Shown here piece by piece: positions 1-64,000 of a stretch of DNA of 64,000 nt. The stretch's first letter is position 1; every line of letters begins with the position of its first letter. Below the pieces are notes generated by a model. That model made no database searches. It saw only the letters and a program-made list of their open reading frames with translations, and had not been told where the DNA came from. Position numbers and translations under genes: made by a program. This DNA is from Pseudomonadota bacterium (GTDB lineage: Bacteria; Desulfobacterota; SM23-61). The DNA is taken from NCBI GenBank assembly GCA_018819135.1, contig JAHJQK010000052.1:1-64000 (forward strand), given 5' to 3'.

Positions 1-219
1 ATAGACTATTAGCTTGTTTATGTGGAAACTCTTGTCAGCCTTTCGGCCCTGTAACTTGCTAAACTTGTAGCTCTATGGTAAATGTAACATACAGTCAATA
101 ATCCTTAATAGTCTAAATATTATGGGCTGAAAAAATGCTGAGTATTAGAACTGGGGATGAAAGCCGCGAACCGGTTTGGAATCAGTAAAAAATAGACTCA
201 AAACAAAGGAGAAACAAAG

Positions 220-623
220 ATGAAGAGACGTGCTGATCCAGCGCAGAGGTCGACCGGCTAATCCTGGAGGCAAAGAAAGCCGGGGTAAAAAAAATCATCA
301 TCACCCATGTGGATTTCGACTTCTGTATGCGAACCGTCGAAGAGCAAATCCGGTGGGCGAATCAAGGGGCCTACATGGAGTATGTTTACTCCAGCCTTTC
401 CCCTGCCTGGCATACCATCACGATCGAGGAGATGGTGAACAAAATCCGCAAAGTCGGGCCCGAGCGCTGTATCTTGTCCAGCGATCTCGGCCAGATGCAT
501 AATCCAACGCCCGTGGTCGGATTGAGGGTCCTTTACATGCTATTCCTGGAGAAAGGCTTCTCCGAAGCTGAGATTGCTACCATGTGCAACAAGAACCCGT
601 CTAAGCTTTTGGGCCTGCAATAG
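220..623 (+). pseudogene. Relict DUF6282/amidohydrolase-like gene, C-terminal part only
   Basis: Reading frame ...EVDRLILEAKKAGVKKIIITHVDFDF...GPERCILSSDLGQMHNPTPVVGLRVL resembles the C-terminus of the intact gene at 10518-11399 (GPEKTVLATDLGQVHNPPPWEGLRMFV). A ribosome-binding site and ATG at about 220 run out of frame after about 12 codons. Confidence 0.7.
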
Positions 624-1158
624 CAAGTTTTCATCGCTGCCATCGGATATGCCCATGGCCTGCCCCGGAGGATTCAAAAGGCGGGCTATGCTTTCTGGCG
701 GGGCAGAGAATAAAATATGCTTCTCCTCCGGGGATGGAATTCTTCCCTTTGGGCCTTCCTTTGGATTGGAAAGAGATCCTGGGCGAGGAGGTAGAAATTC
801 TGGGGCCCAACGTGGCTCCCCATGAATTGGCCCGGGCCACCGGGATGGTTCTAGAAGAATTTTTCGTGCCTCTCTCCCTGACCATTCCCCGCGAAATTTT
901 GGGATCCAATGAAATCCGGTAAACGATCGTTTCTTTTGGGAGGCAATCCCCGCATTGTCCATCTTAGATTCCTCTTGACGAAACTTTGCCCTTTGGTAAG
1001 ATATTTCAGCAATTTTTATCGAACGATGATTATTTGGGAACATCTTTTGAGGTAGAGGAACAAATTGCTATGAATCCAAGGTAATGGGGAAGAAAAAATT
1101 GGGGATATCTGCTTCTGAAAAAATAAAGGTCGTAAAAGGAGAAAGGAGGGCAAGTCAG

Positions 1159-2226
1159 ATGAGAATAGGGAGAATTTTGGTAGTGTTATTTTTGGTCGCC
1201 GCCCTGATGCTGGTATCCGCAGCCGGCCTGGCCGGCGCGCAGGACCTGCCGAAGACGCATTTCAAGGTAATTGGCTATCACAGCACAGTTATTATGTCCA
1301 TAAAGGACGAGTTACCGTTCTGGCGCGAAACGCTGCCCAAGGCATCGAACGGCGCCATCACCGCCGACATCACGCCGCTTGACCATATGGGCATCGACGA
1401 CAAAACGATGCTGCGTCTGCTGCGCCTCGGCGTGATGGACTTTGCCACCATGGATATCTCCAAGATGGCGGGCGACGACCCGCGTTTCGAGGGTATCGAC
1501 CTGGCCGGCCTCACGCTCGACCCGGCCAAGGCGCGCGCCGCATGCGAAGCCTACCGCCACGTGCTCGACCGGCAGATGCAGAAGAACTGGAACGCCAAGC
1601 TGATCGCTTTCGGCGCCAATCCGCCGCAGGTGTTCTGGTGCCGCGACGTGATCGGCGGTCTGAGCGACCTCAAGGGCAAGAAGATCCGCGTGTTCAACCC
1701 CACCATGCGCGACTTCCTGAGCGGCATCGGCGCAACGGCCGTGAGTATGGCTTTTGCCGAGGTGGTCCCCGCGCTCAATCACGGCGTGGTCGACTGCGCC
1801 GTCACGGGCAGCCTCTCGGGCAACACGGCGGGCTGGCCGGAGGTGACGAAGTCGCTCTATCCGATGTCGGTCGGCTGGAGTGTCATCGTGCTCGCGGTAA
1901 ACGTGAACACCTGGAAGCGGCTCGACCCGCGCACGCAGAGCTTCCTGCTCGAGCAGTTCAAGGCGTTTGAAGACAAGGTGTGGAGGACGCAAAAGATGGC
2001 CATGACCGAGGCCGACAACTGCAACACCAACAAGCAGCCCTGTACGTTGGGCAAGCCGGCCAACATGACCATCGTGCCGGTGAAGCCGGCCGAGGCCCAA
2101 ATGCACAAGGAGCTGGTGGAGGGCGCGGTGCTCGCCGGCTGGGCGAAGCGCTGCGGCCCCGAGTGTGCGGCCGAATGGGACAACACCGTGGGCAAGGTGC
2201 TTGGGTTGAAGGCTCCGGTCAAATGA
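1159..2226 (+). CDS. dctP: TRAP transporter substrate-binding protein (DctP family)
   Basis: Signal peptide MRIGRILVVLFLVAALMLVSAAGLAGAQ; DctP-like LKGKKIRVFNPTMRDFLSGIGATAVSMAFAEVVPAL; AAAGGAGGG ribosome-binding site upstream; followed by dctQ and dctM. Confidence 0.88.
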   Translation: MRIGRILVVLFLVAALMLVSAAGLAGAQDLPKTHFKVIGYHSTVIMSIKDELPFWRETLPKASNGAITADITPLDHMGIDDKTMLRLLRLGVMDFATMDISKMAGDDPRFEGIDLAGLTLDPAKARAACEAYRHVLDRQMQKNWNAKLIAFGANPPQVFWCRDVIGGLSDLKGKKIRVFNPTMRDFLSGIGATAVSMAFAEVVPALNHGVVDCAVTGSLSGNTAGWPEVTKSLYPMSVGWSVIVLAVNVNTWKRLDPRTQSFLLEQFKAFEDKVWRTQKMAMTEADNCNTNKQPCTLGKPANMTIVPVKPAEAQMHKELVEGAVLAGWAKRCGPECAAEWDNTVGKVLGLKAPVK

Positions 2227-2260
2227 TGACCGCGCCGGTACGCCTTTCGAGGGGGGCAAG

Positions 2261-2857
2261 ATGGAATCGGTGATGGCCATAGCGCACCGGCTGAGCCGAC
2301 TCAGCCTGTGGTTCGGCGGCACGCTGGTGCTGTTGGCCGCCGTGCTGATCGGCATCGACGTGCTGTTGCGTAAATTGTTCGAGACGTCGATCGGGGGCGC
2401 CGACGAACTCGCCGGCTACGCCCTGGCCCTCGGTACATCCTGGGCGCTGGGGGCGGCTCTTCTGGACCGTGCGCACATCCGCATCGATTCCCTGTACGGA
2501 CTCCTTCCGCGGGGGCTACGCCTTGCCCTCGATCTTGTCGGACTGGCGCTGTTCATCGGCTTTTTCGGGCTGATCGCGTGGCGCGGCTGGAGCGTCGTGG
2601 AGCAGTCCTGGGTGTCGGCCTCGCGAAGCCATACCGCTCTGGCTACACCTACGGTGATTCCGCAGTCGGTGTGGGTCTTCGGCCTGGCGATGCTCGTCGC
2701 GATTGGTGGCGTGCTGTTCGTGCACGCCGTCCTGCTCATGGCGCGCGGCGAGGCGGGGGCAGCGGCCCTTGCGATCGGCACCCGATCCGCTACCGAAGAA
2801 ATCAAAGAAGAAGTCCGCTTCTTGAAGGGGCGCGGATCTGACGGGGTGGTGCGCTGA
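2261..2857 (+). CDS. dctQ: TRAP transporter small permease (DctQ)
   Basis: About 200 aa with four hydrophobic segments, lying between dctP and dctM. Confidence 0.85.
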   Translation: MESVMAIAHRLSRLSLWFGGTLVLLAAVLIGIDVLLRKLFETSIGGADELAGYALALGTSWALGAALLDRAHIRIDSLYGLLPRGLRLALDLVGLALFIGFFGLIAWRGWSVVEQSWVSASRSHTALATPTVIPQSVWVFGLAMLVAIGGVLFVHAVLLMARGEAGAAALAIGTRSATEEIKEEVRFLKGRGSDGVVR

Positions 2858-4143
2858 TGCTCGGGACGACCCTTTTGATCCTCATCGGGCTGCTCGCCCT
2901 CGCCGTGCCGGTGGCCGCCGGGCTCGGTATGCTGGGCCTGGCGCTGGGGGCGATCTACTCCAAACTGCCGCTCAGCCTGGCGATGGGCGAGATCTCCTGG
3001 GCGACGTCGAACAACTTTCTGCTCGTTGCCATCCCCTTCTTCGTGCTCCTTGGCGAAATCCTGCTGCGCTCGGGTATCGCCGAGCGCATGTACAACTCGC
3101 TCGTGCTGTGGGTGCCCTGGCTGCCCGGCGGCCTCATGCACACCAATATCGCGACGTGTGCGATGTTTGCGGCCACGTCGGGCTCGAGCGTCGCCACCGC
3201 CGCCACGATCGGCACGGTGGCTCTGGGCGAGATCCGCAAGCACGGCTATTACGAACCTCTGTTCCTCGGCACGATCGCCGCGGGCGGCACGCTCGGCATT
3301 CTCATCCCGCCGTCGATCAACATGATCGTGTACGGCGTCCTGACGGATTCCTCGATTCCCAAGCTGTACCTTGCCGGCTTCATCCCGGGAATCGTGCTGG
3401 CCAGCCTGTTCAGCCTGACGGTGCTCATTTTTTGCATCGTGCGGCCCAAGTGGGGTGGCAAGCGCACGCCGGCGAGCTGTGGGCAGCGGGTGCGGGCGCT
3501 GCCCGACCTCATCCCGCCCCTCGTGATCTTCATCGCCGTGCTCGGCTCGATCTATCTGGGCTGGGCGACGGCCACCGAGTCCGCCGCGCTCGGCGTGATC
3601 GCCGCGCTCGGCATCGCCGCTTGTCGCCGGGCTCTGTCGGTGAAGATGCTGCTCCATGCTTTCGAGGGCACGATGCGCACCACCGCGATGATCATGGCGA
3701 TCTTGATCGCGGCCCACTGCCTCAACTTCGTGATGGGTCTGATCGGCCTCCTCGCCAAGGTGAACGACCTCGTTATGGGGCTCAGGCTGACCCCAACGCA
3801 GCTGCTCTTCGCGGTGATTGTGTTCTACGTCATCCTCGGGATGGTCATGGAGACGCTCTCCATGATGGTGGCGACCGTGCCGATCATCGCGCCGATCATG
3901 TTCAAGGCCGGGTACGATCCCATCTGGTTCGGCGTGCTGATCGTGATCCTGATGGAGACTGCGATGATCACGCCGCCGGTCGGCATCAACTTGTATGTCG
4001 TGCAGGGCCTGCGCGAGCGCGGCCGCATCAACGACGTGATCATCGGTGCCTCGCCGTTCGTGCTGACCATGTTCGCCATGCTTGCAATTATCTCGATCTG
4101 GCCGAACATCGCTCTCTGGCTGCCAAAGATGGCGGCCAACTGA
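2857..4143 (+). CDS. dctM: TRAP transporter large permease (DctM)
   Basis: DctM motifs such as GILIPPSINMIVYGVLTDSSIPKLYLAGFIPG and ITPPVGINLYVVQGL; overlaps the end of dctQ. Confidence 0.92.
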   Translation: MLGTTLLILIGLLALAVPVAAGLGMLGLALGAIYSKLPLSLAMGEISWATSNNFLLVAIPFFVLLGEILLRSGIAERMYNSLVLWVPWLPGGLMHTNIATCAMFAATSGSSVATAATIGTVALGEIRKHGYYEPLFLGTIAAGGTLGILIPPSINMIVYGVLTDSSIPKLYLAGFIPGIVLASLFSLTVLIFCIVRPKWGGKRTPASCGQRVRALPDLIPPLVIFIAVLGSIYLGWATATESAALGVIAALGIAACRRALSVKMLLHAFEGTMRTTAMIMAILIAAHCLNFVMGLIGLLAKVNDLVMGLRLTPTQLLFAVIVFYVILGMVMETLSMMVATVPIIAPIMFKAGYDPIWFGVLIVILMETAMITPPVGINLYVVQGLRERGRINDVIIGASPFVLTMFAMLAIISIWPNIALWLPKMAAN

Positions 4144-4183
4144 GCGGCACGCCCCAGGCGTCGCCGGCGAACCGCTCGAGCAA

Positions 4184-4358
4184 GATGTTGCCGCCGGTTG
4201 GGCTCAACCTTTACATGATCCAGGGCGTGAACGGTCGCGGCTCGTTGAACGACCTGATTGTCGCAGCGATGCCGATCGTGTTGGCGACGCCGATCATGAT
4301 CTTCTTGCTGGCAGTCATCCCGGGGATCGCCACTTATCTGCCAAAACAATTTGATTGA
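4184..4358 (+). pseudogene. Relict C-terminal tail of a second dctM
   Basis: MLPPVGLNLYMIQGVNGRGSLNDLIVAAMPIVLATPIMIFLLAVIPGIATYLPKQFD parallels the dctM C-terminus immediately upstream (PPVGINLYVVQGLRERGRINDVIIGASPFVL...). Confidence 0.75.
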
Positions 4359-4511
4359 ACCCCCCGGAGCCATTTGGACGGGCCGGATCGTGATGGCCGG
4401 AAAGCCCGCCAACCTGCTGCAGACGGATATGATCAAGAAAGCTACCCCGGGCTTTAAGAAGGGTAATGAGTGACGATGACTGAGGACTGAGTTAAAAAGA
4501 AATACGGAAAG

Positions 4512-5318
4512 GTGGAAAAAATGGACAAAGAACAGATGAAGGGGCTCTCTCCCCGCCAGATCCGGAAACTCATCCGGGAAGGGAAATGGGACAGAGACAC
4601 TTCTGGTTTGGCTCCCGGCTATGCCCAGGCCAACCTGGCCATCATTCCCCAAGACCTGTCCTTCGATTTCTTGCTCTTCTGCCAGAGAAATCCCAAACCC
4701 TGCCCGGTTTTGGAGGTCACCGAGCCGGGCGACCCGATTCTTCGAAAGATCGCCAAAGGAGCGGATATCCGTACCGATATCCCCCGCTATCGCATCTACC
4801 AAAAGGGGAAATATGTCGCGGAAGTGAAGGATATCAGGAAACACTGGCGCAAGGACTTGGTGGCCTTTCTCATCGGCTGCAGCTACACCTTCGAAGCGGC
4901 GTTGTTGAATGCCGGCATCCCGTTGCGGCACATCCAGGATGGCTCCGCGGTTGCGGTTTATATCACAAACATTGCCTGCGCGCCGGCCGGCATTTTCTCG
5001 GGGCCGATGGTTGTCTCCATGCGCCCCATTCCCCAGGAAATGGTCGTGCGAGCCGTCCAGGTTACTTCCCGTTTTCCGGCCACCCATGGGGCTCCCATTC
5101 ATATCGGCGACCCCAAGAAAATTGGTATCCCAGACTTGAAGAAGGTGAACTGGGGCGACAGGCCCCGGATCGAAAAAGGCGATGTGCCCGTATTCTGGGC
5201 CTGTGGAGTCACCCCTCAGGCTGTAGCCATGGAAGCGAAACCAGAGCTGATGATTACTCACTCGGCCGGACACATGTTCATCTCTGACGTCAGGGATGAA
5301 GAACTCGCCGCTTTATAA
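4512..5318 (+). CDS. DUF1445 / putative hydro-lyase (D-glutamate cyclase-like) family protein
   Basis: Family-typical APGYAQANLAIIP, FLIGCSYTFEAALLNAGIPLRHI, VSMRPIP, FWACGVTPQ and ITHSAGHMFISD. Confidence 0.85.
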   Translation: MEKMDKEQMKGLSPRQIRKLIREGKWDRDTSGLAPGYAQANLAIIPQDLSFDFLLFCQRNPKPCPVLEVTEPGDPILRKIAKGADIRTDIPRYRIYQKGKYVAEVKDIRKHWRKDLVAFLIGCSYTFEAALLNAGIPLRHIQDGSAVAVYITNIACAPAGIFSGPMVVSMRPIPQEMVVRAVQVTSRFPATHGAPIHIGDPKKIGIPDLKKVNWGDRPRIEKGDVPVFWACGVTPQAVAMEAKPELMITHSAGHMFISDVRDEELAAL

Positions 5319-5921
5319 CTCTCCCCTTGATCTGTGCCGATGGGGCTGGCCTCAATGCCCCATTCGGCTTCAGCTCGGCAGAGAGAATCCCGCTCAGGAT
5401 CAATCCCGCTCCCATCCAGCCTAGAAGAAAGCGCAAACGAGGGTTAGAACGTCCCCAAAATTAAAGGGTAACCCTTGAGCCTGGTCAGCAGAAGTCAATA
5501 AGTATAATCCCAGGAGGGCCAGGAAAGCCCCAAGCATGGCTAAGCGGGCAGGCACCTGCCGCCAAAGAATTATGGATAGGAGCGGGACCAGAATGATGCT
5601 CAACCCGGTGATAAAGCCACTGCGGGAGGCAGACGTAAAAACCAGTCCCCAGGCCTGGGTCAAAAAAGCGCCAAACAAGAAGAATCCGATGATGATGCCC
5701 GGCATTAGGAATTCTTTGGACCATGATCGCCGCCTGGACCAACCTACGGGTAAAATTAAGAGGCCAGCGAATAAGAAGCGGATAAAAAGAAAATGAGCCG
5801 GGGAAGTTTCCACCAGAGCTTCTTTTACGACGGCAAAAGAGGTCCCCCAAAAAATGGAAACTCCAAGCAACACTCCATCCGCAGCAAGATGCGAGGAAGA
5901 AGAGGTTTTAGCCTTTAGCAA
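5290..5921 (-). pseudogene. EamA/DMT-family transporter with internal deletion and frameshift
   Basis: N-terminal EamA half ends ...NFGDVLTLVCAFF*. Directly after the stop, in another frame, is a typical EamA C-terminus: LLGWMGAGLILSGILSAELKP. Confidence 0.8.
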
Positions 5922-5967
5922 AACGTCCTCTCAAATTCTTAGCATGAATACCATCGTATCAATGGCT

Positions 5968-6825
5968 CTACCCGACGAGGCTCCGGGGGTCGCGGGGCTC
6001 CCAGCGGCCGGCGTCCACCGCGGTGATAAAGCTTAATAGGGAGTAATTAAAACGCTCCGGCTCCTCCAGGTTCAGCGGGTGACCGCTGCGAGGATAAATC
6101 TCCAACCCGGCGCGGGGGATGTTCCGCTTCATAAATAAACTTCCCTCTATTCCGGGCTCGTCCTCATCACCCAACATGATGAGTACGGGCAGAGATATCT
6201 TTTTAACCTCTTCACCCAGGTCCGTGACGGACGGTCGCTGCCGCTGCACGCCCAGCAGGGTGTAAGCCGAGCCCATGGCTGAGTGTTCCTCGAACTGCCG
6301 GCGGAATTCCTCCCAAGCCCGGGGGTTTTTGTTTTGCAGCTGCACCCGCGCCGGCCCCTGAGAGTAGCTGCCGGAGACACTTTTCATCCCTTCCTTCATC
6401 ATCTTTCCGGCCATCTCGGTCACCCTCTTATGGAACTCCTGGCGGTTCTGGCCGCTGCCATAGCCCGAACCGGCGATGGTGAGGGAGCGAGCGCGTTGGG
6501 GATGTCTCATTCCAAACAGCAGAGTTGTATAGCTACCCATGGAAAGCCCGCAGATGTGGGCCGTCTCGATAGCCAAGGCGTCTAACAGCCCCTTTACATC
6601 CCTAACCTGTATATCCTGGGAGTAGGACTGTGGAGAATCCGGTACGTCAGAAGGTAGATAGCCCCGGGCCGAGTAGGTGATAGCCCGGTAGCGGCTGGAA
6701 AAAAAACGCACCTGCGGCTCCCAGCTTCGCCAGTCCCCGGCGAACTCGTGCACAAAAAGGACCGGGATGCCGCTTCCTGCTTCCTCATAATAGAGGTTTA
6801 TGTTGTTGACGAATACCGTAGGCAT
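5968..6825 (-). CDS. Alpha/beta hydrolase
   Basis: GIPVLFVHEFAGDWRSWEPQ, nucleophile elbow GLSMGSY, late motif GHPLNLEEPERFN. Confidence 0.87.
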   Translation of the reverse strand: MPTVFVNNINLYYEEAGSGIPVLFVHEFAGDWRSWEPQVRFFSSRYRAITYSARGYLPSDVPDSPQSYSQDIQVRDVKGLLDALAIETAHICGLSMGSYTTLLFGMRHPQRARSLTIAGSGYGSGQNRQEFHKRVTEMAGKMMKEGMKSVSGSYSQGPARVQLQNKNPRAWEEFRRQFEEHSAMGSAYTLLGVQRQRPSVTDLGEEVKKISLPVLIMLGDEDEPGIEGSLFMKRNIPRAGLEIYPRSGHPLNLEEPERFNYSLLSFITAVDAGRWEPRDPRSLVG

Positions 6826-6834
6826 AATATCCTC

Positions 6835-7713
6835 CTATATTTTTCCCCAGCGCCCCACCACAAAGGCGCCGGTATTTAGTTTCTTCCGGCGTCCTTCGAG
6901 CTCAATCTCAGCGGCAACATGGGTGTTATCTTCCTTTTGAAAATGAATGGCAGTTTTGATCACTCCTTCTACAGGGGCAAGGGAGCGTAATTCATCCGGG
7001 GATCTGAAAATCGCCTTTTCAAATAAGGTGTGCTTCTTGTTGGCCTCCGCCCTGCGGCGTGAGGCCCAGGGGCTGAGACTGTTCAGAGTCGCCACTACGA
7101 TGGTCCCTCCCCTTTTAGTCACTCGAAATAGCTCGCTGAAAGCCCTCCGGCCATCCTCGATGAACTCAAGCGTGGTTACCGACGCCACCCGATCAAATGA
7201 GCCCTCCGGAAAAGGCAGGTTCGCAATATCCCCTAAAACCGTGCGGAACCAGTATCCCCGAGCCTTTGGCCCCGCCCGGTTGAGCATGGGCATGGAGATA
7301 TCAAGCCCGATTACTTTTGCCCCGCGGGAAAGCATATCAAGAGTGAACACTCCCGTGCCGCAGCCAGCATCCAGGATAATCTCTCCGGGGGCCGGATCCA
7401 GCAGTTCCCGCAGCAACTCCCCTTCATATTTTTTTATCAGAGCGCCAATGGGGGTTGCAAACCACCTGTCATATTCTTCGGGCCATTCATCAAAAAGCCT
7501 GCTTTTTTCCTTCTGGAGAATCAAGTTAAGCCCCCTCACCCTTACAATCAAATTAAAATTCCCATGGGGTGTGGAGAGAATGTTTTTCGGTATAGATAAC
7601 TTTTTTAGCATACTTGGCCAATTATTTCTATCCTCCTGGGAGGCTCCTCCTTCACTTTTTTGAGGTCCCGAAAGTTTATTCATGAACCGGCACCTCATGC
7701 TGCCCGCGCTCAT
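6835..7713 (-). CDS. SAM-dependent methyltransferase (class I)
   Basis: Motif I ILDAGCGTGVFTLDML; post-I VIGLDIS; LPFPEGSFDRVASVTTLEFI. Confidence 0.87.
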   Translation of the reverse strand: MSAGSMRCRFMNKLSGPQKSEGGASQEDRNNWPSMLKKLSIPKNILSTPHGNFNLIVRVRGLNLILQKEKSRLFDEWPEEYDRWFATPIGALIKKYEGELLRELLDPAPGEIILDAGCGTGVFTLDMLSRGAKVIGLDISMPMLNRAGPKARGYWFRTVLGDIANLPFPEGSFDRVASVTTLEFIEDGRRAFSELFRVTKRGGTIVVATLNSLSPWASRRRAEANKKHTLFEKAIFRSPDELRSLAPVEGVIKTAIHFQKEDNTHVAAEIELEGRRKKLNTGAFVVGRWGKI

Positions 7714-7932
7714 CGCCCTGAACCCCTGGCCATGAATAGAGCTTCTCTAAAAGTGCAAGGGGGCAAGGCCGGCTGACCCATTGAACAATGGAAAAAGGTT
7801 GAAATCAAAACTGAAAAACGGTTATCATGGGTGCGGAAATAAAAAGTTCTTATCTCTTAGGGTGAAAGGTTGAAGGATGATCACCCTCAACAGATTGATA
7901 GAGGGAACGAAGCAACGAAAGGAGGAAAAGGC

Positions 7933-8865
7933 ATGAATCGATTGCTCATGATGATCCTTGGAACCTACCTGTTGCTGGGGGTTGGCCTGGCATGGGGGGA
8001 TGCCACGATGGAAACAACGTTCCGGACAGGCGGAATCAAAGGTGCGGGGGCTACCGAAGGAACAACGATCCGCCGTTACCAGGCTAACAAAATGGTTGAA
8101 TCGTCGTCTTCCAAATTCACGGGCGCCATCCTCTCCCGCCTTACCGGGGGAAGCGAGAGTATAAATATTACCCGTGTCGATAAAGGGGTCTACTGGAGTA
8201 TTGACCCCAAAGACCGGACATACAGTGAAAGTCCGATCGAAGCCTTCCAAAAAAAGGAATCTCCCCAGGAACGGGGAGAAAAAGAGAAACCCTCTATCCG
8301 CATCACCAAATCGGAATTTTCGGTGAAAAAAACCGGAGCCTCAGAAACGATCAACGGGTTTTCGTGTGAGGAATATTTGCTCACCTGGCTCCTGGAATGG
8401 GAAGAGATTGAAACCAAAGCCAAGTCTCACAGTACCATGACCACCAATCTCTGGACAACACCCGAGACAGCAACGATTCGTAAAGCCCAGGCCGAAGAGA
8501 ACGCCTTTCATAAGGCCTATGCCCAAAAATTGGGCGTGAGTCACTCACCGGAGGAAGCCAAGCAGATGGGTATGACGGCCTTTGCCGCTGCCTCAGGGGC
8601 CCCACCGGAGGAAATTGAAAAAGGAGGGGCTGCCGCTCGCGAGGCAGAACCCTCTTCCGATTCCACCTCTGGTTTACCGGCGAACATCTCAGGACTTTTA
8701 AGCGGACTTAAAGGACGTATTCTGCAAAAGAAGGGGGAGGAGAAACCCTCGCCGACGGGGAAAGATGCACCTTTTTTTAGCAGCACAACGGAGGTAAAAT
8801 CCATAAATATCGATTCCGTTCCGGCCGAAGTATTCGAGATCCCTGCGGGTTATACGAGGAAATAA
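7933..8865 (+). CDS. Secreted DUF4412-like protein of unknown function
   Basis: Signal peptide MNRLLMMILGTYLLLGVGLAWG; GGAGG ribosome-binding site; DKGVYWSIDPKDRTY and CEEYLLTW are typical of DUF4412-type proteins. Confidence 0.6.
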   Translation: MNRLLMMILGTYLLLGVGLAWGDATMETTFRTGGIKGAGATEGTTIRRYQANKMVESSSSKFTGAILSRLTGGSESINITRVDKGVYWSIDPKDRTYSESPIEAFQKKESPQERGEKEKPSIRITKSEFSVKKTGASETINGFSCEEYLLTWLLEWEEIETKAKSHSTMTTNLWTTPETATIRKAQAEENAFHKAYAQKLGVSHSPEEAKQMGMTAFAAASGAPPEEIEKGGAAAREAEPSSDSTSGLPANISGLLSGLKGRILQKKGEEKPSPTGKDAPFFSSTTEVKSINIDSVPAEVFEIPAGYTRK

Positions 8866-8956
8866 AAGGTCGTACAGGATTCCTATTTGCATGTATCCGG
8901 TATTACAAAGGGAAAACTTGTTGGCCAAGAAAATTTAAAAAGATCCAAGAAGAAGA

Positions 8957-10048
8957 TTAGAAATCCCTGAATAGATAGGATATTCCCAGCGATTTACCCA
9001 GGAGGGTCAATTCTTTTACCGTATTGGGGGGCAGCGGGATACCCTCCCGCAGGAAGCGGATTTCGGTGCGGTATTCCGGCTCCCCCGGCATGAGAATTTC
9101 AGCAGCATGCTTTGCTTTTCCGCTCTCTTTGATACTTTGGATATAGCGGTCCATATTCTGCTTAAATTCTCCCCCCCCCAGAAAACAATCGGGGTCCAGG
9201 GCCATAAAGGAATGGCAGGTTCCCTGAATGCCGCTTTTGTCTTCTTCGTACAGGCTTTTGATATTCCGGGTCCATTTACCCCCGGTTAAAATGGCGGTAA
9301 GGATCTCATGAGCCAGAACCATCCCGTAGCCCTTGTGTTCGGCAATCGGGGTTAGAGATCCCCCACCTTCATACCCTTCATATGGATCGTCGGTCGGGAG
9401 ACCGTTTTTGTCAATGGCCCACCCCAGAGGAATTTTTTCTCCCTTTTTGCGGCAAAGAATCAGTTTCCCGGAAGAGACCACGCTGCAAGAAAGGTCCAAA
9501 ACCACCGGCGGATATTGCCCCGCGGGAAAGGCATAAGACAGCGGGTTGTTTCCGACGATCCGTTCCCGCCCCCTCCAGGGAGCCATCATCGGGGCGGAGT
9601 TGGAAACGATATAACCGATAAAGTTTTTCTTTAAAGCCATCATGGAAAAAAGCCCGGCCACCCCGAAATGTCCGCTGTCCTTCACCGAGACCCATCCGAT
9701 GCCGTATTCCTCCGCCTTTTTGATAGCTCTTTCCATACAACGGTAGGCCACCATGTGTCCCATGGAACCATGAGCTTCCATGAAGGCGGTTGGCCCTTTT
9801 TCTTTGACCGCCGTAAGCTGGCATTTCGCCCGCACATATCCCTTCTGCAGCCGCTGGATGTAAATCGGAAGCCGGGTCACCCCGTGGGTTTCAATCCCCC
9901 GGAGATCGGAACGAACCAGAAGGTCCGCGACAATCTCTGCCTCTTCGGGGTCCACGCCGGCTTTGATATAGGCTTGTTGACAAAAATTCTTTAAATCTTC
10001 GAATGCGACCCTTTGAAAATCATTCTGCCCCATAAAATTTCCTTCCAT
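8957..10048 (-). CDS. Ldh family oxidoreductase (malate/L-lactate dehydrogenase type 2)
   Basis: LLVRSDLRGIETHGVTRLPIYIQRL, GHMVAYRCMERAIKKAEEYGIGWVSVKDSGHFG, HKGYGMVLAHEIL. Confidence 0.9.
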   Translation of the reverse strand: MEGNFMGQNDFQRVAFEDLKNFCQQAYIKAGVDPEEAEIVADLLVRSDLRGIETHGVTRLPIYIQRLQKGYVRAKCQLTAVKEKGPTAFMEAHGSMGHMVAYRCMERAIKKAEEYGIGWVSVKDSGHFGVAGLFSMMALKKNFIGYIVSNSAPMMAPWRGRERIVGNNPLSYAFPAGQYPPVVLDLSCSVVSSGKLILCRKKGEKIPLGWAIDKNGLPTDDPYEGYEGGGSLTPIAEHKGYGMVLAHEILTAILTGGKWTRNIKSLYEEDKSGIQGTCHSFMALDPDCFLGGGEFKQNMDRYIQSIKESGKAKHAAEILMPGEPEYRTEIRFLREGIPLPPNTVKELTLLGKSLGISYLFRDF

Positions 10049-10056
10049 AATTATTA

Positions 10057-10133
10057 GGACGCAGATTAGCGCAGATAAACGCAGAAAAAATTTCTTTTAT
10101 TTCAAATCTTTAAAATCTGCGTCATCCGCGTCC
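10057..10133. repeat. Intergenic inverted repeat GGACGCAGATTAGCGCAGAT...ATCTGCGTCATCCGCGTCC
   Basis: Long imperfect palindrome; related copies at 10414-10482 and 27583-27698. Confidence 0.8.
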
Positions 10134-10144
10134 AAAAATTTTCT

Positions 10145-10378
10145 TTACCCCCCGGCTGCGGGTGCGAAAATAAATACCTCATCGCCATCTGCCAGCCGGG
10201 TAGAAGGGTTGGCCTGGTGCCCGTTTACTAAGATCATTTTTTCAACCTCAGGTGCAATTTTTATTTTATCACAAAGCAGGCCTACGGTCGCATCCGGGTC
10301 AAGCTCCAGTTTGAAATTCTCTTTTTCCACCGGGGAATACTTGGCCAAATAGCCAAAGAGCTGGACGTCGATGATCAT
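10145..10378 (-). CDS. MoaD/ThiS-family ubiquitin-like sulfur carrier
   Basis: 77 aa ending in Gly-Gly (ADGDEVFIFAPAAGG); VLNG-like ILVNGHQ segment. Confidence 0.85.
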   Translation of the reverse strand: MIIDVQLFGYLAKYSPVEKENFKLELDPDATVGLLCDKIKIAPEVEKMILVNGHQANPSTRLADGDEVFIFAPAAGG

Positions 10379-10413
10379 AGGCTAAGCCATGGTCGGATAA
10401 ATTTAATTTAATA

Positions 10414-10482
10414 GGACGCAGATAACCGCAGATAATTATTTTCTTTTTAGTTTATCCTGATAATCTGTGTACATCCGTGTCC
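10414..10482. repeat. Intergenic inverted repeat GGACGCAGATAACCGCAGAT...ATCTGTGTACATCCGTGTCC
   Basis: Same family as 10057-10133. Confidence 0.8.
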
Positions 10483-10517
10483 AAAAAGGAATTTCCTATA
10501 CAATTAAATTAGCCGCC

Positions 10518-11399
10518 TTAAATATTCAGAAGGTATATGGGATTGTCCCGGACCATCCTCGTCAGATGCTCTTTGGGGATTCCTTTTTCCAGGAGAACCC
10601 GTACGAACATCCTTAGCCCTTCCCAAGGAGGGGGATTATGAACCTGCCCCAGGTCCGTGGCCAGAACTGTTTTCTCCGGGCCCACTGCTTTAATCATGGC
10701 CACAACGCCGTCAATCCCTGCTTTGGTAGGCCACATGGGGAACATGAAGATCGCCAGATGTTCAATAAACACTCCCATCCGGGCCAGCTCTTGCTGTTCC
10801 TCGATGGTGCCGTTGATGATATACTCCGGGTGGTTCAGGTAAAGGCGCTGCACCCCCTTTTCCTTGGCCGCTTTGATCAGAGGTCGGACTTCGGGAATGG
10901 AAAGATGTCCGGTCGCCAGCATGATGTCGTGAGCGGCAATCAGGTCAATGACATCATAAACTTCCGGCAAGAGGTTCCCTTTCTCATCCAGCACGGTAAG
11001 GGGCTTTTCCACGATCTTTCTTTTTTCCTTCTGCTGCATGGAAGATCCGAATCCGGGCCCGCCCATCTGCTCTAAATGGTTTTTCGCCGACAACGTTGGA
11101 AACCAAACAATCCGCGCCCCCAGGGCAATGGCCGCCTCCACGGCAAAAGGATTGATCCCTCCCACGGCATTGTTCAAGACCACTCCTCCGTAAACATCAA
11201 TCCCGGACACTAACTTCCGCACAAAATACATCCGGTCGGAAGTATATCCATGGTGTTCCTTCAAAACGACGGCTTTCAATCCATAACTCTTGGCGCCCTC
11301 GGCAGCTTCCACGTGATCCACGAGGCGGGGAAAAAGGCTGGGCGCTGAATGAATATGCATATCCACCGCCCCCTGCAATATTTCTAAATCTTCACGCAT
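10518..11399 (-). CDS. DUF6282 / amidohydrolase-superfamily protein
   Basis: VDMHIHSAPSLFPR, VVLKEHHGYTSDR, ATGHLS, YLNHPEY, LATDLGQVHNPPP. Confidence 0.8.
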   Translation of the reverse strand: MREDLEILQGAVDMHIHSAPSLFPRLVDHVEAAEGAKSYGLKAVVLKEHHGYTSDRMYFVRKLVSGIDVYGGVVLNNAVGGINPFAVEAAIALGARIVWFPTLSAKNHLEQMGGPGFGSSMQQKEKRKIVEKPLTVLDEKGNLLPEVYDVIDLIAAHDIMLATGHLSIPEVRPLIKAAKEKGVQRLYLNHPEYIINGTIEEQQELARMGVFIEHLAIFMFPMWPTKAGIDGVVAMIKAVGPEKTVLATDLGQVHNPPPWEGLRMFVRVLLEKGIPKEHLTRMVRDNPIYLLNI

Positions 11400-11412
11400 T
11401 TTGGTATCCTCC

Positions 11413-11604
11413 TTACTTCGTATTTTTTATAATCAGTTCTCCGGCAATAAGCGCCACCCGGCAAGCCGCCAGCGACCGCCGAGCAGGCCAAATGTGAAGC
11501 GTCGATATATGCCCATGCCTCACGTTCTTCTCATGCACCGAATCCAAAGAAGCCTGCTTCAGCGGAAAGGCGTGTTCGATGAGTCGGGAACGATCAGTAG
11601 TCAT
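11413..11604 (-). pseudogene. Relict N-terminus of a DUF1156 DNA methylase
   Basis: MTTDRSRLIEHAFPLKQASLDSVHEKNVRHGHISTLHIWPARRSLAACRVALIA matches the characteristic DUF1156 start; truncated after about 54 aa. Confidence 0.8.
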
Positions 11605-11818
11605 CTATCTTGCTCCCTGGCTGGATATCCATCACGTTGGATTGCCGATACGACGCGGGCCGTGTTCAGGTTCCGTCCTAATGAATCCGGTATTTGCCGA
11701 GACATTTGAGTTGCAGATACCGGGACGGTTGGTTGCGGATAGTTGCGCTTACTTCCGGCCGCTGGAGGACCCTTCTGGTTGCGGATTCGGTGTGGCCCAG
11801 TTGCGGATAGTAGCGCAT

Positions 11819-13369
11819 TCACGGGGTCACCTGCTGTTCATTTAGGACATAATAGGTGGCGCGAGCAGCCCCTCGTTTTTCAACCAACCGCATTTTCTGA
11901 AGCTTGGCCATATCTTTCCTGACGGCCTGATCGGTAACTTTTAATTGGGCGGCGATTTTCGGGACCTTCACTTCCCCATTCTTCAACAACCCCCGCATGA
12001 TCATTTTCTGGTTGGGGGTTAGTAGGTCTACAAGTGCGGGTTTAACCGCAAAGATAGGCTGCGCCTTCTCTGCTCTAAGTTTTGCCAGCGACTTAGAGGG
12101 CCCCTTGAAAACCACGGTGAAGTGGCCGTCGGTAATAGAAAATTCTGGAGCCGACAATCCCATGTTTTTCGTTGCCATGACCATGCGGCGTAATCCGTCA
12201 CCCTGTTCTTCGATACGCTCGAAAAAGGAAAGCCCACGGGCAATATTGGGGTTCCGCGAACACGGCAGGTATTTAAGAGAGCGAAGTTTTGCCAATGTCA
12301 AGGGTGGTGGGGGTAAGCCCGGACTAAAGATCATGATCCGGTCGGCGTATTTCTCGACACGGATGCCCGCTCCGCGAATTCCGTAGTCGCGGTGGGCTAC
12401 AGCGTTGATAAGCGCCTCGCGCAGAGCCTCGTATGGATATTCATTAAGCTCGACCCGGGCGAATCCGCGGACCGCTTGGGTATGTCTCATGTTCCGGATC
12501 AGAAAATCGATTGCTTCCTGAATGGCCCCCGGCAAAGGCTTGTGGATATTACGACGATCGATGGGTTCACCCTTTTCGGCGCCCCCATAAGCGTTGGCCG
12601 CTATCCGGATCTGAGGGAAGACAGCGTCAGGTGTCTTCCCAAAAAGGAGCAGCCCTGCCGCTGTGGGCCGATGTCGCTGGTGTTTTTCGTCATACCAAAG
12701 CAGACCCCGACTGAGTAGAGTCCGCTGAATGATTGCTTGGTTTTTCGGTGGTATATTTAGGACAGCGGTGACATATTGCCTGGTCAGATCCGGATCAAGA
12801 TCTGTGATGTCCTCTTGCTTGAGCAACTGGGTATCGAAATCAGAAGCGGCGCTTAGTGTTTGAACGAACTCGGTTTGCTCTGCAATAGAGGGAGTCAGCC
12901 CGCGGTTTTTTAAAATCGGCAAGAGCGCGTCCCGTATAGACTGTTTCAAATCCTGGTAGTTGGAAAACCTTCGATAAGTATGTCCGGTTTTGGAATCGCG
13001 CACTCGAGCAAACAACTCCTGCATTTTTTGGTTGCGGTCTTTGTCGCGGCCCGCCTGGCCTTTGACAAAAATTATCATAGGCATTTGATGCTTTTCGGCT
13101 CGAAGGTATTCTCGGTGCATTGCTGACAGACCATCCGGCCCCGTTGGCCCGTATTCTAACCCGATAATTCCTATGTAGACATCCGAGGAGTCCAGTTCAG
13201 TTAGATAAGCTTTCTGTGCGGGCAAGGTAGAAGCAGGCAACCGCTCAAATAAAACAGCCTCACAGTGACGGGATAGAAAAGGATCCGTACTGATTAGTTC
13301 CGCACTCGCGACTCGTTCATTCTCCAGTTCTTGCTGAACGGAGCTTACAAAAACCTTAACTTTGCTCAT
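11819..13369 (-). CDS. DUF4062 domain fused to AlbA/RecG-like ATP-binding region with C-terminal winged helix
   Basis: N-terminus MSKVKVFVSSVQQELENERVAS (DUF4062); YEALREALINAVAHRDYGIRGAGIRVEKYADRIMIFSPGLPP (HATPase_c_4/RecG-like); C-terminal LKVTDQAVRKDMAKLQKMRLVEKRG helix-turn-helix. Confidence 0.87.
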   Translation of the reverse strand: MSKVKVFVSSVQQELENERVASAELISTDPFLSRHCEAVLFERLPASTLPAQKAYLTELDSSDVYIGIIGLEYGPTGPDGLSAMHREYLRAEKHQMPMIIFVKGQAGRDKDRNQKMQELFARVRDSKTGHTYRRFSNYQDLKQSIRDALLPILKNRGLTPSIAEQTEFVQTLSAASDFDTQLLKQEDITDLDPDLTRQYVTAVLNIPPKNQAIIQRTLLSRGLLWYDEKHQRHRPTAAGLLLFGKTPDAVFPQIRIAANAYGGAEKGEPIDRRNIHKPLPGAIQEAIDFLIRNMRHTQAVRGFARVELNEYPYEALREALINAVAHRDYGIRGAGIRVEKYADRIMIFSPGLPPPPLTLAKLRSLKYLPCSRNPNIARGLSFFERIEEQGDGLRRMVMATKNMGLSAPEFSITDGHFTVVFKGPSKSLAKLRAEKAQPIFAVKPALVDLLTPNQKMIMRGLLKNGEVKVPKIAAQLKVTDQAVRKDMAKLQKMRLVEKRGAARATYYVLNEQQVTP

Positions 13370-13370
13370 G

Positions 13371-13600
13371 TGTTGGATCCCGTTGCCGCTTGGGCAATTT
13401 CCTTTACACTGATTAAAACGCTTCCCTTGGCCTTGGCGAGTAGACTTCCAAAGGGGTCTTGCACTCGAACGAGCCTCGGACTCGGTATGGCGCAATTGTA
13501 GACGGCATAGAGCCAATACCCGTCCCGCATGTTGCATTCTTTGACCCATTCGTTAGCTGATACCTCTGCGTCTCCCCTTTCGGCCCGGCAATGATAACGA
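13371..13600 (-). pseudogene. Relict DUF3883 domain (C-terminal tail of a lost helicase-type protein)
   Basis: Minus-strand frame RYHCRAERGDAEVSANEWVKECNMRDGYWLYAVYNCAIPSPRLVRVQDPFGSLLAKAKGSVLISVKEIAQAATGSNT* matches DUF3883-type tails. This frame differs from the listed ORF 13413-13694. Confidence 0.7.
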
Positions 13601-13707
13601 TCTTGGTTTCCGACTTCATCCCGTTTTTGCCAACTCCGCTTCCGTGATCTGCCGCCCTTCCCTCACGCATTCGTGAATCAACGATTTGCAGCAATGTTCA
13701 AAAGCAT

Positions 13708-14409
13708 TCATTTAAGCTTCAAGGAGTCCCATTCCTTAAGGATGGCTTCTTGTAAAGCCCCGATACTTACCAAAATCGACGAAGATCGGCCACGCAGTGT
13801 GTGACCAATTTCGTTGCCAGCTGAATCTTTGATAGGTACAGATTGGCTACGCAGTGCGTGGCCAATTTCAAGAACATGCGGAACGTCGAAGATTGGCAAT
13901 TTCCGAGGCGCTGCGTCGGAAAAGTCAAGAGCATTCGATTTTCCACGCACTGCATGGATTTTTTCGGCCGCCTCGGATTTCGCACGCACTGCGTTCGAAA
14001 TTCTTCTCTGGGTTGATTCCATGTGGGCTACAGATTCGCTACGCACTGCGTAGCGAATCTTCGGGTCACCAAGCAGTAGAGGATACATCAGATAGAATTG
14101 CCGGATAAAACGGAGGTTCTGTTCTGAATAGCCTGTGCCAAAATCACGGGTCAACTTAGCAGACAAATCTTCAAGTAGCTGATCGCCATACCCCGCTCTT
14201 TTTCGTCCCATCTGCTCCTCTTCAACAATCTCCCTTCCGATAAGCCAGTTGGCCACCACTTGGGTGGTGTTGACGGTCCGGGACACGTTTGTCCGGGCCG
14301 ATTCCAGGATCTGGCGGATCCGTTCATACAGTGGTGTCTTTTTCCTTCCGGGCAAACTTACCGGCTTCTCGCTCACGATTCCCACTCCTTTAAAACGACT
14401 GCTTTCCAT
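13708..14409 (-). CDS. DUF1016 N-terminal domain protein (YhcG-like), C-terminal nuclease half replaced by repeat-rich sequence
   Basis: TTQVVANWLIGREIVEEEQMGRKRAGYGDQLLEDLSAKLTRDFGTGYSEQNLRFIRQFYLMYP is a typical DUF1016_N; the rest is repeated [N/H]A[L/V]R units. Confidence 0.75.
   Translation of the reverse strand: MESSRFKGVGIVSEKPVSLPGRKKTPLYERIRQILESARTNVSRTVNTTQVVANWLIGREIVEEEQMGRKRAGYGDQLLEDLSAKLTRDFGTGYSEQNLRFIRQFYLMYPLLLGDPKIRYAVRSESVAHMESTQRRISNAVRAKSEAAEKIHAVRGKSNALDFSDAAPRKLPIFDVPHVLEIGHALRSQSVPIKDSAGNEIGHTLRGRSSSILVSIGALQEAILKEWDSLKLK
13785..14059. repeat. About six palindromic repeats with core ACGCA-S-TGCGT inside the DUF1016 gene
   Basis: Includes a perfect 13+1+13 palindrome GATTCGCTACGCA-C-TGCGTAGCGAATC (14033-14059) and degenerate copies near 13785, 13842, 13900, 13943 and 13979. 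Confidence 0.85.
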
Positions 14410-14418
14410 CCAAAATTT

Positions 14419-14619
14419 TTAGCGTTCCATGTCTCGTAGCATCTTTTTTATGGAACGCAACTTGACCGTAGGACGCACACGCCTGATCCGCCCTTTCTCA
14501 TAAACGACCACCCTCGTGCCGGTTGCCGCTGCTGTCAGTTCGGCATTCCGAGAGGCACGTCGGAGGGCATTGTCAATTCCTTCAGCGTACTCTTCGTGCC
14601 TTTCCCGTGAAACTTTCAT
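14419..14619 (-). CDS. Small basic protein, unknown (66 aa)
   Basis: MKVSRERHEEYAEGIDNALRRASRNAELTAAATGTRVVVYEKGRIRRVRP...; directly upstream of and co-directional with the DUF1016 gene. Confidence 0.5.
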   Translation of the reverse strand: MKVSRERHEEYAEGIDNALRRASRNAELTAAATGTRVVVYEKGRIRRVRPTVKLRSIKKMLRDMER

Positions 14620-14878
14620 TCTTTGATCCCCACAACGGACCGGTTAATCAATACCTAAATACCTAACCCCATATCCCGCCATGCAAAGATGTCAAACCAA
14701 GTTCTTAAAAATCAACTGGTTATATCTTCAGAGGTGTCCGGTACCTATCCCCTTGCGTTTCATCCGCCTGCAGATAATTTCAGAAACCGCCCCGGAATTG
14801 CAAAATGACGCCTGAAGATGTGCTCCCCCTTTCGCCATTATTTCTAAATTTGGGCGATGACAAATAAGAATATTCGCT

Positions 14879-17671
14879 TTAAGCTGAAAACCTGCACAAA
14901 CCCAAGAGACTAATCTGTAATCCTGCCCTGGATTGGCGGTCTGGAAGCCATTCGATGATGGCATTTTGTAGGGCAGCTTCTATGCCTTCCTGTGCTTTTT
15001 GAAAATCACCAAGGTCTGCTTCTGATTTTTCCGCTGCATATAATTCAAACCGTCTTAAGGATAGCACTTCCGAAGTTTGAGCATTGTACTGAAAATTAAA
15101 TGTTCTCCCTTGCAGTTGGCCAGCCGGAGTTCGATGCTGAACCAAATAGTGGGCGCAGATTTTATTTCCACTCGCTGCACCGGAGACATTTCCCGGCAAA
15201 ACAGGCTGTCTGAATTCTTCGATCAAAGCATCGACAAGCGGGTGGCCCAATCCGGCAAGTTCACAATTCCGAACCCGCAAGGCCAATTCGCGGTCGAAAG
15301 TCACCCGCTCATACCGAGGGGCCAGCCGATACGATTGCCTCATGGAATCCGGCGTAATCAATAGCCAGAAATCTCCATCAGGTATGGCAGCCCCACCCAA
15401 TTTGAGGATTGCATTCCGGACCCACTGACCCAGTTCTCCGAGAGTATATCGGCCCTCAAGCTTTTTGAAGTGTTCAAGATTAAAACTGCTTAGATCCTGA
15501 CTCAGGGTATTCAATGCTTCCCGGGCTCGAAGGGCTTCTTCGAACATCTTCTGCATTTCTTTTTCGGTGCGCCGATAATCTTTATCCACGAGAGCCATTT
15601 TATAAAGATCCTGGTAGTCGGGACGGCTGCCAAGATAGCCAAGGATATCCGTTCGGAAATCCTCCATCGGCCTTCCCTCTTCGTCGATCTTTCCGATGGA
15701 TCCCGCAATCTCCAATAACTTTCCTTCCAGAAGATCGTAAATCCGCTCCTCCACCGTATCTTCCGCCACCAGGTTGTAGACCTGGACAGTATCCTTTTGC
15801 CCGTAGCGATGGACCCTGCCGATGCGTTGTTCAACCGCCATAGGGTTCCAAGGCAGATCATAATTGAAAAGAATGCGGCCGATTTGAAGATTAATTCCTT
15901 CCCCTCCCGCCGAGGTGCTGATTAGGAAATGGGCGCCATCTTTTTTCCAGAAGGCCTCAACGGCTGCGATCTTATCCTCAATCGGGCCGCCCTTGATTGT
16001 GGCGATCCGCCCCAAGCCAAAAATCTTCCCCAGCTCTTCCTTAAGAAATTCCAGGGTGTCCAGATACTGGGTGAAGATAACAAATCTCTCTTTTGCTTCC
16101 GAACGGGATAAATCGCTGATGGCCCGTACCAGCGTGTCGAAGCGCCTGTCTCTTCCATCCGGAACCAGGGATATCAGTTCCCGCACCTTCTCAATCTCGT
16201 TGGGGATGTCTGCTTCAGCAAAAACTCCGTCTTCCGCCTCCTCATCCGGATCAAGAGACCAGGTTGTGGTCTCATAATCCTCTTCCATTTTCTTTAGAAT
16301 GCGCCGCCTCACTCTCTGCACATAAGCTTCCGCATCGCTGTTCATCTTCTTTTCAAGACCAAGGATCTTCGTTGCCAGATTCAGCATCTCATCCTGGATC
16401 CCCATGATCTCTTCGGCTACCGTGGCTCCGGCACGTCTCTTAGCCTCAAGCTGGATTTGCTTTCGAGTGAGGAGAACGAGCAGCCTCCGCCGCAGGGCCT
16501 GAAGAATGGCCCTTGGGCTCGACGACATGATCTTCTGAAATGTGGCCATTACAAAGCCGATGGCCCGTTGTTTGCTCGTTGTTTTTGCCTGATGAATGCC
16601 CGCCGCATCGTATCCCTCCCGCAGGTAATCGCTCAGTTTCTCATAGAAATTGCGCTCCCGGGGGGCCATGCTGAAAGCTTCGGTGAAAACCTGCCTCCGG
16701 CAAAAAATCGAATTCCCCTGGACATCGGTTACTTCCCTTTTGGTCCGCCGGATCATTACACGCGCAAGCAATCCCCTGTGGTTGGAAACATCATCCGAAG
16801 AGGCAAAGAGCTGGTCGTTCAAGAGCTGGATCAAAGACCAGAACTGGAAGGCATTTCCCTGGTGGGGAGTTGCGGTAAGAAAAAGGAAATCCCGCGTGTG
16901 GCCCCGCAAAGCTTCTGCCAGCTTATAGTTTAGCGTCACATTCGTTTTATTGCCAGTGCGGATCCGGGAAAGATGGTGGGCTTCGTCGATTACGATTAAA
17001 TCCCAGGGAGGGGCGGAAAGAAGCCTCTGCACCCTTCTCGTAACCTTTAGGGTGTCAATGGAGGCGATAACTAAATGATGGGTTTCCCAGGTTGCCGAAC
17101 CATGGTCCAAAAAATCCTGATTCAGGATTTCGAAGTGCAGTCTAAAGCCGTTGGCCAGCTCCTGCCTCCAGTTGCGCGTCAGGCCGGCAGGGGTAACGAT
17201 CAGGATCCTTTCCGCCTCTCCCCGGGCGATCAACTCCCTGAACAGCATCCCGGTTTCAATGGTTTTTCCCAGCCCGACCTCGTCGGCGATAAGGAGGCGA
17301 CGGTCGCGCATGGCCACCAGGTCGTGGACCAGAAGGATCTGATGGGGAAGAAGGTTTACCCGGCTGGAGCTGAGCTCACCGCCGTTGTTGGAATAGATAA
17401 ATTCAAAGGCAATCTGCTTGAGCCGATAGAATTCGGGATCATCCAAATTTCCGGCTGCCAGCCTCTGCCATAGATCGGCGGTCGATTCCAAAAGTTCGAG
17501 GGGGATCGTTTCAAGTTTTCTCCCTTCCGGAGAATCAAAAGCCACATCCGCCTGATATACTCCGGCAAACTCGGCAATCCTTAAAACCTCGCCCGTACCC
17601 AATTCAGGTCTTGAAGGAACTCTGACCCGATCATAGAGTTTTAGAGAGCTATTTCCATTCGTTCCGTTCAT
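14879..17671 (-). CDS. SNF2-type helicase of the defence operon
   Basis: LLIADEVGLGKTIETGML, DEAHHLSR, FLTATPHQG, STSAGGEGINLQIGRILFNYDLPWNPMAVEQRIGRVHRYGQKDTVQVYNL. Confidence 0.92.
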   Translation of the reverse strand: MNGTNGNSSLKLYDRVRVPSRPELGTGEVLRIAEFAGVYQADVAFDSPEGRKLETIPLELLESTADLWQRLAAGNLDDPEFYRLKQIAFEFIYSNNGGELSSSRVNLLPHQILLVHDLVAMRDRRLLIADEVGLGKTIETGMLFRELIARGEAERILIVTPAGLTRNWRQELANGFRLHFEILNQDFLDHGSATWETHHLVIASIDTLKVTRRVQRLLSAPPWDLIVIDEAHHLSRIRTGNKTNVTLNYKLAEALRGHTRDFLFLTATPHQGNAFQFWSLIQLLNDQLFASSDDVSNHRGLLARVMIRRTKREVTDVQGNSIFCRRQVFTEAFSMAPRERNFYEKLSDYLREGYDAAGIHQAKTTSKQRAIGFVMATFQKIMSSSPRAILQALRRRLLVLLTRKQIQLEAKRRAGATVAEEIMGIQDEMLNLATKILGLEKKMNSDAEAYVQRVRRRILKKMEEDYETTTWSLDPDEEAEDGVFAEADIPNEIEKVRELISLVPDGRDRRFDTLVRAISDLSRSEAKERFVIFTQYLDTLEFLKEELGKIFGLGRIATIKGGPIEDKIAAVEAFWKKDGAHFLISTSAGGEGINLQIGRILFNYDLPWNPMAVEQRIGRVHRYGQKDTVQVYNLVAEDTVEERIYDLLEGKLLEIAGSIGKIDEEGRPMEDFRTDILGYLGSRPDYQDLYKMALVDKDYRRTEKEMQKMFEEALRAREALNTLSQDLSSFNLEHFKKLEGRYTLGELGQWVRNAILKLGGAAIPDGDFWLLITPDSMRQSYRLAPRYERVTFDRELALRVRNCELAGLGHPLVDALIEEFRQPVLPGNVSGAASGNKICAHYLVQHRTPAGQLQGRTFNFQYNAQTSEVLSLRRFELYAAEKSEADLGDFQKAQEGIEAALQNAIIEWLPDRQSRAGLQISLLGLCRFSA

Positions 17672-18102
17672 GTTAGATTAAAACCCGTCATAAAATATTC
17701 GTTGCCGTTTTGATCAGATTGTTTTATGGGTGAACCGAAGATGGGCCTGAGGCTGACCCGCCGATTGCCCCCAGGATCAAACCAGAAATCATCGGCTCTT
17801 TTCAGGGATCTTCGAAAAACAATCTGGACCTGCCCGAGGTTCGCTTCCAGTTCATTGGCCCGGGAAGTCAGGATATTTCGGATTCCAAGGGAGACTTTCA
17901 TAAAATTCTCGCCGGACCCTGCTTGGAGGAGAACTTCCTCCAGGCCCACCACGCAAAGCTTATTACCCCTGGAAAATGGAAATACCTCTTGGCGCAGCTC
18001 CCGTAGAAAATCCAGGAAGCCCATCCTCTTAGGATTCGGCGGAAATCCTTTTGGACGATAGGGCTGAAGCATCCGTTCTTCAATCAGGAGATAGTTTCCC
18101 AT
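17668..18102 (-). CDS. 144-aa protein of unknown function in the defence operon
   Basis: ORF overlaps the helicase start by 4 bp and follows the methylase stop by 17 bp; no family recognised. Confidence 0.75.
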   Translation of the reverse strand: MGNYLLIEERMLQPYRPKGFPPNPKRMGFLDFLRELRQEVFPFSRGNKLCVVGLEEVLLQAGSGENFMKVSLGIRNILTSRANELEANLGQVQIVFRRSLKRADDFWFDPGGNRRVSLRPIFGSPIKQSDQNGNEYFMTGFNLT

Positions 18103-18119
18103 TTATTCTCCCATTTTTC

Positions 18120-21100
18120 TCACCCATGGTCGGGCTGAATACCATCCGCAGAGCTCCCTCTACTCGTTTCAAAAAGCGGCACTCCCTCCATGATGTTCAA
18201 AACCCTGTCAATATACTCTTTCCAGTCCTTTCTTCGCTCGCGGGCGAAGCGCAGGGCGGCCCTCAATTTCGGCCGCATGTGGGAAAACCTTTCCAGCCAG
18301 GGGGCAACGGATTCCCCAGACCAGGAAAGGCCGATGAAGAGGTGAATTAGATCGACGAGTGGAACATTATGAACGATGGGCCTGCTCATCTCATCAAATA
18401 AGGCCATCTGGGGCTTCTTCTGCGTAAATGACGGCTCGAGTTTTTCCTTTATGGAGTTCAGCCGTTCATCCGGCTGTTTTACCTTGAAATACCTTCCCCT
18501 TCCGGTCCTTCCCTTGATAATCAGACCCGCTTTCTTGAGGTCTTCCGCATTGACTTGCATGGCCCTCAGGGCTTTGCTGATTTCGTTGACGTTGATTTCC
18601 ATTTTCGTCTCGAGAAGGACTCTGAGCCACGCATAGGAGATGGGATCCACGTCTTCTTCCAATTCGGGGGGCAGAGGTCTTTCCCGGGTCACCAGCTGGT
18701 CAACAATCGTGCCGATATCCTGGAGAGTCTCGTGAAGCCTGAATTCCTTTCCTTCATAATCAACCACTTTTCCGTAGTGGCGGCTGTAAAGCTCTAAACA
18801 TTTACCGATGCAGATGAGACGCACATCATTGGCGTTCAGGGGTTCATTGCCATAACGGCCGTCTTCGATGGCCTTGAGCTCGGTTCTGGCCTTTTTCCTT
18901 ACCTCCTGCCTAATCCCCGCCCAAGAACGTGTCTCTGGTTCAACCCGCCGTTTTCGGCAGACATGAATGAGATCGTAGGATATGTTTTCTTTATCCATCA
19001 AATGGAGGGAGGATTCGGATTCTCCATGGATAGGATAGACTGCGGAGATTTCAAAACCTGTATCGCACAAAGATTGCAAGAGGCCTTCCCAGACCAAGCC
19101 TTCTTCATCGGTATGGTGAAAAGTAAAGACCAACAGGCCATCATCCGGCAGCGACTCATGAATACGGGTAAAAGCCCCTTTTAAGCCATCGAAAAAATCC
19201 TGCCTGCTTTTTCCTCTGGTCCGGTTTTCAACAATTTCTTCGACTTTTGGAGTAAATTCAGGAGTAAAGTGTGGGTAGGTATTTTTTAGAACCAGTCTGA
19301 GCCAGACGTAGTAAAAATCCGAAAGTTCAGAATAATTGACATTGCCCACATAGGGGGGGTCGGTAACGCATAAAAAAGGCGAAATCTTGGGTTGGAATGA
19401 AGAACTATTTCTGCACTCAAGAGCCAGGGGAGAATTTTGCACTCTATCGACAATAATCTTTGACCGTTTCGAATCGGCCTTTGCTTCAATAAAGTCCCAA
19501 CAGTTCTCTTTAAATGCCAATCCTTCCTGCAGCAAAGAAAGTTTAGACTCAAAAGACCCCATCGCAATCCTTGGAATGCCAAACACATTATTTTCGGTTA
19601 TTGTCAACTTCGGCTGAAAATCGTGTCTGGCAAAAACGCCTTGAACTGTTTGGCCCCCAGCGGACTTTCGCTCAGCCATGTAGCGGCAAAATTGGTTATT
19701 CAGCTCCAGTGCACCTGAAAATGAACACAACAACATCTCCCGCAATCTCTGATCCGGCTCTTCCATGATCCCCGTTAGCAGCGTAGAAAGGGCCAGGAGC
19801 TGACGTGGGAAAAACATTTCGCGCCAGTATTGGTAGTGGTGCTTGATCATCTGATTGGTGTTATATCCGATTGGGATCTTGCTCGTGGGATATGGAAGGT
19901 TTCCTTTATTGTTTTCCCAAAGTGAACCTGCTTTTTGAAGCTTAGCCCTGTCCGCCGGAGTAAATCGCTTGAAGAATTTTCCGTTTTTGGGAAGAAGCAG
20001 ATTTTTAGGGGTTCCTCTTAGCCCTCCCTTCGCCTGCTGCGAATTTTTATGATTCCCAATTATTGGCAAAGGAGTATCCCGATCTTCTTCATCGTCTGAA
20101 TTCGTCGGGAGGTAAGCCAGGATAGCATAAGGTCGAACTGGAAGGCGCTGTTCTTTGGGAAGGCGCCTTATACTTTCGATGATCTTGTCAGCGTTCCCGC
20201 ATTTGCAGAGAAACTTTCCCTTGGCAGGAACATTCCCTTTCCTGGGATCATAAACATGCTGGCAGGAAGGGCATTTTATTTCTCCTTCGGGAAGGGCTCC
20301 TCTCCATTGCCAGACCGCTTCGCACTCCGGGCATAACAGAACCGTCAGGGGCACCCTTTTTCTTTTTAGCTTCTTATCCTTTAACCTGGGCTGTCCAGCC
20401 TTGGAGCAATGGGGACAGACCACCTGGATCGATTCCTGCCTCCCATTTGATCTGGGGGTATAGCTCCAGTATTGAGTCGGCCTTCCTTCACCGGCGCTCC
20501 CCCGGGAAGCGTTTACCATCATTGTCGGATCGGCGATAAGGGAGGCGACAGCAATTTCCCAGTCATAGATTTTTATGCAATGCGGGCAGGTTACGTCAGG
20601 ATGATATTGAACCGATGGAGCCTTGTGAGCAATGATGTAATCATCAAAGAGAGGGATCTCTCTTTTGCAATTTGGATCGGTGCAGATAGCGTGTTTTACC
20701 CAGAAGGTGTAAATCACGTCCGCTTCAATTCCCGGCTCCGCCTCGGTCCGGTAAAGACCCAGCAGAGTATCCCTGAGAGGCTGGCCCCTGTTCCATTCCA
20801 CTGGCCGCTCCGCCAGGCGTTCGAAACCATCCTGAAGCTCTTTCAGGTCAACCGGCTCAACTTCGGTTTTGACGATGAACCAAGCAACCGGATTCAGATC
20901 GATTCCGATGACCTTACATCCCAGCCTGAGGGCTTCGACCACGGTCGTGCCGCCCCCCATGAACGGGTCGAGAATTGTTTTTCCCGAGGTATCGGGGTCG
21001 TTCGTATGATCTTTGTAAAACTCTGCCATCAGGTCAACGGGTTTCCCATCCGGCCCAAAGGCTGGTTTCAGCGCCCCTAAGAGTATGGCCCGGAAGACAC

Positions 21101-21239
21101 ATGAAGCCCGACGGGCGAACCATTTGTGCATCTGGTAAATGGGTTTGAAGGAATTTCGCTCAGGGACGGCGAGGCGGTTGATTTCCACGATGGGGAAACC
21201 GACTTCAATGGCGCGGGGGATGGTTTCTCCTGAATTCAT
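18120..21239 (-). CDS. DUF1156/COG1743 DNA methylase with zinc ribbons
   Basis: IYQMHKWFARRASCVFRAILLGAL (DUF1156); motif I DPFMGGGTTVVEALRLGCKVIGIDLNP; motif IV TDPPYVGNVNYSELSDFYYVWLR; multiple CxxC pairs. Confidence 0.93.
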   Translation of the reverse strand: MNSGETIPRAIEVGFPIVEINRLAVPERNSFKPIYQMHKWFARRASCVFRAILLGALKPAFGPDGKPVDLMAEFYKDHTNDPDTSGKTILDPFMGGGTTVVEALRLGCKVIGIDLNPVAWFIVKTEVEPVDLKELQDGFERLAERPVEWNRGQPLRDTLLGLYRTEAEPGIEADVIYTFWVKHAICTDPNCKREIPLFDDYIIAHKAPSVQYHPDVTCPHCIKIYDWEIAVASLIADPTMMVNASRGSAGEGRPTQYWSYTPRSNGRQESIQVVCPHCSKAGQPRLKDKKLKRKRVPLTVLLCPECEAVWQWRGALPEGEIKCPSCQHVYDPRKGNVPAKGKFLCKCGNADKIIESIRRLPKEQRLPVRPYAILAYLPTNSDDEEDRDTPLPIIGNHKNSQQAKGGLRGTPKNLLLPKNGKFFKRFTPADRAKLQKAGSLWENNKGNLPYPTSKIPIGYNTNQMIKHHYQYWREMFFPRQLLALSTLLTGIMEEPDQRLREMLLCSFSGALELNNQFCRYMAERKSAGGQTVQGVFARHDFQPKLTITENNVFGIPRIAMGSFESKLSLLQEGLAFKENCWDFIEAKADSKRSKIIVDRVQNSPLALECRNSSSFQPKISPFLCVTDPPYVGNVNYSELSDFYYVWLRLVLKNTYPHFTPEFTPKVEEIVENRTRGKSRQDFFDGLKGAFTRIHESLPDDGLLVFTFHHTDEEGLVWEGLLQSLCDTGFEISAVYPIHGESESSLHLMDKENISYDLIHVCRKRRVEPETRSWAGIRQEVRKKARTELKAIEDGRYGNEPLNANDVRLICIGKCLELYSRHYGKVVDYEGKEFRLHETLQDIGTIVDQLVTRERPLPPELEEDVDPISYAWLRVLLETKMEINVNEISKALRAMQVNAEDLKKAGLIIKGRTGRGRYFKVKQPDERLNSIKEKLEPSFTQKKPQMALFDEMSRPIVHNVPLVDLIHLFIGLSWSGESVAPWLERFSHMRPKLRAALRFARERRKDWKEYIDRVLNIMEGVPLFETSRGSSADGIQPDHG

Positions 21240-21742
21240 AGATGGATATCCGAAGGCATGGCTATGGAGAGTTCGGTCGTTTTCCGAAAAACAGCATCGG
21301 CGGTGACCAGCACATCTGCCCCGATTCTCACGGCTGTGGCCAGGACCACCGAATCATTGGTAAGCAGGCCATACTTTTCCTGGTAATGGAAGGCACTTTC
21401 GAAGAAATCTTCGCTGGTACAAGGCTCGTATCCCAGGCCAAGATTCACCAAGGCCTTTATCTTGTCCCTGTAAAGGCCAAGGCTCTTGATCGCTTCCGGC
21501 TGTCTTGCCAGCTTCCGGGCGGCATTGAGACCTGAAACTTTCCCCAGCATTTCCGCTTCCGCCAGCATCAACCTGTGGGTGAGTTCATGCCATACTGTTT
21601 GGGGAAGAATGCAGGTCAGTTCTCCGGTAGAGCAGCGTCGCAAAAGACGCTGAGCCTGACGGGAAAAGCTCTGCTCTGCATACAGAAGTATGTTGGTATC
21701 AAGAACGCAAAGGCTTGCATTGGCAATATCATCAAGGTTCAT
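21236..21742 (-). CDS. PIN-domain toxin (VapC-like)
   Basis: CVLDTNILLYAEQ, acidic residues in WHELTH and LLTNDSVVLATA, VTADAVF. Confidence 0.87.
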   Translation of the reverse strand: MNLDDIANASLCVLDTNILLYAEQSFSRQAQRLLRRCSTGELTCILPQTVWHELTHRLMLAEAEMLGKVSGLNAARKLARQPEAIKSLGLYRDKIKALVNLGLGYEPCTSEDFFESAFHYQEKYGLLTNDSVVLATAVRIGADVLVTADAVFRKTTELSIAMPSDIHL

Positions 21743-21993
21743 AAGTTCCAGGCGTCCTCTTCCAGGATTTCCTTAAATTGATTCTTGCTGATGCGGATTG
21801 GCCGTTCACAAAAAAGCTGATAGGCCTTCTCCCGCTTTTTAGGATCGAGCGCTTTATCGCTCAGATAGGAGGCGAGGGCATCCTGGATCACGTCGCTTAG
21901 AGGTCTGCCTTCCTCCGCAGCCCGGCGTTTCGCATGCCGGATAATTTCTTCATCGAGTAGGGTTCCCACTTTCTTTTTCATGACAAACTCCAT
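21739..21993 (-). CDS. Ribbon-helix-helix-type antitoxin
   Basis: MKKKVGTLLDEEIIRHAKRRAAEEGRPLSDVIQDALASYL; 4-bp overlap with the PIN gene. Confidence 0.82.
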   Translation of the reverse strand: MEFVMKKKVGTLLDEEIIRHAKRRAAEEGRPLSDVIQDALASYLSDKALDPKKREKAYQLFCERPIRISKNQFKEILEEDAWNL

Positions 21994-22980
21994 TCATTCC
22001 ATGGGTCCGAGAAGGAGCCAAGGTGTCAAAACCTCCATCAGGCTTAAGCCTCCATGACGATAAAGAGACTGGGAAGGATTAGGGGCCTGCGGCTTATTGT
22101 GATAGCGGCCCTTTATGACCGCCAGGCGCTTCGCCTGATTTATAAAAAGCCCCGGTTCTTCACCTGGAAGAGGCTCTTCCGCAGGAAACTCCGCAAATCG
22201 TTTTCCTTTCAACGGCCGGTCCGATCTGTCCAGATTGCGGTCGCTCAGGCCCGGGCCGAAAAACACATAGCCATGGTCGCTGGTCACAAGAATAGAGCGT
22301 GAAGCAGGAAGGGCCTGTACAGTCCTTTGCCAGACCAGATCCATGTTGTCCCAGATCCCATCATAAAAATCGGCACTTGAGGCGGTGCTGTCCATAAACC
22401 TGAGGTCCGGAAAGCGGTGCCATACCAGCGTGGGTTCCGGCACATCATTGATATGCTGCGACTCATTTGGATTTTGAAAAAAATGGTAGCGGATGCCGTT
22501 TCCCTGTAAAATTCGATTCGATACCAGTTGTGAAGGTCCTAACAACGGAAGCCCAAAGCCCAGACATTCGCTTATAAAGTACTCAGTCGTGCTTGGTATT
22601 GCCGAGCAACCGACAGCGCACTCCAGAACCGGCCTATGGGATCTTTGGGCTAATTCCAGAAACTTGGGCAGCTCTCGCAGGGACGATCCATCAAGGACAA
22701 CGACGCAGGCATTTTCATTGGATCTAAAAAAATCCGCAATCGTCTTTGCCGGTCTCTCAGCGGAAGTAAGCTCTCCGAAATAGGAATCGGCTGCGGCAGT
22801 TAACAATGACTCCATGTCATTAACCAGTCTTTCACCGGATTTAAGGTACTCCGATGGAACATCTTTGCATTGATGAAAACGATCAGCCGTCCATACTTCA
22901 TCCATTAGCCATTTCTTTAGGCGCGGTAAACGAGGCTCAGGGCGGGTCCAAACATCCAGGTAAGACGGATTTATCATCAT
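21994..22980 (-). CDS. Short PglZ-like (alkaline-phosphatase-fold) protein
   Basis: VVVLDGSSLRELPKFL, ILVTSDHGYVFFGPG, LYRHGGLSLMEVLTPWLLL follow the PglZ motif layout; only 328 aa. Confidence 0.75.
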   Translation of the reverse strand: MMINPSYLDVWTRPEPRLPRLKKWLMDEVWTADRFHQCKDVPSEYLKSGERLVNDMESLLTAAADSYFGELTSAERPAKTIADFFRSNENACVVVLDGSSLRELPKFLELAQRSHRPVLECAVGCSAIPSTTEYFISECLGFGLPLLGPSQLVSNRILQGNGIRYHFFQNPNESQHINDVPEPTLVWHRFPDLRFMDSTASSADFYDGIWDNMDLVWQRTVQALPASRSILVTSDHGYVFFGPGLSDRNLDRSDRPLKGKRFAEFPAEEPLPGEEPGLFINQAKRLAVIKGRYHNKPQAPNPSQSLYRHGGLSLMEVLTPWLLLGPME

Positions 22981-25586
22981 GATGACTCTTCCTCATCCAG
23001 AGATCCGTTTTTTTGGGGGATCTTGGAAGTAATCCGCATCTGGGCTCGATAATCTCCGTTTTCAAAATGAGGCAGGGATTCACAAAGACCTTCAACTTTG
23101 GCTTTATCCATCGGACCAGGAATAGAAAGGTCGATTTGCACTTCCAAATTGCCGCTTTCCGTTAGAGAACCGCGAATGGCGCTCGGGTAATCCGCCAGAT
23201 TTGCTTTGTGATGGCGGGCAAAAATCCGGAATTGCACGGACTGAATTATCGGCCCTTCGATATCGGAAAGCTTCCCGGCAATTTCCTGTCGGAGATCCCC
23301 TTTGGTCCGGCAATTCAAGGTTCCTCTTTCCTCAATATTCTGGAATGGCGTTGGAATTTCCGGCTTTGAGACCGGTTCTACCGGCCTTGGCTGAAATACG
23401 GGAAGAGGGGTGTTAACTGGTTCGGGACTTGGCGCATGAGAAGAAGAGGGCCAGGGGGAAGCAAGGATTGCGCTGGGCAATTCCCCCGCTCCAAGGGTTA
23501 CCCTCTCACCACAAGGATTCTGTCTGGTATGCTCCAGGCCAAGAATACGATTTCGATCTTCGACCAGCGCGACGATGGCTTCGGGAATTTCTGAAAAGGT
23601 TGTTGGAACCGGATAGCCCAGAGTGTTCCGATAAGTATGCTCCACCTGGGAAACGGTCTGGCCGAAAAAACGATGGAGGTTTTCTTTCAAATGTTCCTGG
23701 AACAAAGTCCGGGGATAGATCTGTTTGCGGATATGATCCATGATTCCTTGCTTATCCCACGCCTGGCCAAGAGATTCGAGGACAAAATCCGAGTCATCCG
23801 GGCGATCCGCCCACTCTTCAATCCGAACATACCAAAGTCCGGCAGCCTTTATAAAATCGCGGACGTTGGCCCTCTCTTTACCGGCAATGCTTTCATAGCG
23901 ATTTCGCCTCTCCGCCGTGCTGGCGCTCGGCGCCAGAGTAGTGGCCGCCATGGATCTTTTCGCAGCGACAAGAATATCCTGATTGTTGAGATGATTCGCA
24001 TTCTCTTCCTTTGGCTCCAGAAGAAGGATTTGATTCCGCAACTCAGCTCCGTGATAAAGGTCATGGCGTTCAAACGACGACAACCGGCGCGGGCTAAGAA
24101 CAAAGCGCAGGGATGTCTTAGGCAGCTGATTAAGCGCGTTTCGGGTTGACTCCAAATCTGTAAAAACGACAGCCTGCAGCGGTTCTTTAAACAATTCCTG
24201 CTTCCAAATGGTCTTAACTTCTTCCCTGGCCCGCTCATCCCCGAGTCGGATGGCTTCGATTTCCACCTTGGCGTTCTCATTTTCTTCCAGATCAAAAAAG
24301 AAACGTCCCTCCCGTTCATGGAAATAGGAGCCGAAGGTTCGGAAAGCTTGGAGCGTGCTTTCAAATTGATTGGGGTCACACCCCGGATAGGCCACATGCC
24401 TTACTAAATCTTCCCGGGTCAATCCCTTAACTCCCGGAACAATGGAGGCAAGGAGGACCGCCGAAGCTAAGAGCTCGCTATAGGGTTGGGTCTGCAAATC
24501 CTGGAAGTTTCTCTGGGCGCAATTAATGAGACTTCCGGAAGGCTCAAGGTCCTGAAGTCTGTCAGCGCAAGCTCCATGAGTAAGTCGGCAATGCCCGGCA
24601 GTAATTAGATAGGAACTGGTAGTGGAGGCGTCCAGCATCGCGGCCAAAAGTCCAAGGGCTCCCCGAGTTCCTTGAAAACCGCCGCTTCCGCCTGTGCGTT
24701 CAAAAATCAGTTCTATTAATCCAGGCAGAAAAGGAAAAGCGTTCTTTATTCTGGACAAATATTCATCCGATGTGCTGATCCCTAATCGATTCCAGGTATT
24801 GATATACGATCGGATGAGAGCTTCAGATGCAGAGCGATCATAAGAATCAGCATTGACGAAGAGACGATGCCGGACGATAGCCGCCCGATCCTCCGGCCTC
24901 CGGAAGCGAAGCTCAATTCGAGGAACTCTTTTTAAGGTAGATCCCGGCTCACTGGTTCCATCATAAACCGCCGCAAAAATTGTCACCTGATTTGTGCGGT
25001 TGGCTTCCTCGGAGAGCATCTGCAGGAAACTCAGGTTCTGGCTCTTTTTAGCCGGGTCGGAAATATTGGAAATCCCCCTCTCCAGTTCATCGAAAACCAA
25101 TATGAGATGCTTCTTATTGAGCACTGCTCTCAGTTCATCCAAAGAAGGTTGATGGGATGGATCCCACTTGACATTTAGCTCTTGCCCTAAGTCCGTCCAT
25201 AGGGAATCAAAAGGTAAATATTGATCGGTGAATTTTTTTATGATGATGACCGGCTTAGCGGGAGGAGACCAGTCAAATCCTTGGATGGACATCCATTTTT
25301 TTGCCGGCTCCGGGCTGGCAAACAAATGATAAGCCGTGAGCAAGGCGTGCGATTTCCCAAAGCCTTTTACCGCTTCCGCCAGAAACAACCCATTCCCTTC
25401 CGCTTCTTTCGAAGCAAAGCGGCGGCTCAAGGCCTGGAGCATGGCCCGAAGATCTTCCGAAGGATAAGTCAGGTTAAGAAACAATCCCGGGTCGCGCTCA
25501 ATGCACTTCGAAGAACCTGACCTTAATCTTTCCAGGTCAATGATTCCATCCACTTGCTTTGCTGAGCGGTATCTTTTCTTTAACAT
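22977..25586 (-). CDS. DUF499/BrxC-like P-loop ATPase
   Basis: FLAEAVKGFGKSHALLTAYHLF (variant Walker A), KHLILVFDELERGI (Walker B); 869 aa; first gene of the operon. Confidence 0.78.
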   Translation of the reverse strand: MLKKRYRSAKQVDGIIDLERLRSGSSKCIERDPGLFLNLTYPSEDLRAMLQALSRRFASKEAEGNGLFLAEAVKGFGKSHALLTAYHLFASPEPAKKWMSIQGFDWSPPAKPVIIIKKFTDQYLPFDSLWTDLGQELNVKWDPSHQPSLDELRAVLNKKHLILVFDELERGISNISDPAKKSQNLSFLQMLSEEANRTNQVTIFAAVYDGTSEPGSTLKRVPRIELRFRRPEDRAAIVRHRLFVNADSYDRSASEALIRSYINTWNRLGISTSDEYLSRIKNAFPFLPGLIELIFERTGGSGGFQGTRGALGLLAAMLDASTTSSYLITAGHCRLTHGACADRLQDLEPSGSLINCAQRNFQDLQTQPYSELLASAVLLASIVPGVKGLTREDLVRHVAYPGCDPNQFESTLQAFRTFGSYFHEREGRFFFDLEENENAKVEIEAIRLGDERAREEVKTIWKQELFKEPLQAVVFTDLESTRNALNQLPKTSLRFVLSPRRLSSFERHDLYHGAELRNQILLLEPKEENANHLNNQDILVAAKRSMAATTLAPSASTAERRNRYESIAGKERANVRDFIKAAGLWYVRIEEWADRPDDSDFVLESLGQAWDKQGIMDHIRKQIYPRTLFQEHLKENLHRFFGQTVSQVEHTYRNTLGYPVPTTFSEIPEAIVALVEDRNRILGLEHTRQNPCGERVTLGAGELPSAILASPWPSSSHAPSPEPVNTPLPVFQPRPVEPVSKPEIPTPFQNIEERGTLNCRTKGDLRQEIAGKLSDIEGPIIQSVQFRIFARHHKANLADYPSAIRGSLTESGNLEVQIDLSIPGPMDKAKVEGLCESLPHFENGDYRAQMRITSKIPQKNGSLDEEESS

Positions 25587-25800
25587 GTTTCAGGAATAAA
25601 CTACTTTTCTTGATATGTCAAGAAATATATTTATGTAAAATTAAATTTTTATTTTCCTGGTTGGTAATTTTATCCCTTTTTCCTAAAAATGAGCAAAAAT
25701 AGTCGATTCTTATCTCATTAAGGGGATTGGGTTCGTTTCCTTTGATAATTTGATCCAGGTAGTCGATGAACTCGTAAAAAATATGAAAAGACGTTTTTCT

Positions 25801-25885
25801 GTTATTCCGCGAAGGCCGGAATCCAGTTCTTTAAAATTGTTACAAATTTTCTGGACTCCGGTTTCCACCGGAGTGACGACTTTTT
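25801..25885. repeat. Imperfect inverted intergenic repeat (ATTCCG...CCGGAATCCAG / CTGGACTCCGG...CGGAGTGACG)
   Basis: attccgcgaaggccggaatccag and ctggactccggtttccaccggagtgacg; same class as 43902-43962. Confidence 0.65.
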
Positions 25886-26117
25886 ACGAGGCCATCAACC
25901 TGAAATCTATGAAATTTTTATCTGAGGGAAAACCCACGTTATGATTGGAATATACAAAATTAGACATAGTGAGTCAAGGTGAATGCCAAATTTGAAAGAA
26001 GGGGCCGGCACCCTTGCAGGCGCCGGCATTTCATTGGAGGCATTGAGCGGATTTCGGATTCATCAAGAGCCCAGAGTTTGAACCCTGGAGCCTTTTACCC
26101 CTTGAATCCTGTTTTTA

Positions 26118-27551
26118 TTATTCAATCCCGGCCAAGCGTTTGGCGGATTTCTTTCGGGACTCAACATCGGATTCCCGCATGATGGTGACCCGGTGGGCGG
26201 CCGGGGATCCGCCTCCGTGCAGATCGGAAATAGTGTCGGCGCTCTCCATGGCCAGCTTTTCTACCAGACGCAGCATCTTTACTCGATCTTCCACAGGGAT
26301 TCCTGCTGCGCCTTGCAGGTACTTCTTCAATAACCCTCCGATCTCGGGGTTCTGGAAATCCCGGTCCGAGGGCAAGTCAGCCACATATCCACCGGTAATG
26401 TCGATCAGCAGGCGGATAGATTCGGCCATATCTCTTCCTTCATGAATCTTGGAAGCATTGGCCAGGACTGAATTGATGAAGTAGGTCCCTGAAGGCTCTT
26501 TCTTCCCTTCATAGGAGGCGGCCAAGCTACAGCCATACAGGGTTTCCGCTTTATGGATCATATCCACGATCTTTTCCCGCAGATGGGTTACCTTCGCCGA
26601 TCCATTATAATCCATCATCAGGAGAGCCGCTCCGGTCATCACATCGATTTTCCCCGATTTGCAGCCTCCATGAGATTGCCGATGGAAGGCGGAGAACCGG
26701 TTGACCAGTTCTCCCGAGAAATCGACTTCTCCGCACATGAACACCCGCTCCCAGGGGACGAAGACGTCGTTATAAATTACGGTGGGGCAGTATTTGCTAT
26801 ACCGGATATTCCCGCAGTCTACCCCTTCGAGCTCACGGGTATCCAGCGAATTTCTCCCTACTACATGAATCACCCCTTGGGTGTCCGACGGAATGGCCAA
26901 AGCCACAGCATACTCTTCATCTCCTTTACCCAGGGCTCTCGTGGGAAGCACGATCAATTCGTGGGAACTTAAGGACCCGGTCTGGTGGCCCTTTGCTCCC
27001 CGGACGACGATCCCCTTTTTTTGCTTATCCACGACCCGAAGGTAGAGGTCTTTGTCCGGTTGTTCATGGGGGTTTAGACTGCGATCCCCTTTCACATCGG
27101 TTACGCTGGCATTGGCAGTAAAATCATTCTTTTGCATGTACTGCAGGAACTCAAGAAAGCGGTCATAATAATGGGTACCATATTTCTGGTCGAGGTCAAA
27201 AGTGACGATGGAAAGGGCACTCAGGCAATCCAGGCCCGTGCAGCGCTGGTGGCAAGTTCCCACGTAGGCCCCCAGGATGCGGTTAATCTTCACCCGGGCC
27301 ACCAAATCTTCTATGGACTGCGGCGGCAGGGTAAACCGGTTTATCCGCTCTCCGGTGAAGGGGGATATCGTCGTCAATAAATCCCGGTATTTTTCCAAGT
27401 TGGCCAGTTCATAAGTAGCGCCGGTGGAGTTGATCCCCCCCCGAATCCTCGGGTTATCCACCACATTTTCAACTCTCGCGCCGAACATGTAGGCAGTGGG
27501 TTTCAATTTTCTCAAACTCTCTAAGTATTCCGGAAATGTCTTGATAGCCAT
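26118..27551 (-). CDS. 4-hydroxyphenylacetate 3-hydroxylase superfamily / 4-hydroxybutyryl-CoA dehydratase-like protein
   Basis: GTCHQRCTGLD (C-x3-C) and FHRQSHGGCKSG (H-x6-C) match the AbfD 4Fe-4S ligand pattern; VPWERVFMCGE. Confidence 0.87.
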   Translation of the reverse strand: MAIKTFPEYLESLRKLKPTAYMFGARVENVVDNPRIRGGINSTGATYELANLEKYRDLLTTISPFTGERINRFTLPPQSIEDLVARVKINRILGAYVGTCHQRCTGLDCLSALSIVTFDLDQKYGTHYYDRFLEFLQYMQKNDFTANASVTDVKGDRSLNPHEQPDKDLYLRVVDKQKKGIVVRGAKGHQTGSLSSHELIVLPTRALGKGDEEYAVALAIPSDTQGVIHVVGRNSLDTRELEGVDCGNIRYSKYCPTVIYNDVFVPWERVFMCGEVDFSGELVNRFSAFHRQSHGGCKSGKIDVMTGAALLMMDYNGSAKVTHLREKIVDMIHKAETLYGCSLAASYEGKKEPSGTYFINSVLANASKIHEGRDMAESIRLLIDITGGYVADLPSDRDFQNPEIGGLLKKYLQGAAGIPVEDRVKMLRLVEKLAMESADTISDLHGGGSPAAHRVTIMRESDVESRKKSAKRLAGIE

Positions 27552-27582
27552 ATTATTTATGTCTCCTTTCTAAAATTCATTT

Positions 27583-27698
27583 GGACACAGATATTCGCTG
27601 AAACTACGGAAACTGATTCAAGGAAGTGTCTAAAATGCGCTTATGTTTTTTAATTCTGTTTTTTGATTTATCCTGCAAATCTGCGTTTATCTGCGTCC
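27583..27698. repeat. Intergenic inverted repeat GGACACAGATATTCGCTGA...AATCTGCGTTTATCTGCGTCC
   Basis: Same family as 10057-10133, more diverged left arm. Confidence 0.65.
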
Positions 27699-27709
27699 TA
27701 AAAATTGTT

Positions 27710-28240
27710 TTAAACTTTAAACTCCAGCCCCCGGCGGAAAGCGTTGAGGTTCAGGGTCTTGGCTTTGGGGGGCACACTGGCTCCAATCGCTTTCTCCATG
27801 GCTCGAACCGAGAGGATGCCGGTTTTTTTGATCAGCGCCCCCAGAATGATCAGGTTGGCCACTACGATATTGCCCTCTTGTTCGGCCATGCTGGTTGCAG
27901 GAATTTTCAGGACCTGATAATCGCCGGGTTTGATCTCCTGTACCAGGTCAGAATCGATCGCCAGTATTCCTTTGGGCTTAATTTTATGCAGATGTCTACT
28001 CACCGCATCTTCAGCCAGAGCGATCAGGATGTCCGGCCTCCGAACCTGGGGATCCGTTATAGAATCACCGGAGAGGATCACCTCGGCTTTGGCCATTCCG
28101 CCTCTTTGCTCGGAACTATAGGCCTGCGTCTGCACCGCTTTTTTATTATCAAAAAGAGTGGCGGCGGTCCCCAGGAGAATTCCCGCCAGGATCACCCCTT
28201 GGCCGCCCACCCCCCCGATAAGGATCTCCGTTCGCTTCAT
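27710..28240 (-). CDS. korC: 2-oxoacid:acceptor oxidoreductase gamma subunit
   Basis: EILIGGVGGQGVILAGILLGTAA; operon with alpha, beta and ferredoxin subunits. Confidence 0.9.
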   Translation of the reverse strand: MKRTEILIGGVGGQGVILAGILLGTAATLFDNKKAVQTQAYSSEQRGGMAKAEVILSGDSITDPQVRRPDILIALAEDAVSRHLHKIKPKGILAIDSDLVQEIKPGDYQVLKIPATSMAEQEGNIVVANLIILGALIKKTGILSVRAMEKAIGASVPPKAKTLNLNAFRRGLEFKV

Positions 28241-29070
28241 TTTTTCACTCCTGAGGCTCTGGCCTTCATCTTCATGATCTCTTCGACCATTTCGGGCTTT
28301 TCCGTATTCACCAGCTCCCCGACCACAATTCTTCCCGGCAGCTCCTCCGCGGATAGTTTGGCCGCTTCCTTCACGGAGATGGCTTTCTCTTTATACTCCC
28401 GCAGCATTTGTACCGAACTGCCCGAGCCCGTCTTCTTTCCAAATTGAACCGGGCACTGGGTGATGACTTCCAGGAAAGAGAAGCCTTTCTTCCGGATCGC
28501 TTTCTTGAGCGTGGTGGTGATCTGCCTGGGGTGGTAGGTAGTCCACCGCGAAACAAAAGAAGCCCCGGCCGCCATCACCAGATTGGCAATGTCGAAGGGG
28601 TTTTCAAAAGTACCATAGGGTGTCGTTGTCGTTTTCAGCCCCATGGGCGTAGTGGGGGCGGCTTGTCCTCCGGTCATGCCATAAATGCTGTTATTGAGGC
28701 AAACTACGATCATCTCTACATTGCGCCGGGCATTATGGATGAGGTGGTTGCCACCGATGGCTGCCAGGTCCCCATCGCCGCTGATCACCATGACTTTCTT
28801 TTCCGGCAGTCCCATCTTGATGCCCAAACCAAAAGCGATGGGCCGGCCGTGGGTCGTGTGCAGAACATCGGCGTTGAAAAAGGGGCTGGGAATCCAGGCC
28901 GAGCAGCCGATCCCGGATACAAAAATAAAATCATCCAAGTCCATGGATAATTCGTCAATGGCCCGGAGGATGGCCTGAGCAACGATGCCATTGCCACATC
29001 CAGGACAATTGGTGGTCGAAGTGACCGAAGGGCGGATAAACCGATGCAGGGGGTGAATCAATTCACTCAT
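28237..29070 (-). CDS. korB: 2-oxoacid:acceptor oxidoreductase beta subunit (TPP-binding)
   Basis: CPGCGNGIVAQAILRAI, GRPIAFGLGIKMGLPEKKVMVISGDGDLAAIGGNHLIHNARRN. Confidence 0.93.
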   Translation of the reverse strand: MSELIHPLHRFIRPSVTSTTNCPGCGNGIVAQAILRAIDELSMDLDDFIFVSGIGCSAWIPSPFFNADVLHTTHGRPIAFGLGIKMGLPEKKVMVISGDGDLAAIGGNHLIHNARRNVEMIVVCLNNSIYGMTGGQAAPTTPMGLKTTTTPYGTFENPFDIANLVMAAGASFVSRWTTYHPRQITTTLKKAIRKKGFSFLEVITQCPVQFGKKTGSGSSVQMLREYKEKAISVKEAAKLSAEELPGRIVVGELVNTEKPEMVEEIMKMKARASGVKK

Positions 29071-30221
29071 GGAATTACCTCGCGGATCTTTTTCAGGATA
29101 TTTTCCGGATCATGAATTTCCCCCAGGACACGGGGCGGCAGGAAATAAACCTCGGCGTAATGGGCCGCGGCTGCTTTGATATAAGGATAGAGCTGACCCA
29201 GGTTGTTTTCCAGAACAATTACCTTTTTGGCGTTCTTCGCCATGGATTCGATCTCTTCTTCCGGAAAGGGCCAGGCGGTGATTATCCGCAGGGTTCCCAC
29301 CGGCAGCCCTTCCTCCTGCGCCCGCATAGCCGCCATCGCAGCGGCCCGGGAGACGGCTCCATAGGAGACCAAAACGACTTCTGCGTCTTGATAATTCTTT
29401 TCAACCCGAATGATTTCATGCTGGTGCTTTAGAATCTTGTTACTCAGCATCCGGACAAAGTGGTCCAAGGCAGAAAGATCGCTTAGATTGCGTTTCCCGT
29501 ATTCATCATGGCAGGAGCTGGTTACATGAGCCTTAAATCCCCTTCCGAAGATCGGCATGGGGGCCACATCTTCGTCGAGAAATCCTTTAATTTTTCGAGG
29601 ATCAGCCCCGGGTTCCGGAATTTTCCGGTATACGGCCTCGATCCGGTCCGGATCCGGGATGACCACCTCCTCTCGCATATGCCCTACGAAAGCATCGGAG
29701 AGGATGAAAACCGGCGTGCGGTACTTTTCGGCATAGTTGAAAGCCAACACCGTATGGTCGAACATCTCCTGCGGGGAGGAAGGGCAGAGGGCGATGATCT
29801 CATAATCTCCATGGGAGCCGCGTTTGGCTTGGACCATGTCCCCGGCTACCCCTGCCGTAGGCATTCCCGTTGTTGGAGCCCCTCTCTGTACGTTGACAAT
29901 GACACAGGGAGTTTCCACCCCCACGGCAAAACCAATATTTTCCAGCATCAGGCTGATGCCCGGGCCAGAAGTAGCCGTCATAACCTTCTTGCCTGTCCAG
30001 GAGGCCCCGATGATGGCGGCTATGGAGCTAATTTCGTCTTCCATCTGCAGAAACACTCCCCCCACCTGAGGAAGCCTCTCGGCCAGGCGGTTGGCGATCT
30101 CCGTGGCGGGCGTTATCGGGTAACCGGCGGCCAATTCGCAACCGGCAGCAATGGCCCCCTCCGCGCAGGCTGTGTTACCCAGCATGAAATATTTTCCGGT
30201 CTGCACCCTTTTCCCCTTCAC
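29067..30221 (-). CDS. korA: 2-oxoacid:acceptor oxidoreductase alpha subunit
   Basis: LGNTACAEGAIAAGCELAAGYPITPATEIANRLAERLPQVGGVFLQMEDEISSIAAIIGASWTGKKVMTATSGPGISLM. Confidence 0.93.
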   Translation of the reverse strand: MKGKRVQTGKYFMLGNTACAEGAIAAGCELAAGYPITPATEIANRLAERLPQVGGVFLQMEDEISSIAAIIGASWTGKKVMTATSGPGISLMLENIGFAVGVETPCVIVNVQRGAPTTGMPTAGVAGDMVQAKRGSHGDYEIIALCPSSPQEMFDHTVLAFNYAEKYRTPVFILSDAFVGHMREEVVIPDPDRIEAVYRKIPEPGADPRKIKGFLDEDVAPMPIFGRGFKAHVTSSCHDEYGKRNLSDLSALDHFVRMLSNKILKHQHEIIRVEKNYQDAEVVLVSYGAVSRAAAMAAMRAQEEGLPVGTLRIITAWPFPEEEIESMAKNAKKVIVLENNLGQLYPYIKAAAAHYAEVYFLPPRVLGEIHDPENILKKIREVIP

Positions 30222-30457
30222 TTTTTCACCCCTTTCCCCGCTTTTCTATGCTCAACCGCAATCGCCAGATCCGGGCAATAAATCATACAGTTCTGGCATT
30301 GAGTGCACGCCTCTCGTTGAGTGACCTGTGGGGGCCGGTATCCTTTGCGGTTCAAACTTTTGGAGGGAGAAAAAAGTTTTTTGGGACAGACTTCCCTGCA
30401 GATGCCGCACTCCTCTACCCCCTTGCAAAGCTCTCGATAAATACGGATCTCAGGCAA
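30218..30457 (-). CDS. korD: 4Fe-4S ferredoxin-type subunit
   Basis: CKGVEECGICREVCPKKLF and CTQCQNCMIYCPDLAI. Confidence 0.9.
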   Translation of the reverse strand: MPEIRIYRELCKGVEECGICREVCPKKLFSPSKSLNRKGYRPPQVTQREACTQCQNCMIYCPDLAIAVEHRKAGKGVKK

Positions 30458-31127
30458 GGTCTCTCTCCTTTGATTTCCCCAGCTGGCCTATGGTTCCTTT
30501 CAGCTGGGCCAGATAACCTTTTTTGGAATAGGTCAAATGCTTGGCAATCAGCTTTTCCAGCTGGGATGCATTTTTCGCTTCGATAGCGCCGATAATCTGG
30601 CGATGCTCCTGGATCGATTGTTCGATACGATCGGGCAAAGACCAGGCATTGTAACCGACGATATGAGCTTTAGTCTTTAGATAGTTAATCATGTCAAACA
30701 AGTATTGGTTCCGGCAGATTTTGAAAATGGCTCGATGAAATTCCGAATCTTTTTCAATCATTTGATCCGTCTTGCGGCGCAGGTGGCTTTCGACTCCCTT
30801 GGAAAGCTGCTTTAAGCTTTTAATCTCATCCGGACGGATATTCTTAATCACCAGCCGGGCCGCCAGCTTCTCAATGGCCACCCTAACAAAATATATTTCT
30901 TCAACCTCCTCCACGGTCAGGTCAGCCACCATCGCCCCCCGGTAGGGCATGGTCCGGACAAGTCCTTTGGCCTCCAGCTTTTTCAGCGCCTCCCGGATCA
31001 CGGTACGGCTGCCCCCCAGCCGGGAAATCAGATCCATCTCTACGAGGCGCTCGCGGGGCTTGAGCTGGCCGGAGAGAATCGCTCCCTCCAGTTCCCTGGC
31101 AACCTTCATAGAAATAATGCTTGACAT
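30450..31127 (-). CDS. GntR-family (FadR/FCD-type) regulator
   Basis: LEGAILSGQLKPRERLVEMDLISRLGGSRTVIREALKKLEAKGLVRTMPYRGAMVADL. Confidence 0.92.
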   Translation of the reverse strand: MSSIISMKVARELEGAILSGQLKPRERLVEMDLISRLGGSRTVIREALKKLEAKGLVRTMPYRGAMVADLTVEEVEEIYFVRVAIEKLAARLVIKNIRPDEIKSLKQLSKGVESHLRRKTDQMIEKDSEFHRAIFKICRNQYLFDMINYLKTKAHIVGYNAWSLPDRIEQSIQEHRQIIGAIEAKNASQLEKLIAKHLTYSKKGYLAQLKGTIGQLGKSKERDLA

Positions 31128-31407
31128 AGATGCGCAGATTCTAAAATTTGCGGGTTAGAAATTCCAATTTCTTAATACAATATGGTATACAATCCATCCA
31201 CTTCATGTCAATCTTTTTTTATCTTTATTTCTCTTTCACTTTTAGGGAGTAACCCTAACCCTGAATAAAACGCCTAATTGAACCCTAAGGAACAGGGCTG
31301 CTGATTGGGGGGAGAATCTTTGAGACCAAGGGAGGTGATGGAAACAACCTGGAGGGAAAAGACGCCGCCTTCAAAACTTAGCGGGGGAGAGGACCGGCCG
31401 GAGTGCT

Positions 31408-31626
31408 ATGCCCCAATCGAAAATTTTCTCTAACATGCGCACACCGGCGGAGATTTTTTTGGGACAAATTATTAATATCTCCTCGATTCGCGGCATCGAT
31501 CACTGTGGGCGAGAAGGCATTATGGATTATAGCGCTGCCAAGGCAATTTTGTTCCTGGCCTCGGATGACGCCAATTTCTTTACCGGACAACTGCTCTTGG
31601 TGGATGGGGGCTTCAGCCTAAAATAG
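31408..31626 (+). pseudogene. SDR-family oxidoreductase relict with internal deletion
   Basis: GQIINISSIRGID...IMDYSAAK is joined directly to AILFLASDDANFFTGQLLLVDGGFSLK; about 60 aa of the usual SDR core is missing, as is the N-terminus. Confidence 0.8.
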
Positions 31627-31797
31627 AGCCTCTTTCAATGAGAAAAGGAAAGAAGAAATTGAGGAGACGGGAAAATTGGCGCGCGTGATCCTGGAAGACA
31701 TCTGCATCAGGAAGGTAGGGGAAAATAACAATTGACATCATCGTTCAAAAAATTGTAGGATTGCTTATCCAAGGCGTAAAGAGTTTAGGGTTGGGAT

Positions 31798-31839
31798 AAA
31801 AAAGCCGCGAAGCTCTTGAAAGCTTTCGCGGCTTTTTTA
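31798..31839 (+). terminator. Rho-independent terminator-like hairpin
   Basis: AAAAAAGCCGCGAAGCTCTTGAAAGCTTTCGCGGCTTTTTT; long GC stem followed by a T run, flanked by A's, so possibly bidirectional. Confidence 0.87.
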
Positions 31840-31952
31840 TGGGGATCGATCCGGGCCCTTTCCTGTGCATTCTGCAGCATTACGGAAAATTTTCAGTTCA
31901 ACCTATCCTCATTGGATGAGGGGTGGGGAAGGAAAAACCAAGGGAGGTTGAT

Positions 31953-32291
31953 ATGAATAAGAACCTATACGTGGGAAATCTGTCTATTGAAGTCACGGAA
32001 GAAGACCTGAAAGCCAATTTTTCCGAAGTAGGAAAGGTCGTATCCGTTACCCTCATCAAGGATAAGTACACCGGGCTGAATAGAGGGTTCGGGTTTGTAG
32101 AGATGGAAACTGAAAAGGAAGCTCAAGATGCCATTCAAAAATTCAATGGCGGCAGCCTTCTTGGAAACACCATCACCGTCAATGAAGCCCGTCCCAAAAA
32201 GGATCAGGGAGGCCCGAGACGCGACAGCAACCGCGGTGGCGGGGGCGGCGGGTTCAGGGGAAGCCGGGGCGGAGGCGGTCGGCGATATTAA
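31953..32291 (+). CDS. RRM-type RNA-binding protein with Gly/Arg-rich tail
   Basis: NLYVGNLSIEVTEEDLKANF (RNP2) and RGFGFVEME (RNP1); GGGGGGFRGSRGGGGRRY tail. Confidence 0.95.
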   Translation: MNKNLYVGNLSIEVTEEDLKANFSEVGKVVSVTLIKDKYTGLNRGFGFVEMETEKEAQDAIQKFNGGSLLGNTITVNEARPKKDQGGPRRDSNRGGGGGGFRGSRGGGGRRY

Positions 32292-32345
32292 ACCGGTTGC
32301 GTACTGCCAATCGCAGAATGAACGTGGGAGATGCTCAATAACAAG

Positions 32346-32519
32346 ATGAAAATACTGGAACGTTTTTTCAACAACAAACAAACCGAAAGAAAAAAAGAAG
32401 ATCTGGGTCGCAATGAGTCCTGCTGGTGCGGCAGCGGAAAGAAATATAAGCGCTGTCATTTGGAAACAGATGCGCATAAAAGTCGGATGAAAAGCAACGC
32501 GGGGCGAAGAGGGATATAG
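32346..32519 (+). CDS. SEC-C motif protein
   Basis: LGRNESCWCGSGKKYKRCH. Confidence 0.85.
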   Translation: MKILERFFNNKQTERKKEDLGRNESCWCGSGKKYKRCHLETDAHKSRMKSNAGRRGI

Positions 32520-32820
32520 AGTCTGCTCGGTCCTCCCCTTTTGTTTTCCGTCGTTATCTTAATCTTATTCCTTTTTCGGTTACCTCCCTTAAATGAGTTT
32601 CATACGACCCCTCACCTATAACATCCCTTCCGGTATGATCTTCAGAGACAGAAACGTTTTAACGCCGGGCTGATCTGGATATTGGGGATCGCCCCGGCAA
32701 GGTTTTTCTTTGTTTTTTGAACTTTGAATACGGCTTCCAATTTCCTTGGGAAAAATAAGATTGAAAAGTTGCCATACTCTGTTATAAAATCTTTTTGAAC
32801 GTAAAAGAAAGGAGTGCCCT

Positions 32821-33255
32821 ATGCCCAAAATTCTTCTCATTCAGGGAAGCAACATGAATCTGCTGGGGATTCGGCAGCCGGAGATTTACGGGACGACCAC
32901 AGCAGCAGAATTGGACAAAATGATGCAGGACTATGCCAAAGCCAAAAAGTTCGACCTGGAAATTTTCTATACGAACTCCGAAGGCGAGTGCATTGACCGC
33001 ATTATCAAAGCTTACCATGACAAGATTGATGTCCTGGTGATGAACCCGGGAGGGTTTACTTACGCCAGCCACGCCATCCGGGACACAATCAAAGGGGTTA
33101 AAATTCTTTACGTGGAAATTCATTTATCCAATCATTATGAAAGGGGCATTCATTCCGTGATCGCTCCTGCGGCCCAAGGTGTGATCATGGGATTGGGAAT
33201 TCAGGTTTACTTCATGGGCCTGGATGCCGCTCTATACCTGGCCGAAAAAAGATAA
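32821..33255 (+). CDS. Type II 3-dehydroquinate dehydratase (AroQ) homologue
   Basis: LLIQGSNMNLLGIRQPEIYGTTTAAEL, VMNPGGFTYASHAIRD, YVEIHLSN. Confidence 0.87.
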   Translation: MPKILLIQGSNMNLLGIRQPEIYGTTTAAELDKMMQDYAKAKKFDLEIFYTNSEGECIDRIIKAYHDKIDVLVMNPGGFTYASHAIRDTIKGVKILYVEIHLSNHYERGIHSVIAPAAQGVIMGLGIQVYFMGLDAALYLAEKR

Positions 33256-33653
33256 AATATATAATGGCATCGAAAAAATTCAAGGGGTTGACGAACCGGA
33301 AGAACCTTTTGAAAGGAACTATCCGGGTACATTTATCTGAATACGATGAGCCCTGATAATCTGAACTTTGTTAACATTTTCCTGACCGTCCAGATTCAGG
33401 ATCATGCTGGACATTACAGCCAGCCAACCGTCTTCCCTCTCTCCTTTCATCTTAAACTCAATCAATGTAAATCCTTTTTCTTTTTTTCGAACTCTCTTTA
33501 ATCTCTCAAACATATCCATTCTAATGAAATCTTAATTCTTTGGATTTTGGCCAGCGCAGCGAGCTTTCGGCCGGGCCTTCAGGCCATCGTTTATTTTTTT
33601 GACCAATTGACGCCTCCGGCAGCAAAAAGAAAGAAAAGGGATTCTTTTTCTTT

Positions 33654-35340
33654 ATGGGGGGCAACGAACCTGCCAAGCAGCATTCGTTTTTATTTTACTT
33701 TTCAAGATTTACCCCAAGGGTGACGATGTCAATCCTGGCCATTCCCTTGGTTCTGAATGAATCAATCATCGGCTTTTTTGGCTTCCACTCGGAGCGGGCT
33801 GAAAAATTCTGGAGAGAAGATGACATTAATCTGTTCAAAATGGTGGCCGAGCTTTTTGCCAACGTAATCGTACGCCAGCGGGGAGAAGAGGCATTGCAGA
33901 AAATTCAAGAGTCATTTCAGTGGCTGGCGCAAGAGAATTTTACTATTGCCGAAATTGGGCAAATCCTCAGTTCGACCTTAGATATCGAAGAGGTTTATGG
34001 AAGCTTTGCCGAAGAAGTGCGTAATATAATCCCTTTTGACCGCCTGGCGATCACCACCATCAACCCCGAAACCGATACCTTTACCCTTTCCTACGTCGCG
34101 GGACCCCAATTGGAAGAACGCAGATTAGGAGATATTATCCCTTTGGCCGGAACGGGTCTTGAAGAAGTCTTGAAGACCAGATCCAGCTTGCTCATTGGTA
34201 AAAAAAATCGGGAGATGGTCATCAGGCGATGTCCAGGACTTCTTTCCACCTTTAGCGCTGGATATCAATCTTGCATGTTAATACCTTTGATCTCAAAAAA
34301 TGAAGTAATCGGCGGTTTAAATTTTCAGTCTACCAAGCCGGATGTCTACACAGAGGCAGATATGAAACTTGCCGAAAGGGTCGGTGCGCAGATTGCCGGT
34401 GCTAATTTCCCCTATTGTGAAGGAGACCCTGAAGCTTCTCAGGGCATCTTTGCCCTCTACTATTGAGGTCCGGCAAAACATGGAAAGTGAAACGGGGATT
34501 ATTGACGCGAATCTCACCCAAATCCACCAGGTGGTGATGAATCTTTGCACCAATGCCGCTCATGCCATGAAGGAAAATGGGGGTGTGCTGGAAGTAAGCC
34601 TTGCCAATGCGGAAATGGATATAGACACCACTGCCCAGCACCCAGATATCCATCCGGGACCCTACCTGCGGTTGACGGTAAGCGATACAGGTATCGGGAT
34701 AGCTCCTGTTTTATTAGAGAGGATTTTTGATCCATATTTCACCACTAAAAAGGTTGGCGAAGGAACCGGGTTGGAGTTAGCCGTAGTTCATGGAATCGTC
34801 AAAAACCATGGGGGCATTGTCAAGGTTTACAGCGAGCCGGGAAAAGGCACCACTTTCCATGTATACTTTCCCCGCATTGATGGGTTCCAAGAAATCACGG
34901 AAACCCAGAAAGTTGAACTCCTCCCAGTGGGCGGCCACGAGCGGGTCCTTTTAGTCGATGACGAACAGGCTCTGGTGGATCTGGGGAAAAAGATGTTGAA
35001 GCACCTCGGATACGAAGTGGCTGTCAGAACGAGCAGTATCGAAGCGTTGGAACTATTCCGCAACCGTCCGGACCGATTTGATTTGGTCATTATGGATTTC
35101 ACCATGCCGAATATGACGGGTGATAAGTTGGCCCAGGAGATGATGCGCCTCAGCCCCGGTCTTCCGGTGATTCTTTGCACGGGGGTTAGTGAACGGATTT
35201 CCGAAATGAAGGCCAAAGCTTTGGGGATTCAAGAGTTCGTCATGAAGCCTTTTGACTTGAATGACCTGGCCCGAACCATCCGCCGCGCCCTGGATCATAA
35301 CATAAAAAGAGTTCTGACCCGGAACCTTCAATTCCTTTAA
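33654..35340 (+). pseudogene. GAF-domain hybrid histidine kinase/response regulator split by deletion and frameshift
   Basis: First frame ends ADMKLAERVGAQIAGA|NFPYC...*. A second frame starts ...LISPIVKETLKLLRASLPSTIEVRQ, then HATPase (NAAHAMKENGG, DTGIGI) and a receiver domain (VLLVDDEQALVDLGKKML, VIMDFTMPNMTG). The HisKA region is absent. Confidence 0.77.
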
Positions 35341-35403
35341 ATTTCTGATAGGTAGTAGGGGAATAATGAAAGGGGTCAGCCCGGAAATTCATGCCAGAGG
35401 TTC

Positions 35404-35907
35404 CTACCAGTCGATTTTTAACCCACCGTGTTTCTTGATGTGTTCCACGAGTCCGCCATCGCCTATGATATTGCGCATTACGGGAGGCAAGGGGGGCGCT
35501 ATCATTTCAACACCGGTGGTGAGGTCGTTTACCTGGCCCGTTGCCAGATTGAGTTCCAGCTCATCCCCTTCCCGAATCTGGCCTGTATCTATGATGAGGG
35601 CAGGCAAGCCGGCATTGATGACGTTGCGGAAGAATATCCGGGCATAGCTCTTGGCCAGCACGGCTCCAACGCCGTTGAGTTTGAGGATGATCGTCGCATG
35701 CTCCCGGCTGGAGCCGAGGCCAAAATTCTGACCACCGACCACAATATCTCCCGGCTTTACGCTGGCAGCAAATTCTGGCCTGACGTCGGCAAAACAGTGC
35801 TTAGCCAACTCCGGTAAATTGCTCCGCAGATGAAAGAATCTTCCAGGCGTAATGTGGTCGGTGGTGATTCCATCCCCCAATTTCCACGCCTTTCCTCTTA
35901 TTTTCAT
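35404..35907 (-). CDS. Aconitase/isopropylmalate dehydratase-family small subunit
   Basis: DGITTDHITPGRFFH, GGQNFGLGSSREHA, AKSYARIFFRN. Confidence 0.9.
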   Translation of the reverse strand: MKIRGKAWKLGDGITTDHITPGRFFHLRSNLPELAKHCFADVRPEFAASVKPGDIVVGGQNFGLGSSREHATIILKLNGVGAVLAKSYARIFFRNVINAGLPALIIDTGQIREGDELELNLATGQVNDLTTGVEMIAPPLPPVMRNIIGDGGLVEHIKKHGGLKIDW

Positions 35908-35930
35908 GATTGAACCTCGCTGGTCTGCAA

Positions 35931-37187
35931 TTAAAGAAATTCTCGCGGGTCACATAGTTGGCCGGCAATCGCCGTGGCGGCGGCGGTTGCGGGCGAAGCC
36001 AGGTAGATAAAGCCCTCGGGGTTTCCCATGCGCCCCTCAAAGTTCCTGTTTTGCGTTCCCACGCAGATTTCCCCGTCAGCCAGCACCCCTTCATGCACGC
36101 CTACGCAAGGCCCACAGCCCGGGCCGACCACGATGCCGCCCGCTTCAACCAGGGCTTGGAGGGTTCCGTCCCGCAAGGCGTCCAGATAAACTTTTCGCGA
36201 GCTGAGGGCTACGATGAGTCTGGTCTCCGGATGGACCCGGCGGCCTTTTAGGATTTGAGCAGCGGACTGAAGGTCTTCAAGCCGGCCATTGGTACAGGTG
36301 CCGATTAAGACTTGCTGCACCTTCACCTCTCCCACTTCGCGGATCGGCTTTACATTATCTACGAAATGGGGGCAGGCGACGACGGGTTCTATCCTGGAGA
36401 GGTCAAAATCAAACCTGCTTTCGTAAGTGGCATCGGGATCGGGTGCCAGCTCCTGGTAATCTTTTTCCCTGCCGTGCTCCTGGAGAAAAAGCTTAGTCTG
36501 TTCGTCCGCAGGGAACAATCCTGCTTTGGCGCCGCACTCCACGGCCATATTGGCGATGGTAGCCCGGGCCGCTACACTTAAATTTTTCGTACCGGGGCCT
36601 AAAAATTCCAGGGCCTTGTAAGTTGCACCGTTGGCCCCGATCATTCCAATAAAATAAAGGATGAAGTCTTTCGTGTAAACCCCTTTGGCCAGGTTGCCTT
36701 TAAGGACGACCTGGAACGATTCAGGCACCCGCATCCAGGTATGTCCGAAGGCCATAGCCACCGCGACATCGGTGGAGCCCATTCCTGTGGCAAAGGCGCC
36801 GAGAGCGCCCTGGGTGCAGCTGTGGGAATCCGCCCCCACGATCACATCCCCCGGCTTCGCATATTTCTCGCTGACGACATTATGCAAGATGCCTCCCCCG
36901 AGATCCGAAAGGATTGCGCCGGTCCGCTTGCAGAATGCCCGCAGAAGCTTGTGGTCATTCGCATGCTCGAGCCGGGGACTGGGGGAAGCGTGATCCAGAA
37001 AAATAGCGCTGCGTGCCGGATCCTTTATTTTTTCAATTCCCATCGCTTTCATCTGTTGAACGGTAAGCGGACCGGTGCCGTCGTGAACATAAACAAAATC
37101 TACGGCGGGGATGATAAATTCTCCCGCTTGCACATCGTTGCCCGCACGGGAGCCCAGTATTTTTTCCGCCAGCGTCTTACCCATCAA
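35931..37187 (-). CDS. Aconitase/isopropylmalate dehydratase-family large subunit
   Basis: ADSHSCTQGALGAFATGMGSTDVA, VLIGTCTNGRLEDL, GPGCGPCVGVHEG. Confidence 0.93.
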   Translation of the reverse strand: MMGKTLAEKILGSRAGNDVQAGEFIIPAVDFVYVHDGTGPLTVQQMKAMGIEKIKDPARSAIFLDHASPSPRLEHANDHKLLRAFCKRTGAILSDLGGGILHNVVSEKYAKPGDVIVGADSHSCTQGALGAFATGMGSTDVAVAMAFGHTWMRVPESFQVVLKGNLAKGVYTKDFILYFIGMIGANGATYKALEFLGPGTKNLSVAARATIANMAVECGAKAGLFPADEQTKLFLQEHGREKDYQELAPDPDATYESRFDFDLSRIEPVVACPHFVDNVKPIREVGEVKVQQVLIGTCTNGRLEDLQSAAQILKGRRVHPETRLIVALSSRKVYLDALRDGTLQALVEAGGIVVGPGCGPCVGVHEGVLADGEICVGTQNRNFEGRMGNPEGFIYLASPATAAATAIAGQLCDPREFL

Positions 37188-37338
37188 CCTTCTCCCTTAA
37201 GGATCAATTCTTAACCAATGGCGACCCCTGCAATCGCCCCCCGGGCCGAATTCTTCGGGATGACGGATCCACATTCCCCCATCCGCGTAACCCTGTTTCG
37301 GTATGAACCTGAATCACCAACGACCTTTGCTGAGTCCT

Positions 37339-38850
37339 TTATTTATCCTTGCCCCTTCGGTGTTGGCGAATAAAGTCCAGAATCATAGGATAGAACATCA
37401 CCAAAACAGCAACTACCAAGAGAGTCAAAGATATAGGTCGGGTTAAGAAGATGGTAAAACTTCCGTCAGAAATAATCAAGGAGCGTCGGCAGTGCTCCTC
37501 AAACATCCTACCCAGCACCAATGCCAGAATCATGGGAGCTAGAGGAAAATCTAATTTTTTTAATAGAAAACCCATGATTCCGAAGACAAACATAATATAG
37601 AGATCAAATATGTTATTATTGAAAGCGTAAACGCCCACCAGGGAGATCTCCAGCACTAATATCGCAATAATAGGATAAGAAAACCGAAGAACTTGGACGA
37701 AGATGCCGATAAGGGGGAAATTGAGAATCAATAACATAGCATTACCCAAGTACATACTCGCAATGAGCCCCCAGACAAAGGTAGGATGTTCTTTAAAAAG
37801 TAACGGCCCAGGCTGAAGACCGAGTATCATTAGGGCTCCCAACATTACCGCTGTTACATTCGATCCGGGGATACCCAGGGTTAGAAGGGGAACCATAGCT
37901 CCCCCGGTTGCGGCATTATTGGCGGCCTCAGGCCCAGCCACCGCCTCCATGACCCCCGTTCCAAACTTTTCAGGATACTTGGAAACTCTTTTTTCCGTTG
38001 CATAAGAGATGAAAGATGCAATGGTGGCCCCGGCGCCGGGAAGCACCCCTGTTGCAAAACCAATGAAGGTTGCTCGGATGATTGGCCAGAACGAAACCTT
38101 GAGATCATTAAGGGACGGAAGGAGATTGGTCCATTTCCCGTAGGAGATCCTCTTGTCGAATTTAGACTTCGTTACAATATTATCGAGGACTTCCGCAAAG
38201 GCGAAAACCCCGATAGCGACGACTAAAAAGTCGATGCCGTCAAGAAGGTAAATGGAGCCAAAATGGAACCGGGGCGTTCCGGTGATGACGTCAGAACCCA
38301 CGGTGGCGAGGATAATGCCCAATAGTGCTGAAATGCCTCCCTTTAAGGCATCCCCGGTGGATAATACAGCGACCGCCGCAAATCCCATGACCATAAGGGA
38401 AAAATACTCTGGAGCTCCGAAACTGAGGGCAAAACCGGCCAGCAATGGGGCAAAGAAGGTCAAAAAAATAATGCTTATAGTTCCGGCTACAAAAGATGCA
38501 ATAGCGCTGATACCCAAGGCGGGGCCAGCCCTTCCCTTGAGGGCCAGTTCATACCCATCAATGGCGGTCATCACTGACGAGGACTCTCCGGGAACCTTAA
38601 GGAGAATCGAGGTAATAGAGCCGCCGTACATGGCTCCGTAATAAATGCCAGCCAGAAGAATGATGGCTGATACAGGTTCCACGCCGAATATCAAAGGGAT
38701 AAGGATGGCCACAGCGCTTACCGGTCCAAATCCAGGGAGCACACCGACGATGTTCCCCACCGTGACACCAACGAAACAATACCAGAGATTTTTCAGCGTT
38801 AAAGCAATTGAAAAACCTTGAAGCAGAGAGTCGCCGGCCTCAAAAAGCAT
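37339..38850 (-). CDS. tctA: Tripartite tricarboxylate transporter permease TctA
   Basis: VGVTVGNIVGVLPGFGPVSAVAILIPL, YYGAMYGGSITSILLKVPGESSSV. Confidence 0.93.
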   Translation of the reverse strand: MLFEAGDSLLQGFSIALTLKNLWYCFVGVTVGNIVGVLPGFGPVSAVAILIPLIFGVEPVSAIILLAGIYYGAMYGGSITSILLKVPGESSSVMTAIDGYELALKGRAGPALGISAIASFVAGTISIIFLTFFAPLLAGFALSFGAPEYFSLMVMGFAAVAVLSTGDALKGGISALLGIILATVGSDVITGTPRFHFGSIYLLDGIDFLVVAIGVFAFAEVLDNIVTKSKFDKRISYGKWTNLLPSLNDLKVSFWPIIRATFIGFATGVLPGAGATIASFISYATEKRVSKYPEKFGTGVMEAVAGPEAANNAATGGAMVPLLTLGIPGSNVTAVMLGALMILGLQPGPLLFKEHPTFVWGLIASMYLGNAMLLILNFPLIGIFVQVLRFSYPIIAILVLEISLVGVYAFNNNIFDLYIMFVFGIMGFLLKKLDFPLAPMILALVLGRMFEEHCRRSLIISDGSFTIFLTRPISLTLLVVAVLVMFYPMILDFIRQHRRGKDK

Positions 38851-38865
38851 AATAATCTATCCTCC

Positions 38866-39339
38866 TTACCCAAGACCAAGAGCCGAAAGGATTTTCCAGG
38901 AGAGACCTTTGGGCAAAGGAACATCCAGAAGATTGTAGAAGGACACTTGCAGAATGAGGGTGAAGGCGGCGCTGCCAAAAATGGAAGTCGGCCATTTCAT
39001 TTTAAAAAGGAATCTAAGGGTGATAAGACCAAAGCAAAAGGTGGATAGAATAAATCCCAACCACTTGATCGTAACGATAAAACCCAGATAAAAGAGGAGA
39101 CATATTACTAAGGATTTTATGTCTCCAGCCCAAAACTTTTCTCCCTGAGGAGCCTTCTTCCATGATCTGAGCAAATAGAGAGCGGAGAGGAGAAGAAGGG
39201 TAAGGCCTAGAATAAAGGGGAGCATCCCCGACCCGGGAACCCTTTTGACAAACCCAATAGGAAATTCCGTAGACAGATAAGTATAAAAACCGGCAAAACC
39301 CAGCATCAGGACGCCACAAACTATTTCTCCTCTCCGCAT
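38866..39339 (-). CDS. tctB: TctB-family small permease
   Basis: About 157 aa with four hydrophobic segments between TctA and TctC. Confidence 0.82.
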   Translation of the reverse strand: MRRGEIVCGVLMLGFAGFYTYLSTEFPIGFVKRVPGSGMLPFILGLTLLLLSALYLLRSWKKAPQGEKFWAGDIKSLVICLLFYLGFIVTIKWLGFILSTFCFGLITLRFLFKMKWPTSIFGSAAFTLILQVSFYNLLDVPLPKGLSWKILSALGLG

Positions 39340-39376
39340 GGTTTTTCCCTCGCTCCGACAAAAAAAATTTCAGTTA

Positions 39377-40348
39377 TTACCGAAGTCCCAGTTCTTTCTG
39401 TATCTTTTTGTTTTCCTCCACGATTTCTCCAAAGAGTTTGGTGAAGTCCTCACTGCTCATATATCCTGGCAGCAGAGAGTTCTTCTTCGTATATTCCTTA
39501 AACTCAGGGGTCTCCATGGCCTTTTTGAAGGCATCTTGAAGTATTTTAATCACATCATCGGGCACCCCCTTTTTTGTCGCGACTCCCCTGAAGTGGTAGT
39601 CCTCAAGATCAACTCCCAGCTCTTTGTAAGTTAGGGCCTCTGGAAAGGCTCCAATACGGTTTCCCGCCGATATGGCCAAGGGAATCAATTTACCCGCTTG
39701 AACGTGCTTAATGATTGTTGCAGGATTAGTATGGACGACTGGCACATGACCCCCCAGGGTCGCCGTGACAGCGGCAGCACCTCCAGGATAGGGAACCCAG
39801 GTGATCTCAATACCCGCTTCCTTGGCGAACTTGATGGCCATGATATGGTGGGTGGAAGCGCTCCCAAAACCACCTACCTTAACCTTCCCTGGATTTTTCT
39901 TGGCATAATCAATCATCTCCTTGGCGGTTCTAAAAGGGGCAGAAGGATGGGCCGCAAGCACAAAGGAATCGGTCTGGATCCTGATAATGTAGGTTAACGC
40001 TTCCCAGGTAAAGTCTTTGATCTTTCCACTGGCGAAGAGGTCGGCGTTACTCCTCGTCATGGCGTAGACTGTGTACCCATCAGCCTTCTGGCCTAAGAGG
40101 TAAGCCATGGCTACCGCCCCTGACCCGCCGGTCTTGGTCTCCACCACAACCGGCACTCCCAGAATTTTACTGGCCGGTTCGGCTAACTGTCTCGCCATAA
40201 GATCCACAGGTGATCCAGGAGAGGAGTGGCAAAGGATCGTGATGTTTCTCTTGGGAAAATCCGCTGCTTGGCCTGCTGCCAGAAAAATAGTTCCTAAGAG
40301 ATACACAGCCATTGCTACCGGTACTAATCCTTTTAATAATACTTTCAT
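39377..40348 (-). CDS. tctC: TctC-family substrate-binding protein
   Basis: Signal peptide; PKRNITILCHSSPGSPVDLMARQLAEPASKILGVPVVVETKTGGSGAVAMAYL. Confidence 0.92.
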   Translation of the reverse strand: MKVLLKGLVPVAMAVYLLGTIFLAAGQAADFPKRNITILCHSSPGSPVDLMARQLAEPASKILGVPVVVETKTGGSGAVAMAYLLGQKADGYTVYAMTRSNADLFASGKIKDFTWEALTYIIRIQTDSFVLAAHPSAPFRTAKEMIDYAKKNPGKVKVGGFGSASTHHIMAIKFAKEAGIEITWVPYPGGAAAVTATLGGHVPVVHTNPATIIKHVQAGKLIPLAISAGNRIGAFPEALTYKELGVDLEDYHFRGVATKKGVPDDVIKILQDAFKKAMETPEFKEYTKKNSLLPGYMSSEDFTKLFGEIVEENKKIQKELGLR

Positions 40349-40603
40349 CTTACACCTCCTTGGGCAGGTTATTTGCAACCTCTTTTCCAGCTATTCCACC
40401 TTATCCCCTCCTCTTTTTCATAAGAGGAGCTTCCTACCACCTCCTTTGCTAATTGAAAGGGATTCAATCTGTGGCCTATATCTTTCTAATTATGTGCCTT
40501 TTCTATACCCCTTTCTTGTTTTGTGTTTTTATCTCCCAGAGTCTTTCCCCTTCTGTTGTTATTGCCCGTATCTGAAAAACGGCGGAATGTACTAACCAGG
40601 CCA

Positions 40604-41401
40604 TCAGGTCTTAGGCTCATGGAAATAAGAATATTCAATATTCCGGTGTAATTTACGCCTCATGGCGTCGAGCGCAATGATCTCTTTGTCAGTGATATTT
40701 TCAAGGTTGATATCCGGGCCAAAGGTCTGAATCATCCAGGCTGCCAGTTCGGGCCACTGCCCAGGGCCCGCCTCAAAAATCAGATGTTCCTTCCCCACTT
40801 CCTGTAACACATCTGTAAAAAATGTTGGATCCTCTTCTTTGAGTTTAACCAGGTCGCTGTTTTCAATAACCACCTTCTTGGCCCCTGCTTGCAGATCCCG
40901 CAGGCTGGATGCGATCACTTCCTTGCGCTCCAAGGGAGCATCCGGGAATTTCCGTCCTAATTCGGTTAAAACCTCCAGCCCCATGTCTTGCGCCAGACGG
41001 ATGAACGCCTCCCGCTGAGAGGAAGGCAGCGGCTGGGAAAGCATGTCTTCGCTGATCTCTACGGCCTGAAACCCGAGCTGGCCGACCCTTTGGAAAAATT
41101 CTTGCACTTTTCCCTGGACAGCAGCCACCTCAAAAGCAATTCCCCCCGGAAAACTTTTGATTCCAAAATCACTGTAAATGCCGATTTTCTCTTCAATCAA
41201 TTCCCGGGGATAACCGTTCAGGTAACCCGGATGGTCGGTGAATTTAGCATAGTCTACTATATCGCTGGCGATCGTAAGAAAATCCCGTTGATAACCAGGT
41301 GGCAAACCAGGATCCGACATGACCGTCACCCATAAGCGCCTGGGTTTGGGGGGCCGGAAGGGAATGGGCAGAAAAGGAAAGCCAAATTCTTTTGAACTCA
41401 T
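40604..41401 (-). CDS. Phosphosulfolactate synthase-like (ComA family) protein
   Basis: YAKFTDHPGYLNGYPRELIEEKIGIYSDFGIKSFPGGIAFEVAAVQGKVQEFFQRVGQLGFQAVEISEDM. Confidence 0.8.
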   Translation of the reverse strand: MSSKEFGFPFLPIPFRPPKPRRLWVTVMSDPGLPPGYQRDFLTIASDIVDYAKFTDHPGYLNGYPRELIEEKIGIYSDFGIKSFPGGIAFEVAAVQGKVQEFFQRVGQLGFQAVEISEDMLSQPLPSSQREAFIRLAQDMGLEVLTELGRKFPDAPLERKEVIASSLRDLQAGAKKVVIENSDLVKLKEEDPTFFTDVLQEVGKEHLIFEAGPGQWPELAAWMIQTFGPDINLENITDKEIIALDAMRRKLHRNIEYSYFHEPKT

Positions 41402-41491
41402 GAGTTCCTCCTGAAGATATGCGTAAATCCTTGCGTTGGCTTCTCTTGCGCATTAACTCTAAACCAAAGATGAAGAGCCGGATAAAAAATT

Positions 41492-42175
41492 TTACCCCCC
41501 AAAGGCTGAAGCCATCCGCTCCAAGGCCTTTGGCGATAGGACAAGATTCGCCTGGATTAATTTTTCGGCTTTTTCGGGGTTTCTCGCCCGGACGGCGGCC
41601 AGGACCTCCTTATGTTGATTTACCACCTGTTCGGCTCGGCCCTTGATTTCCCAAAATATCCGTTTCGGATAGCTGGACCATAAATTTTGGATGAGTTCTA
41701 CAAGTCTCTGGTTTTGACACGGCTCGTACAGAAACAGGTGAAAACGTTCATTTTCCTTGATCATAGCATCCACATCCCCCTTTTGGGCATGCTTGTTGAT
41801 GCTGTGATTGATCTCTTCCAGACGGGAAATAAGGTCTTTTTTAATATGCGGGGTGGCTTCTCGAATGGCATAACCTTCCAGGATCTTCCGGATGGCATAA
41901 ATTTCCTGGATGTCCTTGGGGGAGAAATGGATAACTTTTGCCCCTTTGTGGAGAATAATCCGGACCAGGCCCTCCCGGGCCAACATATTGATGGCATCGC
42001 GGATGGGCATGCGGCTCACTTGGAGTTGCTCGGCCAGTTCCGCTTGATTCAAGAAGTTGCCCGGTTTAATCACCCCATTCAAAATGGCTCCTCGAATGGA
42101 GCGATACACATACTCGCTTTTCGAGATAAAATTCATCGGCGGCGCGAGAAAGTTACTCCCTGGTTGCTCTCCCAT
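41492..42175 (-). CDS. GntR-family (FCD) regulator
   Basis: IRGAILNGVIKPGNFLNQAELAEQLQVSRMPIRDAINMLAREGLVRI. Confidence 0.92.
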   Translation of the reverse strand: MGEQPGSNFLAPPMNFISKSEYVYRSIRGAILNGVIKPGNFLNQAELAEQLQVSRMPIRDAINMLAREGLVRIILHKGAKVIHFSPKDIQEIYAIRKILEGYAIREATPHIKKDLISRLEEINHSINKHAQKGDVDAMIKENERFHLFLYEPCQNQRLVELIQNLWSSYPKRIFWEIKGRAEQVVNQHKEVLAAVRARNPEKAEKLIQANLVLSPKALERMASAFGG

Positions 42176-42400
42176 CTTTTTCCCCCAAAAAGGAATAAGG
42201 ATAATGCCGGCGGCAAAAGGCCACGGAGACCCTTCTCGTATGTATTAGGAAAGAGAGGGAAATGGGTCCAAAAAAATTAAAGCCTCTTTTTTCTTGACCT
42301 TTGAAGGCCAATTGCTTATTGTATCCAATATTCATTATTTTGGATATTAAACAGTGCTTTGATCCATGTCAAGCAAAAAATAAATCAAAGGAGGTAGGTT

Positions 42401-43771
42401 ATGAGAAATCAGTCAGTCTTACTCCAGAATGCCTACGGATCGGCCGATATACGGCGGATCTTCCATGAGCGCAACATGGTGCAAAAATGGATGGACTTCG
42501 AGTCGGCCATCAGCCAGGTGCAGGCTGAATTGGGCCTGATCCCCAAAAAAGCCGCCGATGAGATCACCCGCAAATCCACGCTGGAACATTTGACCCCGGA
42601 AATGATCAACGAATTCAAGGTGGATGCCGGGCACCTGATCGTTTCTCTTATCAAGGCTTTTGCCAAGATGTGCGGTCCCGAGGGCGAGCATTACCACGTG
42701 GGCCCCACCACTCAGGATATCCTGGACACCGGTCTTACCCTTCAAATCCGCGAAGCTTATAACGTCATTTTTCCAAAAATGATCAAGCTGGAAGATATTT
42801 GGTTGGGATTGGCGGAGCAGCACAAACATTCGGTGATGATGGGACGAACTCATGGTCAGCACGCCGTTCCCATCACCTTCGGCTTCAAGGTTGCCGTCTG
42901 GGCCTATGAGCTGCGGGATTGCATCGAGCGCTTCAAGGAGATGAGCAAGAGGTTGTTCGTGATGAAACTCTCCGCGGCTTGCGGGGCCCGTAACACCTTT
43001 GTATACCTCATGGGCAAAGAAAAGACCTGGGAAATGGTAAAACGAGTGGCCGAGCGTCTTGGCCTGGGCAATCCACCGGCCGACCTGGCTTTGCGCACAG
43101 ACCGCTTCGCCGAATGTACGAACAATTTAGCCCTGCTGGTTAGCCTGCTGGGCAAGATCGGGCTGGAAATCCGAGACCTCCAGCGCACGGAGTTTGGAGA
43201 AGTGGAAGAACCCTGGGATTCCGCCAGGCAGTACTCCAGCTCCACCATGCCCAACAAGCGCAACCCCGAGCCCAGCGAGTGGCAGCACGGTTTAGCCAAA
43301 TTGACCCGGGCCAATGCCCTGGTGATGATGGATATTCAAATGTCCGGGGAACGGGATGCCACGCGAATGGGGCCGGAAATGGCCTGCATCCCCGACAGCT
43401 TCGGATATGCCGACGCGGCCCTGAATCAGGCCACCCGCATCTTCAGCAAGCTGATGGTTCATACCGATCGCATGAAGGAGAACCTTTACCTGCAAAAAGG
43501 CATCGCCATGTCCGAAGTGGTCATGCTGAAACTCTGGCAGAAGACGGGTAAGAAGGTCACGGCTCATGCTCTGGTCCACGATGTTTCCATGAAGGCTTTT
43601 GATGAGAAAAAATCACTCAAACAGGCGATTCTGGAAAACGCGGAAGCTCGTAAGCATCTGACCGACGCTGAGATTGACGAGATCACCAATCCCGAGATCT
43701 ATTACGGCGATGCCGCTGAGCAGGTCGACTTTGTCAAGGCTTATGTCATGGAACGGCGCCAGACCGACTGA
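42401..43771 (+). CDS. Adenylosuccinate lyase/fumarase superfamily lyase
   Basis: Family signature SSTMPNKRNPEPSEWQHG; GRTHGQHAVPITFGFKVA. Confidence 0.9.
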   Translation: MRNQSVLLQNAYGSADIRRIFHERNMVQKWMDFESAISQVQAELGLIPKKAADEITRKSTLEHLTPEMINEFKVDAGHLIVSLIKAFAKMCGPEGEHYHVGPTTQDILDTGLTLQIREAYNVIFPKMIKLEDIWLGLAEQHKHSVMMGRTHGQHAVPITFGFKVAVWAYELRDCIERFKEMSKRLFVMKLSAACGARNTFVYLMGKEKTWEMVKRVAERLGLGNPPADLALRTDRFAECTNNLALLVSLLGKIGLEIRDLQRTEFGEVEEPWDSARQYSSSTMPNKRNPEPSEWQHGLAKLTRANALVMMDIQMSGERDATRMGPEMACIPDSFGYADAALNQATRIFSKLMVHTDRMKENLYLQKGIAMSEVVMLKLWQKTGKKVTAHALVHDVSMKAFDEKKSLKQAILENAEARKHLTDAEIDEITNPEIYYGDAAEQVDFVKAYVMERRQTD

Positions 43772-43901
43772 ACCGGCAATCTTCCCCGGGAACAAGGCGA
43801 GGGTGAATGAGTTAAAAGCCCTCGTCAAACATAATCTTTTTCCTTTTATACAAAGCGCCCTAAATTTTTGCGCATATTTACAACAATTTTCTATGCCTTT
43901 T

Positions 43902-43962
43902 CATTCCGGCTTGACCCCGAATCCAGTCTATATTCTGGATTCCCGCTTTCGCGGGAAAGACG
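43902..43962. repeat. Intergenic palindromic repeat (CATTCCGGC...GAATCCAG / CTGGATTCCCGCTTTCGCGGGAAAGACG)
   Basis: Inverted halves around a short loop; same class as 25801-25885. Confidence 0.7.
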
Positions 43963-44084
43963 ATTCATGAGCATTTATTTATGTCGCTATGTATAGATGG
44001 AATCAAGTTGTATGGTTTCAATGTCCTTGTAAACCCAGTTTTACCCAACCAACTTTTTAATCCTCTAAGGGGAAGGAGGCTGCA

Positions 44085-44867
44085 TTGGAAAAGTTATCAA
44101 TCAAATTAGCGGCAGGAAAGATTTCTTACCTTTCCGGCGGCCAAGGGGAAAATATGATTCTGCTGCACAGCCTCAATCTCTCGGCCAGATCATGGGAAAA
44201 AATATTTGACCCTTTAGCCCAAAAATTTACTTTATATGCCTTGGACATGCCGGGCCATGGCGATTCCGACAAGACCTCCCAGAATTACTTGATTGAGGAT
44301 TATGCCCAGAGTGTTATCACCTTCATGGATAAATTGAAAATCGACAAAGCCATCCTCTGCGGCAACTCAGTCGGCGCCCTGATGGCAGTGGAAATGGCTG
44401 CTTCTTACCCGCAACGAATAGAAAAATTAATTCTGGTCGGTTGCCCAGCCCGGGTTTCCTGGGAGCGAATGGAAAGGTTTGCTTTGGCGGCTCTTGGCTT
44501 TGATGCTGGAGGAAATCCCCAGCCGGTTTCTCTGGCGGAATTGGCGATGACTTTTGCTCATCCCACGCCCGATTTATTGAATTGGTTCAACCAGGAACGG
44601 GCGAAAGCGGGTCAATGGGTTAAAAAGACCATGATCGCTATTTCGCTCTATGATGTCTTTCCCAAGCTACCATCGGTGCAATGTCCCACTCTTGTTCTTT
44701 TTGGCACCGAGGACATTTTAAGAGAAAAAGAAAAGCTCTTGCTCCAGGGCCTGAAAGGCTCCAAGAGCTCCTTGATAGAAGATGCCGGCCACGTTCCCCA
44801 GGTCGATCAGCCAGAAGTCTTCTGTAAGGAAGTAAAGCGTTTTTTGGAATGTAATGAAATTGTATAG
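44085..44867 (+). CDS. Alpha/beta hydrolase
   Basis: LYALDMPGHGDSDKT, LCGNSVGALMAVEMA, EDAGHVPQVDQPEVF. Confidence 0.9.
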   Translation: MEKLSIKLAAGKISYLSGGQGENMILLHSLNLSARSWEKIFDPLAQKFTLYALDMPGHGDSDKTSQNYLIEDYAQSVITFMDKLKIDKAILCGNSVGALMAVEMAASYPQRIEKLILVGCPARVSWERMERFALAALGFDAGGNPQPVSLAELAMTFAHPTPDLLNWFNQERAKAGQWVKKTMIAISLYDVFPKLPSVQCPTLVLFGTEDILREKEKLLLQGLKGSKSSLIEDAGHVPQVDQPEVFCKEVKRFLECNEIV

Positions 44868-45010
44868 GAGTTTCCTTTTTTCAACTTTAGGCACTTTGGG
44901 CACTTGAAATATATTCTTTACTTTTTCTTAATCATGGCTTTAAAACTCTGTGATCTCTGTGTCCTCTGTGGCTAATTTAAAAAAGCAGCCATCGGTCCCG
45001 GGAGAAAATC

Positions 45011-45658
45011 ATGCAGGAAATAGATAAGATTTATTTTCGCAAAAAAATCGGTTCTGTCCTGGAGGCTCTGAAGAAAAAGAAATTTGCCGCCCACTTTTTT
45101 GAAACGCCGGCGGAAGCCAAGCGTTTCCTGCTCGAACAGATTAAGCCCGGAGAAACGGTGGGCATCGGCGGTTCGGTGACGCTGAGAGAAACTTTGCAGA
45201 TTGTCCAGGAGATCCGAAAAAAAGGGAATACGGTTTATGACCATTGGGAGGCGGACAACGATCCGCAGCGACGGATAGAATTGAAGAGGAGTCATCGAGG
45301 CGTGGATGTATTTCTGAGCAGCACCAACGCCATTGCCGCTGATGGCACCCTGGTCAATTTGGACGGGGGAGGAAATCGGGTGGCCAGTCTTTGTTCGGGT
45401 CCTAAGCGGGTAATCGTCATTGCGGGAGCGAATAAATTGGTTGAATCGGTGGATGAGGCCATCCGACGAACACGGAACCGGGCCGCGGTTCAAAGGGTGT
45501 TAAGGAGCCAGTATAAAACACCCTGTGAGGTCACCGGGGTTTGTAGCGATTGTCATGCTCCCCAAAGGATTTGCGCGGCCTTGTTGATCTTAATGCAGAA
45601 GCCCGCCGATATCGACCAATTCACCGTCGTTCTCGTCAATGAAGAAATGGGATATTGA
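45011..45658 (+). CDS. LUD-domain (LutC/YkgG-like) protein
   Basis: GGSVTLRETL, DVFLSSTNAIAADGTLVNLDGGGNRVASLCSGPKRVIVIAGANKLV. Confidence 0.9.
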   Translation: MQEIDKIYFRKKIGSVLEALKKKKFAAHFFETPAEAKRFLLEQIKPGETVGIGGSVTLRETLQIVQEIRKKGNTVYDHWEADNDPQRRIELKRSHRGVDVFLSSTNAIAADGTLVNLDGGGNRVASLCSGPKRVIVIAGANKLVESVDEAIRRTRNRAAVQRVLRSQYKTPCEVTGVCSDCHAPQRICAALLILMQKPADIDQFTVVLVNEEMGY

Positions 45659-45751
45659 GTAGAGTAAAGAGCAAACCGGAACCCCTTTAGAGGTCCGGAT
45701 AGATATCCCGGAACATGGCCTTCCGGCCTTTTGCTTTGATCCGGCTCGTGA

Positions 45752-46120
45752 CTAATTTCTCCCGCTTTTCTCTCCTCCCTCGAAAATATTCAGGGTGATC
45801 AGAAGGAGATCGCCCGGGCCGGAGTTCTTATAGCCGTGCCTCTTCCCGGCGGCAACCGTCAGGGCAGTTCCTTTTTTCAAGGGGATGGTCTGGCCCTCGA
45901 CCGATGCTTCTCCTGCACCTTCCAGGAGGTAAAAAATATGGGTGTAGGGGTCGATGTGTTCGGGAAACTCCCCGGCCGGCTTGGCCAAAGTAAGGCTGGC
46001 CTTAAACCCGGAAGGAAAACTCATTGCCGAGAGATTTTTCCGGAAAATACCCTTCGTCTTCCCTCCGAAAGGTTGCCACGGCAAATCATCAAGATGGAAC
46101 GACTCAGGAATTCCGTCCAT
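45752..46120 (-). CDS. Cupin-domain protein
   Basis: FPEHIDPYTHIFYLLEGAGEASVEGQTIPLKKGTALTVAAGKRHGYKNSGPGDLLLI. Confidence 0.9.
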   Translation of the reverse strand: MDGIPESFHLDDLPWQPFGGKTKGIFRKNLSAMSFPSGFKASLTLAKPAGEFPEHIDPYTHIFYLLEGAGEASVEGQTIPLKKGTALTVAAGKRHGYKNSGPGDLLLITLNIFEGGEKSGRN

Positions 46121-46369
46121 TTTTTCTCCTTTTGGGCCTGCCGCTTTTCTGCGCGGGGGGAATGAATTCAGTTAATTTCCGGCGGGGAGAGCCGGGAAAA
46201 AAGTTTTTAAATTTTCTTTCCTTGTGCGGAAGACCTGTTTTATCAAGTGCCTCTTTTGTGATCATTTTAACAAAAGCCACGGGTCGGAGCAAGAGCCAAA
46301 GGGTCTTCTCCCTTTCCCAGTTTTATAATATTTGCGGGACGTTGATTCATGGGGTGCATTTCCACGAAT

Positions 46370-46398
46370 TTGACATAAGATAATTCTTTCGGTATAAT
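46370..46398 (+). promoter_or_regulatory. Consensus sigma70-type promoter upstream of the toxin-antitoxin module
   Basis: TTGACA - 17 nt - TATAAT, about 38 bp before the antitoxin ATG. Confidence 0.8.
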
Positions 46399-46435
46399 AG
46401 GCTAAATTCTGGTCAACCGAAATGGAGGTCAGAAA

Positions 46436-46696
46436 ATGAAGATCTTATCCGTGTCCGAGGCGAAGATGAAATTAAGCGGGCTGATCGATACGGTCAACGC
46501 CACTGACGAGGAAATCGTCATTACCAAAAACGGCCGGCCGGCGGCTGTTCTGGTGAGCCCGGAAGAGTTCGAAAGTCTGAAAGAGACCCTTGCCGTCCGT
46601 TCCGACTTAACCTTAATGGCCGAGATAAAAAGAGGTCTTAGGGCCTTGAAAACGAAAAAGGCTAAGATGTTCACTCTCGAGGAACTGTTTCCATAA
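46436..46696 (+). CDS. Phd/YefM-family antitoxin
   Basis: MKILSVSEAKMKLSGLIDTVNATDEEIVITKNGRPAAVLVSPEEFESLKETL. Confidence 0.92.
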   Translation: MKILSVSEAKMKLSGLIDTVNATDEEIVITKNGRPAAVLVSPEEFESLKETLAVRSDLTLMAEIKRGLRALKTKKAKMFTLEELFP

Positions 46697-46719
46697 TGAT
46701 CCCGGGCGAGGAGCTGGTG

Positions 46720-47013
46720 ATGAATAAACTCGTTGTTCCCAGGGAAATTCAGGGACTGATCAAAAAAATGCATCCAGATTTGAAGAAGAAGATCCGAGCC
46801 TCTTTAAAAATTGTCCTATCTGAGCCCTATTCAGGGAAGGCGCTGATGGATGAACTTTCCGGGTTGAGAAGTTTGCGGGTAAGTTCCTTCAGAATCATAT
46901 ACCGGATTCAAGAACCCGAGCAGATTGAACTGGTCGCTATCGGCCCAAGGGAGCGTATATACGAGGAGACTTTCCGCCTCATTCAAAAAACGGGGGGGGA
47001 AGAAGAAAAGTAG
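46720..47013 (+). CDS. RelE/ParE-family toxin
   Basis: LDELSGLRSLRV-like segment MDELSGLRSLRVSSFRIIYRIQEPEQIELVAIGPRERIYEE; directly follows the antitoxin. Confidence 0.9.
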   Translation: MNKLVVPREIQGLIKKMHPDLKKKIRASLKIVLSEPYSGKALMDELSGLRSLRVSSFRIIYRIQEPEQIELVAIGPRERIYEETFRLIQKTGGEEEK

Positions 47014-47104
47014 AGATAAGATTTATTTTGTAGAGGGGACGTAAAGGAAATAGAATTTCGCCCGCCAACGGGGGCAATATACCTTGCCAGAGAGGATAAA
47101 AATT

Positions 47105-48208
47105 ATGAAAGCAAAAGCTGCAATTTTATTCCAAGTGGGGCAAAAACTGGACCTGCGGGAAGTTGAGGTGGAGCCTCCCCGGTCTGGGGAAGTGCTGATC
47201 AAGATGGCCGCTGCCGGTATTTGTCACAGCGACCGCCACGTGATGACCGGCCACCTGGTAGCCCAACTGCCCGCGATTCTCGGCCACGAAGGATCTGGAA
47301 TTGTGGCGGAGGTGGGGCCCGGGGTGACATCCCTTAAGCCGGGTGATCATGTCATCCCCCTTTGGCGCCTTTCCTGCGGGGTGTGTGAATATTGCAGCAA
47401 TGGCCGACCGGCTCTTTGCCCGGCGGGTTCCCAAATCCGGATGACGGGACGCTTGCTGGATGGTAGCACCCGGTTCAAGCTCAACGGGAAGGAGATCAAA
47501 CACTTCGCCGGAGTTTCCAGCTTTGCGGAGTATTCGGTTGTTCCGGAAAAGGCGGCGCTTAAAATCCCGGAAGATTTTCCGCTGGATAAAGCGGCGCTGC
47601 TGGGATGCGGAGTGATCACGGGAGTGGGCGCTGTATTTAATGCGGCCCGAATTAAGCCAGGAAGCAGTGTCGCGGTCTTCGGCACAGGAGGAGTGGGTAT
47701 AAACGTTGTGCAAGGTGCAGCCATTGCCGGTGCTGCCAAGATCATCGCCGTGGATGTGCTGCCCAACAAGCTGGAATATGCGAAGCAGTTTGGGGCCACG
47801 CATATGATTAACGCTTCGCGGGGAAATCCGGTGGAAGAAGTCCGTGCCTTGACCGGAGGCCGGGGAGTGGATTATGCTTTTGAAGTCATTGGTCTGCCAG
47901 CGACGATTCGTCAGGCCTATGATTCACTCTGCAAGCGTGGGATGGCGGTGGTGGTGGGGGTCACGCCGATGACCATGGAAGTTTCCGTGCCGATCATGAC
48001 CCTTGTTTTCGAGGAAAGGATCCTTACCGGATCGGTCTACGGCTCGAGCCGCCCCCTAATCGACATTCCCATGTTGATTAGCCTCTATCGAGCTGGCAAG
48101 CTGAAGCTGGACGAATTGTTGACCCGGCGGTATCCTTTCGCTGAGATCAATGAGGCCTATGATGCCCTGGAGAAAGGCGAAGTCCTGCGCAGTATAATTA
48201 CTTTCTGA
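47105..48208 (+). CDS. Zinc-dependent alcohol dehydrogenase
   Basis: GICHSDRHVMTGHL, GHEGSGIVAEVGPGVTSLKPGDHVIP, GVCEYCSNGRPALC, VAVFGTGGVGINVVQGA. Confidence 0.93.
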   Translation: MKAKAAILFQVGQKLDLREVEVEPPRSGEVLIKMAAAGICHSDRHVMTGHLVAQLPAILGHEGSGIVAEVGPGVTSLKPGDHVIPLWRLSCGVCEYCSNGRPALCPAGSQIRMTGRLLDGSTRFKLNGKEIKHFAGVSSFAEYSVVPEKAALKIPEDFPLDKAALLGCGVITGVGAVFNAARIKPGSSVAVFGTGGVGINVVQGAAIAGAAKIIAVDVLPNKLEYAKQFGATHMINASRGNPVEEVRALTGGRGVDYAFEVIGLPATIRQAYDSLCKRGMAVVVGVTPMTMEVSVPIMTLVFEERILTGSVYGSSRPLIDIPMLISLYRAGKLKLDELLTRRYPFAEINEAYDALEKGEVLRSIITF

Positions 48209-48447
48209 GGTTTTGGCCTAAGAAGTTATACAAAAAGTCAACGATTAAAAAACATGCTCTCATTCCCGGCGAAAAGGGGTTAAGAAGCCTGGTTGATAGA
48301 CCGTTGCAAGATATGCGGAACGGTTCCTAAGAAGAGCTAAGAATCGGCGGAATAAACCCGAGGTAAGGAGGTTATATCTGGATATCTGGGGATTTGAATT
48401 TGATGGAATTTCTTCCTCATCGTCCCTCGAGATCTTAATAAGGGGAT

Positions 48448-49704
48448 ATGCCTAAATTTTCATTCCAACCTACGTCTCACTGGGGTGTCGTGGCCATTTC
48501 CTTCGTAACGATCGCCCTTGCCTACGGCCTGAATTTCTCTTTTTCCGTATTCTTCGTAGCCATCCTGGAGGAGTTCCAATGGAGCAGGGCCAGTATAGCG
48601 GGGGCTTTCTCGTTATCGTCCCTCATATTAGGAATCAGTTCCTGGCCGGGAGGAAGGCTGGTCGACCGATTTGGGCCCAGAAAAATAATGATGGCTGGTG
48701 CCATCATCCTTTCTTTGGCGACGATGGCCAGTGCGCTGATCCGGGAGGTCTGGCATCTTTACTTTCTTTTTGGAATCTTGTCTGGTTTAGGTATTTGCGG
48801 TCTCGGGTGGGTGCCCAATTCGGTCCTGCTCGCCAACTGGTTTGTCAAAAATCGTGGGAGCATGGTGGGCATCGCTTTCTCCGGGATGGGAATCGGAATT
48901 CTTGCTGTTGGGCCTTCGGCCCAATTCCTTATATCCAGCCTGGGATGGCGAATGGCCTACCTGGTTTTTGGCCTGGCGGTTTTGCTCTTGCTGCCATTAA
49001 ACCTTTTTTTGCAGGATAGGCCGATTCGAAAAACGGAAAATGCCGGCCCAGATCAAAAAAGCCCCCTGGCCAATGGAGGGGACCCAAGGGAGAAGAGGGA
49101 TTGGACCTTAAGGCGCTCCATGAAAACTCTGCCTTTCTGGGCGCTCTTTATTTCTTTTTTTCTCATTCCTTTAGGCATATATCCTGTAGCCGTCCACCAA
49201 GTGGCCTACATAACCGACCAGGGTTACAGCAAGATACTGGCTGCTTTTGTCTTCGGGACCATGGGGTTATTGAGCACGGTCGGCAGGCCCCTTTTCGGAG
49301 CTCTCTCCGACCGCATCGGCAGGGAGAAAGCCGTCACCTGGAGCTTTATCAGTTCCATCGCGGGAATTCTCATTCTCATTTTCTTGCCCGCACTAAAATC
49401 CGTATTCTGGCTCTACCTTTACGCCATCCTCTTCGGATTGGGATTTGGAGCGCGCGGTCCCATCGTGTCCGCCATGATGGCCGATATGTTTTCGGGAAAG
49501 CATTTTGGGAGCATCTATGGCTTTATTAACATCGGCAATGGGATTGGGGGGGCATTGGGGCCCTGGCTGGGAGGGCTTCTTTACGATTTGACCGGTAGTT
49601 ATCGGATTCCATTTTTTATATGTATTCCTGTTCTGGGGTTGGCCTGTATTCTTTTTTGGAAAGCTGGAAGGAGTCGGTCCCATCTTCATTCCCAGGCCAT
49701 ATAA
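48448..49704 (+). CDS. MFS transporter
   Basis: GGRLVDRFGPRKIMMAGAI, FGALSDRIGREKAV; about 12 hydrophobic segments. Confidence 0.92.
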   Translation: MPKFSFQPTSHWGVVAISFVTIALAYGLNFSFSVFFVAILEEFQWSRASIAGAFSLSSLILGISSWPGGRLVDRFGPRKIMMAGAIILSLATMASALIREVWHLYFLFGILSGLGICGLGWVPNSVLLANWFVKNRGSMVGIAFSGMGIGILAVGPSAQFLISSLGWRMAYLVFGLAVLLLLPLNLFLQDRPIRKTENAGPDQKSPLANGGDPREKRDWTLRRSMKTLPFWALFISFFLIPLGIYPVAVHQVAYITDQGYSKILAAFVFGTMGLLSTVGRPLFGALSDRIGREKAVTWSFISSIAGILILIFLPALKSVFWLYLYAILFGLGFGARGPIVSAMMADMFSGKHFGSIYGFINIGNGIGGALGPWLGGLLYDLTGSYRIPFFICIPVLGLACILFWKAGRSRSHLHSQAI

Positions 49705-49873
49705 CCCCCTAATCTTTTTAAGGCCAGAGTACCCGGGGATCAGGGATTGAATGATCGCATTCCTCAAGGTATCCGCCAGTTTCGAGTCCCCAGTCTAAAG
49801 TCCAAAATGGCGAGTTTCGCGTTGCGGGTTTTAAATAATAATTCGTGAGTCGTAAGTCGTCAGGCGCAGCCAT

Positions 49874-51523
49874 TCATTTCACCTCTTTCTCCTGCAGAAC
49901 CCTTTTTAGCACTTTGCCCGAAGCGGTCTTGGGCAATTCCTTGACGAACTCGACGATCCGGGGATATTTATAGGCTGCCATCTTGCTCTTGCACCAGGCG
50001 ACGATCTCCTCCTCTCTGACCTTGTTTTCATACTCGGGCTTTAAGACGATCACGGCCTTGATGTTTTCCCCCCGATAGGGATCGGGGACCCCAATGACCG
50101 CAACCTCTTTTATCGCGGGATGGCCGTAAAGAAAATTTTCCACCTCTGCCGGAAAAACACTGTAACCGGAAGCCTTGATCAGCTCTTTTTTACGGCCGAC
50201 GATGTAAAAGTACCCGTCCTCATCCATCCGGGCGATGTCCCCGGTATACAGCCATCCATCTTTCAAGGCTTCCGCCGTCGCTTCCGGCCGGTTCCAGTAC
50301 CCTTGCATAACCGTCGGCCCTTTGATGAGCAGCTCCCCCTCCTGATCCAGGGGAAGATCGACCCCAGTCTCCACGTCCACAATCCGGCAATCGATGCCGA
50401 ACTGGGGAAGGCCGATGGACCCGTACCTCGGCCGCAGGTAAGGATTCATGTGCGTCTGAGAGATCGTCTCGCTCAGGCCGTATCCTTCGGCTAGCTCGGT
50501 CCCAATGATCTTCCGCCACTTCTCCAGAATTTCTTTGGGCACGGGAGCTCCGCCGGAGCCACATACCCGGAGAGACCGCAGGTCATACTTTTCGACATCC
50601 GGATGGTTCACAATCGCCACATTCATCGTGGTGATGCTGACCCACATCGTGCACCGATACTTATGGATCGCCTGCAGAACGGTTTCCGGATCAAATCGAG
50701 AAAGCAGGATATTTGTCGTGCCCGTATAGACGGGCCTACACATGCTGTGGATCATCCCCGTGACATGGAAGAAAGGCAAAACAGAAAGAATAATGTCTTC
50801 CTCCAGGACACCATTCCAAACGGCAGAACCTACCGTATTGGTAATTAGGCTGAAGTGTGTAATCATCGCTCCTTTGGGAAGGCCGGTGGTGCCGGAAGTA
50901 TATTGTAATAAAGCCAAATCCTCCCGCAGGTTGATGGGGATGCTCAGCTGTTCAGGCTGGTAGCTCTCCATCACCTCCAATAGGTCCAGGGTCTCCGGAA
51001 AGCGCTCCTTGGGCCCCTGCATGGATGGATGCAGGGGGAGGGAGAGGCTGGCTGGGAGGTAATCGCGGTAACTCGTCAGGATGACGTGGGATAGTCCGGC
51101 CTCTTCTCTTACATTCCTCACCTTGGGATACAAGAAATCCTGAGCAATGATGATCCGCGCGCCCGCATTCATGAGTTCGTACTTCAACTCCTCTTCTTTA
51201 AACATCGGGTTGGCGGCCACCACCACCCCGCCGGCTTTGAGGATGGCAAAATATCCGATGACGAATTGAGGAGAATTTTCCAGGAAAAGGCTGACCCGAT
51301 CCCCTTTCTTCAAGCCAAAGTCCATCAAAGCCCTGGCCAGTTGGTTCGTTCGTTGATCAAACTCCCGAAAGGGAATCTCCCTTCCATAAAAGTTGAAGGC
51401 AACTTTTTCCGGCGTGTGGCGCGCATGATCGCTCAGGAATTCAGGCAGAGTCTTCTCAGGGAAAACGAGGGTGCGCGGCATGTTCTCCGGCCATGACGGA
51501 AGCCATTTCTTTGGCATATTCAA
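49874..51523 (-). CDS. AMP-dependent acyl-CoA synthetase/ligase
   Basis: LLQYTSGTTGLPKGAMITH, YGLSETISQTHMNP, GWLYTGDIARMDEDGYFYIVGRKKELI, PKTASGKVLKRVL. Confidence 0.94.
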   Translation of the reverse strand: MNMPKKWLPSWPENMPRTLVFPEKTLPEFLSDHARHTPEKVAFNFYGREIPFREFDQRTNQLARALMDFGLKKGDRVSLFLENSPQFVIGYFAILKAGGVVVAANPMFKEEELKYELMNAGARIIIAQDFLYPKVRNVREEAGLSHVILTSYRDYLPASLSLPLHPSMQGPKERFPETLDLLEVMESYQPEQLSIPINLREDLALLQYTSGTTGLPKGAMITHFSLITNTVGSAVWNGVLEEDIILSVLPFFHVTGMIHSMCRPVYTGTTNILLSRFDPETVLQAIHKYRCTMWVSITTMNVAIVNHPDVEKYDLRSLRVCGSGGAPVPKEILEKWRKIIGTELAEGYGLSETISQTHMNPYLRPRYGSIGLPQFGIDCRIVDVETGVDLPLDQEGELLIKGPTVMQGYWNRPEATAEALKDGWLYTGDIARMDEDGYFYIVGRKKELIKASGYSVFPAEVENFLYGHPAIKEVAVIGVPDPYRGENIKAVIVLKPEYENKVREEEIVAWCKSKMAAYKYPRIVEFVKELPKTASGKVLKRVLQEKEVK

Positions 51524-51599
51524 AACTCCATTGTATTAGTTATAACTTGCCATTCATAAGTCGTAAGGCGTAAATCTCGGAGGCTTTGTAAATGTTTTG

Positions 51600-51830
51600 C
51601 GTTTTGCGGGACGTTGATCATTTGCGTTTTGCGGGACGTTGATCAAAGCCATCAAATATTTTCCTCCCGCTCTTCTCGCAGAATACCCATCGAAAAGGCA
51701 GATGCCCCTCCCCCCCAATACCGGAACCTGCCCCCATCATCCCCGCTTCCTGATTTAAGAAAAGGAATTTACATTTTGATGGTTTTGATCAACGTCCCCC
51801 TCGTCCATGGTTTGGATCAACGTGCCCCTC
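51600..51830. repeat. Tandem and inverted short repeats around GGGACGTTGATCA, possible MITE-like element
   Basis: Two tandem copies TTTGCGTTTTGCGGGACGTTGATCA near 51603-51646, and inverted copies TTTTGATCAACGTCCCCCTCG and TTTGGATCAACGTGCCCCTCG near 51783-51830. Confidence 0.75.
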
Positions 51831-51859
51831 GTATGTTTTCTCTTTGGACATTTGGAAGC

Positions 51860-51886
51860 ACATATAAAATACCGATTCGGGCTAGT
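51860..51886. repeat. Left copy of direct repeat acatataaaataccgattcg
   Basis: 15-nt identical core taaaataccgattcg, repeated at 52881. Confidence 0.85.
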
Positions 51887-51919
51887 TCGCATCGGCAGTC
51901 CATCTCCTTCAGGCATTCC

Positions 51920-52846
51920 TTAAATTAATTTGAAATCGATCTTGTATAATTTAACCTCGATGTTGCATTGAGGAATTGCTTTTAAAGAGTATTCAAGTTT
52001 CTCATCTTTTTTCTGACAGATGATTAACCCTTTGATATTTTCCCCTTCTTTGGCTATGTTTTCTTTAACCCAACCCATATATCTGAGGACCTGACCTACA
52101 ACTTTATCCGATTCACGGCCTTTCTTTAATTCCATGACTACATAGGATTTAGTCTCTGGTTCTTGTGCAAGAATATCAATATTCCCTATCTCAGTGGGAT
52201 ATTGTTGGCCATTCCCTTCTTCATCTTCAAATAATTTTAATTTCCCTGCAAAAATCTGATTGAGATTTGTAACGATAAAGTCTTCCAGATATTTTTCCAA
52301 CGCAAATTCCTGTTCCTTTAAAATGTCCGCTGTTTTAATTCCTTCTGCTTCCTTTTCCTGGATTACACCTTTCATAAAGGAATTATATCTTTCTTCAGAA
52401 ATTTCCCAAATTGTGAACATGGGAAATACCTGAGTATCAAAATCGATTTCTTTCTTTTCCCATTTTATGTCGAGAAAATGATTGTAAGGTGTGCCCGGTA
52501 AATTTCCTGCCCGTTCTTTTCCTTGATTTTCATCAAAGTAAGCACCCTTTATTACTTCACCTACGGCCAATATTTTCTTTCTTCCTTTCCGAGCAATTAC
52601 GATATCCCCCACGGAAATATCATTATAGAAGTGCCAAAAGCCCCAACGGTCTACAGGAACATCTTTTCCATATTTTTCGATATACTTCTTTTTGTATTCC
52701 TCTTCCGTTATTGAAAACGTGAAAATATTACCCAATTCAAACCATCCCACAGCAATGGTTTCATTCTTCAGATCATATTCCCATGCTTTACTGAAAATTT
52801 CCTGTTTTGTGGAATTTTGAGGAGCAATTACCCAATATTTTTTCAT
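51920..52846 (-). CDS. EVE-like N-terminal domain plus PD-(D/E)XK (NucS/DUF1016-C-like) nuclease
   Basis: MKKYWVIAPQN...AVGWFELGN...WHFYNDISVGDIVIARKGRKKILAVGEV; C-terminal EIGNIDILAQEPETKSYVVMELKKGRESDKVVGQVLRYMGWVKENI. Confidence 0.8.
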   Translation of the reverse strand: MKKYWVIAPQNSTKQEIFSKAWEYDLKNETIAVGWFELGNIFTFSITEEEYKKKYIEKYGKDVPVDRWGFWHFYNDISVGDIVIARKGRKKILAVGEVIKGAYFDENQGKERAGNLPGTPYNHFLDIKWEKKEIDFDTQVFPMFTIWEISEERYNSFMKGVIQEKEAEGIKTADILKEQEFALEKYLEDFIVTNLNQIFAGKLKLFEDEEGNGQQYPTEIGNIDILAQEPETKSYVVMELKKGRESDKVVGQVLRYMGWVKENIAKEGENIKGLIICQKKDEKLEYSLKAIPQCNIEVKLYKIDFKLI

Positions 52847-52875
52847 GCCTCATTTCCTCCTTGTGAGTCGGAAAA

Positions 52876-52903
52876 ACATCTAAAATACCGATTCGCGCAA
52901 TTT
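52876..52903. repeat. Right copy of direct repeat acatctaaaataccgattcg
   Basis: Same core, 1,016 bp from the left copy. Confidence 0.85.
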
Positions 52904-53170
52904 TCTCCTCAATACGATTGCCATCCTGCCAATAATTGGCACAAAAGAAAACCCCAGGTTAAGCGCCTGGACTTTTCTCTATAGCATATTTGTGGAGCTC
53001 ATCACAACTTTTGTGAGAGTCTCGAATTAGCGGACAGATAGCAGAACCCAAAACTTTTCCAAAATGAATTTCCCCCACAAAATAAGCACAAAAAGCCAAA
53101 TCAATTGGCAGTTTTTTTAAGACAAGGAGAGTGTGGAGATGCATGGGCTGCAACAACAGGTGCATTCAAC

Positions 53171-54481
53171 CTATGTCTTGTCTAATGCTCTCAAAAGAGC
53201 GTCGAATGCTCCAAGCAGATCATCATAGGTTAGAAATTTAATTCGACCAAAGTCAATGCCCTTCAATTTGCGAAGGTGCTCAGGATCATTTTCAACGTCA
53301 CGTCCTGCAATAACAACAGCTCGAACTGATCCAACCTGTTTCTGGTCTAATCTGATACATTCAAGAACTGCCAATCGATGTTCATCTGAAGTATGCAACC
53401 AATTTCGAGCTTGATCAAAGGCATGCTGCAAATCCGAATGTACTCCTCCATCCTTCTTCAATATCTGTGTATGAGGTTTTTCAAGCTCAATGAGAATCAA
53501 TTCCTTGGCATGGCTTAAAATCGTGAAATCCGTTTTATAAAATGACAGAAGCGGTGCCTTAAAGAAAATAAGGGATGGCGAAAATTCGTGAAGAAGGACT
53601 GGATTTTCCTCAAGGAATTTTTGTAGAATTTCTTCCGATTCTTTTTGATCCAGAAGTGCACAGAAATTGGTTCGGATGGTATCAAGTGCATCTCGCTCAT
53701 AAGATGGAATAAGAGTAACGTCTTCGCTACCCCTCTTTTGCCCCAGTAGCCCATGGAGATTTGATCTGATTATTGTGAGGTTCGCTTCTAATTTTCCGCA
53801 ATCACAGACAAACTTTCCGGGAAGATTCTGATACCATACGAAACCATTACCTTCCAGGCTGGCGTCTTGCTCCAATCCTGCATATGATTTCAAGCTACCA
53901 CCACACATTTTGCAACTGAGAACTAAATGAACACCCTTTGCGGCTCGCGGATCACTTCGAATTGCCGCAATTCGAGCTTCAGATAGGGGCTCAGGATTTA
54001 TTAGACCAAAATTTAGACTTCCTACCTTCGTTTCACTGCCTTCTTCCAACAGCCAGAGGTGATAAAGACCAGGTTTTGGGATCGTTAGCTCCATTCCGGA
54101 AACGGGCAAAACTAAAAATGCCCATGTCGATTTGTGAACATTCGGTATGATAGCATCCGTTTTAATTATTGGAGCCTCGGTTAAAGACTTTTGTTTTGAA
54201 AGGTCAAGATCAAATGGCAACTCCCCAAATCTGAAATTCATGGTGGCTGCTTCTACGCCATCGTTATCTCGCCATTTCAAAGCGAAAGATTCATCTGGAT
54301 TCATGTCGTAGATTGAAAATGCAAACCCTCCTCCTCTTAGGGTCAGGGGGTATATATAGGAAAATATTATTTGTTTAAATCCCAAGATATTATATTTCCA
54401 CAGTCTTGGATGCGTGTTCTGAACCAGAGAATATCGTTCCACATAGCCCAAAAATCCAATAGAAGGTATACTCTTCGCCAT
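53171..54481 (-). CDS. Shedu-like (DUF4263) nuclease with CxxC zinc motif
   Basis: KFLEENPVLL...YKTDFTILSHAKELILIELEKPHTQILKKDGGVHSDLQHAFDQARNWL...VRAVVIAGRD; upstream CKMCGG...FVCDCGKLE. Confidence 0.82.
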   Translation of the reverse strand: MAKSIPSIGFLGYVERYSLVQNTHPRLWKYNILGFKQIIFSYIYPLTLRGGGFAFSIYDMNPDESFALKWRDNDGVEAATMNFRFGELPFDLDLSKQKSLTEAPIIKTDAIIPNVHKSTWAFLVLPVSGMELTIPKPGLYHLWLLEEGSETKVGSLNFGLINPEPLSEARIAAIRSDPRAAKGVHLVLSCKMCGGSLKSYAGLEQDASLEGNGFVWYQNLPGKFVCDCGKLEANLTIIRSNLHGLLGQKRGSEDVTLIPSYERDALDTIRTNFCALLDQKESEEILQKFLEENPVLLHEFSPSLIFFKAPLLSFYKTDFTILSHAKELILIELEKPHTQILKKDGGVHSDLQHAFDQARNWLHTSDEHRLAVLECIRLDQKQVGSVRAVVIAGRDVENDPEHLRKLKGIDFGRIKFLTYDDLLGAFDALLRALDKT

Positions 54482-54512
54482 TCTTAATTCCTTTTAATTT
54501 CCTTCCTTGATA

Positions 54513-55544
54513 TTACCGAGCCCTGAATTCCTTGAGCCTGGAACATTCAATTAATTGGTCAAGCGTTTTGAAGGTGAAAACCTTACCGCGAGTTGCCAAA
54601 AGCATCTTTTTCATGTCCTCGCGACGAACCCCAAATCCACGACCGCCAATGCACGCGATGACCTCAAATTTAGGGTTATTCGGCGACTGGTCATTTTTGC
54701 TCAATTCTCCAAGGTGCTGAATTCGGGTAACCTTGTCGCGCGCCGTGCCGTCGTCTTCCGTAATTTTGGCTTCAATAATTACTTGCGGATTGAATTCGCT
54801 GGGGATAATGAAATCCGGAGCCTGGTCGAAACCCGGGATCTGCTCAGCTCTCTTGGTCTTCCGGTAACTAATACCCGCCTTCGTCAGGACATCCTCAATA
54901 GCCGACTCCAAAAAGTCCCCAACCAGTTCGCTTACGGAATCACGATGACCGGCGAAGGGTCTGCCCAGGAATCTTTCGTAAAGGAGCATGGCATAAGGAA
55001 CGCCAATTTTGGCCAAAGCCTGCATCCCCTTCAATCCCGTTGCCGTGTCAGCCTTATCTAAACGATGAATTTTATCTGACTCTACCGCAGGGGCTCCTTC
55101 TATGAGTAAATTGCAGGCCGTTTCTATGAGTGCTTTCAAACGGAATCCGGAGATGCCATTTCGCTTTATTGGAGACAAGGGATTCATCCGAACTTTACGA
55201 TCAAGCGACCGAATAAATCCCTGAGAAATTTCCGTACTTGTTCGCCTTGATGCAACGTACGCCCACTCCGGGGGTGAAAAGCCAAGGAGGGTGCGCAAAA
55301 CCACAATCGAAATAGGGACAGAGAAGGCAATGGGGAGAACGCAATCGACGGAAAAGTTTATGAAGCCCCCAGTCCCCTGTTTTAAAGCTTCATACCCTTG
55401 CTCAAAAACTGGATAATCGACAAACCCTGCTCCTCTTGGCAGGACAAGGAATTCAGATTCGAGGCAAGAGAAGACCACAGAAACAAAAGGATCGGGATTT
55501 TCTTGAATGATGGGAAAGGGAACTTCAAAAGGAAATTTCGTCAT
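54513..55544 (-). CDS. Putative PD-(D/E)XK restriction endonuclease
   Basis: QAPDFIIPSEFNPQVIIEAKITEDDGTARDKVTRIQHL (D-x(n)-E-x-K); start overlaps the methylase end. Confidence 0.75.
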   Translation of the reverse strand: MTKFPFEVPFPIIQENPDPFVSVVFSCLESEFLVLPRGAGFVDYPVFEQGYEALKQGTGGFINFSVDCVLPIAFSVPISIVVLRTLLGFSPPEWAYVASRRTSTEISQGFIRSLDRKVRMNPLSPIKRNGISGFRLKALIETACNLLIEGAPAVESDKIHRLDKADTATGLKGMQALAKIGVPYAMLLYERFLGRPFAGHRDSVSELVGDFLESAIEDVLTKAGISYRKTKRAEQIPGFDQAPDFIIPSEFNPQVIIEAKITEDDGTARDKVTRIQHLGELSKNDQSPNNPKFEVIACIGGRGFGVRREDMKKMLLATRGKVFTFKTLDQLIECSRLKEFRAR

Positions 55545-57735
55545 CTTTTTCTCCATAAGGTACGCCAAATTCTCTAATAATCCCTGATTGGATGCTTGGT
55601 GCCCTTAAAAGAACATCAGGTAGATATTTTTGAATGGCCTCTAAACCGCCAATTCTATGGGACCATTCAGCAGCTATTTTGAGGCGTTCCTGAGGAGGAA
55701 GCGTTCTATCCCACCCATTTCTTAGAAACCAGATTGTAAGACGGGTAAGATGGCCGAAAATAATACAGCGGATATCCCCTTGTGTCGGTTCAACGTTTGC
55801 AGCCGATAGCTTTTGGGCATCTTCCGACACCAGGGCAGCAATTCCTTGCGGTGAATCGGTGACCCATCTGCGAGGAATGGAGCCAGTAGATCGGCAGACT
55901 AAAACCGTATCAATAATCGAGGAGCCAGTCCCTTTAATATGAATTGACGCACCCATTTCTGCCGGACAAGGAATCGATGCGGAGCATGCCAGGCCAGAAT
56001 CAAGGATGGCCACTGCGATTGGAAAGTAGGCCTCCAGATTGTTGTGATGGTAAGTAAAGGCTAAGGGTGAACCGGGTTTCAGCGCTTTGGACATCCGCTG
56101 AAATACCATGGAGATGCCTTCCGTGAAATGGTCAAGCCCCCGCCCCATGTTTTTGTTGCCAGTTAATTCATTAGGATCGCGTGTTGAGATTTTCTTAAAG
56201 ACCTTGTCTGTATCTCCAACTAAATGACGGAGCCAAACATAACAAAAATCCATGAGTTCGGCATATTGAACATTTCCGTAGTAGGGAGGGTCGGTGAATA
56301 CTGCGTCGAGACTTGCGGGAGGCAGTTTCGCCTCCGCCGCATTCTCGCACTTCAGATTGACACCTCGCTTTCCCTTTGGAAGCTTCCCGTTGCTGATATC
56401 TCCGATCCATTCCCCTTCGATAGCTACTTGCACCTTAAGTGAGCCCTTGTGAAGGATTTCGAATGGGTGATCACAATACGATTTGGCCTTGACAAATTTA
56501 TCAATGATGTTCGACCAGCCGCCGCTTCCGACATTCACCCCCTGAGACCCATTGGAAATACCCAAAAAGTTCGATTCGCATTGAACGAGCCCGACCGGAA
56601 AGCCGTGAACTGAAAAAATATCCAGGGATTTAAGCGCCATCGTATCGTAGCGGCAGAGCATGTTTTGGTATCGAAGAAGATCAGACAGGTTTGTAGCTAA
56701 GGCATTGCGAACGCATTGGTCATTTTGGCGAGAAATGATTCGGCAACTTAATTCGAGCCCCAATAGCTGGCGAGCATTGAACAAATCGCGATAATTTTTG
56801 TACCCCCACCGATGAAGGCGGTCCGTTTCATCACCCGAAGGGATCGCTTCTTCCGGCACGAATCTTGGGCGCATCTTTCCCCATGCGGAATGAGCTTCTT
56901 CGTACCTGGAAAGATCATTTAAATCTGGTTTCTTGAAGAAGCGCCCTTTATGGGTCTCCTTACAGCGGGGACAATAATACTCTATGGCAAACATCCTGTG
57001 TCGGGGAGCGCCACTTTCCGGGTCAGGGAACTTATTATCCGCGTGGCAATGGCGGCAAGGACAATGGCCCCGACTGGCGGGTCCTTGAAGAACCAATCGT
57101 TTGCCGCAGTTGCCACAATTCCCGGGGTTTTCCCGATCATTAGTTTCCGTGAGTTCACCACACTGGGAACAAACAAGAACATTTTTAGGGTGCCGTCTGT
57201 TTTCGGAAAGGAGAAATCCGGGGAAGAGATCAAACTCTTTGCCGCAGTTATGGCAGGATTGAACTTTTACCCAAAGGAAATACTTGACGTGGGCGCTTGC
57301 GGATCCACATTTTAGGCATTTCGTCTGGTACAAATACCCAATCCGACTTTCCAGTTCAGAACGTAGTTCTTTCGAAGCATCTTGATAAGCACCAAGATCA
57401 AGATGTTCGATTTCCTGTTTTACAATCCAATAAGACATCGGGTTTATATCATAGCCGATCACATCACAGCCAACTCGGTTGGCTTCTATTAGGGGAGTGC
57501 CCCCACCCATGAAGGGGTCCGCAATTCTTAGACCTTTGAACTTGTTAGCTTTGTAGAAAGTCTCTCGCAATGGCCCTTTTGAAAATTCGGAAAGAAGAAG
57601 TGCGCGAAAAAGGGTTCCCGGACGCCGAGCAAACCATTTATGAACCGCAATAATCGGTCGATAATTCTGCTGGATCTGCTTTTCCCGAAGCGCCAAGTCG
57701 GCAACGAAGGGAATGTCAAAAGCCCGTTCAATCAA
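55525..57735 (-). CDS. DUF1156/COG1743-type DNA methylase with many CxxC zinc ribbons
   Basis: IIAVHKWFARRPGTLFRALLLSEF; IADPFMGGGTPLIEANRVGCDVIGYDINP; FTDPPYYGNVQYAELMDFCYVWLR. Confidence 0.92.
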   Translation of the reverse strand: MIERAFDIPFVADLALREKQIQQNYRPIIAVHKWFARRPGTLFRALLLSEFSKGPLRETFYKANKFKGLRIADPFMGGGTPLIEANRVGCDVIGYDINPMSYWIVKQEIEHLDLGAYQDASKELRSELESRIGYLYQTKCLKCGSASAHVKYFLWVKVQSCHNCGKEFDLFPGFLLSENRRHPKNVLVCSQCGELTETNDRENPGNCGNCGKRLVLQGPASRGHCPCRHCHADNKFPDPESGAPRHRMFAIEYYCPRCKETHKGRFFKKPDLNDLSRYEEAHSAWGKMRPRFVPEEAIPSGDETDRLHRWGYKNYRDLFNARQLLGLELSCRIISRQNDQCVRNALATNLSDLLRYQNMLCRYDTMALKSLDIFSVHGFPVGLVQCESNFLGISNGSQGVNVGSGGWSNIIDKFVKAKSYCDHPFEILHKGSLKVQVAIEGEWIGDISNGKLPKGKRGVNLKCENAAEAKLPPASLDAVFTDPPYYGNVQYAELMDFCYVWLRHLVGDTDKVFKKISTRDPNELTGNKNMGRGLDHFTEGISMVFQRMSKALKPGSPLAFTYHHNNLEAYFPIAVAILDSGLACSASIPCPAEMGASIHIKGTGSSIIDTVLVCRSTGSIPRRWVTDSPQGIAALVSEDAQKLSAANVEPTQGDIRCIIFGHLTRLTIWFLRNGWDRTLPPQERLKIAAEWSHRIGGLEAIQKYLPDVLLRAPSIQSGIIREFGVPYGEKDDEISF

Positions 57736-58030
57736 TTTACTGACCTATACCACCGCAAGGAAATTCAGTGAAATAGAAGAAATATTTTTAAATCCCCAGC
57801 GTTGCCGAGCCCGAAGAGAAGAGATCCGCTGGGTGACTGGGCCTTCTTGATATCGAAGTCAACAGGAGGTTGAAAGGTTGGCTCATAATAAATAAAAAGC
57901 CTGAAGAAATCAAGGTAAAAGCAGATATGAAAAGTACCCTGGAATAATTCATTTGACATAGAAGAAGTCGGCATGATAAGCAAGGAACGATGATGAGGAA
58001 ATTTAAGCCGGATCGGACCTGTTTAACGAT

Positions 58031-58314
58031 TTGAAATTGCAGGAAAATTTATCTAATCGATGCCATAAAGGGGAGTTCCTTTTGATGGTTTCCCTGGATC
58101 AGCGTCGATGGTTACAGTGGCTTTTGGAGGCGAAGAAACGGTTTGGGGTCTCGATATTAAACTATGCGGTGACCTCAGTGCATTTAATCATGACGGATGT
58201 CAGGGGAAAGGTGCCATTCCCCAGATCATGCAATTGATCATGGGGAGGATGGGGCAGGAATACAACCAGAGGAAGAATCAAAGGAGAGCCTCGGGGAAAA
58301 AAAGCATCACTTAA
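58031..58314 (+). pseudogene. Relict REP-associated (Y1) transposase, frameshifted
   Basis: RCHKGEFLLMVSLDQRRWLQWLLEAKKRFGVSILNYAVTSVHLI continues in another frame as GAIPQIMQLIMGRMGQEYNQRKNQR; typical of TnpA_REP proteins. Confidence 0.72.
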
Positions 58315-58329
58315 AAAACGGAGGGGAAA

Positions 58330-59373
58330 ATGGCAAAAGCAAAAACGGGACAAGGGAAGATGCCCAAAGCAAGTGAACCCAAAACAAAAAAACCAAAAGA
58401 AAAAATACCCAAGGAAACCCTGCTGAAGATTTATCGAGATATGGTCCGTTTGCGTTTTTTTGACGACAAACTGAATCAATTGGTCGCCAGTGGAATACGG
58501 ATCACGCAGCATTCCACTCACGGTCAAGAGGCCACCCAGATCGCCGCGACGAACGCCCTGGAACCTTCGGACTACCTCATGCCCTACCATCGAGGATGGG
58601 GATGGGCGATCGGCAAAGGTATGCAACCCCGTCATCTTCTCGCTGAGTTAATGGGAAAGGCAACGGGCTGTTGTAAAGGGAAAGGAGGCGTTCACATTGC
58701 GGATTGGAACCTGCGCATCATGGGAAGGCCGGGAGTACAGGCTGCTCATATCCCCATCGCCGCCGGGATAGGACTTTCCATCAAATTTCGGAAGGCCCCA
58801 GACGTTGTTTTATGTTTCTTCGGGGACGGAGCGTCGAACGAGGGGAACATTCATGAAGGAATGAATCTGGCTTCGGTTTGGAAGGCGCCCGTGGTTTTCG
58901 TTTGTGAGAATAATCTCTATGCCCTCTTCACCCCCAACGTGGAGACAACATCGGTCCGGGATATCGCCGATCGAGCGCAGGGATATGGAATGGCGGGGGT
59001 TATCATCGATGGGACGGATGCCATGGCGGCATACCAAGCGGCGAGCGAAGCGATCCGGCGCGCCCGCTCCGGACAAGGGCCTACATTAATCGAAGCCAAA
59101 ACCTACCGCATTCACGGGCATACCGCCATGGATGGCTTCCATCTTGGGGGATACCGGGCCAAAGAAGAGGTTGAAGAATGGGAGAAGAAAGATCCGATCC
59201 TGAAGCTGCGTAAAAGATTAATCGCCATGGAATACTCGACGGCAGCCCGGCTGGACCAAATCGACCAAAAGGCTAAAGAAGAGATTGAGGAAGCCGAAAA
59301 ATTTGCCAAAGAGAGTCCCTACCCCACCAAGGAAGAGATTTTCAAAGATGTTTACGTAGAAGATGTTCAATAG
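58330..59373 (+). CDS. 2-oxoacid/acetoin dehydrogenase E1 alpha subunit
   Basis: YRDMVRLRFFDDKLNQL, GKGGVHIADWNLRIMG, FFGDGASNEGNIHEGMNLASVWKAPVVFVCENN. Confidence 0.93.
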   Translation: MAKAKTGQGKMPKASEPKTKKPKEKIPKETLLKIYRDMVRLRFFDDKLNQLVASGIRITQHSTHGQEATQIAATNALEPSDYLMPYHRGWGWAIGKGMQPRHLLAELMGKATGCCKGKGGVHIADWNLRIMGRPGVQAAHIPIAAGIGLSIKFRKAPDVVLCFFGDGASNEGNIHEGMNLASVWKAPVVFVCENNLYALFTPNVETTSVRDIADRAQGYGMAGVIIDGTDAMAAYQAASEAIRRARSGQGPTLIEAKTYRIHGHTAMDGFHLGGYRAKEEVEEWEKKDPILKLRKRLIAMEYSTAARLDQIDQKAKEEIEEAEKFAKESPYPTKEEIFKDVYVEDVQ

Positions 59374-59410
59374 GCCTAAGCAGATTTAATCATCAACGGA
59401 GGAAAATGAG

Positions 59411-60385
59411 ATGGCATCGAAAGAATTGACTTATGTCCAGGCCGTGCGCGAGGCCTTAGGGGAAGAGATGCAGCGGGATGAAAGAGTGATCATCATGGGC
59501 GAAGACGTCAAAATCAACGTATGGGCTGCGACTCGGGATCTCTATAAAGATTACGGAGACCGGGTGATTAACTGCCCGCTCTCGGAGTCGGGATTTTCCG
59601 GTGCTGCGATAGGCGCGGCGATGACCGGAATGCGGCCGGTAGTGGAAATCATGTACCCGGATTTCACCATGTACGCCGCTGACTCGATCGCCAATCAGGC
59701 CGCCAAATACCGCTATATGTGCGGCGGCGGAGAATTTAAGGTCCCCGTGGTTTTTCGAATCGCCGGATCAGGAAACTCCGGCCCCTCCGGCTGCCATCAC
59801 GGGCAGTCCCTGGAAGCTACCTTTATTCATTTTCCGGGCCTTAAAGTGATCTTCGCCTCGACGCCTCGCGATGCCAAGGGCTTACTCAAAGCGGCAATTC
59901 GGGAGGATAATCCCATCTTATTTTATGAGCACAAGTTGCTCTACGGCGTCAAGGGAGAAGTACCCGAGGGAGATTACGTCCTCCCCATTGGCCAGGCGGA
60001 TGTTAAAAGAGAAGGAAGCGATGTAACGATTGTCTCCTACGCTTGGACCCTGCACAAAGCCTTGCGGGCCGCCGAACAATTGGCGCAGGAAGGAATTGAA
60101 GCCGAAGTCATTGACTTGAGAACTTTGCGTCCTTTGGATAAAGAATGTATTCTCAAATCCGTGGCCAAAACCTCGAAGTTGGTGACGGCCGAGGAAGGAA
60201 CCAAAATGGGAGGCATGGGAGCTGAAATTGCCGCGATGGTCGCCGAAGAAGGTCTGGATTATTTGGATGCTCCCATTAAACGGGTGGCCTCTGCCGAATG
60301 GATCATTGCCAGTTCGGATTATGCCGGCCAGATGGGTATCCCCCAGGAGGCCGATATCATCCGGGCGGTGAAGGAGCTCGTTTAA
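59411..60385 (+). CDS. 2-oxoacid/acetoin dehydrogenase E1 beta subunit
   Basis: YVQAVREALGEEMQRDERVIIMGEDV, PLSESGFSGAAIGAAMTGMRPVVEIMY, VIDLRTLRPLD. Confidence 0.94.
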   Translation: MASKELTYVQAVREALGEEMQRDERVIIMGEDVKINVWAATRDLYKDYGDRVINCPLSESGFSGAAIGAAMTGMRPVVEIMYPDFTMYAADSIANQAAKYRYMCGGGEFKVPVVFRIAGSGNSGPSGCHHGQSLEATFIHFPGLKVIFASTPRDAKGLLKAAIREDNPILFYEHKLLYGVKGEVPEGDYVLPIGQADVKREGSDVTIVSYAWTLHKALRAAEQLAQEGIEAEVIDLRTLRPLDKECILKSVAKTSKLVTAEEGTKMGGMGAEIAAMVAEEGLDYLDAPIKRVASAEWIIASSDYAGQMGIPQEADIIRAVKELV

Positions 60386-60413
60386 AACCAGTTTTTTTTG
60401 AATGGAGAAAAAA

Positions 60414-61595
60414 ATGGCTTTTGCAGTAAAGCTTTCCAGTTTGGGGGTTGCGATTACCGAGGGGACCATCGTTCGTTGGCTGAAAAAAGAAGGGGACCAA
60501 GTCCAAAAGGATGAAATCTTGGCCGAGGTCGAAACGGAGAAGGTAAATTTTGAGATCGTTGCCCCGGAAGCCGGTATTCTTTTAAAGATTTTGTATGGCG
60601 AAAAGACGATTGCCCCTGTAGATTCCACCGTTGCTTTGATCGGTGAACCGGGAGAGGACCTGTCCGCCTATCTAACGCCAAAAATTCAGCAAGAGCAAGC
60701 CGCCGGTGAAAAGCCCCTTTCTCCTGCTCGGACGGGACAGCCGTCCGGCGGAGCAGTGAAAGCCTCGCCAGCCGCCAAAATGTTGGCCAAGCAGGTCGGG
60801 GTTGAGGTTGCCGAGGTTCCAGGAACAGGCCCGGGAGGGAGAATCACCAAAGAAGACGTGGAGAAATTCGCTGCTCAGAAACAGCCGAAAGTAGAAGGCG
60901 GGGTTCCCGAACTCGAGGAGGTCATCCCCCTGATCGGTATCCGGAAAGCCATCGCCGATGGGATGTCCTTGAGCGTGAAGACTGCAGCCCACGTAACCAC
61001 GATTGCCGAAGTGGACATGACCGAATTGGTGAAGCTGCGTTCGGAAATCGGTCCTCGATGGAAAGAGGAAGGGTTCAATTTGACCTATGTGCCCTTCGTC
61101 ATTCGGGCTGCTGTGGATGGAATTCGGCAGTTTCCGATCTTGAACTCTCAGATGTTGCCGGATTCCATTCTCGTGAAAAAATACATCAATTTCGGGGTGG
61201 TGGTGTCCATCCAAGAGGGGCTGGTGACGCCGGTTCTCCAGCGCGTAGAATCGAAAAGCGTCAAAGAAATCGCCCAAGCCCTCGATGAAATCTCGGCCCG
61301 CGCCAGAGATTGGAAGCTTTCTCTGCAAGATATGCGGGGTGGAACCATTACTCTTTCGAATCCCGGAGTTTTTGGAGCGGTGATTGCCACCCCGATTATT
61401 TATCCCCCCCAAAATTCTATTTTGTGGATGGGCAGGATTGCCAAGGCGCCGGTGGTGCGGAATGATGAGATCGTCATCCGGTCGATGATGTACCTTTGCG
61501 TTTCCTATGATCATCGGGCGATTGATGGGAGCATCGCGGCCCAATTCCTTCAGCATACCCGGAGACTACTGGAGGATCCCTCCCAATTACTCTGA
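60414..61595 (+). CDS. Dihydrolipoamide acyltransferase E2
   Basis: Lipoyl domain EVETEKVNFEI; E3-binding ASPAAKMLAKQVGVEVAEVPGTGPGGRITKEDVE; catalytic SYDHRAIDGSIAAQFLQ. Confidence 0.94.
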   Translation: MAFAVKLSSLGVAITEGTIVRWLKKEGDQVQKDEILAEVETEKVNFEIVAPEAGILLKILYGEKTIAPVDSTVALIGEPGEDLSAYLTPKIQQEQAAGEKPLSPARTGQPSGGAVKASPAAKMLAKQVGVEVAEVPGTGPGGRITKEDVEKFAAQKQPKVEGGVPELEEVIPLIGIRKAIADGMSLSVKTAAHVTTIAEVDMTELVKLRSEIGPRWKEEGFNLTYVPFVIRAAVDGIRQFPILNSQMLPDSILVKKYINFGVVVSIQEGLVTPVLQRVESKSVKEIAQALDEISARARDWKLSLQDMRGGTITLSNPGVFGAVIATPIIYPPQNSILWMGRIAKAPVVRNDEIVIRSMMYLCVSYDHRAIDGSIAAQFLQHTRRLLEDPSQLL

Positions 61596-61786
61596 CCCCG
61601 AGAGACTTTGGATTCTCTCCCAATTCGTTGGTTGATTTTCCTTTAGCAGCGATGTAAGGGTACGGAAGGAATCGTTGATTTCCGCAAAGGGCGGCGGGAG
61701 AAATTAGATACTAAACATCTAACAGGGTGAATCCTTGTCCAAAAAGGAATTTCCGATACAATAAATTTGGGAGAGAGGGGAGCAGG

Positions 61787-63229
61787 ATGATTGATGAACT
61801 CTGCCATTTTGGGGTTTTAGAGTTAGCCCGGCTGTATCGTCGTGGGGAAATTTCGCCGGTCGAGGTTGTCAACGCCCATTTGCATCGCTGTGATCGATTG
61901 AACCCGGTTTTGAACGCCTTTCTATTGATCCTCCGCGATTCAGCCATCCAGGCCAGCCGGGCCATGGAAGCACTCTTTCAGGCAGGAATCGATCTCGGAC
62001 CTTTGCAGGGGGTGCCGGTCTCGGTTAAAGATATCATCCGCTTGCGGGGTACGGTAACCACGGCTGCTTCCAGGGTTCTGCTCCAGGAGCCACCGGACCA
62101 AAGTGATGCGGTAATCGTTCAACGATTGCGGGCGGCCGGGGCGATCATTATCGGTAAGACCAACCTGCACGAGTTTGCCACAGGAGACCCGGACCCTGCC
62201 GGCCCTTTCGGCCTGGTTCAAAATCCCCGAAGAATTGGTTACCATCCCGGCAGCTCAAGCAGCGGGGCAGGATCCGCCACTGCCGCGGGTTTAGGGGTCA
62301 TCGCTCTGGGAACAGATACCGGCGGCTCAGTCAGGATCCCGGCCTACCTATGCGGGGTAGCCGGCCTTAAGCCGACGACCGGCAAAGTTGATCTGGATGG
62401 TATCATTCCTCTGAGCTGGACCCTGGATACAGCTGGCCCGCTGGGGCGGCGAGTAAGCGATATCGCCGCAGTTTGGACAATTTGGGGTGAAAAAAGTCCA
62501 CGGAAAGAAGAAATTATCGGTCAAACGGGTGCTCTTGATCCCCATTATTTTGACCAGAGCGTAACCGGTTGGCGCGTGGGCGTACCCTGGGGTGATTATT
62601 TTGGCCAATTGCAGCCGCAAGTATCAGCCGCCTTTCAGCGTACTCTAAAAATTTTAACTGAGTTGGGCTGCCGCATGATCGATTTTAACCCGCGGGGGGT
62701 AGAAGAGATCCCTGAATTATGCACCCATATCATGCAAGCTGAGGGGTCGGCCTATCATGAACGGTACCGGGATCGGGAGAACCTTTATGGTTCAGGTTTT
62801 CGGGAACGTATCTTGCCGGGACGGGAGCTGCCGGCAATGACGTATTTACTGGCCCGCCGGCGCCAGCTCGAACTGCAGGAAGAGTGGCTGAAGCTGGCGA
62901 GAGGATTCGATGTGCTGGTCGTACCGAGCGGGCCGGCCTTGGCCCCTCCTCATGGCCAAAACACCATCGAGATTGGCGGCAAGCATTTTCCTTTCCGACC
63001 TGCTCTGAGCTGCTTCACCCGTCCCTTTAATTTATTAGGATGGCCGGCTTTGACCTTACCCAACGGAATCAGCGACGAAGGTCTGCCGACGGGGGTGCAG
63101 ATAGCAGGTCCGCCGGACAGCGAAGAGCGGTTACTGACTTTAGGATATCAACTGGAAAGGTCTCTGGGATTGGTGGATAAGCTGGGCATTGAGCCCGGAC
63201 ATCCGGCCGCGGGTCAAAGGAGCGAATAA
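61787..63229 (+). CDS. Amidase-signature family protein
   Basis: LQGVPVSVKDI, YHPGSSSSGAGSATAAGLGVIALGTDTGGSVRIPAYLCGVAGLKPT. Confidence 0.93.
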   Translation: MIDELCHFGVLELARLYRRGEISPVEVVNAHLHRCDRLNPVLNAFLLILRDSAIQASRAMEALFQAGIDLGPLQGVPVSVKDIIRLRGTVTTAASRVLLQEPPDQSDAVIVQRLRAAGAIIIGKTNLHEFATGDPDPAGPFGLVQNPRRIGYHPGSSSSGAGSATAAGLGVIALGTDTGGSVRIPAYLCGVAGLKPTTGKVDLDGIIPLSWTLDTAGPLGRRVSDIAAVWTIWGEKSPRKEEIIGQTGALDPHYFDQSVTGWRVGVPWGDYFGQLQPQVSAAFQRTLKILTELGCRMIDFNPRGVEEIPELCTHIMQAEGSAYHERYRDRENLYGSGFRERILPGRELPAMTYLLARRRQLELQEEWLKLARGFDVLVVPSGPALAPPHGQNTIEIGGKHFPFRPALSCFTRPFNLLGWPALTLPNGISDEGLPTGVQIAGPPDSEERLLTLGYQLERSLGLVDKLGIEPGHPAAGQRSE

Positions 63230-63387
63230 AGATTTGGCCATCGGCAACGAGGAACGAACAAAAAACATCCCTGGGAAAAACGCCGAAAAATTATTCGGCC
63301 TTAAGAGGCAGGCCCAGGAGGGCGGGTCTTCAGCGGAGACATCGGATCGATTTAAGGATTGATCCGGAGAATTAGGAAACCGTCACC

Positions 63388-64000
63388 ATGAAAAAAAATG
63401 CTGGAAAAGGCCCTTGGATTCATTATGGTTGGATCGTTATGGCCATGGGTATGCTGACGGCCATCGGAGCCCACGGATTCGGACGGATGGCTTATACCTT
63501 AATCCTTCCTTCCATGAAGGACGGCCTCCATTTCAACTACGCCCAGCTGGGACTTTTGGGGACGGGCAATTTCATTGGATATCTCACCTTGGCCGTCATC
63601 GGGGGATTTCTGGCTGCGAAATTCGGTACCAGAATCGTTATCACTCTGGCCCTCATTCTTATGGGTGTAACGATGATCATTACCGGTCTGGCCCAAAGTT
63701 TCGGTTTTGCCTTTGTGATGCGGCTCCTGACCGGTTTCGGCAATGGGGCTGCGTATGTGCCTGCCATGGCCCTGGGTTCAGCCTGGTTTGCCATGAAAAG
63801 AAGGGGGTTGGCAACCGGAATCGTTTCTGCCGGTATCGGAGCGGGCACGCTGATTGCGGGTTTCATCGTACCTTATATTCTAAAGTCCTACGGGGCTGAA
63901 GGTTGGAGGTTCTGCTGGTACTATTTAGGAGGTGCCGTGCTTCTTATCTCCGGTATTGTGTATACCTTTATTCGAAGTCAGCCTGATGAAAAAGCTCTTT
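63388..64000 (+). CDS. MFS transporter, partial (runs off window end)
   Basis: MKKNAGKGPWIHYGWIVMAMGMLTAIGAHGFGRMAYTLILPSMKDGLHFNYAQLGLLGTGNFIGYL...GGFLAAKFGTRIVI; open frame to position 64000. Confidence 0.87.
   Translation, partial: MKKNAGKGPWIHYGWIVMAMGMLTAIGAHGFGRMAYTLILPSMKDGLHFNYAQLGLLGTGNFIGYLTLAVIGGFLAAKFGTRIVITLALILMGVTMIITGLAQSFGFAFVMRLLTGFGNGAAYVPAMALGSAWFAMKRRGLATGIVSAGIGAGTLIAGFIVPYILKSYGAEGWRFCWYYLGGAVLLISGIVYTFIRSQPDEKAL

What the first reader, a model, noticed from the sequence alone, without database searches (positions are those of the whole stretch)
14879..25586. Candidate novel defence operon: DUF499-like ATPase - short PglZ-like - RHH/PIN toxin-antitoxin - DUF1156 methylase - 144-aa protein - SNF2 helicase
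Seven minus-strand genes are packed with 4-bp ATGA-type overlaps or gaps under 20 bp (22980/22977, 21742/21739, 21239/21236, 17671/17668), so this looks like one 10.7 kb transcript. Helicase + DUF1156 methylase + DUF499 ATPase is the core described as the Hma (helicase/methylase/ATPase) candidate defence system in PADLOC. PglZ with a BrxC-like ATPase and a COG1743 methylase is the logic of BREX type 3. Here the two logics meet: the ATPase has a variant Walker A (AVKGFGKSH), PglZ is reduced to 328 aa, and a toxin-antitoxin pair sits in the middle of the core genes. I do not know a named system with exactly this composition and order.
Basis: partly seen in the sequence, partly recalled or inferred. 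Interest (0 to 1): 0.92.

Follow-up and report, generated by a model that had tools for sequence, protein, structure and literature searches.

The report
BREX-related defence operon with built-in toxin-antitoxin
This is a seven-gene anti-phage operon of a recently named BREX-related kind in which a toxin-antitoxin pair has become a fixed part, and the DNA site to which the antitoxin probably binds lies at the head of the whole operon, so the pair likely acts both as the operon's switch and as a backup weapon.

Summary
In detail: seven overlapping minus-strand genes at 25586-14879. The core (DUF499 ATPase, stand-alone PglZ, DUF1156 methylase, 144-aa protein, SNF2 helicase) is conserved in order from archaea to enterobacterial plasmids. 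It matches the 'Type-3 BREX-Related' system published in January 2026, so that part is not new. What I did not find described: (1) the RHH/PIN pair is not an accidental insertion. On a tree of the core genes it marks one clade (support 1.0) and is present in all 26 readable members, across about eight phyla, always between pglZ and the methylase, and it co-diverges with the core. (2) The window has a perfect palindrome, TTTCTTGACATATCAAGAAA, over the -35 box at the operon's head. It is the only such site in the genome. Its core heptamer occurs upstream of 20/25 operons with the pair and 0/51 without, and the same half-sites stand directly before the antitoxin in all seven free-standing relatives of the pair examined. 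The antitoxin therefore probably controls the whole defence operon. (3) Outside the clade the same junction is empty or holds other defence cargo, including complete SIR2-HerA and IetAS systems. Regulation and toxicity are inferred; nothing was tested at the bench.

The parts
25606..25625 (-). Perfect 8-4-8 palindrome TTTCTTGACATATCAAGAAA, the proposed antitoxin operator; its left arm overlaps the -35 box TTGACA and its right arm lies in the -35/-10 spacer
   Evidence: (the only site in 4.43 Mb with up to 1 mismatch)
25593..25621 (-). Promoter: TTGACA (25621-25616), 17 nt, TATTCC (25598-25593); only 6 nt between the -10 hexamer and the ATG, so the mRNA is probably leaderless
   Evidence: same spacing and position in relatives L026, L027, L029, L031, L033, L037
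22977..25586 (-). DUF499/HmaC-like AAA+ ATPase, 869 aa
21994..22980 (-). Stand-alone PglZ (alkaline-phosphatase-fold nuclease domain), 328 aa; D97, S100, T132, D192, D235, H236, H309 conserved in all loci where readable
21739..21993 (-). Ribbon-helix-helix antitoxin (DUF6364), 84 aa
21236..21742 (-). PIN-domain RNase toxin, 168 aa; acidic residues D15, E53, D112, D130, D149 present
18120..21239 (-). DUF1156 N6-adenine DNA methylase, 1039 aa, with DPPY motif and four CxxC pairs in the insert
17668..18102 (-). 144-aa small protein, the positional equivalent of the iSTAND component of Type-3 BR systems
14879..17671 (-). SNF2-family helicase without a recognised nuclease domain, 930 aa

Best explanation
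The locus is a Type-3 BREX-Related restriction-modification-like operon of a clade that has absorbed a VapBC-like pair. Shown by sequence: the core gene set and order; the catalytic residues of PglZ and PIN; the fixed place and single origin of the pair on the core tree; and an operator-like palindrome over the -35 box of the whole operon that is shared with free-standing relatives of the pair and missing from operons without it. Inferred: the RHH antitoxin, alone or with PIN, binds that operator and represses the entire operon, so the defence genes are under the pair's autoregulation. The DUF1156 enzyme marks self DNA; the ATPase, 144-aa protein and helicase detect and process unmarked DNA; PglZ nicks it. 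When infection stops synthesis or degrades the short-lived antitoxin, the operon would be derepressed and the PIN RNase released as a last-resort growth arrest. The pair would thus be regulator and backup effector in one.
For: Core synteny in 80+ loci, archaea to Klebsiella plasmids. Published definition of the core (PMC12839542). PglZ fold and active site. Pair in 26/26 readable members of one clade, support 1.0, and in none outside it, on a tree built without the pair. PIN and RHH distances track the core genes (Mantel r 0.63-0.88, p 0.001 each; 7 of 10 well-supported PIN splits recur in the methylase tree). Operator: top 7-mer GTCAAGA/TCTTGAC 20/25 vs 0/51 (Fisher 4.9e-14; best of 100 label shuffles 2e-4); 5.1/kb vs 0.14/kb; absent upstream of the RHH gene itself inside the operons (1/26); unique in the window's genome; present directly upstream of the antitoxin in 7/7 free-standing relatives; PIN relatives with other antitoxins generally lack it. 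In L070 and L075 PIN catalytic residues are lost while an RHH gene and the operator remain, as expected if regulation is selected apart from toxicity.
Against: No binding, expression, toxicity or phage data. All operons with the pair form one clade, so the operator correlation inside it is not a set of independent events; the free-standing pairs are the independent support, and they number seven, some from related genomes. At least two of 25 operons (L074, L076) show no recognisable operator, and others (e.g. L032, L034) gave no match, perhaps through mis-called starts. The window's -10 box matches only 3 of 6 positions. RNase activity of this PIN and instability of this antitoxin are assumed from other VapBC pairs. 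The iSTAND identity of the 144-aa protein was not confirmed by fold search.
Confidence: 0.72

Rival explanations
1. The pair is only an addiction or guard module: it makes loss of the costly restriction operon lethal, and its promoter came along as a by-product. It does not regulate or execute defence.
For: Restriction operons are costly and the pair is co-transcribed with them. Plasmid and mobile settings are common for the family. Embedded pairs lie in single copy in 10/10 genomes tested.
Against: An addiction module works anywhere nearby; here the place is fixed to one junction and the operator stands at the operon head, not before the antitoxin. In L070 and L075 the toxin residues are lost but RHH and operator stay.
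Confidence: 0.3
2. The palindrome is the site of another regulator (a host factor or a DNA-binding domain of a core protein), and the link with RHH/PIN is by common descent only.
For: Core ATPases and methylases of the kind carry HTH domains according to PMC12839542. The TA+ operons are one clade.
Against: Operons with the same core but no pair lack the motif (0/51 for the top heptamer), and free-standing pairs without any core gene within reach carry it directly upstream of RHH (7/7).
Confidence: 0.15
3. Canonical BREX type 3 or Hma operon with a passenger toxin-antitoxin pair.
For: Domain matches to HmaA/B/C and BrxHI/HII.
Against: No BrxA, BrxC or BrxF match, no long PglZ, no nuclease match on the helicase; the pair is present in every readable clade member and co-diverges with the core.
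Confidence: 0.03

Closest known systems
Type-3 BREX-Related (BR) systems (Rakesh & Krishnan 2026, PMC12839542)
   Same: DUF499 ATPase, stand-alone active PglZ, DUF1156 N6-methylase, small iSTAND-like protein, SNF2 helicase without nuclease
   Different: RHH/PIN pair fixed between pglZ and the methylase and an antitoxin-type operator at the operon head; the paper's main text contains neither 'operator', 'promoter', 'ribbon' nor SIR2, and calls PIN RNases 'less commonly observed'
Hma system (HmaABC, PADLOC; = Type-1 BR)
   Same: Helicase, DUF1156 methylase and DUF499 ATPase
   Different: No PglZ, no small protein, no RHH/PIN; in Type-1 BR the helicase often carries a C-terminal nuclease
BREX type 3
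   Same: PglZ + AAA ATPase + COG1743-type methylase + SNF2 helicase logic
   Different: No BrxA, BrxC (DUF6079) or BrxF match; PglZ is the catalytic domain only
VapBC / FitAB type II toxin-antitoxin pairs
   Same: RHH antitoxin gene overlapping a PIN toxin gene, palindromic operator over the -35 box
   Different: The operator is about 3.6 kb upstream of the antitoxin gene, at the head of a defence operon
PrrC anticodon nuclease inside a type I restriction operon; CreTA in CRISPR loci (from my own knowledge)
   Same: A suicidal RNase or toxin nested in a DNA-targeting defence locus
   Different: There the restriction or Cascade complex holds the toxin in check; here the antitoxin seems to hold the defence operon in check

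Membership tests
Type-3 BR system | DUF499-type AAA+ ATPase | tested here: met
   HmaC 8e-19, DUF499 9e-11; NCBIfam DUF499_antiphage 1e-12, far below its curated cut-off; Walker A and B present
Type-3 BR system | C-terminal RRM-fold domain of the DUF499 ATPase | not tested
Type-3 BR system | DUF1156 N6-methylase with Zn-finger TRD insert | tested here: met
   DUF1156 and N6_N4_Mtase above Pfam cut-offs; DPPY and four CxxC in the insert
Type-3 BR system | BrxHII-like SNF2 helicase without nuclease fusion | tested here: met
   BrxHI/HII 3e-99, HmaA 5e-101; no nuclease domain found in Pfam
Type-3 BR system | Stand-alone, active PglZ | tested here: met
   Foldseek PorX 8e-10 and BREX PglZ 5e-7; catalytic residues conserved in all readable loci; activity itself not assayed
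Type-3 BR system | Separate iSTAND gene | tested here: inconclusive
   Conserved 144-aa gene in the same place, confident model, but Foldseek gives only P-loop folds at E 0.2 or worse
BREX type 3 | BrxA, BrxF and long PglZ present | tested here: not met
   No match in the seven proteins; PglZ is 328 aa
Hma / Type-1 BR | Three-gene locus only, usually with a nuclease on the helicase | tested here: not met
   PglZ and the 144-aa gene are conserved parts of the locus; no nuclease match
Type II toxin-antitoxin pair (VapBC-like) | RHH antitoxin gene followed by overlapping PIN gene with intact acidic site | tested here: met
Type II toxin-antitoxin pair (VapBC-like) | Autoregulated promoter directly before the antitoxin | tested here: not met
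   No motif before RHH in the operons (1/26); it is at the operon head instead
Type II toxin-antitoxin pair (VapBC-like) | Toxicity of PIN, neutralised by RHH | not testable with these tools
   Needs bench work

The most novel reading that the evidence does not exclude
A toxin-antitoxin pair serves as the infection sensor and master switch of a BREX-like restriction operon: loss of the antitoxin during infection both derepresses the whole defence operon and frees the RNase, giving a two-stage response. The pglZ-methylase junction is a general docking slot in which this pair or other complete defence systems (SIR2-HerA, IetAS, PARIS-like, Fic, Schlafen) are placed under the operon's control.
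Probability: 0.42. Interest if true: 0.87.

Novelty: new variant of a known kind. Interest (0 to 1): 0.7.

Why it matters
How costly restriction operons are kept quiet and turned on is poorly known, and the role of toxin-antitoxin pairs in defence islands is disputed. Here a pair has been fixed inside a defence operon over a long evolutionary span, with its likely operator controlling all the defence genes. This gives a concrete, testable case in which the antitoxin is the operon's regulator. The cargo slot also shows defence systems being nested inside one another, including in clinical Klebsiella plasmids, where a SIR2-HerA system sits inside a BR operon.

Tried and rejected
Viral contigs: no PglZ relative. 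The exact operator matched three viral contigs, none with RHH, PIN or PglZ nearby. E. coli genomes: no match to the Klebsiella pglZ. Foldseek of the 144-aa protein gave nothing significant. phmmer of PglZ and the ATPase against PDB sequences: none. Promoter-like and terminator-like consensus counts in the operon are not above shuffles. Rejected: 'degenerate PglZ' (active site conserved), 'variant Walker A' as a novelty (one conservative change), and 'pair as a one-off insertion' (clade-wide). The claim that the pglZ|methylase junction is the only cargo slot was rejected: other cargo also sits at methylase|144-aa (8/66) and 144-aa|helicase (6/62). Only ATPase|PglZ is never truly split; its two long gaps lie at broken or partial genes.

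Full report
OBSERVATION. The seven ORFs exist exactly as described and form one tightly packed minus-strand series (25586 to 14879). Family searches give: DUF499/HmaC-like ATPase; PglZ; a DUF6364 RHH protein; a PIN protein; a DUF1156 methylase; a 144-aa protein without a family; a SNF2 helicase. The window lies in a 4.43 Mb, 222-contig genome; the nearest relative of the operon is annotated as Thermodesulfobacteriota.

THE CORE IS A KNOWN KIND. A search with the short PglZ found the same order ATPase-PglZ-methylase-small protein-helicase in a Ca. Tenderia plasmid, Klebsiella KPC plasmids, Ensifer and Aminobacter plasmids, and, up to the small protein, haloarchaeal plasmids. In 80 loci of public genomes the order is the same nearly wherever enough of the locus is held (L031 has the helicase before the ATPase). 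This core is what Rakesh and Krishnan (NAR, January 2026, PMC12839542) call Type-3 BR systems: DUF499 ATPase, N6-methylase, BrxHII-like helicase without nuclease, stand-alone active PglZ, and an iSTAND protein in 82% of 569 taxa. The PglZ here keeps all metal and catalytic residues across the family, and its AlphaFold model (pLDDT 89.6) matches PorX (8e-10) and BREX PglZ in complex (9zn5, 5e-7). The 144-aa protein gives a confident model (pLDDT 94), but Foldseek finds only P-loop folds without significance, so its iSTAND identity is plausible by position and not shown.

THE TOXIN-ANTITOXIN PAIR IS A FIXED PART OF ONE CLADE. A tree of the concatenated ATPase, PglZ, methylase and helicase (87 loci, 3010 columns; the pair was not used) puts every locus with this RHH/PIN pair in one clade with support 1.0. 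All 26 readable members have it between pglZ and the methylase; the other two (L026, L030) end at the junction, and L026's genome has the pair on another contig (L107). Members are labelled Thermodesulfobacteriota, Myxococcota, Acidobacteriota, Nitrospirota, Methylomirabilota, Pseudomonadota, Lentisphaerota, Ignavibacteriota and Verrucomicrobiota, many of them metagenome bins. Distances of PIN and RHH follow those of the core proteins (Mantel r 0.63-0.88, permutation p 0.001; 7 of 10 well-supported PIN splits recur in the methylase tree). PIN acidic residues are kept in 24 of 26; L070 and L075 have lost some of them while keeping an RHH gene and the operator. In 10 of 10 genomes checked the embedded PIN is the only copy of its family.

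AN OPERATOR AT THE HEAD OF THE OPERON. The window has a perfect 8-4-8 palindrome, TTTCTTGACATATCAAGAAA, at 25606-25625, the only such site in its genome within one mismatch. It covers the -35 box; the spacer to the -10 is 17 nt, and the -10 ends 6 nt before the ATPase ATG, an arrangement repeated in L026, L027, L029, L031, L033 and L037 with small shifts. I chose the motif from the window first, so I repeated the search without it: an unbiased k-mer comparison of regions upstream of the ATPase gave GTCAAGA/TCTTGAC as the top heptamer, 20/25 operons with the pair and 0/51 without (Fisher 4.9e-14; best of 100 label shuffles 2e-4). Half-site density is 5.1/kb against 0.14/kb, and the motif is not placed before RHH itself (1/26). 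Because operons with the pair are one clade, this alone could be common descent. The independent evidence is free-standing RHH/PIN relatives with no PglZ or methylase found in the flanking DNA held: L108, L109, L110, L111, L160, L161 and L165 all have the half-sites directly upstream of RHH, whereas PIN relatives paired with other antitoxins generally do not, isolated single half-sites apart. L160 lies near a contig end, so its upstream context is short. The N-terminal MKxKxGT segment that would contact DNA is shared by embedded and free-standing RHH proteins. The simplest reading is that the RHH protein binds this site and that the whole defence operon is under its control.

CARGO SLOT. In operons outside the clade the pglZ|methylase junction is empty (43/58) or filled (15/58), with SIR2-HerA (Klebsiella, HerA 2e-225), complete IetAS (IetS E = 0), Fic, Schlafen-HATPase, OLD/AAA_15, DUF3800, a FitAB-like pair and unknown genes; inside the clade further cargo is stacked beside the pair: a NACHT-phosphoesterase, a PARIS-like AriAB, DUF3800, and Schlafen with a restriction-endonuclease-like domain. 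SIR2-HerA and IetAS sit among near relatives with an empty junction, so they look like recent gains. Other junctions also take cargo, except ATPase|PglZ. The published survey reports auxiliary effectors within core loci in general but mentions no SIR2, operator, promoter or ribbon-helix-helix in its main text; its supplements could not be read.

MECHANISM. Proposed: methylase marks self; ATPase, small protein and helicase scan and process DNA; PglZ cuts unmarked DNA (established for related BREX parts, inferred here). RHH, with PIN as co-repressor, holds the operon down. Antitoxin loss in infection both raises defence expression and frees PIN. The first half (RHH controls the operon) is well supported by sequence; the second half (PIN as backup effector) is inference from VapBC biology.

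VERDICT. Observation confirmed; interpretation partly supported. The core is an already named kind; the fixed pair with a displaced operator is a new variant.

Noticed in passing
L012 11731-24333 (pK518_KPC) and 33 further enterobacterial plasmid records: Klebsiella, Enterobacter, Citrobacter and Raoultella plasmids carry a Type-3 BR operon with a complete SIR2-HerA system inserted between pglZ and the methylase in the one read in full; the methylase gene is at least 99% identical in 34 records.
   Followed up: partly
window 53171-54481 and 55525-57735: Shedu SduA (2e-17) and a D12-type methylase match in or near a low-GC stretch: a probable second defence locus in the window.
   Followed up: no
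window 13708-14409 and 11819-13549: Just downstream of the operon: a DUF1016_N protein (PADLOC PDC-S02) and a DUF4062-HATPase-HTH protein, both on the same strand; possible further defence genes.
   Followed up: no
window 25586-25598: The -10 box ends 6 nt before the ATPase ATG, as in several relatives: the operon mRNA is probably leaderless.
   Followed up: partly
L070 11209-11772; L075 11213-11716: Two Verrucomicrobiota operons have a PIN with lost catalytic residues but keep an RHH gene and the operator: natural regulator-only versions.
   Followed up: partly
L178 1775-1794; L179 296-315: Two viral contigs carry the same type of palindrome over a promoter-like stretch, without any RHH/PIN of this family; another regulator or a decoy cannot be told apart.
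   Followed up: partly
L063 11029-11698; L077 5555-6224: In L063 a different PIN plus FitA-like RHH pair sits in the same pglZ|methylase slot, and L077 has a PIN of similar size there: an apparently independent gain of a toxin-antitoxin pair at that junction.
   Followed up: partly
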